Positions 1-64,000 of a stretch of 64,000 nt of DNA are shown here, one piece after another. Under the pieces are notes generated by a model. That model ran no database searches. It was given only the letters and a program-made list of their open reading frames with translations, and was not told where the DNA came from. A program made the translations under genes and the position numbers. Source of the DNA: Prochlorococcus sp. AG-409-J16. Lineage in GTDB: Bacteria; Cyanobacteriota; Cyanobacteriia; PCC-6307; Cyanobiaceae. Within the stretch, counting starts at the first letter, position 1. The number at the start of each line of letters is the position of its first letter. The stretch covers positions 1 to 64,000 of the forward strand of contig QCKB01000003.1 in the NCBI GenBank assembly GCA_003215655.1, read 5' to 3'.

Positions 1-44
1 GAAAGCAGGTATTGAATGAGTCGTTCTTTCACGTAAAGCTCCAT
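1..44 (-). CDS. Type IV pilin-like protein, N-terminal fragment (cut by window edge)
   Basis: Only the first 14 codons are inside the window, reading leftwards from an ATG at 44-42: MELYVKERLIQYLL. This closely matches the leader of the pilin at 17928-18485 (MAVKVKQRLIQYLL), and the DNA upstream of both starts also aligns. I infer a further pilin paralogue whose mature part lies left of the window. The methylation motif itself is not visible, so the call rests on homology to that paralogue. Confidence 0.7.
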   Translation of the reverse strand, partial: MELYVKERLIQYLL

Positions 45-150
45 TCTTTCTTCAGTTTGGTCACGCTACACTCTTTCAACAAGATATCAAGAAAAAAAGC
101 GACATTTTTTCGACTCGCAGAATCAAGAACCCTATCCCAGAAAAGGTTCT
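45..150 (-). repeat. Pilin leader copy (block A of the interspersed element)
   Basis: This stretch upstream of the partial pilin aligns with 18486-18590 upstream of the pilin at 17928. Both begin with a shared string including TTCTTTCTTCAGTTTG, then CACGCT, CTTTCAACAAGAT, TCAAG, CGACAT and TTTCGAC in the same order. It is either a conserved pilin 5' leader or promoter, or one end of the repeat family found between 18.5 and 24.4 kb. I see no coding sequence in it. Confidence 0.7.
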
Positions 151-215
151 TTTGATATTCCACAGTGAACCGTTTGAATTTGTCTGAAACCAGAGCATAC
201 AAGACCTATATGAAT

Positions 216-794
216 TCAGCAATCCGTGGAAGGAATTGGGTTGGCCCCTTCATCCCATCTACCTTTACTTTGAAGTAAAACTATTTTGGTATTCCCGCTC
301 GAATGATTAAAACAACCAGTCACACCATATCCATAAGGTCCATAGTCTCCTGCAGGTTGAGTAAGGACATAAGTTATGCCAGATTTTTGACCTAGATCAA
401 AGTTAAATAAACCACTAGGGCTATTCCAATATCTCGTTCCTGATGGACCTACTAAAGGTTCTGTCTTGCAAGCAGTAGGGTTACGGAGACCTCTTGCGAC
501 AAACTTAGAACATCCAAGTACTGAGACAAATTCGGACAAGTCAGTATCAGTAAGTGGAGGTCGGCTATTAGTTAAATAATAAGCTTGAACTGCCTTAATA
601 TATGCACTAGTAAGAGCAGCTGCTTCCTGCTGCTTAGCTTTATCAGCTGCATTCATAAAGCTTGGAATTGCTATAGAAGACAGAATTCCAATAATCATCA
701 CCACTACAATTAATTCGACCAGAGTAAATCCTTCCTCTTCCTTCATTGAATATAAGTTTTCAATAATTCGATGTTTGTATAAGTGTCTTTTCAT
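216..794 (-). CDS. Type IV pilin (PilA-like)
   Basis: Major pilin-type subunit of 192 aa. Residues 1-22 form a charged leader ending EEEG. Cleavage by prepilin peptidase is expected between G22 and F23. The mature N-terminus FTLVELIVVVMIIGIL carries the conserved Glu at +5 and continues as a hydrophobic helix. The C-terminal part has a GYGVTGCF segment shared with the two other full pilins here and ends with Cys, suggesting a disulfide-closed loop. It lies between the partial pilin and the minor-pilin operon on the same strand. The 17928 gene is a close paralogue. Whether it is the main structural subunit or a variant cannot be decided from sequence. Confidence 0.9.
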   Translation of the reverse strand: MKRHLYKHRIIENLYSMKEEEGFTLVELIVVVMIIGILSSIAIPSFMNAADKAKQQEAAALTSAYIKAVQAYYLTNSRPPLTDTDLSEFVSVLGCSKFVARGLRNPTACKTEPLVGPSGTRYWNSPSGLFNFDLGQKSGITYVLTQPAGDYGPYGYGVTGCFNHSSGNTKIVLLQSKGRWDEGANPIPSTDC

Positions 795-1083
795 CTATAA
801 AGAATACTGAGAAAGGGAAGCTAACGAAAATATTGAGAATAAAGCCTATAAGCCTCTATATGTTCCCCATAGAAAGTATGCCGTTGAATCTTCTTAAACA
901 AGGCCCTCCTTTGCTCTAAGGTAAGGTCTTGGGAGTAAGTCTTACTAAGAGAAGCCTGAGGACTCATCTCTATTTCTGAAGCTTAACTCTTATTATTATT
1001 AGATGAATCAAAGGAAATGACATGCAATTTTTATATTCATTTTAGATTATTTTTTTAAAGCGGGATTCTTTGAGTAATTACCC

Positions 1084-1662
1084 CTATTTGCACATAGTTT
1101 TGTCTAAATTGAAAGCATAGTCAGGAGCAATAACAAGTTTCTCTGATTCTTCTATGTGAAAATTACCTTCCTTTATAAGACTATTAATAGGATCTATTAG
1201 CAAGCAAAACATTTGATCTTCCTTTTTTGAGCCATTAAAGAAGCCAAATACAAATATGATAGGCGATTCACCTACAACCTTGCCTCGAGGGTTAATCAGA
1301 AACTTTTGATTCAGTGATAGAAAATTATCTCTAGGGGGAGCAGGTTGAATAAGGCGGATATTTCCTACCGAATCATTTTCGGATATGCAATTCACCTTAA
1401 AAGGAAGTGAGTGGCCATGGTTAATCTCCTCAGATAATAGTATTTCACAAGATGCGCTCCAGCGTCTTGCTTCGCCTCTAACCAAACCAATAAACTCCTT
1501 CACCTCATTTAAATAAGAGGTAGTTTGCTGTCGTCTTAACCATTTAATGGCATAAGGGGATGTTATTGTAGTTAAAATGCTAAAAATGAATATAACTATT
1601 AATAGCTCTATTAAAGAAAAGCCTGAGTTTTTAGACGGTATTTCTCGTGAGTAAGTTTGCAT
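1084..1662 (-). CDS. Minor pilin, GspH/FimT-like
   Basis: A 192-aa protein with a type III signal peptide. The 14-residue leader ends in G14, then FSLIELLIVIFIFSIL with Glu at +5. I chose the ATG at 1662 rather than the longer frame from 1686 because it follows an AGGA ribosome-binding site inside the end of the preceding gene and gives a normal leader. It is the third gene of a minus-strand operon of pilin-like proteins. The short length and position suggest a GspH/FimT-type initiator or tip-complex subunit (inference). The C-terminal part has no motif I recognise. Confidence 0.8.
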   Translation of the reverse strand: MQTYSREIPSKNSGFSLIELLIVIFIFSILTTITSPYAIKWLRRQQTTSYLNEVKEFIGLVRGEARRWSASCEILLSEEINHGHSLPFKVNCISENDSVGNIRLIQPAPPRDNFLSLNQKFLINPRGKVVGESPIIFVFGFFNGSKKEDQMFCLLIDPINSLIKEGNFHIEESEKLVIAPDYAFNLDKTMCK

Positions 1663-1664
1663 AT

Positions 1665-2222
1665 TTAACTTCCTGGAGGGCACCAACTATGAACTTCACT
1701 ATTAATATGAAAATTCATCCATTCAATTTGCTTCCCATCATATTCGACTATATAATTAATTCTACTTAGACTGTTATCAACATTGGAAGATTGAATTCCT
1801 AAAGGTCTTCCAGAATAAACACTTCTAACGATTTTAATATTATCTTTTATTATTTTATTGCGAGAGGATCTAGGACTCCACTCTTTAGTAGACAAAATAT
1901 TTTTGATATCTCTACAAATTCCAGATGTAACTGCAGATTTAGTATCATAGCTTGAAGGCTTGGATAAATCTCCTGGTATATAGCTATTTCTCCACATAAT
2001 AGATCGTATATTTTCAATATCTCTTTGAATTTCATTGCTTATAGCATTAGTAATATATGCATTCCGAATAACCTTTTGTCTAAGAGAAGTGAAATATACA
2101 CTTAATAATACAATTATGACTAAAATTGATGAGCTTAGTACTAACTCAATAAGGCCAAAACCATTTATCAAGAAGAGATTTCTACCCTTTACAGGCCTAT
2201 ATAAATAAGATGATTTCTTCAT
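1665..2222 (-). CDS. Minor pilin, GspI/PilV-like
   Basis: A 185-aa protein with leader residues 1-21 ending in G21, then FGLIELVLSSSILVIIV, with Glu at +5 of the mature form. The start is set at ATG 2222-2220 because it overlaps the stop of the preceding gene as ATGA, typical of translational coupling; a longer frame from 2252 would run deep into that gene. It is the second gene of the minor-pilin operon, and its stop lies just before the next start. A GspI/PilV-type role in the pilus tip complex is inferred from order and motif. Confidence 0.8.
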   Translation of the reverse strand: MKKSSYLYRPVKGRNLFLINGFGLIELVLSSSILVIIVLLSVYFTSLRQKVIRNAYITNAISNEIQRDIENIRSIMWRNSYIPGDLSKPSSYDTKSAVTSGICRDIKNILSTKEWSPRSSRNKIIKDNIKIVRSVYSGRPLGIQSSNVDNSLSRINYIVEYDGKQIEWMNFHINSEVHSWCPPGS

Positions 2223-4531
2223 TGTAAATTGAAATCTCTTAATGTATCCCAAAGCTCAATTTGCTTACCCCGATAATAGGGAACTCCCCAATTAAAGCTA
2301 TTGCCATACCTTTTGGTTAATCCTTCAATATAAGATTTAGAGAATTCCCATTCTTTTGTTCCTTTAGTATCCATACAAGCATTCTTTACCCAAATTGAAC
2401 CAGTAAAACTCCTTTTATTGATAGTGTTCTTTTTCTTCAAACCTATATGGTAATGATCTATCCAACGATATCCTTGTGGTGTTTTTATTCCTCTTGAACC
2501 TGCTCTTTCGAAATACCTTGGAGTATAAGCCAAAGGGCCTTTAGTAGGATCTGGTCCTAAAGGTATTCTGTGACATGTACCGTAAGGATAATCTTTATGG
2601 CATCTACTAGTGGCTCTTCCAGATCTTCCATGATTTTTATCATCTAATGTAATTCTGCTGCTGCCATATGTTCCATAACCCCATAATTCATATTGTTTTG
2701 TATTTCGATCGTAAACAAGAAGCATATTTGTTACTGAATTAAATAAACCATTTCCATAACCATCTGCGATAATAGTTTTACCTCTGAAGATAGGGTCTGA
2801 TATATAATCATTAGTATTTTCATAGGTTATTGGTCTATTGTTAGAGGTATAAATAGGCAATGGTGTGAGGCATCTTGTACCTCTATTTTTCCAAGTACAA
2901 GGCCCTTCTTCCAACAAACTATAAACCCCACCTCTTGAAATCATCACCATTCTATTATTCTCATAACGCCAACTATTTCCATACTTTATTTGAGTTTTAA
3001 TGAGATCCTGCTCATAAATACCAGTGTCGTATGAATCTACCGAGGAAATGAATGTGCTCCTTGGTGCATAGATAAATGAACTCAATTTCTCGTTATTTTT
3101 ACCTGTAGATGATATTAATATGCTTGGATTAGGATTAGAAGGTTGATCAGCTAATTGGATACCACCTAAGCTGTTGGAGTCTCTATTGCAAGTTGATGGA
3201 ATAGTATATAGACCTTTGTTTGGTTCACTTCTTAGCACCTGTATGGTTAGGTTAGCGGGTTTCCCTGAGCCACATTGAGCTGTACTTGAAATATGTCTAT
3301 GACAAATCTTACCACCATTACTGACATCGATATCTCCTTTTATTAGTAATGTCACCGGGGAGTCATCAGATGTTGTAATTGAAAGTGTTCCTCCATCACC
3401 TTTTACAAATAATCCCTCCATTTCATAGACACGAAGAGAGTCTGTTGGTTTATCAAATTTACAAAATCGATTGAACTTGCTATTAATATTATTCGAATTC
3501 AAACAAACTACAGGGTTAGGACCTATTTCATTCTTTTCAAATGTTTGCGGTTCATTATCTATTGGGGAGTTAGGAAGCATTAATGGTTGAATCCATATGC
3601 CACCATTTCCTCTATATGAGTTTGGTAAGTTAGATCGGTTTGCCCTTGCAGCCTCACGAAAACTTGCTTGCCCACAACTTATATTATCCGTTATAGAGGG
3701 CAAGTTTCTTCGCCAGATTATAGACCCAATCCGATCTCCGACAACTGATAGATTTCCTAAAAACAATGAATTTTCATCCCTAATATTTTCTCCTGCAGCT
3801 ATAAATCCGAAACCTGATGTAGGTACAATTTTCTCTACTTGAATATTTGCCCTTACCTTACTATTGGATGCCTTGACTTTGCTCGATTCAGCTTGATTAT
3901 CTTCTCTTATAACTGAGCCTTCTATTAATATTGAATTATAGCCAGATTCTTCATCGCCTATATAGTCTGATGATCTTAAAGAAAATATTTGCTTGACCTT
4001 AGCTTTGGTACCAAAGCTTAAAGCATTGCCCACTTCCTCACCTTTTGAATCAATTAGCCTTCCTATATTTAATCTTGGCTCTTGCCAGTCTATTTTTTCG
4101 GTATATGTACATCTTGGTGCTTTCTGTCGTCCTATACAACCATCAATTCCATCGCACCAATCTGGATCAATCCAATAAGTTTTACTGGGATCAGGGACAT
4201 AGCCTTTCTTTATACTGACTCCAGAATTATTCATCGGACATTCATAATCCTTTGCATTTATTATGCAAGTATCTACAAGCCAAAAATAATAGTAAAGACT
4301 ACTTGAACTATCATTTAGGAGTGCCCTAATTGTACTAATACCAGAATCTGAGGCACTCATTGCCATATTCTCAAACTTTTTGAAGCGTGCGCTTGTGAGC
4401 CTTTGTATAGATGTAGATATTAATCCTAATGAAGCTACTGCAAGAATAGTTCCTAATAGCAAGAGAACGGGAAGTGTGTAGCCGTTCTTCTCTGATTTAG
4501 ATGTTTCTTTGTAGAGATTCTGTATGTTCAT
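2219..4531 (-). CDS. Very large minor pilin-like protein, GspK/PilX-like
   Basis: A 770-aa protein with one N-terminal prepilin-type segment: leader to G17, then YTLPVLLLLGTILAV. The +5 Glu of ordinary pilins is replaced by Val. GspK and PilX tip pseudopilins also depart from the normal pattern, and GspK lacks Glu5, so a tip role is likely (inference). The remaining roughly 730 residues are polar, rich in Ser, Asn, Gly and Tyr, and carry scattered cysteines, as expected for a secreted domain. It is the first gene of a coupled operon with two small minor pilins. It is far larger than usual PilX or GspK proteins, so the C-terminal part may be an adhesin or binding module. Confidence 0.7.
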   Translation of the reverse strand: MNIQNLYKETSKSEKNGYTLPVLLLLGTILAVASLGLISTSIQRLTSARFKKFENMAMSASDSGISTIRALLNDSSSSLYYYFWLVDTCIINAKDYECPMNNSGVSIKKGYVPDPSKTYWIDPDWCDGIDGCIGRQKAPRCTYTEKIDWQEPRLNIGRLIDSKGEEVGNALSFGTKAKVKQIFSLRSSDYIGDEESGYNSILIEGSVIREDNQAESSKVKASNSKVRANIQVEKIVPTSGFGFIAAGENIRDENSLFLGNLSVVGDRIGSIIWRRNLPSITDNISCGQASFREAARANRSNLPNSYRGNGGIWIQPLMLPNSPIDNEPQTFEKNEIGPNPVVCLNSNNINSKFNRFCKFDKPTDSLRVYEMEGLFVKGDGGTLSITTSDDSPVTLLIKGDIDVSNGGKICHRHISSTAQCGSGKPANLTIQVLRSEPNKGLYTIPSTCNRDSNSLGGIQLADQPSNPNPSILISSTGKNNEKLSSFIYAPRSTFISSVDSYDTGIYEQDLIKTQIKYGNSWRYENNRMVMISRGGVYSLLEEGPCTWKNRGTRCLTPLPIYTSNNRPITYENTNDYISDPIFRGKTIIADGYGNGLFNSVTNMLLVYDRNTKQYELWGYGTYGSSRITLDDKNHGRSGRATSRCHKDYPYGTCHRIPLGPDPTKGPLAYTPRYFERAGSRGIKTPQGYRWIDHYHIGLKKKNTINKRSFTGSIWVKNACMDTKGTKEWEFSKSYIEGLTKRYGNSFNWGVPYYRGKQIELWDTLRDFNLQ

Positions 4532-4730
4532 CTTCGATGGTTATAATTGATAAATTTATGGCCATAGATGGTTAGCCCTACAATGAATATAGCCAAAAAT
4601 AGTGATTTTGATAACTCAGGCTATTATTTCGTAAAAGAAATATTAAAGGTTAGGAAAGATTTAACGATCTACTAATAAAAACGTGAGAAAGCTTGATTCA
4701 ATTATCCAATTAGAGAAGTAGGGAAATATT

Positions 4731-4761
4731 TTGATGCAAACAAAATTAAAGGTTCTATACT
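4731..4761 (+). promoter_or_regulatory. Possible promoter of pilD
   Basis: The 254-bp gap 4532-4785 separates two divergent pilus transcription units. A TATACT at 4756-4761 resembles a -10 box about 25 bp before the pilD start, and TTGATG at 4731-4736 could be a -35 box with a long 19-bp spacer. In AT-rich DNA such matches arise by chance, so this is tentative. Confidence 0.3.
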
Positions 4762-4785
4762 AGTAAATATTTCTTTGAGAGTGTT

Positions 4786-5592
4786 TTGCTTCTATTCCTA
4801 CCTATATTTCTACTGGTAGGAGTTTCTTTAGGAAGCTTCCTTAGCCTGATCACAATAAGAATACCTAAGGGTGAATCAATAGTTTCTCCCAGAAGTAAAT
4901 GCGATAACTGCGAGCATCCTTTAAGCTGGACGGAGAATATACCTTTACTAAGTTGGTTTTTGTTGAAAGGAGTATGCAAACACTGTAAACAGCCAATATC
5001 AATTAGGAACCCATTAATAGAAATAACATCTGTTATACTTTTTGGAATTTCAACAATTGCCAATCCTAGCTGCATTGATGGATCCTCAAATCTATTGATA
5101 AGTCTATCCGGATGTATATTCTTTTCAATTTTACTAGTGCTTACTATTTTCGACATTGAATATCTTTTACTTCCAAAAACTCTATGCTACTTAGGTATAA
5201 TAGTCGGCTTAATAACAATCAGTTTTATAAAATTATCAATCACTGGTCAGTATTATATAAACTCTGTTATCCAAGACAATTTCTTTGCTGCTTTAATTGG
5301 TTTCATTTTATTCAGAGCTTTTTATCTTATTACAAAACTAATACTTGGGAAGCCAGCTATAGGAGTTGGTGATGGCAACCTTATTGCAATGTTAGGTGCA
5401 TGGCTTGGGCTTAATGGCTTAGGTCTATCCGTAATGATTTCCATACTTCTAGGTGGAATTTATTGTACTTTTGGATTAATACGAAGGACAATAAATCGAG
5501 GAGATGTTATAGCTTATGGTCCTTTTTTGTCCTTAGGTGGTGTATTAGTATGGACTTTCGGTAATGAGTTTATCATAAATATGTTAATCTAA
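4786..5592 (+). CDS. pilD: Prepilin peptidase / N-methyltransferase
   Basis: Inner-membrane aspartic protease of 268 aa that cleaves prepilin leaders and methylates the new N-terminus. The N-terminal GSFLSLITIRIP segment matches the family. Two CxxC pairs (C39/C42 and C64/C67) form the zinc-binding cytoplasmic loop. The catalytic aspartates are probably D123 in FDIEYLLLP and D196 in the GVGD motif. About seven or eight hydrophobic helices follow. The start appears to be TTG at 4786, since upstream in-frame codons offer no ATG or GTG and the conserved N-terminus begins here. It would process all the pilins in this window. Confidence 0.93.
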   Translation: MLLFLPIFLLVGVSLGSFLSLITIRIPKGESIVSPRSKCDNCEHPLSWTENIPLLSWFLLKGVCKHCKQPISIRNPLIEITSVILFGISTIANPSCIDGSSNLLISLSGCIFFSILLVLTIFDIEYLLLPKTLCYLGIIVGLITISFIKLSITGQYYINSVIQDNFFAALIGFILFRAFYLITKLILGKPAIGVGDGNLIAMLGAWLGLNGLGLSVMISILLGGIYCTFGLIRRTINRGDVIAYGPFLSLGGVLVWTFGNEFIINMLI

Positions 5593-5613
5593 GAGATAAT
5601 TTGATCAGAAAAC

Positions 5614-6966
5614 TTACCCAGTTGTGCTCATCATATTAAACATTGGTAAATACATAGCAACTAAAATGATGGCTATAATAGAAGCCACAAAAACTATCAT
5701 TAGAGGTTCAAGAATAGATGTTAATGTTTTCACCGTTGTAGATACATCGTCCTCGTAAAAATCTGCTAATTTATTTACCATTTCAGTCAGCTCTCCTGTC
5801 TCTTCACCAATCCTAAACATCGAGGTAAACATTATGGGAATTATTCTTTCTTCTTCTAAGGTTTTATATATTTGTTGACCAGATTGGATCCCTCTATACA
5901 TTTTGTCTACAACGCGAATAAAAAGCCTATTGGAAATTGTCTTCTTAGCAATTAATAATGATTCTAAAATGGGCACACCTGCAGCATTTAGTGAAGATAA
6001 TGTTCTAGAGAAGTTAGCAAGAGATGTCTTTGTGACTAATTGCCTAGTTATTGGCATGGCAAGGAGAAATCTATCCAACATAAAAAGAAAATATTCTGAT
6101 CTTAAAACCCGCCTTAATACAAAATACACAACTGTAAGTATTGGAATAAGTCTAATTAGGAATCCAGTGTCTCGAATTGAATTTGAACTATTAACAAGTA
6201 ACTGAGTCAAGAAGGGAAGCTCTGCTCCACTTGTTGCATAAATATCAATAAAGATAGGGATAACAAAAGTCAACATTATTATGATTACAACTATTGTCAG
6301 TATAAATATAGCTATTGGATATGACATAGCACTTTTAATTTCAGCTTTGATCTTTGAAAGGTTCTCAAGCAATTTGGCTTGCCTTAGTAAAACATTAGGA
6401 AGCAATCCCGCAGACTCTCCAGCAGACACTAATGCAATATACATATCATTAAATACCTGTGGAAATTTTTGCATACATTCAACTAATGTAGCTCCTCTAG
6501 TAATTCCAACAGCTATATCTTTAAAAACTAATTGTAATGTTTGATTCTGATTGCTCTCTGCAATTATATTCAGTGCTTCCAATAATGGAAGCCCAGTTCT
6601 TATCATGGAAGCCAATTGCTTTGTAGCTATAGCCAATTCATTGGTAGTAGGCGAATTTATACGAATATATTTTTTTCGAGAACGGCTTTTGCCTAGATCT
6701 CCAATACTATATATATATGAATTACTTTTTCTCGTGTTCTTTGTAGAACGAATATTAGTTAAAACGGATGAAATCTTTGCTCTATGTTTTTTCTTTTGAT
6801 CATTTGTATATAGAGACTTAATCTTTGGCCCAGATTCTTTTTTCTTGTCTATAGTAATTTGGTTAGCCTTCAGTGTATTTTCCTTTTCTATAGTATTTAT
6901 TCTCTCTTCTTGAGCTTTGAGCAACCTATCCTTAATATCACTGTCTAGAACAAATTTATAATCCAT
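5614..6966 (-). CDS. pilC: Type IV pilus inner-membrane platform protein
   Basis: PilC/GspF family, 450 aa. Residues 1-100 are a polar, Lys-rich extension. Two T2SSF domains follow (about 105-230 and 310-440) with hydrophobic segments near 220, 270 and 420. Recognisable stretches include LASMIRTGLPLLEAL and FRIGEETGELTEM. PilC couples the PilB and PilT ATPases to the growing pilus. It lies 12 bp after pilT on the same strand, completing a pilB-pilT-pilC operon, and converges with pilD. The Lys-rich N-terminal extension is longer than in many homologues. Confidence 0.93.
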   Translation of the reverse strand: MDYKFVLDSDIKDRLLKAQEERINTIEKENTLKANQITIDKKKESGPKIKSLYTNDQKKKHRAKISSVLTNIRSTKNTRKSNSYIYSIGDLGKSRSRKKYIRINSPTTNELAIATKQLASMIRTGLPLLEALNIIAESNQNQTLQLVFKDIAVGITRGATLVECMQKFPQVFNDMYIALVSAGESAGLLPNVLLRQAKLLENLSKIKAEIKSAMSYPIAIFILTIVVIIIMLTFVIPIFIDIYATSGAELPFLTQLLVNSSNSIRDTGFLIRLIPILTVVYFVLRRVLRSEYFLFMLDRFLLAMPITRQLVTKTSLANFSRTLSSLNAAGVPILESLLIAKKTISNRLFIRVVDKMYRGIQSGQQIYKTLEEERIIPIMFTSMFRIGEETGELTEMVNKLADFYEDDVSTTVKTLTSILEPLMIVFVASIIAIILVAMYLPMFNMMSTTG

Positions 6967-6978
6967 TAATTAAATAAG

Positions 6979-8058
6979 TTATGGTTGATTTTCTTCCGCT
7001 TCTATTAGCGAATTCAAAACCTTTGGTCGATTACATTTAAATAATGCTTCTTCCATCGTAATATCACCTTTGTTAAACATATCACTCAATGCCTGTTCTA
7101 ATGTTTGCATTCCAAATTTTGCCCCTACTTGAAGCTGAGAATATAGTTGTTGAGAGTTAGATTCTCTAATTAAATTCGCAATGGCTGTATTATTTACCAT
7201 TATTTCAGCTGCTAGAGCTCTACTATTATCTATTTTTCTGCAAAGTGTTTGAGATATTACACCTATCATTGATGCTGAAAGTTGAACTCTTATTTGTTGC
7301 TGTTGAGAAGTTGGGAAAACATCTATAATTCTATCAATAGTTTGTGAAGCAGATGCAGTATGTAATGTTCCCATGACTAAATGTCCTGTTTCTGCTGCTG
7401 TTATAGCGAGGCTAATCGTTTCTAAATCTCTCATTTCACCTACAAGAATAATATCTGGATCCTCTCTTAAAGCTGAGCGAAGTGCATTGCTAAATGATTT
7501 AGTATCTTCACCAACTTCTCGTTGTCTCACAAGACAATTTTTATTCAAAAAACTGTACTCAATAGGATCCTCAATTGTAATAATATGCTTAGCTTCGTTT
7601 GTATTTATCCAGTCAATTATGCTTGCCAGTGTAGTTGTTTTTCCTGAGCCGGTAGGTCCAGTTACAAGAATAAGCCCTCGAGGTCTTATTAATAGTTGTT
7701 GAACGTTCTCAGGTAATCCAATTTCCTCAAAGGTAGGGATATTTGTTGTTAATGCTCTCATTACACATGAGAGACTTCCTCTATCTAAGAATAAATTAAT
7801 CCTAAATCTCGCTAAATCTTCAAGACCAAGACTGCAATCTAAATCTTTTTCTTTATCGAACTTCGCTATCTTTTCTGTTCCTATTAATGCAATCAGTTCT
7901 TCTCGAAGAATCTCTGGGCTCAAAACTTCGCTAGAAGCTGGCAGTATTTGTCCTTGGATTCTGAAAAATGGATTTGATCCAGCTGTAAGGTGAAGGTCTG
8001 AACCGCCTCTCCTAACAAGTTCTTCCATTAAGACTTTTACATGGTTCATAGTAGTCAT
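6979..8058 (-). CDS. pilT: Type IV pilus retraction ATPase
   Basis: Hexameric secretion ATPase of 359 aa that depolymerises pili. The Walker A motif GPTGSGKTT is near residue 135 and the Walker B region DPDIILVGEMRD near 200. Family Asp, His and Arg boxes such as MGTLHTASA are present. The C-terminal AIANLIRE corresponds to the AIRNLIRE retraction signature that separates PilT from PilB. The start ATG overlaps the pilB stop by 4 bp, indicating coupled translation. Retraction implies a possible role in twitching or DNA uptake (inference). Confidence 0.95.
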   Translation of the reverse strand: MTTMNHVKVLMEELVRRGGSDLHLTAGSNPFFRIQGQILPASSEVLSPEILREELIALIGTEKIAKFDKEKDLDCSLGLEDLARFRINLFLDRGSLSCVMRALTTNIPTFEEIGLPENVQQLLIRPRGLILVTGPTGSGKTTTLASIIDWINTNEAKHIITIEDPIEYSFLNKNCLVRQREVGEDTKSFSNALRSALREDPDIILVGEMRDLETISLAITAAETGHLVMGTLHTASASQTIDRIIDVFPTSQQQQIRVQLSASMIGVISQTLCRKIDNSRALAAEIMVNNTAIANLIRESNSQQLYSQLQVGAKFGMQTLEQALSDMFNKGDITMEEALFKCNRPKVLNSLIEAEENQP

Positions 8059-9893
8059 TCCGATTCAAGCAAACAAACTCTTTCTACCTCTTCAATAGTA
8101 GTGAGTTCTTCTCGAACTAAATCCATACCATATTCTAATAAGCTTTTTACCCCAACTTCATATGCTTTATTTCTAAGAACATCTGCAGTTGACCCAGACA
8201 TAATTAATTCTCTTAAATTATCATTTATCTTCATGATCTCGTAAATACCTAAACGACCTTTATATCCACTTCCCCCACAATTCTTACATGCATTTTCATC
8301 GGTTGATTGTTTTCCTCCTCCAACTAAGACTCTTGGACTCCTAGCGTATGATATTCCAAAACTCATAGCTAATTTGTCCTTTGCTTCATCAAGATTTCTT
8401 CTAGTACTACATTTCGGGCACACTCTTCTAACCAAGCGTTGAGCAATAACCCCTATTACAGAAGCGCCTATAAGATACGATGGTATGCCCATCTCTGAAA
8501 GTCTCGTAATTGCAGTTGCCGTATCATTTGCATGCAATGTTGTAAAGACCATATGCCCTGTCAATGCAGCTTCCATAGCGGTCTGTGCTGTTTCTTTATC
8601 CCTTGTTTCTCCTACTAAAATTATATCTGGATCTTGTCTCATTAATGATCTCAATGCCTTTGCAAAATCCAAACCTTTCTCTCTTATTACCTGTACCTGA
8701 TGAATTCCCTTAAGAGTATATTCAACAGGGTCTTCAACTGTGCTTATATTTACTTCATCTGTATTCAACTCATTTAATATTGAATATAATGTAGTTGATT
8801 TTCCGCTTCCAGTAGGTCCGACTACAATTACAATTCCATATGGAGAATGGCCCATTCCTCTAACTATCTTGAGTGCATTTTTTGAATTTATAAGCTTATT
8901 TAGATCAAGCACAGATGTGTCTGACTCCAGGGCCCTTAATACAACCTTCTCACCCCATTTGCCTGGTAATGTACTTATTCTAAAATCACGTATCTTACCG
9001 TCTAAAAGGCATCTAATACGACCATCTTGAGGCAATCTTTTCTCAGCAATATCTAGCCTTCCCATAATCTTTAGCCTACTTATAACTGGATTCGATAAAG
9101 ACTTATTAAGTGAATAGAATTCCTTTAAAATTCCATCAACTCTAAACCTTATTCTCAATTTTTCCTCTAGAGGTTCAGCATGTATATCTGATGCTTTTAA
9201 TACAAAGCATTTATTTAATATAGATGCAACACCAGCAATCAAGGGATCATTTGAATTACAAAGATCTTCTTCATCAATTAAATTTTTATCTTCTTCAATT
9301 GTAGAATCATCATCAATTTGATCAAGATAGGAAACTTTATCATCATCGTCATTTCGTAAATAAGAAGAACTCTCTTCTAAGGATGATTGATCTTCCAAAT
9401 CTTGGAATTCTTTCATTGCTTCAATTTGATCTTCTAATTCACCTTCAGGTCTTTTTAATTCTGTGTCAGTTATAATATCACCATCCAATTCATTATTTCC
9501 TGAAGAATATTTTCCAAGTTTATTATCATGCTGCTCATGTTCTTTAATTATTGTTTTCGAAAACAAGTTTCCTTTAGATTGTTTTTTACTTTCTCCCAAT
9601 ATATTGTTCGTTTTGTTTTTTTTAATATCAGTATTACCATCTTCAAACCACTTTTCCCAATCAGAGGTCGAGATCTGCTTAACCTCTACAGGAATACCAA
9701 ATGTGGCAGAGATTTTTTTCTCAATTAACTTTACTTTTTTATAGCTTGGGTTCATCGCCCCTAAGCAAATTTTCTTATCATTAACCATTATTGGAATTAA
9801 ACCAACCTCTCCGCAGATTTCTGTAGTTAAAATCTCATAAACTTTATTTCCAATATCGATAATATTTTTATTGAATCCTGCTGAAGACTCCAT
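8055..9893 (-). CDS. pilB: Type IV pilus assembly ATPase
   Basis: Extension ATPase, 612 aa. The N-terminal MshEN-like region (about 1-85) is followed by an unusual Asp/Glu/Ser-rich linker (about 115-215). The GspE/PilB core then starts near residue 225. Walker A is GPTGSGKSTT near 360, Walker B is DPDIILVGETRD, and the His box is FTTLHANDTA. The zinc-binding CPKC and CKNC pairs distinguish PilB from PilT. It is the first gene of pilB-pilT-pilC. The neighbouring plus-strand operon starts divergently, so the short region after 9893 probably holds both promoters. Confidence 0.95.
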   Translation of the reverse strand: MESSAGFNKNIIDIGNKVYEILTTEICGEVGLIPIMVNDKKICLGAMNPSYKKVKLIEKKISATFGIPVEVKQISTSDWEKWFEDGNTDIKKNKTNNILGESKKQSKGNLFSKTIIKEHEQHDNKLGKYSSGNNELDGDIITDTELKRPEGELEDQIEAMKEFQDLEDQSSLEESSSYLRNDDDDKVSYLDQIDDDSTIEEDKNLIDEEDLCNSNDPLIAGVASILNKCFVLKASDIHAEPLEEKLRIRFRVDGILKEFYSLNKSLSNPVISRLKIMGRLDIAEKRLPQDGRIRCLLDGKIRDFRISTLPGKWGEKVVLRALESDTSVLDLNKLINSKNALKIVRGMGHSPYGIVIVVGPTGSGKSTTLYSILNELNTDEVNISTVEDPVEYTLKGIHQVQVIREKGLDFAKALRSLMRQDPDIILVGETRDKETAQTAMEAALTGHMVFTTLHANDTATAITRLSEMGIPSYLIGASVIGVIAQRLVRRVCPKCSTRRNLDEAKDKLAMSFGISYARSPRVLVGGGKQSTDENACKNCGGSGYKGRLGIYEIMKINDNLRELIMSGSTADVLRNKAYEVGVKSLLEYGMDLVREELTTIEEVERVCLLESE

Positions 9894-10016
9894 TTCCTTA
9901 GAGGCTAAATTGCCAGTTTTTTGGAAGGATTTATATACAAGCTAGTCCAACTAGCCATTCCCGTCAATTTGATTAAAAATCTCGACAACAATATTTCGAA
10001 GAGTTTTGGTACTAGA

Positions 10017-10940
10017 GTGAATAAACTCTTGGACAAGCCTTTGAATATCTCAAGAACTTATTTCCTTCATATTTTTTGCTCTACGGCATTTTTCTTTAGT
10101 ACATCTACAGTAGATGGATTTCAAAATCAAGGATTGGAGGCCATAGGCAACTCAAAACCTAGTCCACAATCCCAACAGCTAGAAGTTCAACCAGGTCCTG
10201 TTAAAGAGTTCGCCAATCCGTCTCCTTCCCTCCAGGCATCAGAGTTGGCTCAACCAATCCAGGCACAATTACAACAGCTAGAAGTTCAACCAGGTCCTGT
10301 TAAAGAGTTCGCCAATCCGTCTCCTTCCCTCCAGGCATCAGAGTTGGCTCAACCAATCCAGGCACAATTACAACAGCTAGAAGTTCAACCAGGTCCTGTT
10401 AAAGAGTTCGCCAATCCGTCTCCTTCCCTCCAGGCATCAGAGTTGGCTCAACCAATCCAGGCACAATTACAACAGCTAGAAGTTCAACCAGGTCCTGTTA
10501 AAGAGTTCGCCAATCCGTCTCCTTCCCTCCAGGCATCAGAGTTGGCTCAACCAATCCAGGCACAATTACAACAGCTAGAAGTTCAACCAGGTCCTGTTAA
10601 AGAGTTCGCCAATCCGTCTCCATTTGTACTAAGGCCAATGCCAATAGGTAATCAATTAATTGCTCTTCGTTCTGTTTCTCCTCAGAGAAATCCATTCACT
10701 TCGATAGACTTCAATGAGATAACTGGACAAAGAAATTTGCCCGATTCAATTAGCCTTACAGGGATTTTAAAAGTTGGCGACTCTGTAGTGGCAATGATTA
10801 AGACAGCGACTGGGGAGGAAATATTTGAGATTGGGCAACAAATAGGTAATGGCTATAAAATAGAGAGCATTGTTCATGGCAATAGACAAATCACCCTTTC
10901 AAATGGAAATAACCAATATATTCTGGGAATGAATCAATAG
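10017..10940 (+). CDS. PilP-like pilus alignment protein with 33-residue tandem repeats
   Basis: A hydrophobic segment near the N-terminus (TYFLHIFCSTAFFFSTS) acts as a signal or anchor. The middle holds four and a half copies of a 33-aa Pro/Gln/Glu repeat, and a C-terminal domain with GILKVGDSVVAMI and GNGYKIESI resembles the beta-rich PilP/GspC fold. Position before pilM-pilN-pilO-pilQ supports a PilP role linking PilN/PilO to the secretin. I chose GTG at 10017. A TTG at 9921 is in frame but would leave only 27 bp to the divergent pilB. The repeats would be a periplasmic spacer; the PilP assignment is inference. Confidence 0.65.
   Translation: MNKLLDKPLNISRTYFLHIFCSTAFFFSTSTVDGFQNQGLEAIGNSKPSPQSQQLEVQPGPVKEFANPSPSLQASELAQPIQAQLQQLEVQPGPVKEFANPSPSLQASELAQPIQAQLQQLEVQPGPVKEFANPSPSLQASELAQPIQAQLQQLEVQPGPVKEFANPSPSLQASELAQPIQAQLQQLEVQPGPVKEFANPSPFVLRPMPIGNQLIALRSVSPQRNPFTSIDFNEITGQRNLPDSISLTGILKVGDSVVAMIKTATGEEIFEIGQQIGNGYKIESIVHGNRQITLSNGNNQYILGMNQ
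10173..10621 (+). repeat. 99-bp coding tandem repeat, about 4.5 copies
   Basis: Direct repeats with a period of exactly 99 bp (33 codons). Anchors such as AGAAGTTCAACC begin at 10181, 10280, 10379, 10478 and 10577. By eye the units are identical at the nucleotide level, including third codon positions, which points to recent expansion or ongoing homogenisation. The encoded unit begins QQLEVQPGPVKEFANPSPS. The copy number is likely to vary by slippage or recombination without breaking the frame. Confidence 0.95.
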
Positions 10941-10948
10941 GAAGAAAA

Positions 10949-12040
10949 ATGTCAGGTGTTCTTTCTAAATTAATAAATTTGAAAACCATAAATCCAAAGA
11001 AGTTAAAAGCTAGAAAGAACGAACATTCCACTAAGAACCTTTTACACAAGACAGTTAAGACTTGGGAATACCTTATAAATTCACTCCTATTCAGAACGGG
11101 TAATTCCAATAAGGATAAAGTTTGCTCATATATTTTTAGATGTATTTACTATTCGGATTACACACTAAGTGTCGCAAAAGTAACTCAAGAGCAATCAAAG
11201 GCCAAAATAGAAAGTGTTCTTAAAATACCTCTACCTGGGAATATAGTTAATGATGGAATTGTTCAAGATTCAGAAGACATGTCAAAAGTAATTTTAGACA
11301 TGTCAATAGCTTTAGGAATTAAGGATGCACCAGTAATTTTACTTTTACCTTCATCATTATTTAAATTATATACATTCAATTCCTCTGACCTGATATCACT
11401 ATCGATCCTAGACCCATTAATAAGAGCAAAGAGTCCCTATCTGCCAATTGAAACTATAATTAAATGCGAGGATTTAAATAATAAATTCAAAACATTGTCA
11501 AGAGTAATGTACGTTCAAAAGAAATTAATAACTTCTTGGATCAATACATTAGAAAAACTCAATAGTCCCATTGTTTGCCTTACAACTCATGCTCCTCATA
11601 TATTAGACATGTTATCGAAAAAAGATACCGAAACCAATACAATTCTATGTGATATAGAGCTTAGCAATACAACCATATTTATAAATAAAAAAGAAGGTGA
11701 GATGATCTCTAGAAAGTTGCCGTATGGTTCTGAGCTTTATACTTCAACTAAGGATCATAGTGATGTAGAGAACTTCTACATAAGACTGCGACAGTCAGTC
11801 AATAATTTAATCTCAGTAGAGAAATTAGATAGTATCAAAAATATTTATTTGATAGGAAATGGTTTAGATGCTTTAATAAATTCAAGAGAAGCAATCCCAA
11901 AAGGTTTCTCAGATATATTCGATAAAGGTATTAATTCTTTTGAATATTCAGTTTCAAAAAAACTACAAGATAGTGGTGATATTTCATCGATAATGACTTC
12001 CATGGCACATTTAACCTCGCTCGCATTGGAAGAACTATGA
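10949..12040 (+). CDS. pilM: Type IV pilus assembly protein, actin-like
   Basis: A 363-aa cytoplasmic protein placed as pilM by position and fold-like pattern. A strand-rich N-terminal part (FRCIYYSDYTLSVAKV) is followed by an ILCDIELSNTTIFI segment near residue 235, resembling the second phosphate-binding strand of PilM/FtsA ATPases, and then GNGLDAL near 307. PilM binds the cytoplasmic tail of PilN. An AGGA site lies just before the ATG, within 8 bp of the upstream gene. Similarity is low, so the assignment depends on the order PilM-N-O-Q. Confidence 0.75.
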   Translation: MSGVLSKLINLKTINPKKLKARKNEHSTKNLLHKTVKTWEYLINSLLFRTGNSNKDKVCSYIFRCIYYSDYTLSVAKVTQEQSKAKIESVLKIPLPGNIVNDGIVQDSEDMSKVILDMSIALGIKDAPVILLLPSSLFKLYTFNSSDLISLSILDPLIRAKSPYLPIETIIKCEDLNNKFKTLSRVMYVQKKLITSWINTLEKLNSPIVCLTTHAPHILDMLSKKDTETNTILCDIELSNTTIFINKKEGEMISRKLPYGSELYTSTKDHSDVENFYIRLRQSVNNLISVEKLDSIKNIYLIGNGLDALINSREAIPKGFSDIFDKGINSFEYSVSKKLQDSGDISSIMTSMAHLTSLALEEL

Positions 12041-12777
12041 AATACGATTTCACTAAAAATGCCTCTAATTTAATTCACTGGGAAGCTAAGAAGCATCTAT
12101 TAAATGCGGATAAGAGTTCCAATAAATCAACTTTCTTAAATAATTTAATTTTATTTTCCAAGCAAAATCCATATTCATTTTACTCTCCTATTTTGGTTGT
12201 AATAGCAACAACAATTATTCATTTAGTTTCTAATATACCATTGCAAGAGATTAATAAATTAAAGCCTTCTCACGAAGTTTACGATAAAAACATCAATATA
12301 ATCAGGAGGACTTCGAAAAACATCAAAAAGATAAGAAATGATCTTTCAGTTCACAAAAATTACTTTCATAATGCTGCCCCTGTTTATTTATTTGCATATG
12401 AGCTCCAGAACATAGTGCCAAAAGACTTGCAATTATCTTCCTATCTTATAGACAAGAGCTCATTTAAAATCAATGCTCGCTCGTATAATCTAGATCCAAT
12501 TAATAAATTTATTTCTTTAATGTCTACTTCCTCGATAATCGATTTCCCTACAATTAGCCTAAAGAAGCTCTCCAGATCGAGAGAGTCAAGTATTATCGAG
12601 GCTTCAGAACTTTCAAAAGACTCAATGATATTAGTTGAAATCAGTGGTCTTTTAAAAGAAATTAGTATAAAGAAAAAACTTAAGCTATATAATCAAACTT
12701 CATCAGATGGCATGTCCAAGAAATTACAGAGAGTTATCCAGTTGGATGATACACTAGAAATAGAGGGAGGAAAATGA
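12037..12777 (+). CDS. pilN: Type IV pilus alignment protein, PilN-like
   Basis: A 246-aa bitopic membrane protein. A cytoplasmic N-terminal stretch of about 45 residues should bind PilM. A single membrane helix lies near residues 50-70 (FYSPILVVIATTIIHLVS), followed by a helical region with coiled-coil character and a periplasmic domain. It overlaps pilM by 4 bp (ATGA) and pilO by 4 bp. Topology, size and order fit PilN. Sequence similarity alone would not establish it. Confidence 0.72.
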   Translation: MKYDFTKNASNLIHWEAKKHLLNADKSSNKSTFLNNLILFSKQNPYSFYSPILVVIATTIIHLVSNIPLQEINKLKPSHEVYDKNINIIRRTSKNIKKIRNDLSVHKNYFHNAAPVYLFAYELQNIVPKDLQLSSYLIDKSSFKINARSYNLDPINKFISLMSTSSIIDFPTISLKKLSRSRESSIIEASELSKDSMILVEISGLLKEISIKKKLKLYNQTSSDGMSKKLQRVIQLDDTLEIEGGK

Positions 12778-13589
12778 AAATATATAAAGGCCTAGAAAGA
12801 TTAAAAAAAACTCTAAGAAAGGTAAACATAAATAAAATAATAGAAAATGCTAATAATATAAATGTAGAGGATCTGAAGAATATCTCTCTTAAAGATATAA
12901 AACGATTTATTAGCTCACCGCTAATGATACCAATTATTAGCATGACAAGTACAATCGGTCTAATTATTTTTCTATTAAATCCTAGCATCAATAAATTTAC
13001 CTCTATTAAAAGCAAAGTCAATAAGTATTCAGCAGAGTCCAATGAAAACCAAAATCTTTCAGTTAAAATAAATAAATTAAAAAGCTTCGAAGCAGACATA
13101 ATTGGAGAGTTTTCTCCAATTAATAATTCCGTTCTTTTAAACAATAGGCTAATATTTATAACTGAAATTCTAAATCAAATATCTTTGAGATCTAAAGTCC
13201 AAGTAACCTCCTTTCAACCCATACAATCTCAGCAAAAAGACTCTTGTATTGCTCTTAGTCCAGAGGAAGTAAATTTATTAAGAGCTCAAAATAATCAATA
13301 CATGAAATCAGAGGATTCTTTGAAAACAAGTGGGTCTAAAAGAAAAAGAATAACTCCATTGCAAGCAAATATTCCTTCTAATCATAAGGAAAATTATTAT
13401 AGGCTGGAGCTAAAAGGTAATTACATGAGGGTTATTAATTTCATTAACTACCTCCAAGAGTATGATGTAATAATTGTTCCTAATTGCTTTAGAAGTGAAG
13501 GCCTTATGGGTTCCAGTGGTATTAATAATACAGGCGATATTACAGCTGAGTTTATTTTCAATGTGCCTTCTCGAGCCTTAGAGGGGTAA
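12774..13589 (+). CDS. pilO: Type IV pilus alignment protein, PilO-like
   Basis: A 271-aa bitopic protein: a Lys/Asn-rich cytoplasmic segment, one membrane helix near residues 48-73 (LMIPIISMTSTIGLIIFLL), a coiled-coil-like stretch (about 75-110) and a periplasmic domain. The segment LELKGNYMRVINFINYLQEY is typical of the PilO ferredoxin-like fold. PilO pairs with PilN and PilP to join platform and secretin. It overlaps the previous gene by 4 bp and lies 81 bp before pilQ. Confidence 0.78.
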   Translation: MKIYKGLERLKKTLRKVNINKIIENANNINVEDLKNISLKDIKRFISSPLMIPIISMTSTIGLIIFLLNPSINKFTSIKSKVNKYSAESNENQNLSVKINKLKSFEADIIGEFSPINNSVLLNNRLIFITEILNQISLRSKVQVTSFQPIQSQQKDSCIALSPEEVNLLRAQNNQYMKSEDSLKTSGSKRKRITPLQANIPSNHKENYYRLELKGNYMRVINFINYLQEYDVIIVPNCFRSEGLMGSSGINNTGDITAEFIFNVPSRALEG

Positions 13590-13670
13590 ACCATTAAGCA
13601 TGATTTTTTTCCAGATAGACATTACCTAAATTCATAGTAGTATTATATATCTTCTATTTTCTTAGAATTC

Positions 13671-15509
13671 ATGAAGGCATTACATGCTTTCTTAATTAGA
13701 TCGTTGCAATCAGCATTAGTAATATTACTTTCCACATCGCATTTTGCTGTATTTGCTCAATCATCAACAATTAAGCTATCTGACGAGAGAAATATTAAAA
13801 CGAAGGTTACAACTAGAGAAAATTCATCTGAGGTCAGTATACCAAATCCAAATCTTTTGGATCTAGTTGGGCCAAGAGTTTCGCTTATTTTTAAAAAAGC
13901 TCAAGCAAAAAAAGCGTTTGAATATCTAATTTCCAAGGGTGCTTATGGTTTCGTATGGGTCCAGGCTGACCCAACTTTCAATAATCAGAAAAATCAATCC
14001 ACAAATACTAATCTTATTGATATAAATAGCTTATCAGAAAGAGACTCTGGATTCACTTCTATACCTCCCTATTATCCTCAGAATCTATCTAATCAGACTG
14101 GAGGCTCTCCTGAGTCTCAATCAGGTAATAATACCGCAGACTCTCAAAGATTAATTACTTTAAACATAAAAGATATTAGTTACAAGAAAGCCTTTAATGC
14201 CTTAATAATCGCAAGTGGATTACAAGCAAAACTCGTAGATAACATTATATATGTTGGACCTAATGTAAGGAAAACAGTTTTTGCACAACGGCAAACTAAG
14301 ATCTATCAACTCAACCAAGTCAGTGCCGACTCTGCAGCTGACTATTTAGCAAATTTAGGGGCAAGTGTAACAAAAACCTATACCATTAAAACCTCTGTAA
14401 CCGCAGGAGCGACTCAATCTGAATCTGTTCAAGGCTCTACCAGTACATCAACTACAACTGAACAAGCACAGACTTCAGTTAGTGTATATGGATCAACAAT
14501 AGGGCCCCTACTCGGCTTGTTGGCAACAACTGATGATCGATTACAGAAGATCACATTAATAGGGGATATAAACACTATAAGAATTGCAGAGCGATATTTA
14601 GAACAATTAGATCAGAGGAATTTACAAGTAGCACTAACAGTACAAATTCTTGATATAAATGCTTCCAATACAGATTCATTGTCTAATAGTTTTGCGAAAC
14701 TAATTGGAGATACTTTTATAGTTAATGATGCTGGACAGTTGTTAACTTACTTTGGTTCAAGGATACCTCCTACATCGGGAAATATCACACAGGATTCAAC
14801 ACCTAATCCTGGGACAGACTATAGACCTCAGGAATTTATAAATATTTTGAGTAGCCGTATTGTTGCCTCTGATACCAAGGTCTTAGCAAGTCCAACATTA
14901 ATGCTTAGTGAATTTCCAGGAGATGTAGGTGGAGAGGCTATCTCTTTCTCTGACATTGGATCTGCTTTAAATACTGGATCAATAGGAAGAGCTAAAGGAA
15001 ATGAAGCCTTTGTTATGGTTGGTAATCAAGTAGCTATTAATGCAAGTAGAGAAGAAGGTGCTACAACTTGCACTTATGATTATGGACTTGAAGGACTAAC
15101 TTTTGGAGCAAGAATTTTGGGGATTGATGATAATGGCTATGTTACATTTACTGTTTCTCCAGCTATTTCAGGTATTTCTGAAACAAGGGATATAACTTCA
15201 TGTGGAGAAATATCCTTACTAACCACACGTCGGTTAGATACTGGAACAATAAGAGTCAAAGATGGTAATACTTTAATTCTTACAGGTGTACTCGATGAAG
15301 GAAAAACTCTTAGGCGTACTAAGTTGCCTATTTTAGGAGATATACCGCTTTTAGGTGCTGCTTTTAGAAGTTCTGGGAGAACAAGCGAAAAGAGGGAACT
15401 AATTATACTTGTAACACCAAGAATAGTTAAGGATATCAACGATAAAGTTGAAGGATATGGATTTATACCAAGCTCAAAAGAAACTAAGAATCTTATACCT
15501 GAAAACTAA
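13671..15509 (+). CDS. pilQ: Type IV pilus secretin
   Basis: Outer-membrane secretin of 612 aa forming the pilus exit pore. Residues 1-30 are a signal peptide ending near AVFAQS. Periplasmic STN/N-type domains follow, with a Ser/Thr-rich loop near 245-270 (QGSTSTSTTTEQ). The C-terminal secretin domain contains RVKDGNTLILTGVLD, the LPILGDIPLLGAAFRS signature and ELIILVTPRIV. It is the last gene of the plus-strand alignment operon and converges with the pilin at 15558. Length is typical for a short PilQ. Confidence 0.93.
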   Translation: MKALHAFLIRSLQSALVILLSTSHFAVFAQSSTIKLSDERNIKTKVTTRENSSEVSIPNPNLLDLVGPRVSLIFKKAQAKKAFEYLISKGAYGFVWVQADPTFNNQKNQSTNTNLIDINSLSERDSGFTSIPPYYPQNLSNQTGGSPESQSGNNTADSQRLITLNIKDISYKKAFNALIIASGLQAKLVDNIIYVGPNVRKTVFAQRQTKIYQLNQVSADSAADYLANLGASVTKTYTIKTSVTAGATQSESVQGSTSTSTTTEQAQTSVSVYGSTIGPLLGLLATTDDRLQKITLIGDINTIRIAERYLEQLDQRNLQVALTVQILDINASNTDSLSNSFAKLIGDTFIVNDAGQLLTYFGSRIPPTSGNITQDSTPNPGTDYRPQEFINILSSRIVASDTKVLASPTLMLSEFPGDVGGEAISFSDIGSALNTGSIGRAKGNEAFVMVGNQVAINASREEGATTCTYDYGLEGLTFGARILGIDDNGYVTFTVSPAISGISETRDITSCGEISLLTTRRLDTGTIRVKDGNTLILTGVLDEGKTLRRTKLPILGDIPLLGAAFRSSGRTSEKRELIILVTPRIVKDINDKVEGYGFIPSSKETKNLIPEN

Positions 15510-15557
15510 ATAAAGATTCGGTTAGAATATTTCATTATTATTAGATAATTCTTTTTT

Positions 15558-16163
15558 CTAACAATCGTTAGCAGGCAAAGCTCCTTTGTTATTAGATAGA
15601 TTTACTTTAGTTGCACCAGTTTGTAAGTTAAAGCATCCTGCCACCCCTAGTCCTGTTTGCGCATAATCTCCTGTTGGGGAAGCAGTAATTTTGGTCCTGT
15701 TATTATCTCCTTCTATTCGAATTTGGAAGAGACCACTTGGGCTATTCCAACTGGTTTCACCTGGGCCTACTACAACTGGAGAAGCTGTTTTGCATGTTGT
15801 GGGATTGGCATCCTGGCAAGCAACTACAGCTACATATTGAGATAAATGACTAGCATTTCTTGGAGATTCACTGTTTTCTGTGTAATAAGCCTGAGCAGCT
15901 TTTATGTATGAAGACACAAGTGTTGATGCCTCTTGCTGCTTGGCTTTATCTCCTGCACTCATAAAGCTTGGAATTGCAATTGAAGATAGAATTCCAATTA
16001 TCATTACTACTACTATTAGTTCAACTAGAGTAAATCCACTTTCAAGACTTAAGTCTTTATTCCTAAGGTTACTTGCAAGCTGTAACCGTAGTTTTAAGCT
16101 TAGGCGAGTAAGAGAAGAGTTCCTTTCTGACTGAGAGGTTCTCAAGAGGCGAAAAGGGTTCAT
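15558..16163 (-). CDS. Type IV pilin (PilA-like) with long leader
   Basis: A 201-aa pilin with an unusually long, basic 43-residue leader ending LESG before FTLVELIVVVMIIGIL. The Glu is at +5 and mature residues after it match the other pilins (SSIAIPSF, DKAKQQEA). The C-terminal domain has CQDANPTTC, a conserved GVAGCF and a terminal Cys, suggesting two disulfides. A downstream start giving a shorter leader is possible, but I see no ATG close to the motif. It is convergent with pilQ and preceded by a 306-bp gap likely to hold its own promoter. Confidence 0.9.
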   Translation of the reverse strand: MNPFRLLRTSQSERNSSLTRLSLKLRLQLASNLRNKDLSLESGFTLVELIVVVMIIGILSSIAIPSFMSAGDKAKQQEASTLVSSYIKAAQAYYTENSESPRNASHLSQYVAVVACQDANPTTCKTASPVVVGPGETSWNSPSGLFQIRIEGDNNRTKITASPTGDYAQTGLGVAGCFNLQTGATKVNLSNNKGALPANDC

Positions 16164-16469
16164 TACAAAAACCGATCATGATAGATCAACCCAAACAAGT
16201 CATATGCACCATATGACTTGCCTAGCTAATCTAGACTATAGCCATTAATCCGTTGCTTGACATCATCAACGCATACCCCCTAATTAAGGTAGGTACTAGC
16301 AGCCTTCTCATATTATTGATTATTCAACCACCATTTTGTTCTAATTAAAGACTATTAGGTTATATAAATAGTAAGCAAACATTCAAACAGTATTTATATT
16401 TTGATTTTAAATAGATACTATAGATTCTTAGTGTACTAATTCATCTTAAGAGCAACTTCAAAACTATAG
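16164..16469. other. Intergenic region upstream of the pilin at 15558
   Basis: A 306-bp AT-rich gap between two minus-strand pilus genes. It should hold the promoter and 5' leader of the pilin that starts at 16163. A short palindrome-like CATATGCACCATATG lies near 16201. I see no convincing open frame, RNA gene or terminator. Confidence 0.4.
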
Positions 16470-17882
16470 CTATTCAATAACTGTACATTTACCCCCCATA
16501 TTAACAGCTAATTCCCCACCCCAATTCGTTTCTCTACACCAGTTGCCTCCAATTGAGATTGTGTCAATTCTGATCTTACCTTCTTCAGCATTAGCTCTTA
16601 TCTCCTGATTGTATTTTTTATAACAACTTCCTAACTGCTGAGTTTCGCCTGCTGGATTGTTCCGGATATCGAATCTACAATTAGCATAATTAGGCAACCC
16701 AGGTCCAGATACAACAAATAATTGTCCGATACTCTGATCCTCGACTACTTTTGCAAGGTTATGCATTGCTGTTTTATATCCTATTCCTCTGCCGAGTTTC
16801 AGGTTGGAAATCCAATTAAGAGCATAGCGTCTTGTATCTAAATTAAGTTTCTTTGGAGTTGACCATAATTGCTGAATTCCTTCTCCAAATCTTTCCCGAC
16901 CTTCAAGCGTAATAATTTGAAGAGTTTCTCCATCAGAAAGATTCTCCACTGTCTTTATTAATTCTGCTTTTATAAAATCCAAATATGACAATCCTCCGAA
17001 AGTCAATGGATATAAAGAGCTATTAGTCGCAATAGCAAATGTTACTCCGTTACTTATAATGGGTTGGCCTAAAAAGTCACATGCATCTTTAGTTGCACAT
17101 GCTCCCGAAGATTTAGAGTTTCTTACTCTAGAAATTTGATCAGCAAAATTAAAGTCATTAATTCTACTAAAAGCACTTGATGAAATATATGCTTGAGATT
17201 TTCCAGAGCCTGGCTGATTAATTTCTGTTGATATACTAATTTCTGCATATTTACCAAATTCTCCTATACAAAGCTGAATGCCTTTAATTTGCTTCAAAAA
17301 AGTATTAACCTCGCAATCAATTTTCTTAATTGGACTTGATTTCACTCCATATAGAATAGGTTTTGTTATATAAGCCTGATTAGTATAATAACCTTTTTCA
17401 TTAATAGGGGGACCATATCGATAAAGTGTATGGTCCTGAATATCAGGATCAGGGTTAGGCTTAAGTATATAAGAAATTGGGCAGCCAAAGGAAGTATCTA
17501 GGCTAGGAGCCTTGTCATTATTAGGTTTATAATCAGAAGCTCTAAGAGCCTGGGCAGGGAATTGTATAGCCAAAAGAAGTTCACCATTAATAGGAGCTTT
17601 GCAAAGCGAACGATATTCTTCTAGGTCTGTAATTAATAATGTCCCACTTCTTATTTCATCTGTAATTTCAGTAAGTGTTTCCTGCAAATTAGCATTCATT
17701 TCCATATTCCTTTTACTTATCTTATTCATACGCATAGAGCTATTTAAAAAGAAATATGCTGCTCCTAATAACGTAAATGCCATTGCCGAAGCAACAATTA
17801 ATTCAGCCAAAGTAAAGCCATCTTCATCATCTTGAGAAAGAGATTTGTTGATCAAATACTTTTGAAAATTAAACCCGAGCAT
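16470..17882 (-). CDS. Minor pilin fused to a von Willebrand A-like domain
   Basis: A 470-aa protein. Leader to G22, then FTLAELIVASAMAFTLL with Glu at +5, resembling PilW/GspJ minor pilins. From about residue 280 the pattern follows a VWA domain: strand FAIATNSS, a helix with KAELIKTVENLSDGE, strand LQIITL, a GIGYKTAMHNLA segment at the MIDAS threonine position, strand LFVVSGP where TDG is usual, and IRIDTISIGG. The MIDAS DxSxS is degenerate (ATNSS), so metal binding may be lost. In Streptococcus sanguinis pili, minor pilin PilB carries a VWA module, a precedent for adhesive minor pilins. It lies 45 bp after the pilin at 17928, likely in one operon. Confidence 0.72.
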   Translation of the reverse strand: MLGFNFQKYLINKSLSQDDEDGFTLAELIVASAMAFTLLGAAYFFLNSSMRMNKISKRNMEMNANLQETLTEITDEIRSGTLLITDLEEYRSLCKAPINGELLLAIQFPAQALRASDYKPNNDKAPSLDTSFGCPISYILKPNPDPDIQDHTLYRYGPPINEKGYYTNQAYITKPILYGVKSSPIKKIDCEVNTFLKQIKGIQLCIGEFGKYAEISISTEINQPGSGKSQAYISSSAFSRINDFNFADQISRVRNSKSSGACATKDACDFLGQPIISNGVTFAIATNSSLYPLTFGGLSYLDFIKAELIKTVENLSDGETLQIITLEGRERFGEGIQQLWSTPKKLNLDTRRYALNWISNLKLGRGIGYKTAMHNLAKVVEDQSIGQLFVVSGPGLPNYANCRFDIRNNPAGETQQLGSCYKKYNQEIRANAEEGKIRIDTISIGGNWCRETNWGGELAVNMGGKCTVIE

Positions 17883-17927
17883 GGCAAATGTTTTGATATA
17901 AGTAATTTTGATAGATTCAAAAAGAAT

Positions 17928-18485
17928 TTAGCAGTCCTGTTCAGGAACTTCTCTTCCTTTCTGCTTCAACAAAACTACTTTGGTATTTCCTGTGGCATGG
18001 TTAAAGCAACCTGTTACTCCATACCCATAATCAGAATATTCACCAGCTGGAAGAGCTGTCATATATGTAATGCCTGTTTTTTGTCCTAGCGCAATATTAA
18101 ATATTCCACTAGGACTATTCCAATATCTAGTTCCTGTAGGCCCAGAAAGAGGTGCTGTTTTGCAAGCAACTGGATTTCTTTGGCCATTAGCAACATTTGA
18201 AGCACATCCCTTTACAGAGACAAATTCTGACAAGTCAGTATCAGTCAAAGGAGGAGTATTATATATAATAAAAAAGGCTTGAACAGCTTTTATATAAGAA
18301 GAAATAAGGACAGCCGCCTCTTGCTGCTTAGCTTTATCTCCAGCATTCATAAAGCTTGGAATTGCGATAGAAGAGAGAATTCCAATAATCATCACCACAA
18401 CTATTAATTCCACCAACGTGAATCCTTCGTCTTCTTTCCTAGAGAGCAGGTATTGAATCAGTCTTTGTTTCACTTTCACTGCCAT
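17928..18485 (-). CDS. Type IV pilin (PilA-like)
   Basis: A 185-aa pilin. The 21-residue leader MAVKVKQRLIQ... ends RKEDEG, then FTLVELIVVVMIIGIL with Glu at +5. It is a close paralogue of the pilin at 216-794: both share SSIAIPSFMNA, DKAKQQEAA, LTDTDLSEFVSV, RYWNSPSG and YGYGVTGCFNH. A terminal Cys probably closes the D-loop. It is followed after 45 bp by the VWA minor pilin. Its upstream leader is shared with the partial pilin at the left edge, pointing to duplication of gene plus control region. Confidence 0.92.
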   Translation of the reverse strand: MAVKVKQRLIQYLLSRKEDEGFTLVELIVVVMIIGILSSIAIPSFMNAGDKAKQQEAAVLISSYIKAVQAFFIIYNTPPLTDTDLSEFVSVKGCASNVANGQRNPVACKTAPLSGPTGTRYWNSPSGIFNIALGQKTGITYMTALPAGEYSDYGYGVTGCFNHATGNTKVVLLKQKGREVPEQDC

Positions 18486-19034
18486 TCTTTCTTCAGTTTG
18501 ATCACGCTGATCACTTTCAACAAGATTTCAAGGGGAAATGCGACATATTTTCGACCTACTGAATTAAGAAACCTTTCCAACACTGGGGGTTCATCACTGG
18601 ACAACGTGTGCAGTGGGAATTGAGCCTAAAGCTGGAAGACCAAACAGTTCTGAAAAGGCGTTCGATCGGTGTCTCCCATAACCGTCATTCCATCCATTTC
18701 AAGAGACAGAGGAATGATTACTGAAATTTTCTACCTATATGGAATCAAGAAAAAAGCCAATACCAGCTGAAACTTGAAAATGGCTCATTCAAATCAATCA
18801 CACTTTATTCAAAACCTTATTTCATCGTTACCTCCTAGTCATATCAATCGATTTAAGCGAAAGTTTGTTAATCCAGGCAAACTTTTTCACCCCCCGGATC
18901 TTCAATCTGGGGCGTTTTTTTTGGCCAACAAATTTCTCTAATTCTTTAGATAGCGCGCCCAGCTAAGCGCAATACATAAACCTATAGCAACGTTCAAATC
19001 ACCCTTGATTTCTTAAAAGCCAGCGCATAATTCC
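18486..19034 (+). repeat. Interspersed element, copy 1 (blocks A-B-C-D)
   Basis: Non-coding DNA that aligns in order with 20744-21305, 22530-22656 and 23720-24287. Shared landmarks are GTTCGATCG, TATATGGAATCAAG, the string TCATATCAATCGATTTA, the GGATCTTCAATCTGGGG hairpin and TTGATTTCTTAAAAGCC. Block A is also the leader of the pilin that starts at 18485. The remaining bases to the next gene (19035-19118) hold a small tandem AATCTAGT repeat and nothing else that I can identify. Confidence 0.75.
18890..18922 (+). terminator. Rho-independent terminator-like hairpin
   Basis: A C-rich arm (CCCCCGGAT), a short loop and a complementary ATCTGGGG arm are followed, two bases on, by eight T. It points rightwards, yet no plus-strand gene ends upstream of it: the nearest upstream gene is the minus-strand pilin. 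It could therefore end an unannotated RNA made from copy 1 of the repeat. The hairpin recurs in the other copies, but their T-runs are degraded. Confidence 0.6.
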
Positions 19035-19118
19035 GTAAGTCTTGTTGCGATGGCCATAGGAGGGCCAATAGATAATCTAGTAATCTAGTAATCTTGGGGC
19101 TATAGAGTAGGAACTGAG

Positions 19119-20612
19119 ATGGAGGATTGGAAAAAGTATCAAGAACTAGGGTTAGATTTATATAGAAAAGGTAAATTTGAAGAGTCTATTGATGCATATA
19201 AAAAGTCTCTTGAACTGAACGAGGATTTGGAATCTTATAAATTTATAGGAAATAGCTTAATGGTTCTAGGAAGGAACGAAGATGCCGTCGTGGAATATAA
19301 AAAATGCATAGAAATATCTGAAAATTGGTATTTCTACAAAGCTCTAGGGTGGGCCCTCCTCGGATCGAATAGGCTTAAAGAAGCAGAGAACGCATACAGG
19401 AAATCATTATGCCTCCATCAAGAGCATGAATCATATTTAGGGCTAGGACTTACATTGAATAATCTTTCTAGATATGAAGAAGCAATTAACGCATATAGGA
19501 TGTCATTAGGGCTCCAGGAGGGATGGAGAGCTTATCAAGAACTAGGACTTACATTGAATAGTCTATCTAGATATATTGAAGCGAGAGATATGTTTTCCAA
19601 ATCATTGTCTATTATTGAGTCAAATAAAGAGAAAGAAACTGTAAATACTTCTTTCGTCAAAGTTGGTTTATCAAAATCTCTTGAAGGAATGCAATTGTTC
19701 GAGGAAGCTCTTAAGGTGTTTTTTGATGCATCAGATCCTGACGAAAAAGAATGGGATTGTATCCATTCTATAGGCCGAAAACTTGTTAATAATTCAAATT
19801 ATGATCTAGCAATCCGATATTTTTCTCTGGCTACAAAAAGATACACGAATATATACGAAACAGAAGCAGCTTTGGTCTGGGCAATTATAAAGTCAGGTAG
19901 ATCATCTGAATATCAAAATTACATTTCTAATCTAGTAATTAGTGAAAAATGGGATTTGATTGATTTTTACCTTAATGGTATTAATCATGATATTGATCAT
20001 ATTTATGACAAGGAGAGTGCTCGATATATGATGTACAAACTAAATAAGGTTAAGTGCCTAAACAGTAGGGATGCTGTTCGTTATGCAGCAATAAATGAAA
20101 TAAGCCTAAAAGATGGACTAATTATGGAGTTTGGAGTTCATAAAGGAGATTCAATTAGGTTAATAGCAAATTCTTTAACTAATCAAGTAATACATGGATT
20201 TGATTCGTTTTATGGTCTTCCAGAAGATTATGTGTCATTTTACAGAAAAGGCGCCTTTTCTACAGAAGGAAACCTACCCCTAGTTCCATCTAATGTTCAA
20301 TTACATCAAGGCTGGTTTAATAAAACTCTGCCATTATTTCTGAAAAATAATAAGGTTAAATATTCAAGTCTAATACACATTGATTGTGACTTATACTCAT
20401 CAACTAAAACCGTTTTATCACTACTTAATAATACAATTGTGCCTGGATCAATTATTATCTTTGATGAGTATTTTAATGGTGTTGGTTGGAAAGAAAATGA
20501 ATTCAAGGCATTCCAAGAATATGTAGAAGAATATGGAGTAACTTATGAATATATTTTTTATTCAAGAATAAGAGCATCTAATGTCGTTGTTCGCATCACT
20601 GATAAAAAATAA
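19119..20612 (+). CDS. TPR protein with C-terminal TylF-like methyltransferase domain
   Basis: A 497-aa fusion. Residues 1-160 contain about four or five 34-residue tetratricopeptide repeats (for example EEAINAYRMSLGL), with more helical repeat-like sequence to about 260. Residues about 330-495 resemble the TylF/macrocin O-methyltransferase family: IMEFGVHKGDSIR (SAM site), HGFDSFYGLPEDY, HIDCDLYSST and IIIFDEYFNG, where acidic residues would bind metal. Probable role is methylating a sugar or glycan, with the TPR part binding a partner (inference). It stands alone between two repeat copies and looks like an accessory gene. Confidence 0.82.
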   Translation: MEDWKKYQELGLDLYRKGKFEESIDAYKKSLELNEDLESYKFIGNSLMVLGRNEDAVVEYKKCIEISENWYFYKALGWALLGSNRLKEAENAYRKSLCLHQEHESYLGLGLTLNNLSRYEEAINAYRMSLGLQEGWRAYQELGLTLNSLSRYIEARDMFSKSLSIIESNKEKETVNTSFVKVGLSKSLEGMQLFEEALKVFFDASDPDEKEWDCIHSIGRKLVNNSNYDLAIRYFSLATKRYTNIYETEAALVWAIIKSGRSSEYQNYISNLVISEKWDLIDFYLNGINHDIDHIYDKESARYMMYKLNKVKCLNSRDAVRYAAINEISLKDGLIMEFGVHKGDSIRLIANSLTNQVIHGFDSFYGLPEDYVSFYRKGAFSTEGNLPLVPSNVQLHQGWFNKTLPLFLKNNKVKYSSLIHIDCDLYSSTKTVLSLLNNTIVPGSIIIFDEYFNGVGWKENEFKAFQEYVEEYGVTYEYIFYSRIRASNVVVRITDKK

Positions 20613-20638
20613 CCATCTTATAAAGTAATGATTAAAAC

Positions 20639-20743
20639 CGCATAATTCCCAACTGAATAATAATGCCCCTCTCAGTAAGTAGGGCATGGTTAAGTGAACA
20701 TGGTCATGTGAAAATTCACCTGACCTCAATAGGAGATATTAGC
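20639..20743 (+). other. Block E: conserved 105-bp element with two hairpins
   Basis: Aligned without gaps to 24283-24387 with about 12 differences in 105 positions. Hairpin 1 is ATGCCC...GGGCAT (20663-20687), with both arms conserved and the loop varied. Hairpin 2 is GTGAA-AA-TTCAC (20708-20719), which in the other copy reads GTAAA-AA-TTTAC, so a G-C pair has become A-T on both sides. It ends with AGGAGATATTAGC. It is possibly an RNA element or a protein-binding palindrome, function unknown. Confidence 0.6.
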
Positions 20744-21305
20744 GGTGTCTTTTACATAATTCTGATTACGCTCCTTCCTTTCAGCAAAATTTCAAGGGTT
20801 AAAACCACATAATTAATAACTGCTTAATCAAGAACCCTTACCACCACTCATTTCTCATGACGTGACTTGCTTTCACGTGAGAATTTGTCGGAAATCAATA
20901 AGACCCAATAGTGATGGGAAGGCTTTAGAGAGTCCCCAATCGGGACTCTCTCCCATTCAACGCAACGCCAAAGAAGTAGTCTCGCTGAAATTTGCTGCCC
21001 AAATGAAATCAAGCAACAACCCAGTCCCTATAAGAGTTTTACTCAACTTCCAAAATGGCAGTAACAAGTTAGACAACCTTTTGACAACCCCTGTTTTCAC
21101 CGTTGGGATCTAGTCATACCAATCGATTTACCTACCTGTAGAGACTTACTCACGTAAGGTATAGACGCCCAGTCATACCTAGGGTTCTCAGAGAAAGTTT
21201 GAATTCTGGCTCAAACTTTATTCAAACTTCTTCACCCCCGGATCATTAATATGGGTGGTGGTGGTGCTCTTATTTAGCCCTTAAATTTCACTAATTCACT
21301 AGATC
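20639..21305 (+). repeat. Interspersed element, copy 2 (blocks E-A-B-C)
   Basis: Aligns with copy 4 over long stretches: GGGAAGGCTTT, CAACGCCAAAGA, ATGAAATCAAGCAACAACC, CAACTTC, AATGGCAG, AAGTTAGACAA and CATACCAATCGATTTA. Block E (20639-20743) comes first. The C-block hairpin is altered here (CGGATCATTAATATGGG). The remainder up to the gene at 21411 is AT-rich without recognisable content. An 83-codon frame from 20862 lies wholly inside the repeat and is not treated as a gene. Confidence 0.75.
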
Positions 21306-21410
21306 CTAAAATCTTCAATTTTGTAATCGTTAAGATGCCAAATGATGCCTCGAATTTAGACTAACAATCAAACTTTTTTTTTATAATGGAAATATCAGAA
21401 AAAATTCAGA

Positions 21411-22481
21411 ATGAATAAGTCTCCAAGCACAGTTGAAATTATAAATTTCATATATAAGCTAACAGAATCGCATGGATCTAGATACGCATATAACCGGTTA
21501 AGATCTTATATCTCCCAAATGGACAAGAACTCTATACCTGATGTTCTCATAGCCGCTAGCAATACATTATTTTGGGCTACCAAAAACCAAGAGCGGAGCG
21601 AACAGCTACTTTTCAGGCAAATGTTAGCCAAAGGGATTTCTCTTCCTACTGAAACTCTCTTTGCAAATGGTTTTCCTAAAAGAGAGTTCATTGTGTACGG
21701 TAACAATACAGAAGGTCGTCAAGGCGACCAACTTAGCAAGTTATCATATATGCTAAATGCACAAAGTGCATTGAATATCGTACTTTGTATTAGATCTGAA
21801 TTATCTAAAAATAAATCAATTTTAATATCGAATAAAAATAATTTTGAAACTGATTTACCATCAATTGATCAGATCTCTATTTATCCTTATCTAAAAGCTA
21901 TAGCCCTACAAAACTCTTTTAAAAGAAGTTTACTTCAAGGCTGCAATAGAAATTTATTTAATAAATTACCTTCTTTTAAAGAATACAACGGCCTTCTTAA
22001 GGATAATTCATTGGTAATCCATATTAGAGGTGGAGATGCATTATTTGATGGTCAAATACCATTACCTCCAGCTAGCTATTACCAAAATATTATTGATAGT
22101 ACTGAAGTCAATAATGTTCTTATCGTAACTGAGCCCAAGCCGGTTACGCAACAAGAAAGAGTCAATCCACTTCCTGATATCATACAATCCCATTGCCACA
22201 AAATGAGCATTGAATCAAAAATAATTTCTAGTAAAGATCCTCTTTTTGATGCAGGCTTAATATTTAATGCAAATCGAATTGTTTGTTCAAATTCGACTTT
22301 TTCAATTTACCTTGCACTTTTTAGTAATAGTTGTAATACGATCTATATACCGAAACTATTTAAAGAAAGTAATTGGATTATAGACACGAGTATCAATTAT
22401 GTTGACTGTCATAAGAAATTTAATGCAATCAAATGGGAAAATAGTCTCCAATATAGAATGGACTGGGTCAGCTACAACTAA
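21411..22481 (+). CDS. Glycosyltransferase-like protein with HIRGGD motif
   Basis: A 356-aa protein whose segment LVIHIRGGD (about residues 201-209) resembles the HxRxGD nucleotide-sugar motif of GT11-type and related fucosyltransferases. It is followed by PPASYYQNII, VLIVTEP and a late IVCSNSTFSIYLALFS segment, which match the C-terminal donor-binding lobe of that fold. The N-terminal 120 residues are not recognised. It probably transfers fucose or a related sugar to a surface glycan. It stands alone between repeat copies 2 and 3, with a GDP-sugar cluster nearby. Confidence 0.65.
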   Translation: MNKSPSTVEIINFIYKLTESHGSRYAYNRLRSYISQMDKNSIPDVLIAASNTLFWATKNQERSEQLLFRQMLAKGISLPTETLFANGFPKREFIVYGNNTEGRQGDQLSKLSYMLNAQSALNIVLCIRSELSKNKSILISNKNNFETDLPSIDQISIYPYLKAIALQNSFKRSLLQGCNRNLFNKLPSFKEYNGLLKDNSLVIHIRGGDALFDGQIPLPPASYYQNIIDSTEVNNVLIVTEPKPVTQQERVNPLPDIIQSHCHKMSIESKIISSKDPLFDAGLIFNANRIVCSNSTFSIYLALFSNSCNTIYIPKLFKESNWIIDTSINYVDCHKKFNAIKWENSLQYRMDWVSYN

Positions 22482-22529
22482 TTTACTGGCTACCAGTCTT
22501 AAGACATTTATTTCACAGGAGATTTTCCG

Positions 22530-22656
22530 TTCGCCTCCTCGGATCTTCAATCTGGGGGGTATTTGGCTACTAAATTTAACTAATTCATTAGATAGCAAGC
22601 CAAGCGCCATACATAGACCTATGCCAACGTTCCAAATCAACGCTTGATTTCTTAAA
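22530..22656 (+). repeat. Interspersed element, copy 3 (partial, blocks C-D)
   Basis: Contains CGGATCTTCAATCTGGGG and a D-block whose last 39 bases (22618-22656) are identical to 24238-24276 in copy 4. Blocks A, B and E are missing. The break at the left occurs just after the stop of the glycosyltransferase gene. The 72 bp to the end of folE hold nothing I recognise. Confidence 0.8.
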
Positions 22657-22728
22657 CCAAGTAATTTATGTGTAAAATCAACAATTAACTAAAAATCTAT
22701 TTCAACGGCAATAGAGAAAAAGAAGCCT

Positions 22729-23475
22729 TTAATAATTCTTCCCAACGGTAGATTGTTGTCTAACTAGTTCAAAAAATTCCTGCTTGAGATTAGGGTCATG
22801 GCGGAAATCTCCTCTAACCACTGAGTTAATCATACTAGTATCTGGTTCTTTAACTCCTCGCCATTTCATACAATAATGTTGTGCCTTGATAATAATTCCT
22901 AAACCTTTAGGATTACATAAATTCTCAATTTCATCAGCAAGTATCATTACAGCTTCTTCCTGAATATGAGGCCTAGAAAATACCCAATCGGCAACTCTTG
23001 CAAATTTCGAAAGACCTATTACTTTTTCTCCTGGCTTAATGCCTATCCAACAGTCTCCAAGAATCGGAACCAAGTGATGTGAGCAGGCGGATCGTACAGT
23101 TATTGGTCCAACCGTATAAATCTCGTCTAGGTTTTTATCATTTGGAAAACTAGTAACCTTTGGCTGTTTGTGATACCTACCTTTAAATACTTCATTTATA
23201 TACATCCTAGAGACTCTTTCTGCAGTTTCTTGAGTGTTATGATCATTATCTACATCAATTAAAAGGGTCTTGAGTAAATCTCTTACCCTTGTTGCAACCT
23301 CTTTTTCAAGAGTTTCTAATTCACCTGGAAGAATGTAATCTGAAATATTATCATTAGCATGAAATCTAGCATTGTCAGCTTGAATTCGCGCACGAATTAT
23401 TTCAGAAACCAACCTGCATGTAAACGTATCTTCATTATCCTCATTAATATTTTTAACTGAGTTTGTACTAGTCAT
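22729..23475 (-). CDS. folE: GTP cyclohydrolase I
   Basis: Converts GTP to 7,8-dihydroneopterin triphosphate, the first step of folate and pterin synthesis. The 248-aa protein has the zinc ligands in SACSHH (near residue 129) and QHYCMKWRG (near 200), plus GPITVRSACSHH, GLSKFARV and RPHIQEE signatures. The N-terminal 45 residues are a family-variable extension. It is the only minus-strand gene among the repeat-separated genes and lies between copies 3 and 4. Whether this is the sole folE or a second, acquired copy cannot be told from this window. Confidence 0.95.
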   Translation of the reverse strand: MTSTNSVKNINEDNEDTFTCRLVSEIIRARIQADNARFHANDNISDYILPGELETLEKEVATRVRDLLKTLLIDVDNDHNTQETAERVSRMYINEVFKGRYHKQPKVTSFPNDKNLDEIYTVGPITVRSACSHHLVPILGDCWIGIKPGEKVIGLSKFARVADWVFSRPHIQEEAVMILADEIENLCNPKGLGIIIKAQHYCMKWRGVKEPDTSMINSVVRGDFRHDPNLKQEFFELVRQQSTVGKNY

Positions 23476-23719
23476 AATTAGCTTTTTAGATCAATAAGAA
23501 GCAACCGCTATTTAAGCAATCAAATTTTCAAGGATACCACTATAGCACATTGAAAAGAAACAGTTGCAGCTAGAACCAGTTAGAGATTAGTGCCTATTTG
23601 ACATTCACATAGAGCTTATTAGACAAAGGCTGGAGTTTAATGTCTTTCAAATGGAGACGGTTTGCCATCCCTATTAAATAGGCAAATCTGATCACACCCA
23701 TCCTTTTTAGAAAGTTGCT

Positions 23720-24387
23720 GGAGTTAAAGTCACATACTCTGTAGTTGTCGAACAGAAAATCCTTTTCGATACTGGGATTTTACAACAGACTTGCGGTGTG
23801 TCGAGAATTTGAGTGACCATTTTTGACCAATAACCCTTGGGAAGGCTTTCGATCGTCCACCATAGGAACTCTATTCAATACACATCAACGCCAAAGACGA
23901 ATGATCGACTGATTTGCTGCGTATATGAAATCAAGCAACAACCGAGTTCATAAAGGCGTTTTGCCCAACTTCAGAAATGGCAGTTTCAAGTTAGACAAAC
24001 TTTCTCAAATCCTGTTCCCACCTTTGAGGCTTAGTGATACCAACTGATTTCGACGACGTTTAGCACTACTCTCGCAAGGGATAAAAACCCAGTTATACCG
24101 ATGCTTTTAGCTTTCTTGTCAAACTTTGGTAGAACTCTTCCCCTTCGGATCTTCAATCTGGGGGTGGGTGAATTTATTTGGCCCTCAAATTTCTCTACTT
24201 AATTAGATAACAAGCCAAGCCAAGAGCAATACATAGCCCTATGCCAACGTTCCAAATCAACGCTTGATTTCTTAAAAGCCAGCGCATAATTCTAAACTTA
24301 ATAATAATGCCCATCTCAGCCAGTAGGGCATGGTTAAGCGAACATTGTCAAGTAAAAATTTACCTGACATCAATAGGAGATATTAGC
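23720..24387 (+). repeat. Interspersed element, copy 4 (blocks A-B-C-D-E)
   Basis: The most complete copy, with all five blocks in order between folE and the sugar cluster. Landmarks are CGATACTGGG, GAAGGCTTTCGATCG, GAAATCAAGCAACAACC, GTGATACCAACTGATTT, GGATCTTCAATCTGGGGG, AATTAGATAACAAGCC, TTGATTTCTTAAAAGCC and block E at the right. Bases 23476-23719 upstream and 24388-24462 downstream show no gene. Part of 23476-23719 should contain the folE promoter. Confidence 0.78.
24283..24387 (+). other. Block E, second copy
   Basis: Same 105-bp length as 20639-20743. ATGCCC/GGGCAT arms are at 24307-24312 and 24326-24331, and the GTAAA-AA-TTTAC hairpin is at 24352-24363. It lies 75 bp beyond the 3' end of the sugar cluster's last gene, on the opposite strand to that gene. 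I find no third copy in the window. Confidence 0.6.
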
Positions 24388-24462
24388 TTTGAAGAGGGTT
24401 GAGATGATGAAGTGCCAAATATAAGTTTGAAGTTTCTTACCTAATATTATTGTTAATATAGT

Positions 24463-24873
24463 TTATCCAGAAAGCGAGCGCATTGATTCTGGGTAATATG
24501 GAGTGTTCTTTAATTCTACAAATTTAAAGTCATCGGAAAGTACGCTTATAGAGTGTCCCGCATCTGGAAAAGTAATTAATATCATGCCAGATGATAATAC
24601 AACTATTTCTAAAAGCTTATCAAAGGAGTAAAGGGCTACATTAGCCTTGCCACTTAGAACTAGCCAAACCTCATGAGGCAAGACTTTTATATTGTCATAT
24701 AGATTACTACTAGTATGAACATGAGGTTTAACATTAGTCCCTTTTTTAAGTTTAATAGAAGATATTTGAACTGGATAGTCATGATCAAATAAATCAACAC
24801 GACATTCTTCACTTTTTGAAGTGTCAAATACTAAATGGGATGGCAAGCCATCATGGTGATAGTAATATTTCAT
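24463..24873 (-). CDS. Cupin-fold protein
   Basis: A 136-aa single-domain cupin. The motif HVHTS (near residue 50) and the later PDAGHSISVLSDDF (near 105-118) supply possible metal-binding histidines and acids. The pattern resembles the WbuC/ChrR-like small cupins found in O-antigen loci, but substrate is unknown. Its start overlaps the stop of the Gmd-like gene by 4 bp, so it is the last gene of the sugar operon. Confidence 0.65.
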   Translation of the reverse strand: MKYYYHHDGLPSHLVFDTSKSEECRVDLFDHDYPVQISSIKLKKGTNVKPHVHTSSNLYDNIKVLPHEVWLVLSGKANVALYSFDKLLEIVVLSSGMILITFPDAGHSISVLSDDFKFVELKNTPYYPESMRSLSG

Positions 24874-25844
24874 TTATATAATTCTAAATAAGACAAAATC
24901 ATTTCCTCTATTAGAGCCTCAAATGTATAGGTAGGTTTCCATCCCAAAGTAGCTTTTATCTTAGAACAATCACCACATAAATAGGGAAGCTCCTGAGGCC
25001 TAAAATACTTTTGATTGATCTCGACATGGTCCTCATAGTTCAAGTTAAAGTATTGAAAAGTTATTCTGCATAAATCTCTAACAGTTCGTGTCTCTCCTGT
25101 AGAAACTACAAAGTCATCTGCACAATCATGCTGAAGTATTTGATGCATAGCTCGTACATAATCATAGGAATGACCCCAATCTCGACTTGAATCAAGGTTC
25201 CCCATCTGAAGCTTATCCTTGCTGATTCCTTTAGAAATCTTAATAGCATTCCTTATTACCTTTGCAGTCACAAAATTACTTGCCCTACGAGGAGATTCGT
25301 GATTAAAAAGAATTCCATTAGAACCAAATATATGGTAAGCATTCCTGTAATTACGTAGTTGATTAAATGCATATAATTTTGCACATCCATAAGGACTTAC
25401 AGGTGTCATTCTTGTTGTTTCTCTTTGTTTGCCATCTGAATCAACTGAATCACCAAACATTTCAGATGAGCTTGCCTGATATAATCGTGAATGTGGGCTA
25501 TGAATACGTACAGATTCAAATACATTTAGGGCTCCCAAAGCATTAGTTTGTACAGTAAACTGTGGAATCTCATAGCTTATACGAACATGACTTTGTGCAG
25601 CTAAATTATAAATCTCGTCGGGTTGTATCTCCTTCAAAGCCCTATCTATAGTAGATACATCAAGCAAATCTCCATACCTGTTATGAACTCGTGAAGATAT
25701 GTGCTCTAATCTAGATTGTTGATGTTCAGTTATAGAGTTACGTCTGATTAAACCATAAACATCATAGCCTAATTCTAAAAGGTATTCAGACAAATAAGAA
25801 CCATCCTGCCCTGTTATACCTGTTATAAGAGCTTTCTTTGTCAT
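24870..25844 (-). CDS. gmd: GDP-mannose 4,6-dehydratase-like SDR enzyme
   Basis: Extended short-chain dehydrogenase of 324 aa. The Rossmann motif TGITGQDGSYL is at the N-terminus. GLIRRNS and DLLDVSTID follow, then the catalytic pattern S-S-E (ASSSEMFG) and YGCAKLYAFNQ with the Tyr/Lys pair. FNHESPRR, KLQMGNLDSSRDWGH and WKPTYTFEALI match GDP-mannose dehydratases closely. The product would be GDP-4-keto-6-deoxymannose, precursor of fucose, rhamnose and related sugars. It lies 6 bp after the SDR gene in the same operon. Confidence 0.88.
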   Translation of the reverse strand: MTKKALITGITGQDGSYLSEYLLELGYDVYGLIRRNSITEHQQSRLEHISSRVHNRYGDLLDVSTIDRALKEIQPDEIYNLAAQSHVRISYEIPQFTVQTNALGALNVFESVRIHSPHSRLYQASSSEMFGDSVDSDGKQRETTRMTPVSPYGCAKLYAFNQLRNYRNAYHIFGSNGILFNHESPRRASNFVTAKVIRNAIKISKGISKDKLQMGNLDSSRDWGHSYDYVRAMHQILQHDCADDFVVSTGETRTVRDLCRITFQYFNLNYEDHVEINQKYFRPQELPYLCGDCSKIKATLGWKPTYTFEALIEEMILSYLELYK

Positions 25845-25850
25845 TCCTTA

Positions 25851-26723
25851 TTATATTATAAATTGTACTCTATCATTAAACTTAACCAGGTTAAATGCAC
25901 TAGGCCAGTTGAGAAGGTTTTCTGACAATACAGTAGAAAGTTCTGGTGTTGTCTGTCCTTTGTTTTCGCCTGGAATGATAGGGTTAACGTAATTTAACTT
26001 CTGAGCTATAATTTTCACTGTTTCAAGAACTGACAGCCTATCGTTGGTCGTAATATTAACAAGGTCTAAATTACAATCTCGGAATTTAAAAATTGCATGA
26101 GCTAAATCATCGACATATATATAGGTTCTGAACTCATTTCCATCTGAAAGTAAATTAAGAGTATCTGGATTGGATTTTACCTTTGAGATCATGGAAGGTA
26201 TTAAATGGTCTGAAGAATCACCAGGGCCATATACAGTGCATGTTGGGAAATAAGTAAAATTTAGTCCGTATTGAATCTTTGCAAATCGAAGAGAGTCGTA
26301 TACAAATAATTTTGATTTTGCATAGGGCTCCAAAGGTGTTGACAAGTCAACAATACCAAAATCCTTTTCCTTAGCAATCGGAATACCTGAAGAATAAGAC
26401 CAGACGGATCCAACACATATAAATTTTGCTTGGACTTGATGCTTTATAACTAAATCAATAAGTATATTTGATATCATTGAATTGGAATTGAATTGAGAAT
26501 AAGTATTCTTAGAAAGCCACCTACCATTACCATTTACATCAGCAAAGTGGTAAATGTAATCCAAAGGAGGCAAGCCCTTTATAAAAGATGAAATTATCTG
26601 ATAATTTTTAATATTTAATTTAGCAGGAAAAGTGTATATATTAATATTAGATATAGAAACTTTCAAATAACTTGAAAAAGATCTCCCTACGAGTCCATCA
26701 TGGCCTGTAATGAGAATATTCAT
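25851..26723 (-). CDS. NAD-dependent epimerase/dehydratase (SDR)
   Basis: A 290-aa extended SDR. The NAD motif appears as TGHDGLVGRS at residues 6-15. VGSVWSY carries the catalytic Ser, and a PYAKSKLFVYDSLRF segment carries the family Tyr and Lys (YAKSK). TCTVYGPGDSSDHL fits sugar epimerases and reductases such as GDP-fucose synthase, though the C-terminal part is shorter. It would act on the 4-keto sugar made by the Gmd-like enzyme (inference). It overlaps the upstream cupin gene by 4 bp. Confidence 0.75.
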   Translation of the reverse strand: MNILITGHDGLVGRSFSSYLKVSISNINIYTFPAKLNIKNYQIISSFIKGLPPLDYIYHFADVNGNGRWLSKNTYSQFNSNSMISNILIDLVIKHQVQAKFICVGSVWSYSSGIPIAKEKDFGIVDLSTPLEPYAKSKLFVYDSLRFAKIQYGLNFTYFPTCTVYGPGDSSDHLIPSMISKVKSNPDTLNLLSDGNEFRTYIYVDDLAHAIFKFRDCNLDLVNITTNDRLSVLETVKIIAQKLNYVNPIIPGENKGQTTPELSTVLSENLLNWPSAFNLVKFNDRVQFII

Positions 26724-27127
26724 ATCGCATTTTCTAACATATCTGGTGTAAGAATTACATGCTCTCTAAAGGTGTCTGACTCATAATCAATACCTCCTCT
26801 AAGTCCTTTAGAGAAGACTATGAACTCAGAAGCTCCCATCATTTCAAGAGCGTGTACCTCACAAGGTGGAGTAGAAACAATATGACCTTGGGGAATGACG
26901 AGAGAGTCAACACTGGATTCTGGATCCAGGCTTTTATACCAGTACCTTAATTTCCCTCTAGACATATAAATGTGCTGGGTTGTTTGCTTATGATAATGAT
27001 TTCCTCTAATGATATTACCTTCATTAGTCTTAATAACTGCAACGTGATCTATCTGTTCCTTATAAAACAAATCAGATATCGAACCTCGTTCATCGGTAAA
27101 TGCTGGATTAATTTTCCTAATTTTCAT
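26720..27127 (-). CDS. Cupin, sugar 3,4-ketoisomerase/epimerase-like
   Basis: A 135-aa cupin: FTDERGSISDLF near the N-terminus, RGNHYHKQTTQ with two His, SRGKLRYWY, and IVSTPPCEVHALEM. This pattern is common in FdtA/WxcM-type and RmlC-like small cupins of nucleotide-sugar pathways. A role in isomerising or epimerising the keto sugar of the cluster is likely but the exact reaction is unknown. It overlaps the next gene by 4 bp. Confidence 0.65.
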   Translation of the reverse strand: MKIRKINPAFTDERGSISDLFYKEQIDHVAVIKTNEGNIIRGNHYHKQTTQHIYMSRGKLRYWYKSLDPESSVDSLVIPQGHIVSTPPCEVHALEMMGASEFIVFSKGLRGGIDYESDTFREHVILTPDMLENAI

Positions 27128-27220
27128 GAGAGAATTGATAAATCCCTTGGCTAATTATAATAGCAAAGGAATATTAATGAAAATTTTCGATAGCTTCATG
27201 ACCAACTCCAGAATAAGGTC

Positions 27221-28450
27221 TTAATTGGGTAGATGAGGAGAAATAACTTCTGCTAGTGGGTTATGTGACTTAATAACATCAATTAATCTTGAGCTTATGT
27301 TCCACGAGGTTAATATACATAATGGTTTTCTCAAGTCAGAAATCGCAGAATCATCCTTAATAGGGATTCTGGTTAAAGGAGTAAACTTACCTATTTTATA
27401 AGGAGAAGAATCCGTTATGAAATTTACATTGGTGCAATTTAAGCCATAGAAGGTTAACAAAGTATTGGCCTTTGCTGCTGCTCCAATACAGACAACACCT
27501 CGTCCAGATGAATTGGCTTCATTAACTTTTTGGATTATATGTATTTTACTCCTTATTATTCTTTTGTGTAGATTCAAGTAGGTGATTGGATTTCGTAAAT
27601 CAGAGTTATGCTCCTTATCTAGTAAACTTCCTACAGTGCTGTCTACACACCTTGAACCTTTTTTTGAACAAAAAATTCTTATTGAGCCACCATGGTATGA
27701 ATTAAGCTCGACATGAAAAATCTCTAATCCTATAGAAGAAACTAGGTTTATACTATTTTCAATTGTGAAATAAGAAACATGCTCATGATATATCTGATCA
27801 AACTTACCGTTGTCAACTAATTCCTTCCAATAAGGAAGTTCATAAATTATGATTGAGTTGTTATCTTTAAGTAAGTTGAAAGCTGAAAGTAAAAATTCAG
27901 ATGGATTGTCCGAATGGTTTAACACATTATTAGCAATAACCACATCATACTTTTTCCCTCCTAAATAATCAATTGAGGCACCTTTTTCTCCGAAAATATC
28001 AAGGTATGTTTTAACACCATTTTGATTTGCTAAATCAACCATTTTAGGAGATGCATCTATTCCTTCAATAATGATTTCAGGATCAGTTTCCTTAAATAAT
28101 TTCAGCAATGTTCCGTCATTAGAGCCAATTTCTAAAATAGACTTTGGTCTTTTTTCTAGATATGAAAAAACACTCTCTGCATACATCTTCCAATGTTCCA
28201 ATGCATATTTAGAGTTAGAAGAGGTATATGAATACTCAGTTTCCTGATAACGCTCTACAGGTGATGTCTCTACAGATGTTTGGACAAATCCACAGTTTTG
28301 GCAGAGAAAGCAACTTAATAAATATGCTGGATCAGGGTTTGATATATCATCAACAGATATAAATCTATCGGCAAACGAATGCATTCCTAGGTTGATTATC
28401 TGTAAAGTAGATACCTTATTACAAGAAAGGCAGAATTTTCTTAATCCCAT
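27221..28450 (-). CDS. Sugar C-methyltransferase (TylCIII/NovU-like)
   Basis: A 409-aa protein with the three parts of SAM-dependent sugar C-methyltransferases: an N-terminal zinc-binding domain (C7/C10 and the later CFLCQNCG), a central SAM domain starting ILEIGSNDGTLL near residue 104, and a C-terminal domain with YHEHVSYFT, HGGSIRIF and IGAAAKANTLL. The family methylates NDP-4-keto-6-deoxysugars to branched sugars. With the Gmd-like enzyme this suggests a C-methylated GDP-deoxyhexose (inference). Confidence 0.85.
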   Translation of the reverse strand: MGLRKFCLSCNKVSTLQIINLGMHSFADRFISVDDISNPDPAYLLSCFLCQNCGFVQTSVETSPVERYQETEYSYTSSNSKYALEHWKMYAESVFSYLEKRPKSILEIGSNDGTLLKLFKETDPEIIIEGIDASPKMVDLANQNGVKTYLDIFGEKGASIDYLGGKKYDVVIANNVLNHSDNPSEFLLSAFNLLKDNNSIIIYELPYWKELVDNGKFDQIYHEHVSYFTIENSINLVSSIGLEIFHVELNSYHGGSIRIFCSKKGSRCVDSTVGSLLDKEHNSDLRNPITYLNLHKRIIRSKIHIIQKVNEANSSGRGVVCIGAAAKANTLLTFYGLNCTNVNFITDSSPYKIGKFTPLTRIPIKDDSAISDLRKPLCILTSWNISSRLIDVIKSHNPLAEVISPHLPN

Positions 28451-28476
28451 AATTTTAATACATCCATACTTAGATT

Positions 28477-29196
28477 CTAATCCAATAGGCTAGGCATTCC
28501 ATAGTGAGAAAATAATTTTGAAGTTGATTGTTGTTTCAATAAAGCTAAGAATTCTTTTGTAATTCTGCCATTATTATATGCTTCTATATGATAAGGCTTA
28601 TCGAATTCTATGAATATCTTATGCTTAACAGATGTATTTATTCTTTTAGAACCATTGTTCTCAAAACTTTGAATATCTTCACCCTCAATAATGCAACTTC
28701 TAAGGAAATCTAGCGACCATAAACTCCATTGAAGGGTAGTTGTATATGGAGAGTTCTGTGTCAAGCGCCAAAATATATCATTTTCAGATTCTTTATAAAA
28801 CCGAAAAATTGCATGTGGATAGTGATATATATACCTATCAGCATTTCTAGAGATGCAAACGTTTAATCCTCTTATAAGTGTTGAAACTTTAAAATCACGC
28901 TGAAAGATAAAGTCGTCAATTAAGGTGAAAACATAAGGAGTTTCAACCTGTCCTAATGCATAAGATAATGAATTAGAAAAATTGCTATCCTTTGAAACTA
29001 GTCCCTTAAATCCAAAATAGTTTTCAATTGGATAGTCAATAGCTATCAGCCGATGAAACGATTCTGCAGACTCGAAATGTCTAATGAAGAAATGATTAAA
29101 GTAAGGAAGGATTTGTGAGTATTTTCTACAAGTCAATAGTATTAATGTAACGGATTTACGTAAATCCTCTAATGAGCTAACTGGCTTTTTTTCCAT
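28477..29196 (-). CDS. Glycosyltransferase-like protein (possible GT-A fold)
   Basis: A 239-aa protein. VTLILLTCRKYSQILPYF near residue 15 resembles the first strand of GT2-like enzymes, and TPYVFTLIDDFIF near 86-98 looks like a DxD-type metal site in strand context. No strong family signature is visible beyond this, so the call is tentative. It would be the first gene of the minus-strand sugar cluster, starting 20 bp from the divergent denV-like gene. Confidence 0.5.
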   Translation of the reverse strand: MEKKPVSSLEDLRKSVTLILLTCRKYSQILPYFNHFFIRHFESAESFHRLIAIDYPIENYFGFKGLVSKDSNFSNSLSYALGQVETPYVFTLIDDFIFQRDFKVSTLIRGLNVCISRNADRYIYHYPHAIFRFYKESENDIFWRLTQNSPYTTTLQWSLWSLDFLRSCIIEGEDIQSFENNGSKRINTSVKHKIFIEFDKPYHIEAYNNGRITKEFLALLKQQSTSKLFSHYGMPSLLD

Positions 29197-29222
29197 ATAA
29201 TGATTCTATATAAGAAATGTCT

Positions 29223-29645
29223 ATGACAAGAATTAATTTAATAAATCCAAAAGAGTTATCAGATCAACATCTAATAGCAGAATACAGAGAGATCTTTATG
29301 GTAGGTTCTGCGCTTCAACGCTCTTTGAATTCTCCAAACTGGAATAATAGGAAAACTTCATTGCCAACTAACTTCACTCTAAATAAGGGGCACGTGAAAT
29401 TCTTTTACAACAAAGGAAAATATCTTCATGATAGATATTTAAAGATAGTTTCCGAAATGAAAAGAAGAGGAATGAATCCAGACCCTAATCGAAAATTCAA
29501 AAAAGAACAATGGCCTGATGAATTATATAAAGACTGGGAACCTAAACCCCAAGACATAAAGCTAATTCAAGAAAGAATACAAAGCAAAATAGATCTAAAG
29601 CCTGATTGGTACAGATGGAGCCAAAAGAAAAGGGAAATCTACTAA
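29223..29645 (+). CDS. denV: Pyrimidine-dimer DNA glycosylase (T4 endonuclease V family)
   Basis: DNA glycosylase/AP lyase for UV-induced cyclobutane dimers. The 140-aa frame from ATG 29223 matches T4 DenV (138 aa) along its length: MTRINL, DQHLIAEYRE, NKGHVKFFYNKG and PDWYRW. In DenV the catalytic amine is the N-terminal Thr2 and the acid is Glu23. Starting at 29223 rather than the ATG two codons earlier places Thr at 2 and Glu at 23, which decides the start. T4 Arg26 is Met here. It is probably phage-derived and useful under sunlight. Confidence 0.9.
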   Translation: MTRINLINPKELSDQHLIAEYREIFMVGSALQRSLNSPNWNNRKTSLPTNFTLNKGHVKFFYNKGKYLHDRYLKIVSEMKRRGMNPDPNRKFKKEQWPDELYKDWEPKPQDIKLIQERIQSKIDLKPDWYRWSQKKREIY

Positions 29646-29690
29646 CCGAATAGCTCTTAATAATAAACTATAATGATCTATCAAATTTCT

Positions 29691-29990
29691 CTAATGAGAA
29701 ACACCTCCATCCATTATTATGATGTTAGTATCTTTCGAATTACTAAATCTTAGTTTACTTAATTCCTGATAATCAGCACTTTCATAAGCATTTTTAGCTG
29801 ACACTTTAGAAGGAAATTCAATAATAACTGCAAGATGTCCACCATTACCTTCAACCGTTTTTGCATCCAAATCTTTTGCTAGCAGCTTACCTCCAATCGC
29901 TTCAATCCAAAGGCTAAAGCCTTCCACATATTGACCGAACCCTTCTAGATCTGTAACAGTAGTTGTTACTAGCCAATACCCCTTAGACAT
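29691..29990 (-). CDS. DUF1330 family protein
   Basis: A 99-aa protein beginning MSKGYWLVTT from the ATG at 29990. A longer frame would use TTG at 30002. The pattern KGYWLV near the start, a central GGKLLAKD, and YQELSKLRFSNSK match the small DUF1330 ferredoxin-fold family, whose function is not established. It stands alone and converges with the denV-like gene. Confidence 0.75.
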   Translation of the reverse strand: MSKGYWLVTTTVTDLEGFGQYVEGFSLWIEAIGGKLLAKDLDAKTVEGNGGHLAVIIEFPSKVSAKNAYESADYQELSKLRFSNSKDTNIIIMDGGVSH

Positions 29991-30002
29991 GAAATAATCC
30001 AA

Positions 30003-30650
30003 TTACACTAGGAATCATGACATACAATGTGGGGCTGGGAATATCAAACTCTAAATCTTTTAGCTTTCACTGACAAAGATTTATTTAAACCAGCTCTCCC
30101 GGAATTAAATCTGATAGGAATTAAAAATTCTTAGAAAAGCAGCTAGTCCTGAATATTATGGTGCTTTTAGAAAAATTGATTTTCTTTTATAGGGAAAGTG
30201 CTAAGCATCAACAAATCTATTTACTGAATATTCTTTCATTTTTATCTGAGGAGCAGCAAACTCGTGCTCAGATTCGTCTTTGTATGCTATTAAAATACAT
30301 CTACGCTGTGATTTCATTCAACGTATTTAGAAGGATCGTCATATAAGATGATATTATTCATCGCAATCATAGTATTCATAAAGTATTTTGATCATTCAGA
30401 ATTGCCTTGACAAGGAACATTAGCAACTCTTACTGAAGACTATAGGGACTCTATTAATGTCACAGCTTAATGCAGCAACAGAGAAAATTCAGAAGAAGAC
30501 TTACCTAAATCTTTCTCAGATTGAGAGGCTCCGAGTATCAATTACTTACTTTCCATAAGATTAGAGTCTCGAAAAACAACATTAAGCCTATAAAGCTAAG
30601 CTAGCTAAGATAAGGTTAATAGTATAAATATCTTATCGCTCTTTAGAATC
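30003..30650. other. Intergenic region, no confident gene
   Basis: A 648-bp gap. A 62-codon frame at 30158-30346 encodes a hydrophobic, Leu/Ile-rich peptide starting MVLLEKLIFFY. It has no clear ribosome-binding site and no family resemblance that I recognise, so it is not called. Several other short broken frames suggest decayed coding DNA. The last 100 bp should contain the promoter of the membrane protein at 30651. Confidence 0.4.
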
Positions 30651-31376
30651 TTGGTAAAGTCAAAATTTAAATTTCATCCCGCGATTATAATCAAATATCT
30701 TGCGGCTATCACTTTGATTTTAACAACTATAAATATTATTATTCAATTCGCAATCTACAGCTTCGGCCTTAAAGAAGAATGGTTCTTATTATTCAATATG
30801 GATAAAGAGGTAAATATACCAACACTATACAACTGCTCACTCTTTCTAATTTGCGTAGCACTAATCTCATTAATCATAAGGAAGTTAAAAGAGCAAAATG
30901 ACAATCTAACTAATAAGTGGAATACATTAAAGTGGCTATTTATATTCCTAACGCTTGATGAAGCACTTCAAATCCATGAGATCTTTATCATCCCAAGCAT
31001 AAAGCCATTCTTACCAGCAATACTTAATGCTGTATGGGTAATTCCTTATGGAATTTTTGTTATAATATCAATTATGTATTTCATGGGGCTATTATTTAGT
31101 CTACCTAAAAAAGTTCAATATTTAACATTTATCTCTGGTTTCATATACCTAGCAGGAGCATTAGGCCTAGAAATAATAGGAAGCTTTTTAGTGCGTACAA
31201 GTGCCATAAAGCTGCATGGCATATCTTATGGCCTTATTTCCACTCTAGAAGAAGCATTTGAGATGACAGGGCTAATAGTATTTATATACGCTCTTTTGAT
31301 ATTTGCTTTTGCTTACCAAAATCAAAAGTTAAAAATAAATCTTCATCTTAGCTCTAAAGAAAGTGCAAATTATTAA
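30651..31376 (+). CDS. Multi-pass membrane protein, function unknown
   Basis: A 241-aa protein with about six hydrophobic segments (near residues 12-32, 58-77, 93-103, 123-146, 153-176 and 205-225). The polar N-terminus carries Lys residues and the C-terminus is short and basic. The start appears to be TTG at 30651; no ATG is available before the first helix. I recognise no family. The motif LDEALQIHEIF between helices and STLEEAFEMTG before the last helix contain paired acidic and His residues that might bind metal. Confidence 0.65.
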   Translation: MVKSKFKFHPAIIIKYLAAITLILTTINIIIQFAIYSFGLKEEWFLLFNMDKEVNIPTLYNCSLFLICVALISLIIRKLKEQNDNLTNKWNTLKWLFIFLTLDEALQIHEIFIIPSIKPFLPAILNAVWVIPYGIFVIISIMYFMGLLFSLPKKVQYLTFISGFIYLAGALGLEIIGSFLVRTSAIKLHGISYGLISTLEEAFEMTGLIVFIYALLIFAFAYQNQKLKINLHLSSKESANY

Positions 31377-31452
31377 AACGGATTCAAGCTATGCCTAGGT
31401 TGAATATAGTCTATATTTAGAATAGGATAAAGCTACTGAATAGTAAATAGAT

Positions 31453-32154
31453 CTATTCTGCATAATTAGAAGCACCTTCCCACCCTTCAGTCAAATTCTT
31501 TTCCCTATTAGGCCAATCCCAAGTAAATAATTCGTTAGACCCATTTGAATAACCATCAAACAATTCATATTCAATACCACTTTTATGTAAAACATATGGG
31601 AAGGAAATTTGACACTGTAATGACCAATCGACAACTTCATTAAACCATTTTTGCATTAAATCTGATTGTGAGCGATGATAAGCAAAGAAGCTAGTAGAGA
31701 ACAATTTATTATCAATAAAATCCGGATCGCCATAATAATGAATCAATTGATCAAGAATAGGTTCGCCTGAATACCTTATAGAATGATATCCATGCTTGTC
31801 CTTTAACATTGACAACGTCCTCAATGCCTCTTCACGTATTGTATTAACAAAACTGTGCTTGAATAAACAGATAGGCTTATCTCCTGTTTTTTCCAAAACT
31901 TTATCTGCTATATCTATATCTTTATGCGGTCTAATCGATGAATCCATCCATACATACCATTCGGAATCTACAAATTTCCATTCAAGCATTTTTGGGATCT
32001 TCGATTTAAACCTTGGATGCATGGAGAGATGCCTTGAAGGAGTGTTTGAATCATTGTAATAATTGAATGTAACGTGATGTTTATCAGAGGATATACAAGG
32101 AACCCAAGGCACTTGGCCACCAAAATGGGCTGCAACAAAGTGGACCCTAGCCAT
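31453..32154 (-). CDS. Glycosyltransferase-like protein (DUF616/TOD1-like)
   Basis: A 233-aa protein resembling the DUF616 glycosyltransferase-like family: HPRFKSKIPKM (near residues 46-56), WYVWMDSSIRPHKD with a DxS metal-type motif (near 66-79), CLFKHSFVNTIREEA, and a late WFNEVVDWS segment. It probably adds a sugar to a surface glycan (inference). It is monocistronic, flanked by AT-rich gaps of 76 and 184 bp. Confidence 0.65.
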   Translation of the reverse strand: MARVHFVAAHFGGQVPWVPCISSDKHHVTFNYYNDSNTPSRHLSMHPRFKSKIPKMLEWKFVDSEWYVWMDSSIRPHKDIDIADKVLEKTGDKPICLFKHSFVNTIREEALRTLSMLKDKHGYHSIRYSGEPILDQLIHYYGDPDFIDNKLFSTSFFAYHRSQSDLMQKWFNEVVDWSLQCQISFPYVLHKSGIEYELFDGYSNGSNELFTWDWPNREKNLTEGWEGASNYAE

Positions 32155-32338
32155 AGCCTAATTAAAGTTATATGCAATCAATTATATGCAAAGATCCATA
32201 CATATGATATATCCTTGAAAATTCTAATAGTTTAGTAAGATCAAGATGGTTTATCCCAAAAATAAATTATCTATTACTTGAGAAATTATTAATGAAGATT
32301 TAGACTGAAATCAACATGCTTCTTAGAAGCTTGAGAAC

Positions 32339-33106
32339 ATGCGAAAATCTCTTTCGGACAAATTTAATTTCTATAGACTATTTATTAAGGACTTATCTAG
32401 ACCCTGGTTGGGACCACTAATCTCCTTAGGAGTCTTATTCCTATTTGGAGCATTAGGTTATCGAATAACTGAGGGATGGAATTGGGGAGATTGCCTATGG
32501 ATGGTCCTAATAACAGTCACCACAATTGGTTTCGGCGAGGTTGAACCGCTTAGTGAGCCTGGAAGAATGGTTACTCTGTTAATAATTGCTGGAGGTCTAA
32601 TAGTAATTCAATTAACACTTCAACGTCTTCTTGGTCTGTCTGAGACAGGCTACTTTCGGAGAATGCGAGATTTAAAGTTTCATCGACAATTAAGAAAAAT
32701 GGAGAACCACATAGTCATTTGTGGGTATGGGCGCATTGGGAAGGAGATCGCAGCGGAGCTTCAGAAAGAAAAAGTTCCAACCCTTATCGTGGAGATAGAC
32801 CCACAAACTAAAGCAAATGCTGAAGCAGAAGGCCTAAAGGCTTTACTTGCAGATGCAACCTTAGATGAGACATTATTACTAGCTGGAATAAATCGATGTA
32901 GAAGCCTTGTCGTCACGCTCCCTAGTGATGCCTCGAATCTATACGTAGTTCTAAGCGCAAAGGGACTTTGCGGAACTTGTCGTTTGATCGCCAGAGCAGA
33001 AACTGAAGAAGCCACTAAAAAACTAACCTTAGCTGGTGCAAGTATTGTTATTAGCCCTTACGTCGCAGCAGGGAAAACAATGGCTCATGCCTCTATAGAG
33101 AAATAA
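32339..33106 (+). CDS. Potassium channel with RCK (TrkA-N) domain
   Basis: A 255-aa protein. Two membrane helices (about residues 24-40 and 78-95) flank a pore loop whose selectivity filter reads TIGFGE at 62-67, a variant of the usual TVGYGD. A cytoplasmic TrkA-N domain follows, with the nucleotide motif GYGRIGKEIAAEL near 130. The architecture matches bacterial Kch/MthK-like channels gated by a ligand at the RCK domain. It is a single gene. The hairpin at 33251-33290 may end its transcript. Confidence 0.88.
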   Translation: MRKSLSDKFNFYRLFIKDLSRPWLGPLISLGVLFLFGALGYRITEGWNWGDCLWMVLITVTTIGFGEVEPLSEPGRMVTLLIIAGGLIVIQLTLQRLLGLSETGYFRRMRDLKFHRQLRKMENHIVICGYGRIGKEIAAELQKEKVPTLIVEIDPQTKANAEAEGLKALLADATLDETLLLAGINRCRSLVVTLPSDASNLYVVLSAKGLCGTCRLIARAETEEATKKLTLAGASIVISPYVAAGKTMAHASIEK

Positions 33107-33250
33107 ATTGCCTAACAAATCAAATTTTCTTCTTAGAAACAAAAAATAAATTCCTAAAAAACCAAAGAAATCATTAATGCTCATATGAAATCAACAGGAT
33201 AATTTCACAAGTAAACAAGTAGGGTTTATGTAAGCAGCCCTTTAGCATCA

Positions 33251-33290
33251 TTTTGATAGGCCTTCTATGAAGAAAGAAGGCCTATCAAAA
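33251..33290. terminator. Perfect 15-bp inverted repeat, terminator-like
   Basis: TTTTGATAGGCCTTC (33251-33265) and GAAGGCCTATCAAAA (33276-33290) are exact reverse complements around a 10-base loop. Arms begin and end with T4 and A4, so it could act as a bidirectional terminator for the channel gene. It ends only 35 bp before the start of the PLP-enzyme operon, so a role in that operon's 5' leader is also possible. Confidence 0.6.
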
Positions 33291-33325
33291 TTGTCTTTAC
33301 TCTGTATGTTTCCCCATAAGGAAAA

Positions 33326-34495
33326 GTGGAATCAAAAAAAACTACAAAAAGGAGCCTCTTAGGGGTAAATACTCGAGTCATCCATCACGGGGAGAGCTTT
33401 GCGGCCAATACAGGGACAATAATGCCGCCAATATTTCCAAGCTCAACCTTTGCACATGGCAATCTAGAAGGTTTTGATTACACCCGTTCAGGAAACCCAA
33501 ATTTCAGAATACTGGAATCTGTTTTATCGTCTTTAGAGGAGTGCAAGTGCACAACCGTCTTTGCCTCTGGAGTAAGTGCCATTACAGCTGTAGCCTCATC
33601 ACTTAAAGCTGGAGACACTGTCTTATGTGAAGAAAATCTATATGGCTGCACTGTGAGACTTTTTGAAAAAGTTTTCCAGAAATTTGGGGTCAAAACATCT
33701 TGGGTGGATTTCACAAAGTTATCTGCCCTTGAGGCAATAGATCAAATTAAACCTTCAATGATTTGGTTAGAGAGCCCAACCAATCCTCTGCTTAAGATTC
33801 TCGATTTGAAGAAGATCTGCGAAGTTGCCAATAAGTATCAAATCCCCGTTGTTGTTGATAACACCTTCTGTACAGCAATTTTACAAAAACCACTCGAACT
33901 CGGAGCCACTATTTCTCTAACAAGTACCACCAAATACATCAATGGACATTCTGATGCATTAGGCGGAGCTATTTGTACAAATGATCCTCAATGGCACAGC
34001 AAAATGGTTTTTGCCCAAAAAGCTCTTGGCCTGAATCCCTCACCTTTTGATTGTTGGCTTATCACCAGAGGGATAAAAACTCTTCCTATTCGCCTAGAGA
34101 AGCAGGTCGCAAATGCTTTAGCACTAGCAGATCAACTTTCCAAACATCCAGCAGTGAATTGGGTGAGATATCCATTTCGCTCAGATCATCCTCAACATCA
34201 AATAGCCCTTAAGCAAATGAAAGCTGGTGGAGCAATGATCACTACAAGTATCAAAGCCAATCGAAATGAAACCTACTCTTTTTGCAAAAATCTAAAGTAT
34301 TTCACTATGGCCGAAAGCCTTGGTGGTATAGAGAGCCTTGTATGCCATCCGGCAACGATGACCCATGCTTCGGTAGAAAAATCTATAAAAGATCGTCTAG
34401 GCATAAATGATTCGTTATTACGATTTTCAATAGGCTGTGAAGACCTTTCTGACCTAAACGAAGATCTTGATACCGGACTTAATCAATTGCAGTGA
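33326..34495 (+). CDS. metB: Cys/Met metabolism PLP enzyme (cystathionine gamma-synthase or beta-lyase)
   Basis: A 389-aa fold-type I PLP enzyme. RNTRVIHHGE-like start (GVNTRVIHHGE), YTRSGNPNFRILES, FASGVSAITAV, and the PLP-lysine motif SLTSTTKYINGHSDALGG near residue 198 fit MetB/MetC. LESPTNPLLKILDL and VVDNTF are typical. Whether it forms or cleaves cystathionine cannot be decided. The GTG start at 33326 follows an AGGA box. It overlaps the next PLP gene by 4 bp (GTGA), so they are co-translated. Confidence 0.85.
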   Translation: MESKKTTKRSLLGVNTRVIHHGESFAANTGTIMPPIFPSSTFAHGNLEGFDYTRSGNPNFRILESVLSSLEECKCTTVFASGVSAITAVASSLKAGDTVLCEENLYGCTVRLFEKVFQKFGVKTSWVDFTKLSALEAIDQIKPSMIWLESPTNPLLKILDLKKICEVANKYQIPVVVDNTFCTAILQKPLELGATISLTSTTKYINGHSDALGGAICTNDPQWHSKMVFAQKALGLNPSPFDCWLITRGIKTLPIRLEKQVANALALADQLSKHPAVNWVRYPFRSDHPQHQIALKQMKAGGAMITTSIKANRNETYSFCKNLKYFTMAESLGGIESLVCHPATMTHASVEKSIKDRLGINDSLLRFSIGCEDLSDLNEDLDTGLNQLQ

Positions 34496-35964
34496 TTAAG
34501 CGAAACCTAATAACTAATCCTTGCTGGAGTGCCAAAGATCTTGGGCAGGCACTACCTAATAGTCCACATGCAGTTTCTGTTGCCTTACCGCGTTGGCAAG
34601 ATGTAATTGATTACGAAGAGAAAAAGCCCTCTTGTATTGATTCACTCAAGTCAATCTACCCACGTTTCGGATTTAATCCACTTATTCAAGAAGTGGTCAA
34701 AAAAGCATTAAGTACGCATAGCAAAAGTGACTACAATGCCTGGCCTTATCCAGACTCTGCTACCGCACAAAAAGCTAAAGACCACTGCAAGAGATTTACA
34801 AAAGGTGGAGAGATATTAATCAGAGAAGTATTAGGCCTCTATTGTCTAATTACAGATGCAGATACAACTCCTGCTGCCAAAGCTTTTTGGCAACATACAG
34901 GACTTGGAGCCTCATCCCGACTGGCCGCAATAGCACTTGGGAAAGAGCCACCTGCTTCTCAAGCAATTGCAAAGATTGCAAGGGGTGCTTTGGAAAAAAG
35001 ATTGGCTAATATCTATGGCTGCAACTCTGAATCAATTCAACTTCATCCTTCTGGGATGGCAGCTTTCACAAGTGCTCTTGAAATAGTTACAAAATTACGT
35101 CCCAAAAGTCCCACACTTCAAATAGGTTTTCCTTATGTAGATGTTCTAAAACTTCCTCAAGTTGTATTCGAAGGTAGCAATCTTTTCTTAAATACGGAGC
35201 CAACCAATTTAGCTAAAGAACTCGATTCCCAAAAACCATCTGCAGTTGTAGTTGAGCTCCCAAGTAATCCAATGCTTCAATGCATAAACCTTCCTGAAAT
35301 CGCAAAACTTTCTCATGAGCGTGGGATCCCTGTAATCGCTGATGACACTATTGGTTCTGCAATCAATATAAACGCACTACCTTTTGCAGATATAGTATTC
35401 AGTTCCCTAACAAAAAGTTTTGCCGGAAGAGGGGATATCCTTGCAGGCTCATTAGTAGTTAGCCCCCATTCCTTTTGGTTCAATGAGTTTTCAAAAAGTT
35501 TAAAAGATAACTTCACTACACCATTATCTGATGCTGACACTATTGCATTAGAAGAAGCCAGTCGAGACGTGCATATCCGAATACCCAAGCTCAATCAAGC
35601 CTGCCACGCTCTTAAAACCAAATTAGAGAGCCATCCAGCAGTAGCAAGGGTTCTCCATCCAGGAGAATGCCAAAACTTCAAGTCGATAATGCGCTCTGGA
35701 GCAGGCTATGGATGCCTGCTTTCTTTCGAACTAATTGGTGGATTAAATAAGGCAAAAAAAGTCTATGACGCACTAGAAGTATGTAAAGGGCCAAGCCTTG
35801 GTACCAACTTCACTTTAACCTGTCCATATGTCCTTCTTGCCCATTACGAGGAGCTTAATTGGGCAAGAGAATGCGGCGTCCCTTCACACCTTCTAAGGGT
35901 CTCTGTTGGGCTTGAAAAGCATGAAGAACTTTGGAGCCGCTTTGAAAGAGCCTTAAAAGACTAA
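34492..35964 (+). CDS. Cystathionine gamma-synthase-like PLP enzyme with N-terminal extension (STR2-like)
   Basis: A 490-aa PLP enzyme. Residues 1-130 carry an extension with HAVSVALPRWQDVIDYE and YPRFGFNPLI, a pattern I associate with fungal-type (STR2) cystathionine gamma-synthases. The core has the ADDTIGSA motif and PLP lysine in SSLTKSFAGRGD (near residue 307). It would condense an activated homoserine with cysteine, the neighbour supplying the lyase step (inference). The GTG start overlaps the upstream stop. cysK follows after 91 bp. Confidence 0.8.
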   Translation: MIKRNLITNPCWSAKDLGQALPNSPHAVSVALPRWQDVIDYEEKKPSCIDSLKSIYPRFGFNPLIQEVVKKALSTHSKSDYNAWPYPDSATAQKAKDHCKRFTKGGEILIREVLGLYCLITDADTTPAAKAFWQHTGLGASSRLAAIALGKEPPASQAIAKIARGALEKRLANIYGCNSESIQLHPSGMAAFTSALEIVTKLRPKSPTLQIGFPYVDVLKLPQVVFEGSNLFLNTEPTNLAKELDSQKPSAVVVELPSNPMLQCINLPEIAKLSHERGIPVIADDTIGSAININALPFADIVFSSLTKSFAGRGDILAGSLVVSPHSFWFNEFSKSLKDNFTTPLSDADTIALEEASRDVHIRIPKLNQACHALKTKLESHPAVARVLHPGECQNFKSIMRSGAGYGCLLSFELIGGLNKAKKVYDALEVCKGPSLGTNFTLTCPYVLLAHYEELNWARECGVPSHLLRVSVGLEKHEELWSRFERALKD

Positions 35965-36055
35965 AAAAAGGAATCCGATCTCTTTGTCATTTGCAAACGA
36001 CTTTATGCAATACAACTAAATTCGAGCTATTCATGAGGTCGCTTGTATTAGCCGC

Positions 36056-37021
36056 ATGCCACGCATTTTCGAAGACAACAGCCTCGCAATAGGCAACACA
36101 CCATTGGTTCGCCTGAACTCAGTTACCAAAAATTCAAAGGCAACTGTTTTAGCCAAAATTGAAGGCCGAAATCCCGCATACAGCGTGAAATGCAGGATTG
36201 GAGCCAACATGATCTGGGATGCCGAGAAACGTGGCCTATTAGGACAAAATCAAACGATTGTTGAACCCACATCAGGAAATACAGGAATAGCTCTTGCCTT
36301 CACTGCTGCCGCAAAGGGATACAAATTAATACTTACCATGCCTGAATCTATGTCGTTAGAACGACGGAGAGTAATGGCAGTACTTGGTGCTGAGTTGATC
36401 CTCACAGAGGCCGCCAAAGGTATGCCAGGGGCTATTGCGAAAGCAAAGGAGATTTACGAAAGCGACCCCAAGAAGTATTTCATGCCCGGGCAATTTGAAA
36501 ACCCCGCCAATCCAGAAATTCATTTCAAAACAACTGGACCAGAAATCTGGAATGACTGTGATGGGGCCATTGATGTACTTGTTGCAGGCGTAGGCACAGG
36601 AGGGACAATTACAGGTGTTTCTCGTTTTATCAAACAAGAAAAAAACAAATCTCTCCTCTCCGTAGCCGTAGAGCCAGCTCATAGTCCTGTCATCTCTCAA
36701 ACACTCAATGGAGAAGAAATCAAACCCGGGCCTCATAAGATCCAAGGTATAGGGGCAGGATTCATTCCAAAAAACCTTGACCTTTCAGTTGTAGATCGGG
36801 TTGAGCAAGTGACCAATGAAGAATCGGTAGAAATGGCCTTGCGACTATGTAAAGAAGAAGGGCTATTAGTAGGTATTTCCTGTGGCGCTGCTGCCGTTGC
36901 AGCCATTCGCTTAGCTGAGCTTGAAGAATTTGCTGGGAAAAACATCGTTGTAATCCTTCCTGATATGGCTGAAAGGTATCTGTCCTCGGTAATGTTTGAG
37001 AATGTGCCAACGCCTGCTTGA
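36056..37021 (+). CDS. cysK: Cysteine synthase A
   Basis: O-acetylserine sulfhydrylase of 321 aa making cysteine from O-acetylserine and sulfide. GNTPLVRLN is at the N-terminus and the PLP lysine is in [10 protein letters not shown] (near residue 44). [12 protein letters not shown] binds substrate and [13 protein letters not shown] the phosphate. It has normal family length and no visible defect. It follows the two trans-sulfuration enzymes on the same strand and may share regulation. It is convergent with queA. Confidence 0.95.
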
Positions 37022-37065
37022 GGAACAACTAATAAAAAACGTGATCCTCAGTTAAGGTCAATCCA

Positions 37066-38193
37066 CTAGTAGTTAGTAACCTTTGGTGCAATAAACATTG
37101 CATCTCCAAAAGAATAAAAGCGATATTGGCATTTAATTGCCTCGGCATAAAGTGCCAATAATCTTTCCCTACCAATAACCGCACTTACCAAAAGCAACAA
37201 AGAGCTCTTTGGAAGATGGAAGTTAGTAAGTAGCCCATCAACAACTCCAAATCTATAACCAGGCTTAATTACTAAGTTCACTTTTCCTCTAAGAGGCTTT
37301 AACCTTCCGCCACCTGCCAAGAAAGCACCCTCAAGGGCCCTAACACTAGTTGTACCTACAGCAATAATTCGTCCTCCTCTAGCTTTACATTCTTCAACGG
37401 CCTGCACCACCTCTTCCCTTACTTCGACCCATTCACTGTGAAGCTCCAAAGAATTGAGATCTTCAATATCAATAGGTTTAAAAGTCCCCAGTCCTACATG
37501 CAAAGTAACTCTCGTAATTGAAATTCCTTTTTGAAGTAACGCCTCTAGCAGTTGACCGCTTAAATGCAGACCTGCAGTAGGTGCAGCAACTGCTCCAGGA
37601 GAGTCTGCATAAAGGGTTTGGTATCTATCTTGATGAATTAAACCATTACTCTGGATATAAGGAGGCAACGGCACTTGTCCATAACTATTTAAGAACGGCT
37701 CTATGGACTCCCTATCAAGACAAAATGAAGGGAACTGAACAACACGACCTCCAGTTGAAGGATCATCAGAAACTATCTCTAAACAAATAGTTTCGTGTTC
37801 AGGCGTGTCTATAGATAGCTGGTCTCCAATTCGCATTCGTTTGGCGGGGCGAGCAAGGCATAACCACTTACCTTCTCCTTTTGGCTCTATCAACAACAGC
37901 TCCCCTCGCCCACCTCCATGACGGCGAACATTCAATCTTGCTCTTATCACTCGAGTGTTATTAAGAACAAGTAGGTCCCCTTGAATGAGCTCATCCTGTA
38001 AGTTCCAAACCCTGGCATGACGACAACTTGCAAGTTCTTTAGCCTCCTTATCAACAATCATTAGTTTTGAAGAATGCCTAGGTTCAGCAGGGCTCTGAGC
38101 TATAAGCTCATCATCTAAATGAAAATCGTATGAACTAATTAAAAAATCTCTAGGGTCATCCACATTCAAAAAAAATTCATCTTGATTAATCAA
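37066..38193 (-). CDS. queA: S-adenosylmethionine:tRNA ribosyltransferase-isomerase
   Basis: Adds the cyclopentenediol precursor to 7-deazaguanine-modified tRNA in queuosine synthesis. The 375-aa protein has [16 protein letters not shown] at the start, [35 protein letters not shown] and [17 protein letters not shown], all QueA signatures. The N-terminus before [10 protein letters not shown] is about 25 residues longer than in many homologues, so a later start is possible. Convergent with cysK. Confidence 0.95.
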
Positions 38194-38238
38194 AAAAGGG
38201 GAGGATAAGTATTATCCACTTGTTGCTATATCTCTAAT

Positions 38239-39624
38239 TTAAGAAGTGAGACTCTCCGGATTGTTTTCAATTAGATCAGCTAAATCTCTTAGAAAAGCTG
38301 CACCATCTGCTCCATAAATCACTCTGTGATCTGCCGTAAGGTTTACTTGCATTTGTCTCTTTACCGCTATTGCCCCTTCCTTGGTCACGACAACAGAAGG
38401 TTGGGAAGAAGCCACAGCAAGTATTGCTCCAGTACCAGGTGGAAGAATCGCATCGAAACGATCCACCCCATACATACCTAGGTTCGAAAGTGTAAACGTG
38501 CCAGTGCTGTATTCATCTGGCTGAAGCTGTTTATTTCGTGAACGCTTAACCAAATCTGCCCATCTCCCTGATAGTTCAAATAAATCTGAACTATCAGCAT
38601 TCTTAAGTACAGGTGTTATCAGACCACCATCTTCCATTGCTACAGCGATTGCGACATTTACCTCACTGGGATAACTCATACCTTGAGTACTACATACTGC
38701 ATTAACCTGAGGGTGTCTAGCGAGTGTTCTACCTACAGCCTTAGCAAGCAAGGCAGTCATAGTAACACCTTTCAACTTGACCTCTTTATAAAATGAATCG
38801 AATTTGTCAGTAATAATTGTATATCCAACTCTAAAACAAGGTATAGATAAACTTGCCTCCATATTTCTATTAACTGCTTGCTGAAGAGTATTAAAAGCAA
38901 TAGTCTCTCCAGGTGAGCCAAAACTTTGGCCCACTAATGTTTTAGGGGTTTTTGATGCTCCTGAGGGGGCCTTACGAGCTGGAACTGACACCTCTAAAGA
39001 ACTTGATGCTGGGCGATCGCTTTCTGCTATCCAAGGAACAGTTATAGGTTGACCAATTGCTCCTTCTATATCTTCTGCCTGAATCCGACCATGGGGTCCA
39101 GTCCCTCTTACTGTTGCCAAATCAATTCCTTTTTGAACTGCAAGCTTTCTTGCACGAGGAGTAGCAACAATCCGACCATCATTAATGACGGGTGCCACAA
39201 CAGGTAAAGGCGTTTGAAGATTTGCAGGAGGACTGCTTGGAGGGGGCGGAGCAATTTCTTCAGGAGTAGCCGATGGCTTAGGTGCGTCGGAAGGTCGAGG
39301 TGCAGCCGATGGCTTTGCTACTTCCGTTGGCGCAGATGGAGCATTGGCCTGGACAGCACTAATTTCTTCCTGCTTCTCAACAATTAAACCTATTGTTTCT
39401 CCCACAGGGGCTGTACTACCAGCTGGCATTAAGACCGCGGCCAAATACCCATCTTGAAAAGACTCCACATCCATATCAGCTTTATCTGATTCGACAACCA
39501 GTACCGAGTCCCCTCGTTCAACCTTGTCACCAGGTTGCTTTAACCACTCCACGATTTTGCCCTCAGTCATAGTGGAGCTAAGGGCGGGCATAAAAATGTC
39601 GTGAGTTGCCAATAGCGTCTCCAA
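38239..39624 (-). CDS. pdhC: Pyruvate dehydrogenase E2 (dihydrolipoamide acetyltransferase)
   Basis: Core subunit of the 2-oxoacid dehydrogenase complex, 461 aa. Lipoyl domain residues 8-80 with lipoyl-lysine K48 in ESDKADMDV. A Pro/Ala-rich hinge (about 95-150) follows, then the E3-binding domain (ATPRARKLA...GTGPHGRI) and a catalytic domain ending with LTADHRVIYGADGAAF, whose His and Asp are catalytic. Cyanobacterial neighbours favour the pyruvate enzyme. It lies 55 bp after the YlqD-like gene on the same strand. Confidence 0.92.
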   Translation of the reverse strand: METLLATHDIFMPALSSTMTEGKIVEWLKQPGDKVERGDSVLVVESDKADMDVESFQDGYLAAVLMPAGSTAPVGETIGLIVEKQEEISAVQANAPSAPTEVAKPSAAPRPSDAPKPSATPEEIAPPPPSSPPANLQTPLPVVAPVINDGRIVATPRARKLAVQKGIDLATVRGTGPHGRIQAEDIEGAIGQPITVPWIAESDRPASSSLEVSVPARKAPSGASKTPKTLVGQSFGSPGETIAFNTLQQAVNRNMEASLSIPCFRVGYTIITDKFDSFYKEVKLKGVTMTALLAKAVGRTLARHPQVNAVCSTQGMSYPSEVNVAIAVAMEDGGLITPVLKNADSSDLFELSGRWADLVKRSRNKQLQPDEYSTGTFTLSNLGMYGVDRFDAILPPGTGAILAVASSQPSVVVTKEGAIAVKRQMQVNLTADHRVIYGADGAAFLRDLADLIENNPESLTS

Positions 39625-39679
39625 AAAGGCTTATCAGACGATTTTAGAGACCGATTGGCCGAAAAAAACAAGTAGGTGA

Positions 39680-40123
39680 TCAGTCCTGTTCAATCGCTTC
39701 CACAACACCATCCCTAACGACAATTGCAACCTGCATTTTGCTAACCAGATTGTCCCCAACATTCAGTTCACAAAAGCTCTCTATCTGCCCCTGCTCAACA
39801 ATCTGTTCCATTTCTAATTCTCTTACCTGGGCCTGTTGTTGAAGCAAATTTCTCTTCTGTTCTTCAAGTTCTGCCCGTTTTGCTGCAACTTGCTGTTGTA
39901 CTTGCGCTACCTGATCTTGGACTCGAGGGTCTAAAGGATTAGCACTCTGGCTTCGTACATCATCAACAACTTGTTGACCTTCCTTCTCTAATTGAGATAA
40001 TTGCTGATCAGTTGCTGAAATAGCCTGGCTAAGCTCTCGTTCTGCCTCTTCTTTCCATGCAGGGGTGACAACAGCCCTGACAGTAATAGAACGCTTAATA
40101 GAAAGAGGAGTTCCTTCGGTCAT
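39680..40123 (-). CDS. YlqD family protein
   Basis: A 147-aa protein. The start SIKRSITVRAVVTPAWKEE and the end GDNLVSKMQVAIVVRDGVVEAI fit the YlqD family. The middle (about residues 35-110) is a long Gln/Glu-rich coiled coil. Function is unknown; it is common in cyanobacteria. No signal peptide is visible. Confidence 0.85.
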   Translation of the reverse strand: MTEGTPLSIKRSITVRAVVTPAWKEEAERELSQAISATDQQLSQLEKEGQQVVDDVRSQSANPLDPRVQDQVAQVQQQVAAKRAELEEQKRNLLQQQAQVRELEMEQIVEQGQIESFCELNVGDNLVSKMQVAIVVRDGVVEAIEQD

Positions 40124-40195
40124 TGGAGTAATTAATTAAGGGAACAGGTTCTCAGCCAGACGACCTAAGGTCAATATTTTTGTGTTCTAAATGAA

Positions 40196-42178
40196 TCAAC
40201 GCTGATAAATAAAGGATATTGCCTGATAATCACGAGCACTAATTCTTTCTCTTCTTTGCTTGAGAGTCTGAGTCAACAAGCCGTTTTCTATTGTGAAGGG
40301 ATCTACTAACGCTAAATCAATAATCCTTTCTTCAGGACGACTCCCTTTCCTGCTGCAAAGTAAATAATTTATTTCTCTTCGAATGAGTTTTCGCAGCCTT
40401 TGGTCTCCAGGTGTCCCCCCAAGATCTTCGTGAAGAATTAAACCCTGCTCAAAAGCCCAGGGCAAAATTGCTTCAACCCTTGGAACGACTAAAGCCCCCA
40501 TCTGTCTTTCATCTTGACCCACCAACATTATTTGGGAGATAAGAGGGCTCGCCAATAATGCCTCCTCTAGAGGTCCAGGTTCAATATTTTCCCCATTACT
40601 CAAAACAATTGTGTCTTTTGCCCTGCCAGTAAGGACGAGTGATCCATCCGGCAACAACATTCCTATGTCACCTGTATCAAACCATCCATCTTCATCAAGT
40701 ACCTTTAAGGAAGCCTCTGGTTTGCCTAAATAACCATCCATTACTTGAGGCCCCTTAACAAAGACACGGCCCTTTTGGCGAAACCGAACGGGATCTCCGG
40801 TTTCTAAGTCCAAAATCTTGAAAAAAGTTTCAGGAAGAGGAGGACCCGAACTACCCCTTATGTTGCGCCATGGTCTCCTGCAACTAACAACTGGGCTTGT
40901 TTCGGTAAGGCCATAGCCAACCAGCATCTCAACCCCAATTGCTTCAAAAAAATTATCTATATGAGGAGCGATTGCCCCACCACCATTGATCGGGAAAATT
41001 AATTGCCCACCACAAAGTTGATCTAAAACCTTTGGCCAAAGCAAAGCACTAGCAAGTTGATGCAATGGCCAGCGAATTAAAGCTTCTGCTGAAGCTTTAA
41101 TTCGCCTAACTGGCTTAACCGAATCAACCAAAAGATCCTGAGCAGTTCTCCAAGCCTTCCTCTGAGCGGAACTATTGGCAAGCGCTCCCTTCAAAAGCCT
41201 CTGACGATAAGGAGACATCTTCCTTATCGCATCATCAAAACCCTGCTTAATAGCTTCCCAGAGTCGAGGAACAGTCGCCATAACTATTGGACGAACTCTG
41301 GCAAGATCAGCCTTTAAATGCTTAATAGTTGAATAACTCTGAGTACATCCACATGAGAAGAAGTAATACTCAGCGCTTCGTTCATAGGCATGCCATATAG
41401 GAAGAACACTTAAAACAGCCGCTCCAGCATGAGGATGGGCAACGCAAGTCAAGGATTTAATTTGATGCAACAAGTTTGCATGACTTAAAGGAACCCCTTT
41501 TGGCTTGCCAGTTGTTCCTGATGTATAGAGAATCGTCGCAACAGCTGACCCAGGAGATTCAAGTTCTCGATTCGCAAAAGGGTCTGGAAAATCTTTATCT
41601 CTCCCAAAATCTAGGAACTTATCCCATTCCAACACTCCCTGTGTTGTAGCCCGCCCTTCAAGCTGGACGATTATTCGATATCGATTGAGGTGCTCTCTTG
41701 TCAAATCAAGCTTATCTAACAATGCGGAATCTTGAACCACCAGAGCACTGGCCTCAGAATCCTCAAGGATGTAACGCAGCTCTTCAACTGGTGCAGATGC
41801 ACCCCTTACTGCATCTGCAGCACCTGCTCTCATCAGTCCTTGATCAACAACAAGCCATCTAGGACTGTTTTCGGCGAACAATGCGACCACATTGCCGCTC
41901 TTAACATCAAAGGCTCTAAAGGCTCCTGCCGCTAAAGAAATACGTTCAGCAAGCTCTTTGTAATCAAAATGCTCTGGATGGGCCGCATGAGGTGCGTCTA
42001 CAGCAATCACCTGACCATAATTTTCAGCAAGCCAAGGCCACATTTGATCAACACGAGTAAGTCGCTCGACATACTTATGCCTATTCAAAGCCTCAAGTTC
42101 TTTGCGATGAGGCCGCCAGAAGCTATGTGCAAACTGGGAAGGGAAATCTATTTGATTCTTTTTTAAAATTTTTTCCAC
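40196..42178 (-). CDS. AMP-forming long-chain acyl-CoA/ACP synthetase
   Basis: ANL-superfamily enzyme of 660 aa that activates fatty acids with ATP. The adenylate motif LYTSGTTGKPKGVPLSHANL lies near residue 216. GYGLTETSPVV is the A5 motif, and GWFDTGDIG with LTGRAKDTIVLSNGENIEP are the A7-A8 motifs. A long inserted helical segment near 315-375 is typical of long-chain synthetases. In cyanobacteria this family recycles free fatty acids as acyl-ACP. Specificity is not read from sequence. Confidence 0.9.
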   Translation of the reverse strand: MEKILKKNQIDFPSQFAHSFWRPHRKELEALNRHKYVERLTRVDQMWPWLAENYGQVIAVDAPHAAHPEHFDYKELAERISLAAGAFRAFDVKSGNVVALFAENSPRWLVVDQGLMRAGAADAVRGASAPVEELRYILEDSEASALVVQDSALLDKLDLTREHLNRYRIIVQLEGRATTQGVLEWDKFLDFGRDKDFPDPFANRELESPGSAVATILYTSGTTGKPKGVPLSHANLLHQIKSLTCVAHPHAGAAVLSVLPIWHAYERSAEYYFFSCGCTQSYSTIKHLKADLARVRPIVMATVPRLWEAIKQGFDDAIRKMSPYRQRLLKGALANSSAQRKAWRTAQDLLVDSVKPVRRIKASAEALIRWPLHQLASALLWPKVLDQLCGGQLIFPINGGGAIAPHIDNFFEAIGVEMLVGYGLTETSPVVSCRRPWRNIRGSSGPPLPETFFKILDLETGDPVRFRQKGRVFVKGPQVMDGYLGKPEASLKVLDEDGWFDTGDIGMLLPDGSLVLTGRAKDTIVLSNGENIEPGPLEEALLASPLISQIMLVGQDERQMGALVVPRVEAILPWAFEQGLILHEDLGGTPGDQRLRKLIRREINYLLCSRKGSRPEERIIDLALVDPFTIENGLLTQTLKQRRERISARDYQAISFIYQR

Positions 42179-42230
42179 AACTCATTTTGATATTGCAATC
42201 AAATTCTCGCCATTAAAGGAAGAAAGAAAT

Positions 42231-42974
42231 TTAAGAAGACTTTGCATAGGGATCACCTGGATTCAAAACCAAGTCAAAACATTCCTCAAATGCATGGACC
42301 ATGATTGGTCGAACTTCTTCAACTTTTACACCTGGAATCCATTCACTAAGGCGACCGACTTCGCAACCAGCAATTCCACAAGGGTTAACTCTTTCAAACC
42401 CCTCTAGAGAGCAATTAATGTTTAATGACAACCCGTGCTGTGTGACCCACCTACGGCAGCCCACGCCAATAGCTCCTAATTTTTTGCCCTCAAGCCAAAT
42501 CCCTGTCAAGCCTTTAATCCTTTCACCTTGCAAACCTAAAACAGCCAACACATCAATAAGCACTTGCTCAAGTTGAAAGAGATACCAATGCAAATCAGTT
42601 TTATAGCGTTGTAAGTCCAAAATCGGATACGCAACTATTTGTCCTGGCAAATGATGGGTAACATCTCCTCCTCGATCAATTCGATACCAAGGGGCTATTG
42701 GCTCTTGAAGGTCAAAGAGCAGATTGGCATTATTTCCACCACGTCCAATGGTGTAGCAATTAGTATGCTCGAGGATATAAAGTGCCTGTGGCGCTTCAGG
42801 GTTAGCAAAAAGAAATTGCTGCCATTGTTTCTGCCACAACCAAGCCTTTTCATAAGGTACTAGGTGTTTGGGCTCAAAAAGAAAGGCCCTTGATCCTTCT
42901 GCAAAAGAAAAGGTTTTAGCCACCTCGCCGTTATCCCCTGGCTTATTAGAGATGCCATGAAGCTGCTTATCCAT
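42231..42974 (-). CDS. lipB: Octanoyl-ACP:protein N-octanoyltransferase
   Basis: Transfers octanoyl groups to lipoyl domains such as that of the E2 subunit nearby. The protein (247 aa from 42974) has YTIGRGG, the RGGDVTHHLPGQIVAYP signature, GKKLGAIGV with the catalytic Lys and NPCGIAGCE with the catalytic Cys. The ATG at 42974 overlaps the divergent hpf start by 18 bp; an in-frame GTG at 42923 would remove the overlap, and the first 17 residues look non-conserved. The start is therefore uncertain. Confidence 0.93.
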   Translation of the reverse strand: MDKQLHGISNKPGDNGEVAKTFSFAEGSRAFLFEPKHLVPYEKAWLWQKQWQQFLFANPEAPQALYILEHTNCYTIGRGGNNANLLFDLQEPIAPWYRIDRGGDVTHHLPGQIVAYPILDLQRYKTDLHWYLFQLEQVLIDVLAVLGLQGERIKGLTGIWLEGKKLGAIGVGCRRWVTQHGLSLNINCSLEGFERVNPCGIAGCEVGRLSEWIPGVKVEEVRPIMVHAFEECFDLVLNPGDPYAKSS

Positions 42975-43547
42975 GGTCGCAATCTTGAGCTAACTGCTGC
43001 CCTCCGTGAATACACGCAATCAAAGATAGAGAAAGCCATCCATCACTATGAAGATATGGTGCAGGAAGCTGACATACACCTATCAGTTGCACGAAATCCA
43101 AGAGTTCCGCAACAAACTGCAGAAGTTACTGTATTTGCAAACGGTACTGTAATTCGAGCCCAAGAACGCAGTGAAAACCTATACGCGAGTATTGATCTAG
43201 TTGCAAATAAGCTTTGCAGACAACTCCGCCGCTACAAAGAGCGGCATAGTGATCATCTCCACAGCTCAGGTCATCGCTCCTCATCAAGCAAGATTCCTCA
43301 ATCAATAATTAATAACGAACCCAACCTCGATCACTCTCTAACAGAAGGGAAAGAAGTACAACTACCTAACCCAGGTGTTCGCCGTAAATACTTCAACATG
43401 CCACCAATGAACGTTGAAGAAGCGATGCATCAATTAGATCTTATAGACCATGACTTCTATCTTTTTAAAGAACAGGAAAGTGGCGAACTCCAAGTCATCT
43501 ATAAACGAAACCACGGAGGTTATGGGGTAATACAAGCCCGGGAATAG
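42957..43547 (+). CDS. hpf: Long-form ribosome hibernation promoting factor
   Basis: A 196-aa protein of the long HPF/LrtA type. The N-terminal RaiA domain (about 1-105) has IHGRNLELTAALREY, KIEKAIHHYEDM and LYASIDLVANKLCRQLRRYKE. After a polar linker, the C-terminal dimerisation domain (about 140-195) has MNVEEAMHQLDLIDHDFYLF and VIYKRNHGGYGVI. It dimerises 70S ribosomes in stationary phase or darkness; light-repressed in other cyanobacteria (family knowledge). Confidence 0.93.
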   Translation: MKLLIHGRNLELTAALREYTQSKIEKAIHHYEDMVQEADIHLSVARNPRVPQQTAEVTVFANGTVIRAQERSENLYASIDLVANKLCRQLRRYKERHSDHLHSSGHRSSSSKIPQSIINNEPNLDHSLTEGKEVQLPNPGVRRKYFNMPPMNVEEAMHQLDLIDHDFYLFKEQESGELQVIYKRNHGGYGVIQARE

Positions 43548-43562
43548 ACCTGAAATCAAATA

Positions 43563-44252
43563 ATGGCCAATGCGTCTTACCAGTCAGATCTGCCTGATCT
43601 AGCTTTACGAATCAACCAATCTCTGCTCGATCCTCACCTTGACAAAGAATCGTTAAATACATCTTGTGATGCAGCAAAGCATTTTGGGTTTTATGGACTA
43701 TGCACAAATCTAATCAGACTACCTGAGGCAAAAGAAAGGCTAGGGAATAAAGGGGCAACAAAATTAATTGCAGTAATTGCCTTCCCTTTCGGAGCTATAC
43801 CTACAAGTATTAAGCAAGCCGAAGCAGAATGGGCTGCCGCTCATGGTGCTGACGAGCTTGATGTTGTGCCTAACTTCAAATCTGTAGCTGAAGGAAATAT
43901 CGAACATTTTGGCGAAGAACTTGCAAAGCTTGCTTCGATAGGGCTCCCTATCCGAGTAATCCTTGACATTCCAAACATCTCAAAGGGAAAGCTACCAGCA
44001 ACAGTAGAAACTGCTATTGATGCTGGCGCAACAGAGCTACAAACAGGGAATGGTTTTGGAGGCCCTGTTACAGCCAAGGATGTATATCTACTAAAAGAGC
44101 TTTCCAAAGGTCGCTGTCCTATTACAGCGGCAGGAGGGTTACGCCATATTGACCAAGCACTAGAACTAGTTGAAGCAGGGGCCAATCACCTTGGAACAAG
44201 TCAAGGAGTAGAGCTAATGAAAGCTTTGCGAATGCGTTCCCGCAAAGAATGA
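43563..44252 (+). CDS. deoC: DeoC-like aldolase-family protein, catalytic lysines not conserved
   Basis: A 229-aa TIM-barrel protein aligned to 2-deoxyribose-5-phosphate aldolase. VIAFPFGAIPTSIK, HGADELDVVPNF (Asp100 conserved), ATELQTGNGF and ITAAGGLRHIDQAL are in the right order. However, the Schiff-base lysine of the FVKTSTG motif is Gln160 here, and the lysine of the VKASGG motif is Thr188. It may have another function or chemistry. It lies just after hpf and overlaps recO by 4 bp, the usual picocyanobacterial order as far as I know. Confidence 0.75.
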   Translation: MANASYQSDLPDLALRINQSLLDPHLDKESLNTSCDAAKHFGFYGLCTNLIRLPEAKERLGNKGATKLIAVIAFPFGAIPTSIKQAEAEWAAAHGADELDVVPNFKSVAEGNIEHFGEELAKLASIGLPIRVILDIPNISKGKLPATVETAIDAGATELQTGNGFGGPVTAKDVYLLKELSKGRCPITAAGGLRHIDQALELVEAGANHLGTSQGVELMKALRMRSRKE

Positions 44253-45034
44253 GTGGAGATAGACGTCTTAAAGGTATTTGTCTAAGAGTAAGTTCTCTAG
44301 GTGAAAACGATCGACTTCTGACGCTACTTAGCGAAAAAGAAGGTATCACTAGGCTGGCGGTTCCTGGAGCGAAGCGACCTCGAAGTAGCTTGTCCGGAGC
44401 TGTACCACTAACACTAATAGAAATTCAGGTCGTGGGAAGACGTGGGCTAGCGAGAGTAAAGCAACTAAAAGTATTACAAAATTTCAGCCGTGTAGGTCAG
44501 CGTCTAGAAACGCTTGCGGCAGCTCAAGCACTTGCTGAAATGAGCATGTTGTTAGTTGGTAACGACGAACCACTGCCCGGCATGCTCGATTTGATTTTAA
44601 TGCATTGGGAAAGACTAGAGACAATCAGCAAAGCAACGCCTCCTGACCTCGACACCACATTGGCTATTGGCGTACAAGCCTTAGTTCATATGCTTGCTAT
44701 TGGAGGCTATGCGCTTCCTGTTCAAGAATGTTGTCGAAGTGGTGAACCTCTCGCCCCCCCGCTTGGTAAATGGGAATGGAGATGCAGCCTGATTCCAGAA
44801 GAGGGCTTCGCTATAGGCTCCGTGCCAGGAACAAACTTACAATTAAATCCATCTGAGCTAGCTCTTCTGCAACGTCTACTTAAACCTGGTTTACCCATTA
44901 ATCATCAAGGCAAATTATTAGGGCCAAGAGAGGTATGGCTAAGGTTACTAGGAGTAGTTGAATGCTGGACAAACACGCATCTTCTCAAGAAGATTAGTGC
45001 CTTGACAATGTTACGAGAATCCCTAAACACTTAG
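44249..45034 (+). CDS. recO: DNA repair protein
   Basis: A 261-aa recombination mediator that loads RecA onto SSB-coated gaps. The OB-fold N-terminus begins LKGICLRVSSLGENDRLLTLLSEKEG and continues LAVPGAKRPRSSLSGAV, both RecO signatures. The helical C-terminal domain has weak zinc-site remnants (ECCRSG and WRC). The start ATG overlaps the deoC stop by 4 bp. Confidence 0.92.
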   Translation: MSGDRRLKGICLRVSSLGENDRLLTLLSEKEGITRLAVPGAKRPRSSLSGAVPLTLIEIQVVGRRGLARVKQLKVLQNFSRVGQRLETLAAAQALAEMSMLLVGNDEPLPGMLDLILMHWERLETISKATPPDLDTTLAIGVQALVHMLAIGGYALPVQECCRSGEPLAPPLGKWEWRCSLIPEEGFAIGSVPGTNLQLNPSELALLQRLLKPGLPINHQGKLLGPREVWLRLLGVVECWTNTHLLKKISALTMLRESLNT

Positions 45035-45070
45035 GTAACCCTTAAAAGCAACTCGGCAGCAACAAACATT

Positions 45071-46453
45071 TTGAGCGGACCAAATTTTAATAACCAAATA
45101 AATAACCTTGAAAACAATTCGAGTGAGAATAGTTCTTTTGGTTTAATTGGGGTCCTTCAACTGAATGGATTTAGAAAGCTCTGGTTCGGACAGATTTTTT
45201 CACAGTTAGCAGATAAATTTTTCATAGTTCTAACTATTTATCTAATTGCCCAATACTGGGTCGGGGATCTCAACCAAAGCAATGAAGCTCTCGCGGAAGT
45301 AGCTTCAAGTATTCGACTTGACATAGAAAGCAAAGCTCAGGTGATAACTGTCTTAGCGACAGGGATTTATATCGCAAACACTATCCCAGCCGTAATTCTG
45401 GGCGCAATTGCAGGGGTCTGTGCCGACTGGTGGCCAAAAAGAAAGCTAATGATTGCGTCAAATGGACTAAGAGGACTACTAGTACTCGGCATACCCTTCT
45501 GCCTATTACCTGGTCCAACCTTGATTGGGATTAGCTGGGGCTACTGGGCATTGCTAATTATTACTCTCATCGAATCAATCCTCACTCAATTTTTTGCTCC
45601 CGCCGAACAAGCCGCTATTCCACTCTTAGTCCCCAAAGAAAAGCTGCTTGCTGCAAACTCGATATATCAGGCCACCAGCATGGGAGCAACGATTCTGGGG
45701 TTTGCTTTAGGAGATCCAATACTAAGGATCCTAGAAAAGTTTTTTTTAAAATTTGGCTTAGAAGGTGGAGAATTTGTCCTACTCCCTCTTTGCTATTCAA
45801 TTGCAGCAATTTTCCTAAGCACTATTCAACTTAAAGAATCAACTTCAAAAAGGAAGAAGAAGAATTTCTGGAAAGAAATCAATGAAGGACTTGAAGTTTT
45901 CAAAAAGAGGCCGAGAGTTAGAGGTGCAATGATGCACCTTGTTCTGCTTTATAGCCTTCTAGCGGCCTTATATGTCTTAGCAATAAGTCTTGCCTCTTCC
46001 ATAGAAGTGCTTGGGCCTACACGATTTGGAACATTACTTGCCGTGAGCGGCCTAGGCATGACCCTTGGATCTGCAACTCTTGCTCAGAAAGGTCATGGAT
46101 TCAATCGAAAGACCCTTTCTACAATTGGACTTGGAATGATTAGCTTCTCTCTTGTATTGCTTGGTCACTTCCTAGGATCTTTAAGTCTTACGTTGCTTCT
46201 ATGTGGTGTTCTTGGCATTGGAGCAGCAATGGTGGCCATCCCAGCACAAACGACTCTTCACGAAGATACTCCTGAATCCAAGCGAGGCAAAGTTTTTGGT
46301 CTTCAAAATAACCTAATTAATGTTTCACTTAGCCTGCCTCTTGTCATAGCAGGCACTCTCGTTAGCAGTGTTGGGCTCGTTCCAGTGCTTTGGTTGTTAG
46401 CAGGACTAACCACATTTGCCATATTGCTCGAACGTCCTTGGCAGCACTGCTAA
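45071..46453 (+). CDS. Major facilitator superfamily transporter
   Basis: A 460-aa polytopic protein with about 12 hydrophobic segments and a central hydrophilic loop near residues 255-275 (STSKRKKKNFWKE). WFGQIFSQLADKFFIV is the start of helix 1, and a motif resembling the MFS loop appears as ADWWPKRKLMI near 118. The best-fitting type is MFS_3-like or LplT-like; substrate is unknown. The start is TTG at 45071, 36 bp after recO. Confidence 0.85.
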   Translation: MSGPNFNNQINNLENNSSENSSFGLIGVLQLNGFRKLWFGQIFSQLADKFFIVLTIYLIAQYWVGDLNQSNEALAEVASSIRLDIESKAQVITVLATGIYIANTIPAVILGAIAGVCADWWPKRKLMIASNGLRGLLVLGIPFCLLPGPTLIGISWGYWALLIITLIESILTQFFAPAEQAAIPLLVPKEKLLAANSIYQATSMGATILGFALGDPILRILEKFFLKFGLEGGEFVLLPLCYSIAAIFLSTIQLKESTSKRKKKNFWKEINEGLEVFKKRPRVRGAMMHLVLLYSLLAALYVLAISLASSIEVLGPTRFGTLLAVSGLGMTLGSATLAQKGHGFNRKTLSTIGLGMISFSLVLLGHFLGSLSLTLLLCGVLGIGAAMVAIPAQTTLHEDTPESKRGKVFGLQNNLINVSLSLPLVIAGTLVSSVGLVPVLWLLAGLTTFAILLERPWQHC

Positions 46454-46474
46454 CTTTCATATGCGGCTTAGAGA

Positions 46475-47758
46475 TTGCAACGAGTGGCGCATATCGCCTG
46501 GCTCGGCAAAAAAACACCCTTCTGCGGGAATGTCACTTATGGCCTCAGTACTACTGAGGCCCTAAAACAACGTGGGCATCAAACAAGTTTCATTCATTTT
46601 GACAATCCTAGTAGTCCTGGAGACAGCCAAACGTCCCTATTCGCAAACGATCCTGAAGTAAGCCTCCCATATCTAGTTAAATCTCAGGTTTACACAATCC
46701 CTTCACCTAGAGCACAAAGGGAGCTCAGAGAATCACTAGAAAGACTCCAACCAGATTTGGTCCATGCAAGCTTGACGCTTTCACCACTTGACTTCCGGCT
46801 CCCTGATCTATGCCAACAACTTGATGTCCCACTGGTCGCAACATTTCATCCACCATTCGATGCTGGCATTAGAAATCTCACTGCAGGTACACAACAACTC
46901 ACTTACCAGCTTTATGCTCCTGCCCTCTCTCGATATGACAGAGTAATTGTCTTCTCAGACCTACAAGCAGAAGTTCTTACTCGACTAGGGGTTAAAGAAA
47001 CTCGAATTGCGGTAATCCCAAATGGGGTAGATCCAGAAAAATGGGCCCCAGCAAGAGCTTCTAACCCAAGTCGATACCAAAAAGAAGTCAGACATCGTCT
47101 TGGAGATAAAAGAATTTTTCTATATATGGGACGTATTGCTACAGAAAAAAATGTAGAAGCACTTCTTCGTGCCTGGCAAATTGTTGAGCCAACAGGATGC
47201 AAACTAGTCCTTGTAGGAGATGGTCCTCTTCGCTTCACTCTTCAGAATAACCTCACTACAAGTAGTGAAGAAGAGGTCCTGTGGTGGGGTTATGAATCAA
47301 GCTTCAATACAAAGGTTGCTCTACTTCAATGCTCAGAAGTCTTTATCTTGCCAAGCCTAGTAGAAGGGCTTTCATTATCCCTACTTGAAGCGATGGCAAC
47401 AGGTTGCGCTTGTGTAGCAACTGATGCTGGAGCAGATGGGGAAGTGCTTGATAAAGGCGCAGGCATTGTCCTTAATACACAAGGGGTTACTACCCAATTA
47501 AGAACAATCCTTCCCTTACTTAAAGATCAACCAATACTTACTGCTGAGCTTGGTCGGCGAGCCAGGTCTCGAATTTTAGAAAGATACACCCTGACTCACA
47601 ATATTGATTCCCTAGAAAAATTATATAGCGAACTCCTTAATGCAAAAGGAATACCTTTAATCAAATCATTTCACGACTCCGCTCTGCTGCAACAACAACA
47701 GCTTCAATCAAAGCCGAACGAATACCTGCCCTCTCCAGGTGACGCAACGCAGCAATAG
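46475..47758 (+). CDS. GT4 family glycosyltransferase
   Basis: A 427-aa GT-B enzyme. KKTPFCGNVTYGL is the donor or acceptor loop at the N-terminus. VIPNGVDPEKW, LYMGRIATEKNVEALLRAW and LPSLVEGLSLSLLEAMATG (the ExxxxxxxE motif) are GT4 signatures. It may make a glycolipid or glycoside; substrate unknown. The start may be TTG 46475 or GTG 46484, the latter giving MAHIAWLG. Its last 98 bp overlap the 3' end of proC on the opposite strand. Confidence 0.88.
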   Translation: MQRVAHIAWLGKKTPFCGNVTYGLSTTEALKQRGHQTSFIHFDNPSSPGDSQTSLFANDPEVSLPYLVKSQVYTIPSPRAQRELRESLERLQPDLVHASLTLSPLDFRLPDLCQQLDVPLVATFHPPFDAGIRNLTAGTQQLTYQLYAPALSRYDRVIVFSDLQAEVLTRLGVKETRIAVIPNGVDPEKWAPARASNPSRYQKEVRHRLGDKRIFLYMGRIATEKNVEALLRAWQIVEPTGCKLVLVGDGPLRFTLQNNLTTSSEEEVLWWGYESSFNTKVALLQCSEVFILPSLVEGLSLSLLEAMATGCACVATDAGADGEVLDKGAGIVLNTQGVTTQLRTILPLLKDQPILTAELGRRARSRILERYTLTHNIDSLEKLYSELLNAKGIPLIKSFHDSALLQQQQLQSKPNEYLPSPGDATQQ

Positions 47759-48497
47759 TTGTTCCTCCAGGAGAGGCCACCATATCCTTCAATTGTCCAG
47801 GGTGAAGCTCTTTTTCTTTTAATAATGAAGCCGTACCTGCAAGAGTTCGATGAGCCAAATGATAAGCCAACTCTCGGGACAACCCTGCTGCTACAGCTCC
47901 ATCAGCCAACGCTTCGGCCATTAATGCCACATATGCAGGACCTGACGAAGTCAGGGCTAGGAAAGCATCTAACTGAGTCTCCGGCAACTCAAGAACTTCA
48001 CTAATTGGGAGGAAAAGACGTTTTACAGATAACCGCTGGTTTTCATTACTAATATCTTTCCCCCAAGAAAGTCCTGTAAGACCAGCTCCAACTAGCGAAG
48101 GAGTATTTGGAACAGCCCTTACACAAATATGACGTGGAAATAATTCTTCAAGTCTCTCCAAAGTTATCCCTGCAAGCAAAGAAACCAAAAGAGGCTTACG
48201 CCCATCTAGTTCGGGCTTAATAGTTGCAGCGACTGAAGCAACCGATTCCAATTGCTGAGGCTTAACCGCTAACAATTGGATTGGAGCTTCCCAAACCCCA
48301 TTAGCAGCAAGATCACTAGCCGCTACCAACTTCAGACCATTGGGCAAATGATCAGACTTGAGCTGAACTGTTGCAGCTTGACCTACTACTCCAAAAACTT
48401 GCTCTGGAGAGAGCTCACCTCTTTCTATTAAAGGAATCACAAGTGCCTGAGCCATTCGACCCAGACCGATCACCCCTAGTTGCAACAGCACTGGCAA
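47661..48497 (-). CDS. proC: Pyrroline-5-carboxylate reductase
   Basis: Last step of proline synthesis. The 278-aa protein has GVIGLGRMAQALVIPL (NADPH site), AVKPQQLESV, RAVPNTPSLVGAG, LTSSGPAYVALMAEALADG and the C-terminal signature ASPGGTTIAALRHLERAG. Its start directly abuts the sepF stop. Its 3' end overlaps the convergent glycosyltransferase by 98 bp. Confidence 0.95.
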   Translation of the reverse strand: MPVLLQLGVIGLGRMAQALVIPLIERGELSPEQVFGVVGQAATVQLKSDHLPNGLKLVAASDLAANGVWEAPIQLLAVKPQQLESVASVAATIKPELDGRKPLLVSLLAGITLERLEELFPRHICVRAVPNTPSLVGAGLTGLSWGKDISNENQRLSVKRLFLPISEVLELPETQLDAFLALTSSGPAYVALMAEALADGAVAAGLSRELAYHLAHRTLAGTASLLKEKELHPGQLKDMVASPGGTTIAALRHLERAGIRSALIEAVVVAAERSREMI

Positions 48498-49064
48498 TTA
48501 AAGAGCTGCAGCAGTAGGTTCTCCCCATGCAGGAGAAGGTGCTGCACTTACTTCAGGCTCAGAATCATTATTCACAACTGCAGGAACTGAAGGCTCGTCA
48601 TGAACGTCATTGGAAACCGTTACACAGCTAGGTGCAAAGAGGAAAATACTCTCACCTACACGTTCCTGATGCCCATCAATTGCAAATGTTCCACCAGCGA
48701 CAAAATCAACCGCACGCTGCGCTTGATCGGGCTCCATCATTGTGAGATTCAGTATCACAGTCTTGCGTTCTCTTAAAGCCTGAATTGCTCTCGGCATTTC
48801 ATCAAAAGTCCTAGGCTCCATCAAGTTCACTTCAGAAGTTGATGTAGCCACCCCAGGCATACCTATGACATTGCTACCTGAGAATCCATTGCCAAGATCG
48901 AAACCACTTGATTCAGAGAGCTGAGCAAGCTTCCCTCCTAAAGCACGTGCCCCATTTGGATCACTCTCATATTCTTCACCTGTTTCGTAATCGAGATCGT
49001 CGTAGTCACTATCTAAATAGTCGTCACCGGCGACAACGGAGCGAAGACGGGAAATAAGCGACAC
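48498..49064 (-). CDS. sepF: Cell division protein SepF
   Basis: FtsZ-bundling membrane anchor, 188 aa. The N-terminal amphipathic helix is [11 protein letters not shown]. An acidic linker rich in Asp/Glu/Tyr (about 15-35) follows. The SepF domain (about 85-165) has [37 protein letters not shown] and [14 protein letters not shown] start at 49064 with a GAGGA-like site upstream. It follows the pipX-pipY pair, a common cyanobacterial order. Confidence 0.93.
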
Positions 49065-49091
49065 CTTGGAGATCCTCTGAGTATGACGGTA

Positions 49092-49101
49092 GGGGGGGGG
49101 G
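49092..49101. repeat. Homopolymer of 10 G (C10 on the sepF strand)
   Basis: Ten consecutive G on the plus strand, 28-37 bp upstream of the sepF start in the pipY-sepF gap. Such tracts are prone to slippage and are unusual in AT-rich DNA. A sequencing artefact in length is possible. Confidence 0.8.
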
Positions 49102-49120
49102 AATCAGCGTTTTGCCGATT

Positions 49121-49141
49121 AAGGAGAGAGTCTCCTTTTTT
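49121..49141 (+). terminator. Small hairpin between pipY and sepF
   Basis: AAGGAGA-GAG-TCTCCTT followed by T4 on the plus strand, a 7-bp perfect stem. Neighbouring genes run on the minus strand, where the stem is preceded by A4 rather than followed by T4. It may weakly end the pipX-pipY transcript or act in the sepF leader. Confidence 0.4.
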
Positions 49142-49198
49142 AAGGAAACTGCTTTGCCTACTCCTAAATAACGTCATACACAAAGCAAGGCAAGGCTC

Positions 49199-49873
49199 TC
49201 ACACGGTTTTTGTTCTATCTTTCAAAAATTGATGTCCCTTATAACGACTTCCAAACAATATTGAACCTAGTCTGATCCAGGTAGCCCCTGACTCAACAGC
49301 TGCCTGCCAATCATCGCTCATCCCCATCGAACAATCTCTCAAACCTAGTTGATCAGAGAGATGTCGACACTCTGTGAACAACTCCCTCTTACCTTCTATT
49401 GACAACCCTATGGGAGGCATTGCCATAAGACCTCCTAATTTCAAGTTAGGCAACTCACATAACCTTGGCCATGCTTCCAAAAGTTCTGCAGGCGTGAAGC
49501 CTCCCTTTGTAGGGTCATCTCTGAACTTAACTTGCAACATAACTTCTGGATATAACTTTTCCTCTCCTGCGATTCTCGAAAGGCGCAAAGCAAGTTTTTC
49601 TGAATCTAAAGAATGAATCACAGGAAAAGCTTTCACAACTGCCCTTACCTTGTTGGACTGCAAGCGTCCAATAAAATGCCATCGCACTTGCTCAAGATCC
49701 GATAGCTCAGTCAACTTTGGCAAAGCTTCTTGTAAGCGACTCTCTCCAAAATCACGCTGGCCCAAGGCTGCCAGTTGACGAATGGAAGAAGAAGAATTTC
49801 CCTTGCTTACAGCAAGTAAATGAATACGATCTGGCAGCTGATCACAAATTTTTCTCCATCGGGTAGCCAACAT
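49199..49873 (-). CDS. pipY: PLP homeostasis protein (PipY/YggS family)
   Basis: A 224-aa non-catalytic PLP-binding TIM-barrel protein. The PLP lysine lies in LLAVSKGNS near residue 23. QRDFGESRLQEALPK, WHFIGRLQSNKVRAV and GMSDDWQAAVESGATWIRLGSILFG are YggS signatures. I set the start at ATG 49873, 10 bp after the pipX stop; a longer frame from 49984 would overlap pipX by 100 bp. The pipX-pipY pairing is typical of cyanobacteria. Confidence 0.93.
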   Translation of the reverse strand: MLATRWRKICDQLPDRIHLLAVSKGNSSSSIRQLAALGQRDFGESRLQEALPKLTELSDLEQVRWHFIGRLQSNKVRAVVKAFPVIHSLDSEKLALRLSRIAGEEKLYPEVMLQVKFRDDPTKGGFTPAELLEAWPRLCELPNLKLGGLMAMPPIGLSIEGKRELFTECRHLSDQLGLRDCSMGMSDDWQAAVESGATWIRLGSILFGSRYKGHQFLKDRTKTV

Positions 49874-49883
49874 TAGAAAATAA

Positions 49884-50150
49884 TCAAATAAATGTTTGGT
49901 GGAATAATTCTTGCCAACGTTCACTTTCTGGAGAGTTATCTCGCCTACATCTAGAAAGATGCGATTCAGCGTGATGACGAGCATCCAAATAAGGAATTAC
50001 CTCAAATTGTGCTCCTCTGGGTTGCTGCGTTACCAAGAAAAACATTCGCTGTGCATAAAGAGTCGCATATACGTCTCTTCCTTCTCCTGCTGGGGCAAGA
50101 AGATAGAGCATTCCGAAAGTAGGGTGGTTTAAATAACGCTCAGCTTGCAC
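49884..50150 (-). CDS. pipX: NtcA co-activator PipX
   Basis: An 88-aa regulator that binds NtcA or PII according to 2-oxoglutarate level, linking nitrogen and carbon status. YLNHPTFGMLY, QRMFFLVTQQPRGAQFEVI and DARHHAESHLSRCRRD are characteristic of the Tudor-like domain and C-terminal helices. GTG start at 50150. It is specific to cyanobacteria, which supports the taxonomic call. Confidence 0.95.
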   Translation of the reverse strand: MQAERYLNHPTFGMLYLLAPAGEGRDVYATLYAQRMFFLVTQQPRGAQFEVIPYLDARHHAESHLSRCRRDNSPESERWQELFHQTFI

Positions 50151-50166
50151 TTAATCAATGCAATAT

Positions 50167-51081
50167 TTATAAATCACCGTACTTCCCGCGCAAGCTAAAG
50201 ACCAATACAAGAAGAATTCCTGACACGAGATTAAGCCAGCGAGAAGCCCTATTAGGGAGAGGCTTAGTCCTTAACTGGTAAGCAGGGCGCAACAAAACAC
50301 CCCTCGCCATAAGAGCATCAGCCCCCTGATCTGCCCGCAAAAGAATATTTGCTAGTAAACGTTCTGCCACCGAAAGGATCAACGCAAATGATCCTTTAAA
50401 CCCGAGTTCTCTTATGTTGACTGCCCTACTAGAAAGTGCTCGCAATAGGTTTTGCAACTCCTCCTGAACCAATGGTAAAAATCTGAGCGCAAGTAATAGC
50501 TGAAAACTAAGGCGCTCTATTGGAACCCCAATCAACGCTAACGGAGAAATGAACCAACAAATAGCCCATACAAGATCCTCTGGTGGAGTAGTAAGCAACA
50601 TGAGATTGACACTATGAACAACAGTAAAAATCAATGTTGAAGTATTTAAGGCCAATTCCACAGAGCCTTTACCAATAACCAAAGGTCCTAGCGAAAAAGG
50701 GCCAAGTTGAAGAGGTGCAATTCTTACACTCTCCCAGGAGTCACTAATCAAGTTTGCTCCTGGCAATTCCTGAGGAGATCGAAATGCCATCACTCCAGGG
50801 GGTTCTCCCATTGGTAAAAACAACCCCAACAGCCCAAGAGCCATTGCAAGAATTAGAGCTAAAAGCAAAGGGCGCCACCAAATCCTTACAGGCAAACAGC
50901 TAGCGAAAGTAATCGTTAGCAATCCAAAAGCAAGAAAGATCCTCCAAAAAGCTCCTGCCAAGATTGGAGTCATGAGAAACATCAAGACCCAGCCCAACTT
51001 CAACCTTGAATCCATATGGCGCAACCAACTTGCACTGCCAGCTACGTACTGTCCAATAGGAACTTGCCGCAACCAGTCCAT
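50167..51081 (-). CDS. Energy-coupling factor transporter transmembrane protein (EcfT/CbiQ-like)
   Basis: A 304-aa membrane protein with five or six hydrophobic segments. HMDSRLKLGWVLMF near the N-terminus matches the EcfT LDPRTKL-type motif, and SSRAV near residue 225 plus ALMARGV near 265 correspond to the coupling ARG helices that contact the ATPases. The ATPase and substrate-binding partners are not in the window. It lies between pipX and der on the same strand. Confidence 0.85.
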   Translation of the reverse strand: MDWLRQVPIGQYVAGSASWLRHMDSRLKLGWVLMFLMTPILAGAFWRIFLAFGLLTITFASCLPVRIWWRPLLLALILAMALGLLGLFLPMGEPPGVMAFRSPQELPGANLISDSWESVRIAPLQLGPFSLGPLVIGKGSVELALNTSTLIFTVVHSVNLMLLTTPPEDLVWAICWFISPLALIGVPIERLSFQLLLALRFLPLVQEELQNLLRALSSRAVNIRELGFKGSFALILSVAERLLANILLRADQGADALMARGVLLRPAYQLRTKPLPNRASRWLNLVSGILLVLVFSLRGKYGDL

Positions 51082-51084
51082 GAG

Positions 51085-52443
51085 TCAACTAGGCATTATC
51101 TGCTGACGCGAAAGATCGCGTTCTGCTTCTCTTTGTTTTTTTCCTCTCCAAAACAATCTCAAAGGAGTTCCATCAAACCCAAGCCCTTCACGCAAATGTC
51201 TTTCTACATAGCGACGATAAGTATCACCAAATAGTTTTGGCTCATTTACGAAAAGGGTAAAGCTTGGAGGGCTGCTAGCGACTTGAGTGCCGTAATACAA
51301 GCGTCCCTGTCTCCCACCACGTGTTGTAGGGGGACTACGCCAACTTAAAGCTTCCTGAAGGATCTCATTAACAACAGAAGTGCTAACTCTTCGCCGATGT
51401 TGCTGAACTGCAATGGAAGCCAAGGCAAAAATGCTGTCAACTCGCTTACCTGTCACTGCTGAAGTAAAAAGAATTGTCGCCCAATCAAGAAAATAAAGTT
51501 TAGAACGAACCTCTTTTTCCACAATCGGCATTGTGTGACTATCTTTCTCAACCGCATCCCATTTATTAACCACAACAACACAAGCTCTCCCTTTCTCCTC
51601 AATAATTCCTGCTAAACGTTGATCTTGTTCAGTCACCCCATCCAGAGCATCAATCACTAAAACACAAACATCGCTCCTCTCAATTGCCTTAAAGCTACGA
51701 TTAATCCCGAAAAACTCAGGACCGTAATTAACACTTCTGCGACGTCTAATCCCTGCTGTATCAACAAGTCTCCAGGCCTGTCCATCTCGCTCAATCAAAG
51801 TATCAATAGTGTCACGGGTCGTTCCTCTTATAGAACTTACAATCGCCCTAGATTCCCCAGAAATAGTATTCAGAAGGCTCGACTTCCCTACATTAGGCCT
51901 ACCAATAATTGCTATTTGAATTGGATCTTCTTCTAATTGATCCTGCTTAGGAGGAAAAAGAGAAAGCACATGATCAAGTAGATCTCCTGTCCCAGATCCA
52001 TGAATTGCAGAAACAGGATATGGCTCACCAAGCCCAAGACTCCAAAACTCAGCGGCCATAGCAAGTCCCTGCTCCGGTGACTCACACTTGTTAACCGCCA
52101 CGACAGTCTGACAAGGGTGACAACGTAACCATTCAGCTATTGAGACATCTGCGGCAGTAATGCCTTGAAGCCCATCGACAATGAGCAAGGCTACAGATGC
52201 TTCTTCCAATGCAATGTCTGCCTGTTCACGAATCTCAGGCAGAAATTCACTGTCATCATCAAAGACAAGACCACCAGTATCAACAACCTTAAAATCGCGA
52301 TCACCCCAAAAGCCTTCTTGATAAGTACGATCACGGGTAACGCCAGGTTGATCATGGACGATCGCCTCGCGACTTTGACATAGCCGATTGACCAACGTGG
52401 ATTTACCAACGTTGGGACGACCGATTATGGCAACAATTGGCAG
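51085..52443 (-). CDS. der: Ribosome-associated GTPase Der (EngA), non-standard start codon
   Basis: Double-GTPase for 50S assembly. The frame from 52395 (TTG) would lack the first P-loop. Extending it upstream adds [15 protein letters not shown], which completes G-domain 1, before a TGA stop at 52457-52455. Within that extension no ATG, GTG or TTG precedes the motif. CTG at 52443 (452 aa) or ACG at 52446 are the candidates, with an AAGGTGA site at 52462-52456. G-domain 2 starts near residue 173 ([11 protein letters not shown]) and the KH-like domain runs from about 350. Arg-rich C-terminus. Confidence 0.88.
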
Positions 52444-52605
52444 CGTTACTTGGCTTCACCTTTACAAGCAATATCGACCCTACCTAGGCAAAGTCTAAGA
52501 AACCAACAAAACTTCACTTTGACCCAAGCAAATATGCAAAAAGAAATATCCACAAGAGTTTTAATTCCAGAAATTCTCCTTAAAAAACCAGGCCCTCTTT
52601 AATAC

Positions 52606-53097
52606 CTATTGAATCTTAGGGTCACCAGGGTGTCCCCTAATCGGATCCTCAGGAGGATTCAAGATGGTGGGCATAACAGCATTTTCAGGAAGTTCCAAAC
52701 CAAGCAAATCAACCCAAGCCAATAACCAATTTACGATTGTTGCTCTCCTTGTTCGCCTTGGGAAAAGCTCTGTAATTTGATATCCATCAAAATCTAGTTT
52801 TTTCTTTAGTAGCTGTTTCTTTTCCTTTGGAATGGAGCGAGTGAGATGTATTGAAGCCTTGCGCTGAGTAATAACTTGGGGAGCGTAGGGGAATAATTCG
52901 CTCCACTCAATTGGGGTATGAGGTCCCGCCTTCCAAACAGTCTTATCAAAGTCAAGTGGCTTATAACCAAGTCTTTCCCAGATAAGTTGAGCAACAAATG
53001 TATCGGTAATGCGATCATCAAGAATATTGATCAAAAGAGTCCTGCTCAATGGCCAAAAGTGATCTTTCGATTCAAGGCCCAGAAAAGACAAAGACAA
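52606..53097 (-). CDS. DUF1823 family protein
   Basis: A 163-aa protein matching the cyanobacterial and plastid DUF1823 pattern: VAQLIWERLGYKP, WSELFPYAPQVI, LTRSIPKEKKQLLKK, FDGYQITELFPRRTRRATIVNWLLAW. Function unknown. It starts 44 bp from the divergent dus gene, so the gap should hold both promoters. A 162-bp gap with no visible feature separates it from der. Confidence 0.85.
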   Translation of the reverse strand: MSLSFLGLESKDHFWPLSRTLLINILDDRITDTFVAQLIWERLGYKPLDFDKTVWKAGPHTPIEWSELFPYAPQVITQRKASIHLTRSIPKEKKQLLKKKLDFDGYQITELFPRRTRRATIVNWLLAWVDLLGLELPENAVMPTILNPPEDPIRGHPGDPKIQ

Positions 53098-53141
53098 AAC
53101 CCTCTAAAACTTCTGAACATTAGGTTTCAACTCTCCTTTCA

Positions 53142-54137
53142 ATGACAAAGCTTCCGAATGAAATAAAGCTTTCTGGAAGAGGGAAAGCAAGAGAATTGAA
53201 TTGCCTAGTAATGCAATCACCCTTAGCAGGGGTAAGTGATCAAATTTTTAGAAGTCTTATCAGGCGATGGGCTCCTAACGCCTTATTGTTCACTGAAATG
53301 GTCAATGCAACCAGCATTGAACTAGGACATGGGCTCTGCAAACTAGAAGAAATCGAAACAGAAAAAGGGCCTATAGGCGTCCAACTTTTTGATAATCGCC
53401 CTAGTGCAATGGCCGAAGCCGCTAGACGAGCAGAGGCCTCGGGAGCATTCCTAATAGATATAAATATGGGCTGTCCAGTCCGCAAAGTTGCTTACAAAGG
53501 GCGAGGCAGTGGACTAATTCAAACGCCTGACCTTGCAGCTGAAATAGTAACCAAAGTTGCCAATGCTGTTCAAATCCCTGTTACGGTAAAGACAAGGCTC
53601 GGCTGGTCTACGAAGTCATATGACCCGATTGGCTTTGCCTTGAAATTAGAGTCTGCTGGTGCACAAATGATCACCTTGCATGGCCGAACGCGCGAACAAG
53701 GTTTTACCGGGGAATCCGACTGGAATGCAATCGCTGCAGTTAAAAAAAAGCTGAATATCCCACTTATAGCCAATGGCGATATAGATAGCCCTCATAAAGC
53801 CTTGCAGTGTCTAACTGCCACAAAGGCGGATGGAATCATGATTGGGAGAGGGAGCATGGGAGCCCCTTGGCTGATTGGTCAAATCAATGCAACCATAAAA
53901 AATGAGCCCGTCATACAAACTCCAACCCCAAAAGAAAGGATCCTCTTGGCTCGTGAACAACTAGAAGCCCTGGTTCGAGTAAAAGGTGAGCATGGTCTTT
54001 TAATAGCTAGGAAACACCTCAAATGGACTTGCAAGGGTTTTCCAGGAGATGCAAAACTCAGAAATCAATTAATGCGTGCCCAGTCACTATCAAAGGCAAT
54101 AGAACTGCTAGAGAAGCAAGAAAATCTTCTGGACTAA
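53142..54137 (+). CDS. dus: tRNA-dihydrouridine synthase
   Basis: FMN enzyme reducing uridine in tRNA D-loops, 331 aa. SPLAGVSDQIFRSL, INMGCPVRKVAYKGRGSGLI with the catalytic Cys, VTVKTRLGW, MITLHGRTREQGF and ANGDIDSP plus IMIGRGSMGAPW are Dus signatures in order. The N-terminal 25 residues are longer than in many relatives. It is convergent with cobI. Confidence 0.94.
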   Translation: MTKLPNEIKLSGRGKARELNCLVMQSPLAGVSDQIFRSLIRRWAPNALLFTEMVNATSIELGHGLCKLEEIETEKGPIGVQLFDNRPSAMAEAARRAEASGAFLIDINMGCPVRKVAYKGRGSGLIQTPDLAAEIVTKVANAVQIPVTVKTRLGWSTKSYDPIGFALKLESAGAQMITLHGRTREQGFTGESDWNAIAAVKKKLNIPLIANGDIDSPHKALQCLTATKADGIMIGRGSMGAPWLIGQINATIKNEPVIQTPTPKERILLAREQLEALVRVKGEHGLLIARKHLKWTCKGFPGDAKLRNQLMRAQSLSKAIELLEKQENLLD

Positions 54138-54154
54138 TCAATACTGATTTTCAG

Positions 54155-54931
54155 CTAACCAAGCATTAGCTCTGGCATCACATCTGGCCATCCTTGTCGT
54201 ACAAAGAGCATTGTGAAGTAAGTCCTATCTCCAAAAGGCACATCAATAGCACGTACAACATTCTCTTCAGGCCATCCAACCATCTCAGCAAATAGTGCAT
54301 TCTCAAGAAGATTTCTCTTCTCAAGGAGAGGTCCAACCCAAGACCACCTATGCCCCAACTTCAACAAAATGATGGTTCTTTGAAGGTTTGCTGCTTCATC
54401 GAACAAAGTCTCAAGTAATTGTTGGTCATCTGGAGTAGGCAGTACTAAAAGCTGCTCCTGCTGCAAAGCTAATGGCCATCTACCTACTGCTGCTGCTGCT
54501 GCAAAAGCTGTAATTCCTGGAATTAATCGGACAGGGCAGGCAGGGTTACGTTTCTTCAAATCAATGAGCAAATATGAGCTGGTCGCAAAAAGAGAAACAT
54601 CTCCCTGACAAAGAAAGACCACCTTTTGACCTTTCAAGACTTCATTCGCAACCTGATCACTGGCCTTCCGCCAAGCTTGTTGAAGAAGTTCAGCCTCCTG
54701 AATCATTGGGAAAAAAAGTGGCAGCCTTTTCTGATGATCTTTGATCCAAGGAGAAGCAATTCTCGAAGCCCTTCCTTCGGCATCATGCTTTGAAACTGGA
54801 TAAGCAATAACATTGGCAGATTGAATCTCTTCAACTGCAGCAAGGGTCAATAAAGAAGGAGCACCAGGTCCTACTCCAACAAGTGTTAGGCCTATATGTG
54901 CGTCATGAATTTCTGTCAATTCCGATTTCAC
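54155..54931 (-). CDS. cobI: Precorrin-2 C20-methyltransferase
   Basis: SAM-dependent step of cobalamin ring synthesis, 258 aa. LTLVGVGPGAPSLLTLAAVE is the N-terminal signature, followed by FLCQGDVSLFATSSYL and VRLIPGITAFAAAAA, which match the CobI/CbiL family of tetrapyrrole methylases. Consistent with a cyanobacterium making pseudocobalamin. It stands alone on the minus strand, convergent with dus. Confidence 0.93.
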   Translation of the reverse strand: MKSELTEIHDAHIGLTLVGVGPGAPSLLTLAAVEEIQSANVIAYPVSKHDAEGRASRIASPWIKDHQKRLPLFFPMIQEAELLQQAWRKASDQVANEVLKGQKVVFLCQGDVSLFATSSYLLIDLKKRNPACPVRLIPGITAFAAAAAVGRWPLALQQEQLLVLPTPDDQQLLETLFDEAANLQRTIILLKLGHRWSWVGPLLEKRNLLENALFAEMVGWPEENVVRAIDVPFGDRTYFTMLFVRQGWPDVMPELMLG

Positions 54932-55082
54932 CTCATTAATGTTATTCCTAGGTCTTCACATCCAAAGTACTAAAACACAAAGGGATAGCATTTATTTCTT
55001 GTAATCACAGTTCAAAGCTTCAAAAGCTAACTGTAATTAGAGACAACAGAGCTAACTAAGAAATATTATCGAAAATATAACT

Positions 55083-55697
55083 TCAACTATGCATCCTTGG
55101 TTCAGGATGCAACTCAGAAAGAATAGATGCTTCGACTAGTGCAAGCTCATTTAATCTAGAAAGGATCTCCTGCCTTAGGTAGCGTTTTTCCGCAAGCATC
55201 CAATAACTACAAAAATGCCTTGCTTCGCTCGCCAGCAACCTTGAATACAAATCCCTAAGCTCTTCATCAGGTGAATGAATAGAAAGTATTGACATCCTTT
55301 CGTGACTTCTTGCCTCAATCAATCCAGCCACCAAAAAACTATCAAGCATTCTCTGAGGTTCATGCCTTCGAATCTGTTTAGCTAAAAGGCCTCCATAAGG
55401 CGGGGCTTGAAGAGGTTTGAGATAATGTCCCCTTTTTTTAATCAAAGAAAGAACATACTCAAAATGATCTAACTCCTCTCTTGCGAGTGGGCTTAAAATT
55501 TCAGCGAGACCAGGCTCACATAAATATCGAAACATCAGTTGCAAAGCAGCACCAGCCGCCTTCCTCTCACAATGCGCGTGATCAATCAACAATTCAATTG
55601 GATGGTCAACCACCTGCCTCAACCAAGCATCACTAGTTGAAGAAGCTAACCATTTAATTTTCTGATTTGGATTAATAGGGCCTAACGAACAATGCAT
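55083..55697 (-). CDS. miaE: tRNA 2-methylthio-cis-ribozeatin hydroxylase-like
   Basis: A 204-aa di-iron ferritin-like enzyme. The metal ligands appear as HAHCERKAAG (Glu near residue 44), LAREELDHFEYVL (ExxH) and GLIEARSHERM (ExxxxxxE/H), with ASEARHFCSYW as the last ExxH. MiaE hydroxylates the isopentenyl group of ms2i6A37 in tRNA. It lies 4 bp after aroQ and is probably co-transcribed. Confidence 0.9.
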   Translation of the reverse strand: MHCSLGPINPNQKIKWLASSTSDAWLRQVVDHPIELLIDHAHCERKAAGAALQLMFRYLCEPGLAEILSPLAREELDHFEYVLSLIKKRGHYLKPLQAPPYGGLLAKQIRRHEPQRMLDSFLVAGLIEARSHERMSILSIHSPDEELRDLYSRLLASEARHFCSYWMLAEKRYLRQEILSRLNELALVEASILSELHPEPRMHS

Positions 55698-55701
55698 TTA
55701 T

Positions 55702-56142
55702 CTAATTTGCTTGGCGTAAATAAAAAATCAGCCCTTCTAAAGCAAGACGATAGCTATATGCACCAAAACCACTAACAATGCCCACTGCCTTATCAGCTAG
55801 ATAGGAATGATGACGAAATTGCTCTCGAGAGCTGGTATTGCTCAAGTGCAATTCAACGTATGGGATTCCAGTGCCAAGTAATGCATCTCTCAAGGCAATG
55901 GAAGAGTGTGTATATGCACCTGCATTGATCAGGATTCCTTCAATCTTTCCTATTGACTGATGAATCCGTTCAACCAATGCGCCTTCAAAATTAGTTTGAA
56001 AACACTCAAGCTGGATACCTTCGGTATCAGAAAAAGACTTCAAATCTTTTTCTATCTCTTCAAGTGAGGTTGAGCCATAAAGGCCAGGCTCTCTTTGCCC
56101 AAGGAGATTGAGATTGGGGCCATTAAGGAGCAAGAGGCGCAT
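55702..56142 (-). CDS. aroQ: Type II 3-dehydroquinate dehydratase
   Basis: Third step of the shikimate pathway. The 146-aa protein starts [21 protein letters not shown] with the catalytic Tyr. [16 protein letters not shown] and [20 protein letters not shown], whose His is catalytic, complete the signature. Typical dodecameric family length. It starts just left of the tRNA pair and reads away from it. Confidence 0.95.
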
Positions 56143-56247
56143 TTCCTGGCGATAAGAACGCTAATTGGATCGTATCGATCCTTACAAGAAGACTCAATGG
56201 ATTAACGGAATTGGGTACCTTTTGCTGATATGGTTTAACTGTGGTTC

Positions 56248-56329
56248 GGGTCGGTGCCCGAGTGGTTAATGGGGGCGGACTGTAAATCCGCTGGCTCTGC
56301 CTACGTTGGTTCAAATCCAACCCGGCCCA
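56248..56329 (+). tRNA. tRNA-Tyr (GTA)
   Basis: An 82-nt class II tRNA. Acceptor arms GGGTCGG (56248-56254) and CCGGCCC (56322-56328) pair with one G-T. The anticodon stem-loop GCGGA-CTGTAAA-TCCGC has GTA at 56282-56284. A long variable arm is present. The T-arm reads GTTGG-TTCAAAT-CCAAC. The discriminator is A and the CCA is not encoded. Confidence 0.95.
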
Positions 56330-56340
56330 CCTTTCCACAC

Positions 56341-56412
<72 letters not shown>

Positions 56413-56600
56413 CTGCCCAAAACCTCTCCGGCACAAGGGGTTTGCAAAGTAATCGTAAATATAGACCAGCTAACTAAAAACTATATGCCCTAAAGACTTC
56501 CAGGCATTGGAGAAGGCACAGGTTCAAACTTAGCCGGGCATCCTTAGCAAGGCATAAGTTCTCAAGAAGAGTAGCAATATATGCAGGAGGAAGGCATATT

Positions 56601-58073
56601 TTAAAAGAATATCACTGCAGACTGAGGGGATAACAATGAGTGACTTACTTGAAAAGTCCCTACTATTACTTGGTAGTTAGAAGAAAGTTGTTTTATCTGG
56701 AGAGATGAACTCCTGTTTCGATTTATCCAAATAGATAAAGAAGGTTTTTGGGAAAGTGATGAATTCTTCTCTGTATCAGAATAAATAAAGAGTCCGTCTA
56801 CTCCTATGGATTCCCACTGCATACTCTCCCTCAAAGAAACTGGCAAAATCTCTCGTAGCCGACATAAAGACTGAATATATTCCCTTAAATCTAAATCCCA
56901 AGGTTTATCCCAAGGGAAACTTTCTCTACAAGCAGGTTCTTCTCCACCTTGCAACCCCACCTCAGTACCATAATAAATACATGGCGCCCCTGGATATAAA
57001 AAAAGCATAAACAGTGCTATTTTTAAAGAATACAAATCACCCTTAAGTGTATTTAGTGCTCTAGGGACATCATGACTATCTAATAAATTAAATTGGCATC
57101 TGTTTATTTCAGAGGAATACCACTCAGAAGTTGTTTTTAAAACATCTAAGAATTCCTGAGAATCAAAACTTCGAAGTGGGTACGAAGGGTTAGTATAAGT
57201 CTTATTTAAATTTGAGCCTGCCACCCAACAGAGCGTACTCCAGCCCAGCCTGTAATTCATAACCCCATCAAATAGACTCCTATTCAACCAGGGCCTTGCA
57301 TCGCCCCAAACCTCTCCAACAATCCATATATCTGGACTTAATGATTTAACTTTTTGACGGAATTCTACCCAAAAATCTATAGGCAACTCATCAGGGACAT
57401 CAAGTCTCCATCCATCGATACCTTGCTCAATCCAGTAACAAGCAACTCTTATTAAATAATCACGAACGGGTGGATGATGGTGATTGAACTTCGGCAAGGC
57501 TGGATCATTCCACCAACATCCATAACCACAGTCTTCTCGATCATTTGGATAAGGGCAAAGAGGCCATTTATATATATGGAACCAATCCTTATAAGGTGAA
57601 TCTTGACCATTCTCTAATAAATGATTAAAAGGCCAAAAACCTCTACTACAATGATTAAATACTCCATCTAAAATAATTCGCATTTGTCTTTGATGAAGAG
57701 ATTCAATCAAAGACTGCAATGCAAGGTTACCTCCAAGAAGAGGGTCTACCTTAAAATAATCATATGTGTGATATCGATGATTGGCCGTTGAGCTAAATAC
57801 TGGATTTAAATAGATACAATTAACTCCTAACGATTCAAGATAATCAAGAGAGTCAATTACCCCATAAAGATCTCCCCCATGAAAGCCTTGTGTTTTAGGG
57901 TCTGAGCCCCACTCTCTTAAAGTCAAAGGAGACTGTTCCTCAACTCTCCCGCTTCGCCTAAACCGATCAGGGAAGATCTGATAAACAACAGAGTTAGCTA
58001 CCCACTCAGGAGTAGTGAGATCAAAATTGTTTTGTTGTATGACCTTTGCAGAATTTGTTCCCACAGCTAGCAC
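56601..58073 (-). CDS. GH13 alpha-amylase family protein (neopullulanase/maltogenic type)
   Basis: A 490-aa glycoside hydrolase. VYQIFPDRF opens the barrel. CIYLNPVFSS, LDGVFNHCSRGFW (region I), GWRLDVPDE (region II, nucleophile Asp), IVGEVWGD (region III, acid Glu) and LLDSHDVPRAL (region IV) are complete. The pattern is nearest to cyclomaltodextrinase or neopullulanase enzymes lacking the N-terminal domain. It probably trims alpha-glucans. The GTG start at 58073 is divergent from glpK with an 18-bp gap. Confidence 0.88.
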   Translation of the reverse strand: MLAVGTNSAKVIQQNNFDLTTPEWVANSVVYQIFPDRFRRSGRVEEQSPLTLREWGSDPKTQGFHGGDLYGVIDSLDYLESLGVNCIYLNPVFSSTANHRYHTYDYFKVDPLLGGNLALQSLIESLHQRQMRIILDGVFNHCSRGFWPFNHLLENGQDSPYKDWFHIYKWPLCPYPNDREDCGYGCWWNDPALPKFNHHHPPVRDYLIRVACYWIEQGIDGWRLDVPDELPIDFWVEFRQKVKSLSPDIWIVGEVWGDARPWLNRSLFDGVMNYRLGWSTLCWVAGSNLNKTYTNPSYPLRSFDSQEFLDVLKTTSEWYSSEINRCQFNLLDSHDVPRALNTLKGDLYSLKIALFMLFLYPGAPCIYYGTEVGLQGGEEPACRESFPWDKPWDLDLREYIQSLCRLREILPVSLRESMQWESIGVDGLFIYSDTEKNSSLSQKPSLSIWINRNRSSSLQIKQLSSNYQVIVGTFQVSHSLLSPQSAVIFF

Positions 58074-58091
58074 TTAATAAACACAAAAAAC

Positions 58092-59600
58092 ATGGCGCAA
58101 GAGCCACTCATCCTTTCTCTTGATCAAGGGACCAGCAGTTCAAGAGCCACTTTATTCAATTCAACTGGCTTACTTATAGCTAGCGCAAGCGCTCCGCTCG
58201 AAATTCACTATCCCTCTGACGGATGGGTTGAACAAGACCCATTGGCAATCTGGATCAGTCAGCTAGAGGCAATGAAAAGCCTCGAGGAACAACTATCAGA
58301 TGACCAACTTAAGTCAATTATTAGCTGTGGGATTACGAATCAACGAGAAACAACCATCCTTTGGAGACGTAGCACTGGAAAGCCATGTGGCCCTGCATTG
58401 GTTTGGCAAGATGGACGAACAACTGATCTTTGTAATAAGTGGAAAATTGAAGGACTAGAAGAAAATTGGAAAAAAAAGACAGGTCTCCTTTTAGACCCTT
58501 ACTTCAGTGCAAGCAAAATTCAATGGCTACTTCTTAATCAACCTGAAGCAGCCCAAGCATCTATTGACGATGACTTGTGCTTTGGGACCGTGGAAAGCTG
58601 GTTGCTTTGGCACCTCACAAAAGGAACTCGACACTGCTCAGACATGAGCAATGCAAGCAGAACATTATTAATGGACCTACAAAAACTTGAATGGGTTGAG
58701 GAGTTTTGTGAAACAGTCGGCATCTCATTAAATGCTCTACCTGAATTAGTTCCCTGCCGTGGACATTTTGGGTCGATCGAAAAAGGTTTACCCTTCGCAG
58801 GTACCCCTATTAACGCTCTGCTAGGAGACCAACAAGCGGCCACACTTGGGCAACTATGCCTTAACACAGGAGAAGCAAAATGCACCTATGGGACTGGTGC
58901 ATTTCTTGTTGTAAACACTGGGAACAAAATCTTTAGGTCCAACGCCGGGCTTCTAAGCACTCTTGGATGGACAGATGCGAATGGTTCTCCCACTTACTGC
59001 CTTGAGGGGAGCCTCTTTAATGCAGGCACAGTTGTCCAATGGCTAAGAGATGGCTTAGGCCTTATCAAAAACGCAGAGCAAATCAATGACCTCGCAGAAA
59101 CTGTAGAAGATTCTGCTGGAGTAATGCTTGTTCCAGCCTTCACAGGGTGGGGGACTCCTCATTGGGATCCAAGCGCAAGAGGGTTGATAATTGGACTCAC
59201 AAGAGACAGTAAAAGCGGACATATCGCCAGGGCTGCGCTAGAGGGAATTGCCTTATCAGTAGCAACTCTTGTTCAACTCGCAGAAGATTCTCTTGGGAAT
59301 AAATTAGGGGAGTTGGCAGTTGATGGAGGAGCCGCCGCATCTAACCCTTTACTTCAAGCCCAGGCAAATACAACTGGTCTAGAAATTCGCAGACCAAATA
59401 ATCTTGAAAGCACTGCAAAAGGAGTTGCCTTACTTGCAGGAGTTGAAGCAGGAGCAATAAATGATCTAAAAGCTTTAGTCGAGAACAAACAAACCTCTAG
59501 TGAAGTATTTATGCCAAACATGGATAAGGTAGATCGAGAGAAGCTAATGAATCGATGGGATGAAGCTGTAAAAAGAAGCCTCAGGTGGCATGGAAAATAA
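58092..59600 (+). CDS. glpK: Glycerol kinase
   Basis: Phosphorylates glycerol to glycerol-3-phosphate, 502 aa. LSLDQGTSSSRATLF is the N-terminal ATP-fold signature, followed by WVEQDPLAIW, GITNQRETTILWRR, ALVWQDGRTTDLC and TGAFLVVNTG, and the C-terminal GLTRDSKSGHIARAALEG and LAVDGGAAASNPLLQ. All substrate-contact motifs look intact. It overlaps glpD by 11 bp. Confidence 0.95.
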   Translation: MAQEPLILSLDQGTSSSRATLFNSTGLLIASASAPLEIHYPSDGWVEQDPLAIWISQLEAMKSLEEQLSDDQLKSIISCGITNQRETTILWRRSTGKPCGPALVWQDGRTTDLCNKWKIEGLEENWKKKTGLLLDPYFSASKIQWLLLNQPEAAQASIDDDLCFGTVESWLLWHLTKGTRHCSDMSNASRTLLMDLQKLEWVEEFCETVGISLNALPELVPCRGHFGSIEKGLPFAGTPINALLGDQQAATLGQLCLNTGEAKCTYGTGAFLVVNTGNKIFRSNAGLLSTLGWTDANGSPTYCLEGSLFNAGTVVQWLRDGLGLIKNAEQINDLAETVEDSAGVMLVPAFTGWGTPHWDPSARGLIIGLTRDSKSGHIARAALEGIALSVATLVQLAEDSLGNKLGELAVDGGAAASNPLLQAQANTTGLEIRRPNNLESTAKGVALLAGVEAGAINDLKALVENKQTSSEVFMPNMDKVDREKLMNRWDEAVKRSLRWHGK

Positions 59601-61155
59601 CAACTATGACCTTCTAGTTATTGGTGCAGGCGCAAGCGGAGCAACTATTGCCTATGAAGCAACAAGGCGAGGTTTAAAAGTAGCTCTTCTGGATGCTGGT
59701 GACATTGGAGGAGAAACGAGCTGCAGAAGCACAAAGCTTTTACATGGAGGCGTTAGATATCTCGAATTGGCTTTCAAAACTCTAGATCTTGCTCAATTAC
59801 AACTAGTAAGAGAAGCCTTAATAGAAAGAAGTTTTTGGCTGAATCATGCACCATTCCTTGCACATCGACTAGAGCTAGCACTACCTTGCGAAAACATTTT
59901 AGAGCTTAGTTACTACAGGATGGGGCTTGGACTTTATGAAGTTCTTTCTGGGGAAAGGAATATTGGAAGCAGCCGAATCCTATCTTCTAAAGAGTTAAAT
60001 AGAGCCCTCCCAAACTTACAGAATGGCTCCATGGGAGGCATTGCATATAGTGATGGACAATTTAATGACGCACGTCTGAATTTGCTGTTGGCCTTAACAG
60101 CTGAAAGAGCAGGTGCTGTAATTAAAACTAGATGCAAAGTAGTTGCTTTTAAAAAGAATTCAAAAGGCAAAATTTGTGGGGCAGTTAGCGAAGACCATTT
60201 AGGCAATCAAGAAGAATGGAACTCAAAAGTTTTTATTAATGCGGCTGGAAACCAAGTAGATCTAATCCGTCAAATGGCTGAGCCTTCGACCAGACAGCGG
60301 ATGCTAACAAGTCGAGGGGTTCATATCGTTTTAGAAGAAAATCTTTGTCCTAAAGGGATGGGGGTCTTACTTCCTAGCACTGAAGATGGAAGAGTTTTAT
60401 TTATATTGCCCTTCTTTGGAAGAACTCAAGTAGGGACAACTGACACACCTTGTCAGATTAGCGATGCAAAGTCCGCGTCTTTAAATGAGAAAGAGTATCT
60501 AACTAGGCATGTAAAACTTTGGTTCCCAGATATAGACAATCCAACTATAAAAAGTTGCTGGGCTGGAGGGCGTCCGCTTCTAAGACCCTTGGATAATCAG
60601 ATAAAAAGTAGCAGGGTTGTCAGAGAACATGAAATTGAAACTCTTCCAAGCGGGTTAATAAGTGCACTGGGAGGGAAATGGACAACTTGCAGGTCAATTG
60701 CAAAAGACGCACTTAAAGCCATAGAGAACTCACTTGGGGAAAGTCTTCTCCCAGCAAAATATTTGCCAATAATTGGATCAAGCCATAATCAAGCCCGAAC
60801 AAAAGAGTTACTTACAAAGCAAAAACTTCAACTCAGAGAGTCTCTGCCTAACTCTCCTTTACGCGAAAAGCAAATAACTCATCTTCAGTCAAGCTATGGC
60901 CTCGAATCACTTGAAATAATAATGAAAAGTTCAGAGAAACAAAGAGAAGTACTTAATCCAATAATCCCAATTTGCGAAGCAGAGATTAATCATTCAATCA
61001 TCAATGAACATGCCAAGAGTTCAACTGATATATTGTCCCGAAGATGCAGGCTTGCCATGGTTGACATAAAAGAGGCAGAGAAATTGGTCTCAATAACAAA
61101 CAAACACTTAAGTATCAACAATCTTCCAGTAGAAGAATTAAATCTAGAGAAATAA
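59590..61155 (+). CDS. glpD: FAD-dependent glycerol-3-phosphate dehydrogenase
   Basis: Oxidises glycerol-3-phosphate to DHAP, passing electrons to quinone. The 521-aa protein starts with the FAD motif VIGAGASGATIAYEATRRG and continues TSCRSTKLLHGGVRYLE, the GlpD signature. LILPFFGRTQVGTTDTP-like sequence (FILPFFGRTQVGTTDT) and ALGGKWTTCRSIA are present. The C-terminal helical domain is complete. It converges with the TreS-like gene after 8 bp. Confidence 0.94.
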   Translation: MENNNYDLLVIGAGASGATIAYEATRRGLKVALLDAGDIGGETSCRSTKLLHGGVRYLELAFKTLDLAQLQLVREALIERSFWLNHAPFLAHRLELALPCENILELSYYRMGLGLYEVLSGERNIGSSRILSSKELNRALPNLQNGSMGGIAYSDGQFNDARLNLLLALTAERAGAVIKTRCKVVAFKKNSKGKICGAVSEDHLGNQEEWNSKVFINAAGNQVDLIRQMAEPSTRQRMLTSRGVHIVLEENLCPKGMGVLLPSTEDGRVLFILPFFGRTQVGTTDTPCQISDAKSASLNEKEYLTRHVKLWFPDIDNPTIKSCWAGGRPLLRPLDNQIKSSRVVREHEIETLPSGLISALGGKWTTCRSIAKDALKAIENSLGESLLPAKYLPIIGSSHNQARTKELLTKQKLQLRESLPNSPLREKQITHLQSSYGLESLEIIMKSSEKQREVLNPIIPICEAEINHSIINEHAKSSTDILSRRCRLAMVDIKEAEKLVSITNKHLSINNLPVEELNLEK

Positions 61156-61163
61156 AATATTAT

Positions 61164-62816
61164 TTACTTTGTTTCTTCGACTTCGCCTATCAACCACCAA
61201 TTAAATCCATAAGAAGATAAATAAACAAACCATTTTTCATTAGCTTCTGGATAGTAGCAACCCCAAAGAACTTCTCGAGTACTAGCGCCCTCCCAACGAC
61301 TTAAATCCAAGTGAAATGATGCCCCTGCAGCCGAAAGGTTCGCAGCTACCAAAACTGTCATATTTTTAATGTATCTAACAAACACAAGCACACTGGGATG
61401 ACCCGAGTCCAAGATCTCAAATCCTCCTGCTTGCAAAGCAGGTAAAAGGCGCCTACAGGTCAGCATGCGTCTATGCCAATTAAGTAATGAGCCAGGAAGG
61501 TGCTTCTGAACCTCTACATTTACAACCCTATAGTCATAGCCTGGCGCAGTAATAGGTGGCAGGACTAATAAAGGGTCTGGAGCAGTAGAGAATCCGCCAT
61601 TCCTTCCAGGCGTCCAAGCCATAGGCGTTCGGTTGGGATCCCTATCTCTTAAGCCAGGCCAGTCGCCCATCCCGAGCTCGTCTCCGTAATAAATACAAGG
61701 CATCCCTGGCAAGCTATAAATCAGTGCGTGCAGCAAGCGATTCGCTCTTGGGTCACCATTTAAAAGAGGAGCTAAACGACGATTAATCCCCCAATTAAGC
61801 CAATGACCATTTCCCTGATGCAATCCAGCCCGAATACTCTGAATCACCTCTTCAGGGACCAAATGACCATCTCCTAGCCAAAGTTCATCGTGATTTCTTA
61901 ATGGCAACGCCCAACAAGAGCCAGGCGCAACTTCTTGAGCTTTGTTTAGACATAAGCCAAGGTTTTTCGAGTTCCCACTTGCAACTCCAGCAAACAATTG
62001 AGCTGTTAATTCAAAATTAAATGCAGCATGAAGCTCATCTTCAGCCAAATAAGGTGCTGCTTCTTCAACAGGCTGGATAGCCTCAGCCAACAACAACACA
62101 TCCTTCCCAGAGTTATCAACAAAAGTACGTACTTTCCGAAGGAAATCGTGCGTTTGTTCTAAGCCCTCACAACGTGACTCCTCAGCCTCAAAGAGAAATG
62201 GGACTGCATCTAAGCGAAAACCGTCCACTCCTTTCTGAAGCCAAAAATCAACGACCCCAAGCATTTGTTCCTGAACCCAAGGGTTCTCATAATTAAGATC
62301 TGGCTGATGTCTTAAAAAGCGGTGCAAATAATACTGACCAGCGACCTCGTCCCATTCCCAATTAGAAGTCTCAAAATTTCTAAATAAGATAGGTGCTTCT
62401 GCATAACGATTTGGATCATCACTCCAGACATATACGTCCCGCTCGGGGCTACCTTTAGGGGCCCACCTAGCTCTCTGAAACCAAGGGTGAAGATGACTGG
62501 TGTGATTAAGAACAAGATCAAGGATTACTTTTATTCCCTGCGCATGGGCAGATGTAAGGAAGCGGTGAAACGCTGCCAAATCACCTAGTTCAGGGTGAAT
62601 GTTCTTGAAATCAGTTATGTCATAACCACCATCCTGCAAAGGAGATGGGTAAATAGGCGTAAGCCAAATTGCATCCACTCCCAACCATCGCAAATAGCTC
62701 AACCTGCCCGACAATCCCTTTAGGTCGCCAATCCCATCTCCATCCCCATCGGAATAGCTCCTAGGGATCAATTGATAAACAACTGCTCCTTCCCACCAAG
62801 AAACGCTTGTGACCAT
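61164..62816 (-). CDS. GH13 trehalose synthase-like or alpha-glucosidase-like protein
   Basis: About 550 aa. VVYQLIPRSYSDGDGDGIGDLKGL opens the barrel. LDLVLNHTSHLHPWF, GFRLDAVPFL (nucleophile Asp), LLAEAIQP (acid Glu) and LRNHDEL complete the GH13 set. The DDPNRYAEAPILF and WDEVAGQYYLHRF segments resemble trehalose synthase and oligo-1,6-glucosidase subfamilies. The exact reaction is uncertain. I prefer ATG 62816 over TTG 62825 because a GGAGG lies just upstream. Confidence 0.85.
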   Translation of the reverse strand: MVTSVSWWEGAVVYQLIPRSYSDGDGDGIGDLKGLSGRLSYLRWLGVDAIWLTPIYPSPLQDGGYDITDFKNIHPELGDLAAFHRFLTSAHAQGIKVILDLVLNHTSHLHPWFQRARWAPKGSPERDVYVWSDDPNRYAEAPILFRNFETSNWEWDEVAGQYYLHRFLRHQPDLNYENPWVQEQMLGVVDFWLQKGVDGFRLDAVPFLFEAEESRCEGLEQTHDFLRKVRTFVDNSGKDVLLLAEAIQPVEEAAPYLAEDELHAAFNFELTAQLFAGVASGNSKNLGLCLNKAQEVAPGSCWALPLRNHDELWLGDGHLVPEEVIQSIRAGLHQGNGHWLNWGINRRLAPLLNGDPRANRLLHALIYSLPGMPCIYYGDELGMGDWPGLRDRDPNRTPMAWTPGRNGGFSTAPDPLLVLPPITAPGYDYRVVNVEVQKHLPGSLLNWHRRMLTCRRLLPALQAGGFEILDSGHPSVLVFVRYIKNMTVLVAANLSAAGASFHLDLSRWEGASTREVLWGCYYPEANEKWFVYLSSYGFNWWLIGEVEETK

Positions 62817-64000
62817 CCCCTCCAAAGAAAACTACTCCACTGCACCACTGCTAGACAAAACTGGCAATGTCGTCAGCCCCAAAGAAGACAAAAACTTTGA
62901 TTTCAAGGAACTCCAAGCCAAGGTGATTTCGGGCCAAACAAGGTCAGAACGCTGGCGGAGACTACAAATCGGGAAGCTTCAAGACCTCCTGGAAAACAAT
63001 GAAAAAGAAATCATAAAAGCTTTACAGAATGATCTTGGGAAGCCATCCACAGAAGCAATGTTTGAAATCATTGCTCTCAAACAAGAATTAAATCTCACAA
63101 AGAAATATCTATCTAAATGGATGCGAGAAAAACGAATTTCCGTTCCTGTTTTCCATCAACCAGGTCAAGCATTTATAAGGTTGGAGCCTTTAGGTTGTGT
63201 ACTAATTATAGGCCCATGGAATTATCCATTTTCTCTAACAATGCAACCATTAATAAGCGCGTTAGCAGCAGGAAATACAGCCGTCCTAAAACCATCAGAA
63301 CATGCGCCCAATACATCTTCGCTAATAGTTAAGCTAGTTGGAAAATATTTCGAAAATGATGTAGTTAAGGTTGTTGAAGGAGATGGCTCTGTAGCCGCAA
63401 AACTTGTCGACCAATCATTTGACCATATATTTTTCACGGGCGGATCATCTATAGGACGAATGGTTATGGCTTCAGCGGCGAAAAATCTTACGCCTGTTAC
63501 TCTAGAGCTAGGCGGGAAAAGCCCAGCAATTATAGTCGAAGGATCAGATCCTATAGTTACTTCTAGAAGATTAATTTGGGGGAAAGGACTAAATGCAGGG
63601 CAAACATGTATCGCACCAGATTATTTACTAATACAAGAAAAGATAAGGCCTATGATACTTAAATCGATGGCATCTGCACGCGAAGAGTTATACGGAAAAG
63701 CTCCTCTAGATTCAAATAATTTAACAAGAATTGTAAACAATCACCACTTTCAAAGATTAAATAAGCTCCTGGAAGACGCTAAATCAAAAGGCCAAATCAT
63801 CTTAGGTGGTGAAGTAAACAAAAGCCAAAGGCTAATTGCACCAACTCTTATAGAGGTGACTGACAAGAATGACCCCTTAATGCAAGAAGAAATCTTTGGC
63901 CCCTTGCTACCTATTCTCAGCGTGCAAGATTTAGACAGTGCTATCACAAAACTACAGCAGTCACCTCATCCATTGGCCCTCTATATGTTCGGAGGGAGCG
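62809..64000 (+). CDS. Aldehyde dehydrogenase, 3' end beyond window
   Basis: An open frame runs to the right edge, at least 397 codons. TRSERWRRLQIGKLQDLL and LIIGPWNYPFSL are near the N-terminus, FTGGSSIGRMVM and the catalytic Glu in LELGGKSPAI follow, then the catalytic Cys in NAGQTCIAPDYLL and EEIFGPLLPI. This is the class 3 ALDH type that oxidises medium or long-chain aldehydes. The start is probably GTG 62809, overlapping the divergent gene's 5' end by 8 bp. Confidence 0.9.
   Translation, partial: MTIPSKENYSTAPLLDKTGNVVSPKEDKNFDFKELQAKVISGQTRSERWRRLQIGKLQDLLENNEKEIIKALQNDLGKPSTEAMFEIIALKQELNLTKKYLSKWMREKRISVPVFHQPGQAFIRLEPLGCVLIIGPWNYPFSLTMQPLISALAAGNTAVLKPSEHAPNTSSLIVKLVGKYFENDVVKVVEGDGSVAAKLVDQSFDHIFFTGGSSIGRMVMASAAKNLTPVTLELGGKSPAIIVEGSDPIVTSRRLIWGKGLNAGQTCIAPDYLLIQEKIRPMILKSMASAREELYGKAPLDSNNLTRIVNNHHFQRLNKLLEDAKSKGQIILGGEVNKSQRLIAPTLIEVTDKNDPLMQEEIFGPLLPILSVQDLDSAITKLQQSPHPLALYMFGGS

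Follow-up and report, generated by a model that had tools for sequence, protein, structure and literature searches.

How single genes enter and leave genomic islands is an open question in Prochlorococcus, whose small, streamlined genomes draw on an enormous common gene pool. A 64,000-nt stretch of Prochlorococcus sp. AG-409-J16 (hereafter the window) poses this question in a compact form: a profile search found four copies of an element, E, between 18.5 and 24.3 kb, all in one orientation and with single genes between them. We counted copies by sequence search with an nhmmer profile of model length 574; a single copy used as the query also retrieved the other three (E-values of 8e-47, 2e-35, and 4e-20). 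We consider it probable that E is the junction between cassettes integrated at the 3′ end of rpsD, and that the locus belongs to a set of tandem arrays of integrative cassettes that lack a recombinase, are related to tycheposons, and are mobilized in trans.

The element comprises RE (model 1-306), an att core, and LE (model ~360-574), and junctions carry conserved ends of ~300 bp (RE) and ~215 bp (LE), the latter containing a terminator-like hairpin. In each complete E, the att core is a copy of the last eight rpsD codons, GAGTACTACTCACGTAAGGTATAA; CAGTCATACCAA is a candidate arm sequence of the RE-att-LE site. This duplicate of the rpsD 3′ end, which as judged from the sequence would be the attachment site, goes beyond what the original prediction for this locus had described. 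A search of 403 kb found 43 att cores with ≤5 mismatches, every one of them inside E and in the rpsD orientation; shuffled sequence gave no match at the same threshold.

The prediction of four imperfect, same-orientation copies of unequal completeness was confirmed by the profile. Copy 1 (18537-19031, plus strand; model 3-574; 371 bits) has its att core deleted in the alignment. Copy 2 (20800-21304, plus; model 2-492; 410 bits) retains RE, att, and most of LE, with the core GAGACTTACTCACGTAAGGTATAG at 21141-21164 (plus; 4 mismatches to the last eight rpsD codons). Copy 3 (22534-22656, plus; model 430-560; 121 bits) is a part of LE alone, from the distal third of E, and copy 4 (23725-24290, plus; model 2-574; 483 bits) is full length, with the core TAGCACTACTCTCGCAAGGGATAA at 24061-24084 (plus; 5 mismatches to the rpsD end). 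The core is kept in copies 2 and 4 and lost in the other two of the four. Copy 2 had been placed at 20639-21305; E begins only at 20800, and the first ~160 bp (20639-20799) are mostly D4, a repeat of ~105 bp unrelated to E. D4 occurs at 20637-20743 and again after E copy 4 at 24283-24387 (both plus; 89% identical), and a sequence search found it in no other fetched locus. A fifth, fragmentary E (96-306, plus; model 3-206; 75 bits) lies at the contig start, upstream of a minus-strand pilin gene that is cut by the contig end, with its N-terminus readable. Together, the window copies make up a distal, partly decayed part of an array. A distance of 51 bp separates the start of copy 1 from the start codon of the adjoining type IV pilin-like gene (17928-18485, minus; Pfam N_methyl), and the copy doubles as the upstream region of that gene.

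The genes between the window copies are, as predicted, single and mutually unrelated by Pfam: a 497-aa protein with TPR and TylF/Methyltransf_24 methyltransferase matches (19119-20612, plus), a 356-aa protein with the HIRGGD motif already noted in the prediction (21411-22481, plus), and folE, encoding a 248-aa GTP cyclohydrolase I (22729-23475, minus; 149.6 bits). The second had been called a glycosyltransferase; its position between copies stands, and the protein has no Pfam match. None of the genes between the copies encodes a recombinase, in agreement with the absence of an integrase or transposase reported earlier. Nearer to rpsD in the window genome, the commonest cargo is pilins.

At least 11 other Prochlorococcus genomes carry E directly 3′ of rpsD and then repeat it, each copy being followed by a different gene. 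The rpsD-adjacent E is in every case the second half alone, starting at model ~307-316 inside the rpsD coding end, and internal copies can span model 1-574. The expected half-element fits in all genomes at this first junction only; the last junctions are heterogeneous, one ending at model 352 as predicted and the others truncated or running on. The arrays are bordered by rpsD on one side and, where assembled, by metB on the other; both borders were seen in the window genome and in G011, G030, G068, and G089. The metB-like gene, the conserved distal border, lies at 33341-34492 in the window (plus; tblastn), and we take it to be of the cystathionine gamma-synthase family; a membrane-protein gene at 30651-31358 (plus; tblastn) has counterparts in other genomes, on the side of this island that faces metB. 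Array-free relatives have an empty rpsD-metB site of 107-262 bp (262, 114, 117, and 107 bp in G003, G066, G120, and G017, respectively). The inter-element gaps (n = 43 in 14 genomes; median 1,056 bp) hold different genes, 34 of them with one main ORF, and cargo orientation is mixed (21 with rpsD, 19 against), supporting the suggested resemblance to a cassette array.

Homologous cassettes also recur at different positions. The folE cassette, near the distal end in the window, opens the rpsD array of another species (L072), with 98% protein identity by tblastn; the common block (22537-23692 in the window, 3202-2023 in L072) is 90.9% identical over 1181 bp. A desaturase cassette is common to different species at different positions (92.3%, 1359 bp), one with a 219-aa gene is common to different species at 86% in a block that begins at the att core, and one with a 65-aa gene occurs in several genomes at 89-94%. 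By comparison, rpsD itself is about 82-85% identical between species. These alignments indicate that the cassettes are mobile between species. The check proposed with the prediction, a search of relatives for variable genes between conserved repeats, was thus borne out, and empty sites exist; genes and order fixed everywhere, or a single copy elsewhere, would be the opposite of what we found.

A motif flanking the rpsD att, CAGTCATACCAANGGTTTTCAG, gave 62 matches in 49 of 400 genomes, and its reversed form gave none in the 400. Its sites lie after rpsD, ychF, tRNA-Ala(ggc), and tRNA-Arg(tct). At the tRNA-Ala and tRNA-Arg loci it sits between the tRNA genes and adjoining recombinase genes, and in L199, L202, and L198 a 429- to 462-aa tyrosine-recombinase-like protein lies inside an element bounded by the motif. 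At the ychF 3′ end there is a second array type (31 sites in 8 genomes), with 31 att cores on one strand and none on the other. The same three-gene cassette occurs there at different positions in six species, a clear reordering. The ychF arrays are an independent repeat of the rpsD array plan.

Within the tested rpsD and ychF array loci we found no recombinase homolog, recombinases being located elsewhere in the genomes, and none that acts on the rpsD att was found. The window genome has a conserved ~386-aa tyrosine recombinase, encoded beside cobO and present also in array-free genomes, one small serine recombinase, and a 406-aa tyrosine recombinase. The last, which is 96-98% identical in four array-bearing species, was considered for the arrays and rejected: its att consists of a fragment of tRNA-Pro, and it therefore belongs to a separate element. 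A 326-aa recombinase of G068 was also rejected, as its gene is outside the island, ~23 kb on the far side of metB. Carriage by phages or satellites was rejected because searches of viral sequence sets returned neither E nor the motif: E had no match in 50,697 phage records, and exact patterns of E and the motif, a weak test, had none in 2.9 million viral contigs.

We propose that cassettes of one to three genes would enter by site-specific recombination of their own att with the one that ends rpsD. On entry, the last codons of rpsD would be replaced by those of the cassette att, and LE would supply a new terminator-like hairpin, so that rpsD would stay intact. Repeated insertion would yield rpsD-[att-LE-cargo-RE]n, in a single orientation, up to the old chromosomal neighbor on the metB side. 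The likeliest enzyme would be a tyrosine recombinase that belongs to the tycheposon-type family and is supplied in trans, since tRNA-Ala and tRNA-Arg elements of that family carry the same motif by att. Cassettes may pass through circular intermediates, and the system may still be active; we saw neither circular cassettes nor excision products, and no same-species plus-minus pair. Later homologous recombination between E copies may amplify, delete, and mix cassettes.

Homologous recombination could also be the whole explanation, with E a long dispersed homology block, RecA-dependent exchange after DNA uptake, and no site-specific recombinase active any more. Such an island would fit arrays without a recombinase, mosaic E copies of up to ~570 bp, and a 1201-bp tandem duplication in G030 that is 99% identical and includes E. 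It would also fit the folE block, in which the window and L072 are 90-100% alike across the coding part versus 62-86% in the flanking E's, so that cargo and E have separate histories. Pure att-to-att transfer would not predict cargo so much more alike than its flanks, and later exchange between E copies must therefore be assumed for our mechanism. We nevertheless judge an island of this kind unlikely, as it leaves unexplained the exact rpsD 3′ end inside E, the truncation of the element to its second half exactly where it meets rpsD, and the same motif by tRNA recombinase genes and in the independent ychF arrays.

The window genome was also compatible with E as a pilin promoter or leader and the array as a pilin locus that was duplicated in tandem and afterwards had some of its pilins replaced by other genes: there and in G013, a pilin gene starts beside the RE side of many copies. 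This idea was dropped, and we now give it very little credence, because the arrays of most other genomes are pilin-free, with E separating RTX proteins, methyltransferases, sulfotransferase-like proteins, a desaturase, a carbamoyltransferase, and others, which largely refutes it, and because E is anchored at rpsD and not at a pilin gene. Slimmer still is the chance that E is a structured noncoding RNA or a dispersed selfish repeat without a role in gene exchange. E is long, conserved, and mostly noncoding, and the region of a 30-aa ORF within it also occurs alone elsewhere, but the ORF has third-codon-position bias across 24 homologs, the fixed orientation to rpsD and the att duplicate go unexplained, and a structured RNA was rejected because E has no Rfam match.

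Tandem cassettes mobilized in trans, the reading we prefer, have several known relatives. Additive flexible genomic islands, such as Alteromonas fGI1 (PMC4119200) and 'Ca. Methylopumilus' fGI-2, in which the final 20 nt of tRNA-Lys are repeated (PMC10872708), likewise combine a fixed chromosomal place and variable cassette number with direct repeats of the target-gene 3′ end; the arrays share with them core-gene borders that are the same across species, sites that are sometimes empty, and cassette presence or absence. Unlike those islands, the rpsD and ychF arrays target a protein gene rather than a tRNA, have no associated integrase or transposase, and consist of mostly one-gene cassettes whose junctions combine conserved ends with a terminator-like hairpin and, in many cases, the 30-aa ORF. 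Tycheposons are integrative elements of Prochlorococcus that sit at tRNA genes and encode a tyrosine recombinase (PMC10872708, PMC11389934). The host family is the same, and end sequences are common with recombinase-bearing tRNA elements through CAGTCATACCAANGGTTTTCAG; a tycheposon, however, is one large element, and the rpsD and ychF arrays line up cassettes that mostly hold one gene, do not target a tRNA, and lack recombinase and replication genes.

Integron arrays, too, are tandem, with mostly single-gene cassettes, a recombination site at each junction, and an order that varies between species. Here, unlike in integrons, att duplicates a gene end, cargo runs either way rather than mostly in one orientation, and no IntI integrase lies beside the array. 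Inspection of the aligned sites found no attC boxes (RYYYAAC ... GTTRRRY) in the att core, consistent with the earlier remark that the repeats are not attC-like; GTTAGAC/GTCTAAC pairs in LE have the opposite order to attC and form a short hairpin. The rpsD array is integron-like in function but not integron-built. Composite SCC elements and tandem IMEs integrate at housekeeping-gene 3′ ends that the incoming DNA restores, and they accrete in tandem; the rpsD arrays share the type of target and the accretion but have no recombinase of their own and much smaller units.

In a literature search, no publication described rpsD or ychF as a Prochlorococcus site of this kind, which is weak evidence of absence. 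The mechanism made visible here involves cassettes that are delimited by att, mostly hold one gene, and occur at two housekeeping genes, where species differ in having empty sites, full arrays, or reordered arrays, and the exact att sequences and candidate enzymes now given make the step directly testable. As a broader proposition, which we would sooner doubt than assert, picocyanobacteria may capture genes through a modular system of their own that would be the functional equivalent of the integron, in which small recombinase-free cassettes with standard ends form ordered arrays at rpsD in one set of lineages and ychF in another, are moved in trans by tRNA-element recombinases, and draw much of their stock from surface genes, including those for enzymes that modify glycans and sulfate. 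Many cargos do look cell-surface related (pilins, RTX proteins, and sulfotransferase- and methyltransferase-like proteins), which would tie the system to escape from phages and grazers.

The 30-aa ORF is intact in the LE of about half of the E copies. In E copy 4 it is a 30-codon frame, MRWLLRNQALIWNVGIGLCIALGLACYLIK, at 24195-24287 (minus), and encodes a predicted small membrane peptide. Many dispersed single matches to the distal 90 bp of E were rejected as cassettes, being homologs of this ORF beside a 42-aa ORF. Within LE, the membrane peptide may have a cassette-stabilizing function.

In at least 12 genomes, including that of the window, the first copy of the element immediately adjoins the 3′ end of rpsD, the gene for ribosomal protein S4; most of these genomes carry further copies downstream in the same direction. 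Wherever the assembly extends that far, the distal limit of the island is metB; in array-free relatives (G003, G066, G120 and G017), rpsD and metB are spaced 107-262 bp apart. Across the family, a minority of sampled genomes contains any element match (27/300 and 39/400, with many matches covering just a short part of the element), named carriers being Prochlorococcus AG-409-L18, AG-409-G20 and AG-409-N21. The element is present multiple times in the window's own genome, whose rpsD and metB genes fall on separate contigs, C10 and C3 (the window contig), respectively. C3 begins with a readable pilin N-terminus, and C10 with a C-terminal part that matches it, the two being compatibly oriented. 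Because both contigs are broken inside a pilin gene, the 18.5-24.3 kb segment is most likely the distal portion of the island that starts at rpsD.

The original prediction of four imperfect, same-orientation copies in this segment held up: a profile search (574 positions) recovers all four on the + strand. The att core, a duplicate of the rpsD 3′ end, is kept in copies 2 (20800-21304) and 4 (23725-24290) and deleted from copy 1 (18537-19031), while copy 3 (22534-22656) consists of the distal third only. The extent proposed for copy 2 was only partly element, the other part being a second, unrelated repeat at 20637-20743. This ~105-bp repeat recurs at 24283-24387 (89% identical) and, among the fetched loci, is confined to the window genome. 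By Pfam search, the cargo between copies comprises a TPR plus TylF-type methyltransferase, a protein without a Pfam match and folE. As most of the window copies are degraded, the segment may no longer be mobile.

Alignment with rpsD 3′ ends revealed that complete copies include the final eight rpsD codons, GAGTACTACTCACGTAAGGTATAA (EYYSRKV-stop); in the copy adjoining rpsD, only the second half of the element is present. Allowing ≤5 mismatches, we found 43 att-core matches in 403 kb of array loci, all 43 inside elements and in rpsD orientation, and none in shuffled sequence. A direct motif, AGTCATACCAA..GATTTCAGC, stands on either side of the core. The half 3′ of the core contains repeats of GTCAAACTTT or GTCTAACTTT type, both inverted and direct, together with a terminator-like hairpin. 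It also holds a 30-codon ORF in antisense orientation (MRWLLRNQALIWNVGIGLCIALGLARYLMN), which about half of the copies retain intact. Substitutions among 24 homologues of this ORF fall mostly at third codon positions (2415 versus 1095 and 297), a bias favored by their selection on protein similarity.

Inter-element gaps (n = 43, from 14 genomes) have a median length of 1,056 bp; 34 hold one main ORF, and cargo is oriented with rpsD in 21 cases and against it in 19. Cargo ranges from pilins, RTX proteins, methyltransferases and sulfotransferase-like proteins to a fatty-acid desaturase, a radical SAM protein, a carbamoyltransferase and folE. The folE cassette adjoins the last element in the window, whereas in G032, a genome of another species (locus L072), it comes first after rpsD, with a 98% identical protein. 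Compared to about 82-85% for rpsD, identity between genomes reaches 92.3% for a shared desaturase cassette, 86% for a 219-aa gene cassette and 89-94% for a 65-aa gene cassette found in several genomes. One shared block begins at the att core; others lose similarity within the element, so the elements are themselves mosaic. One locus, L068, has a 1,201-bp tandem duplication (10216-11416 and 12113-13313, 99% identical) that covers an element together with the 3′ portion of an RTX-type gene; this is a recent amplification within an array.

The 3′ end of ychF carries its own arrays in eight genomes of one genus (loci L155, L156, L157, L161, L210, L211, L212 and L214). These are a second, independent type of cassette array, in another Prochlorococcus-like genus, with 31 att cores on the ychF strand and none on the opposite strand. 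In them, GGAGTTTTTATTCAACGT occurs up to nine times, with CTGGTATGACTGGACG / CGTCCAGTCATACCA as an inverted flanking motif. One three-gene cassette, 97-99.8% identical in most species and about 90% in one, occupies the first, second, third or a later place depending on the species, so cassettes have been reordered.

The motif flanking the rpsD att core, CAGTCATACCAANGGTTTTCAG, gave 62 matches in 400 genomes (reversed control, 0) and occurs after rpsD, ychF, tRNA-Ala(ggc) and tRNA-Arg(tct). The tRNA elements encode a 429-462-aa protein in which the tyrosine-recombinase pattern R..H-x-x-R..H..Y is visible by alignment; the one such protein tested had no Pfam match. Proteins of ~215-232 aa (L040 8730-9377; L245 7883-8581; L247 4203-4877) match these recombinases in the N-terminal, arm-binding-like domain only and are possibly truncated integrases or directionality factors. 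Separately, a 406-aa tyrosine recombinase gene (L238 3434-4654; L239 7884-9104; L240 7686-8906; L241 618-1838) lies in a ~1.6-kb block that is 96-98% identical across four species. The block occupies differing chromosomal places, adjoins a 48-bp tRNA-Pro fragment and looks like a mobile integrase that stands alone.

The rpsD and ychF array loci tested yielded no recombinase, and we conclude that the rpsD structures are integrative cassettes arrayed in tandem that do not encode a recombinase themselves. The structural part of this model is directly observed. Cassettes would insert at the rpsD 3′ end through site-specific recombination, most likely catalyzed in trans by a tyrosine recombinase from the family found in the tRNA elements; homologous recombination between elements would afterwards mix and trim them. 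We infer both the identity of this enzyme and the present-day activity of the arrays. The strongest objection to the mechanism is that no recombinase specific for the rpsD site was identified and that cargo is sometimes more alike than its flanking elements.

In additive flexible genomic islands, repeated copies of a tRNA 3′ end stand between the cassettes (PMC4119200, PMC10872708), and tycheposons, as outlined in PMC10872708 and PMC11389934, are tRNA-targeted Prochlorococcus elements with a tyrosine recombinase. New relative to known systems is that protein genes serve as targets, that the cassettes lack a recombinase and mostly hold one gene, that the element is standard and that two systems exist in parallel. 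The arrays function like an integron array but differ from integrons by the criteria tested.

Upstream in the window, 9.5 kb of the type IV pilus operon (577-10117) is 96% identical to its counterpart in another species (locus L039, genome G013), compared to ~83% DNA identity for the remaining genes common to the two species, which suggests recent transfer of the entire operon. Within an ORF of this operon (9921-10940), 99-bp tandem repeats (10165-10621, 99% identical) encode a repeated QLEVQPGPVKEFANPSPSLQASELAQPIQAQ segment.
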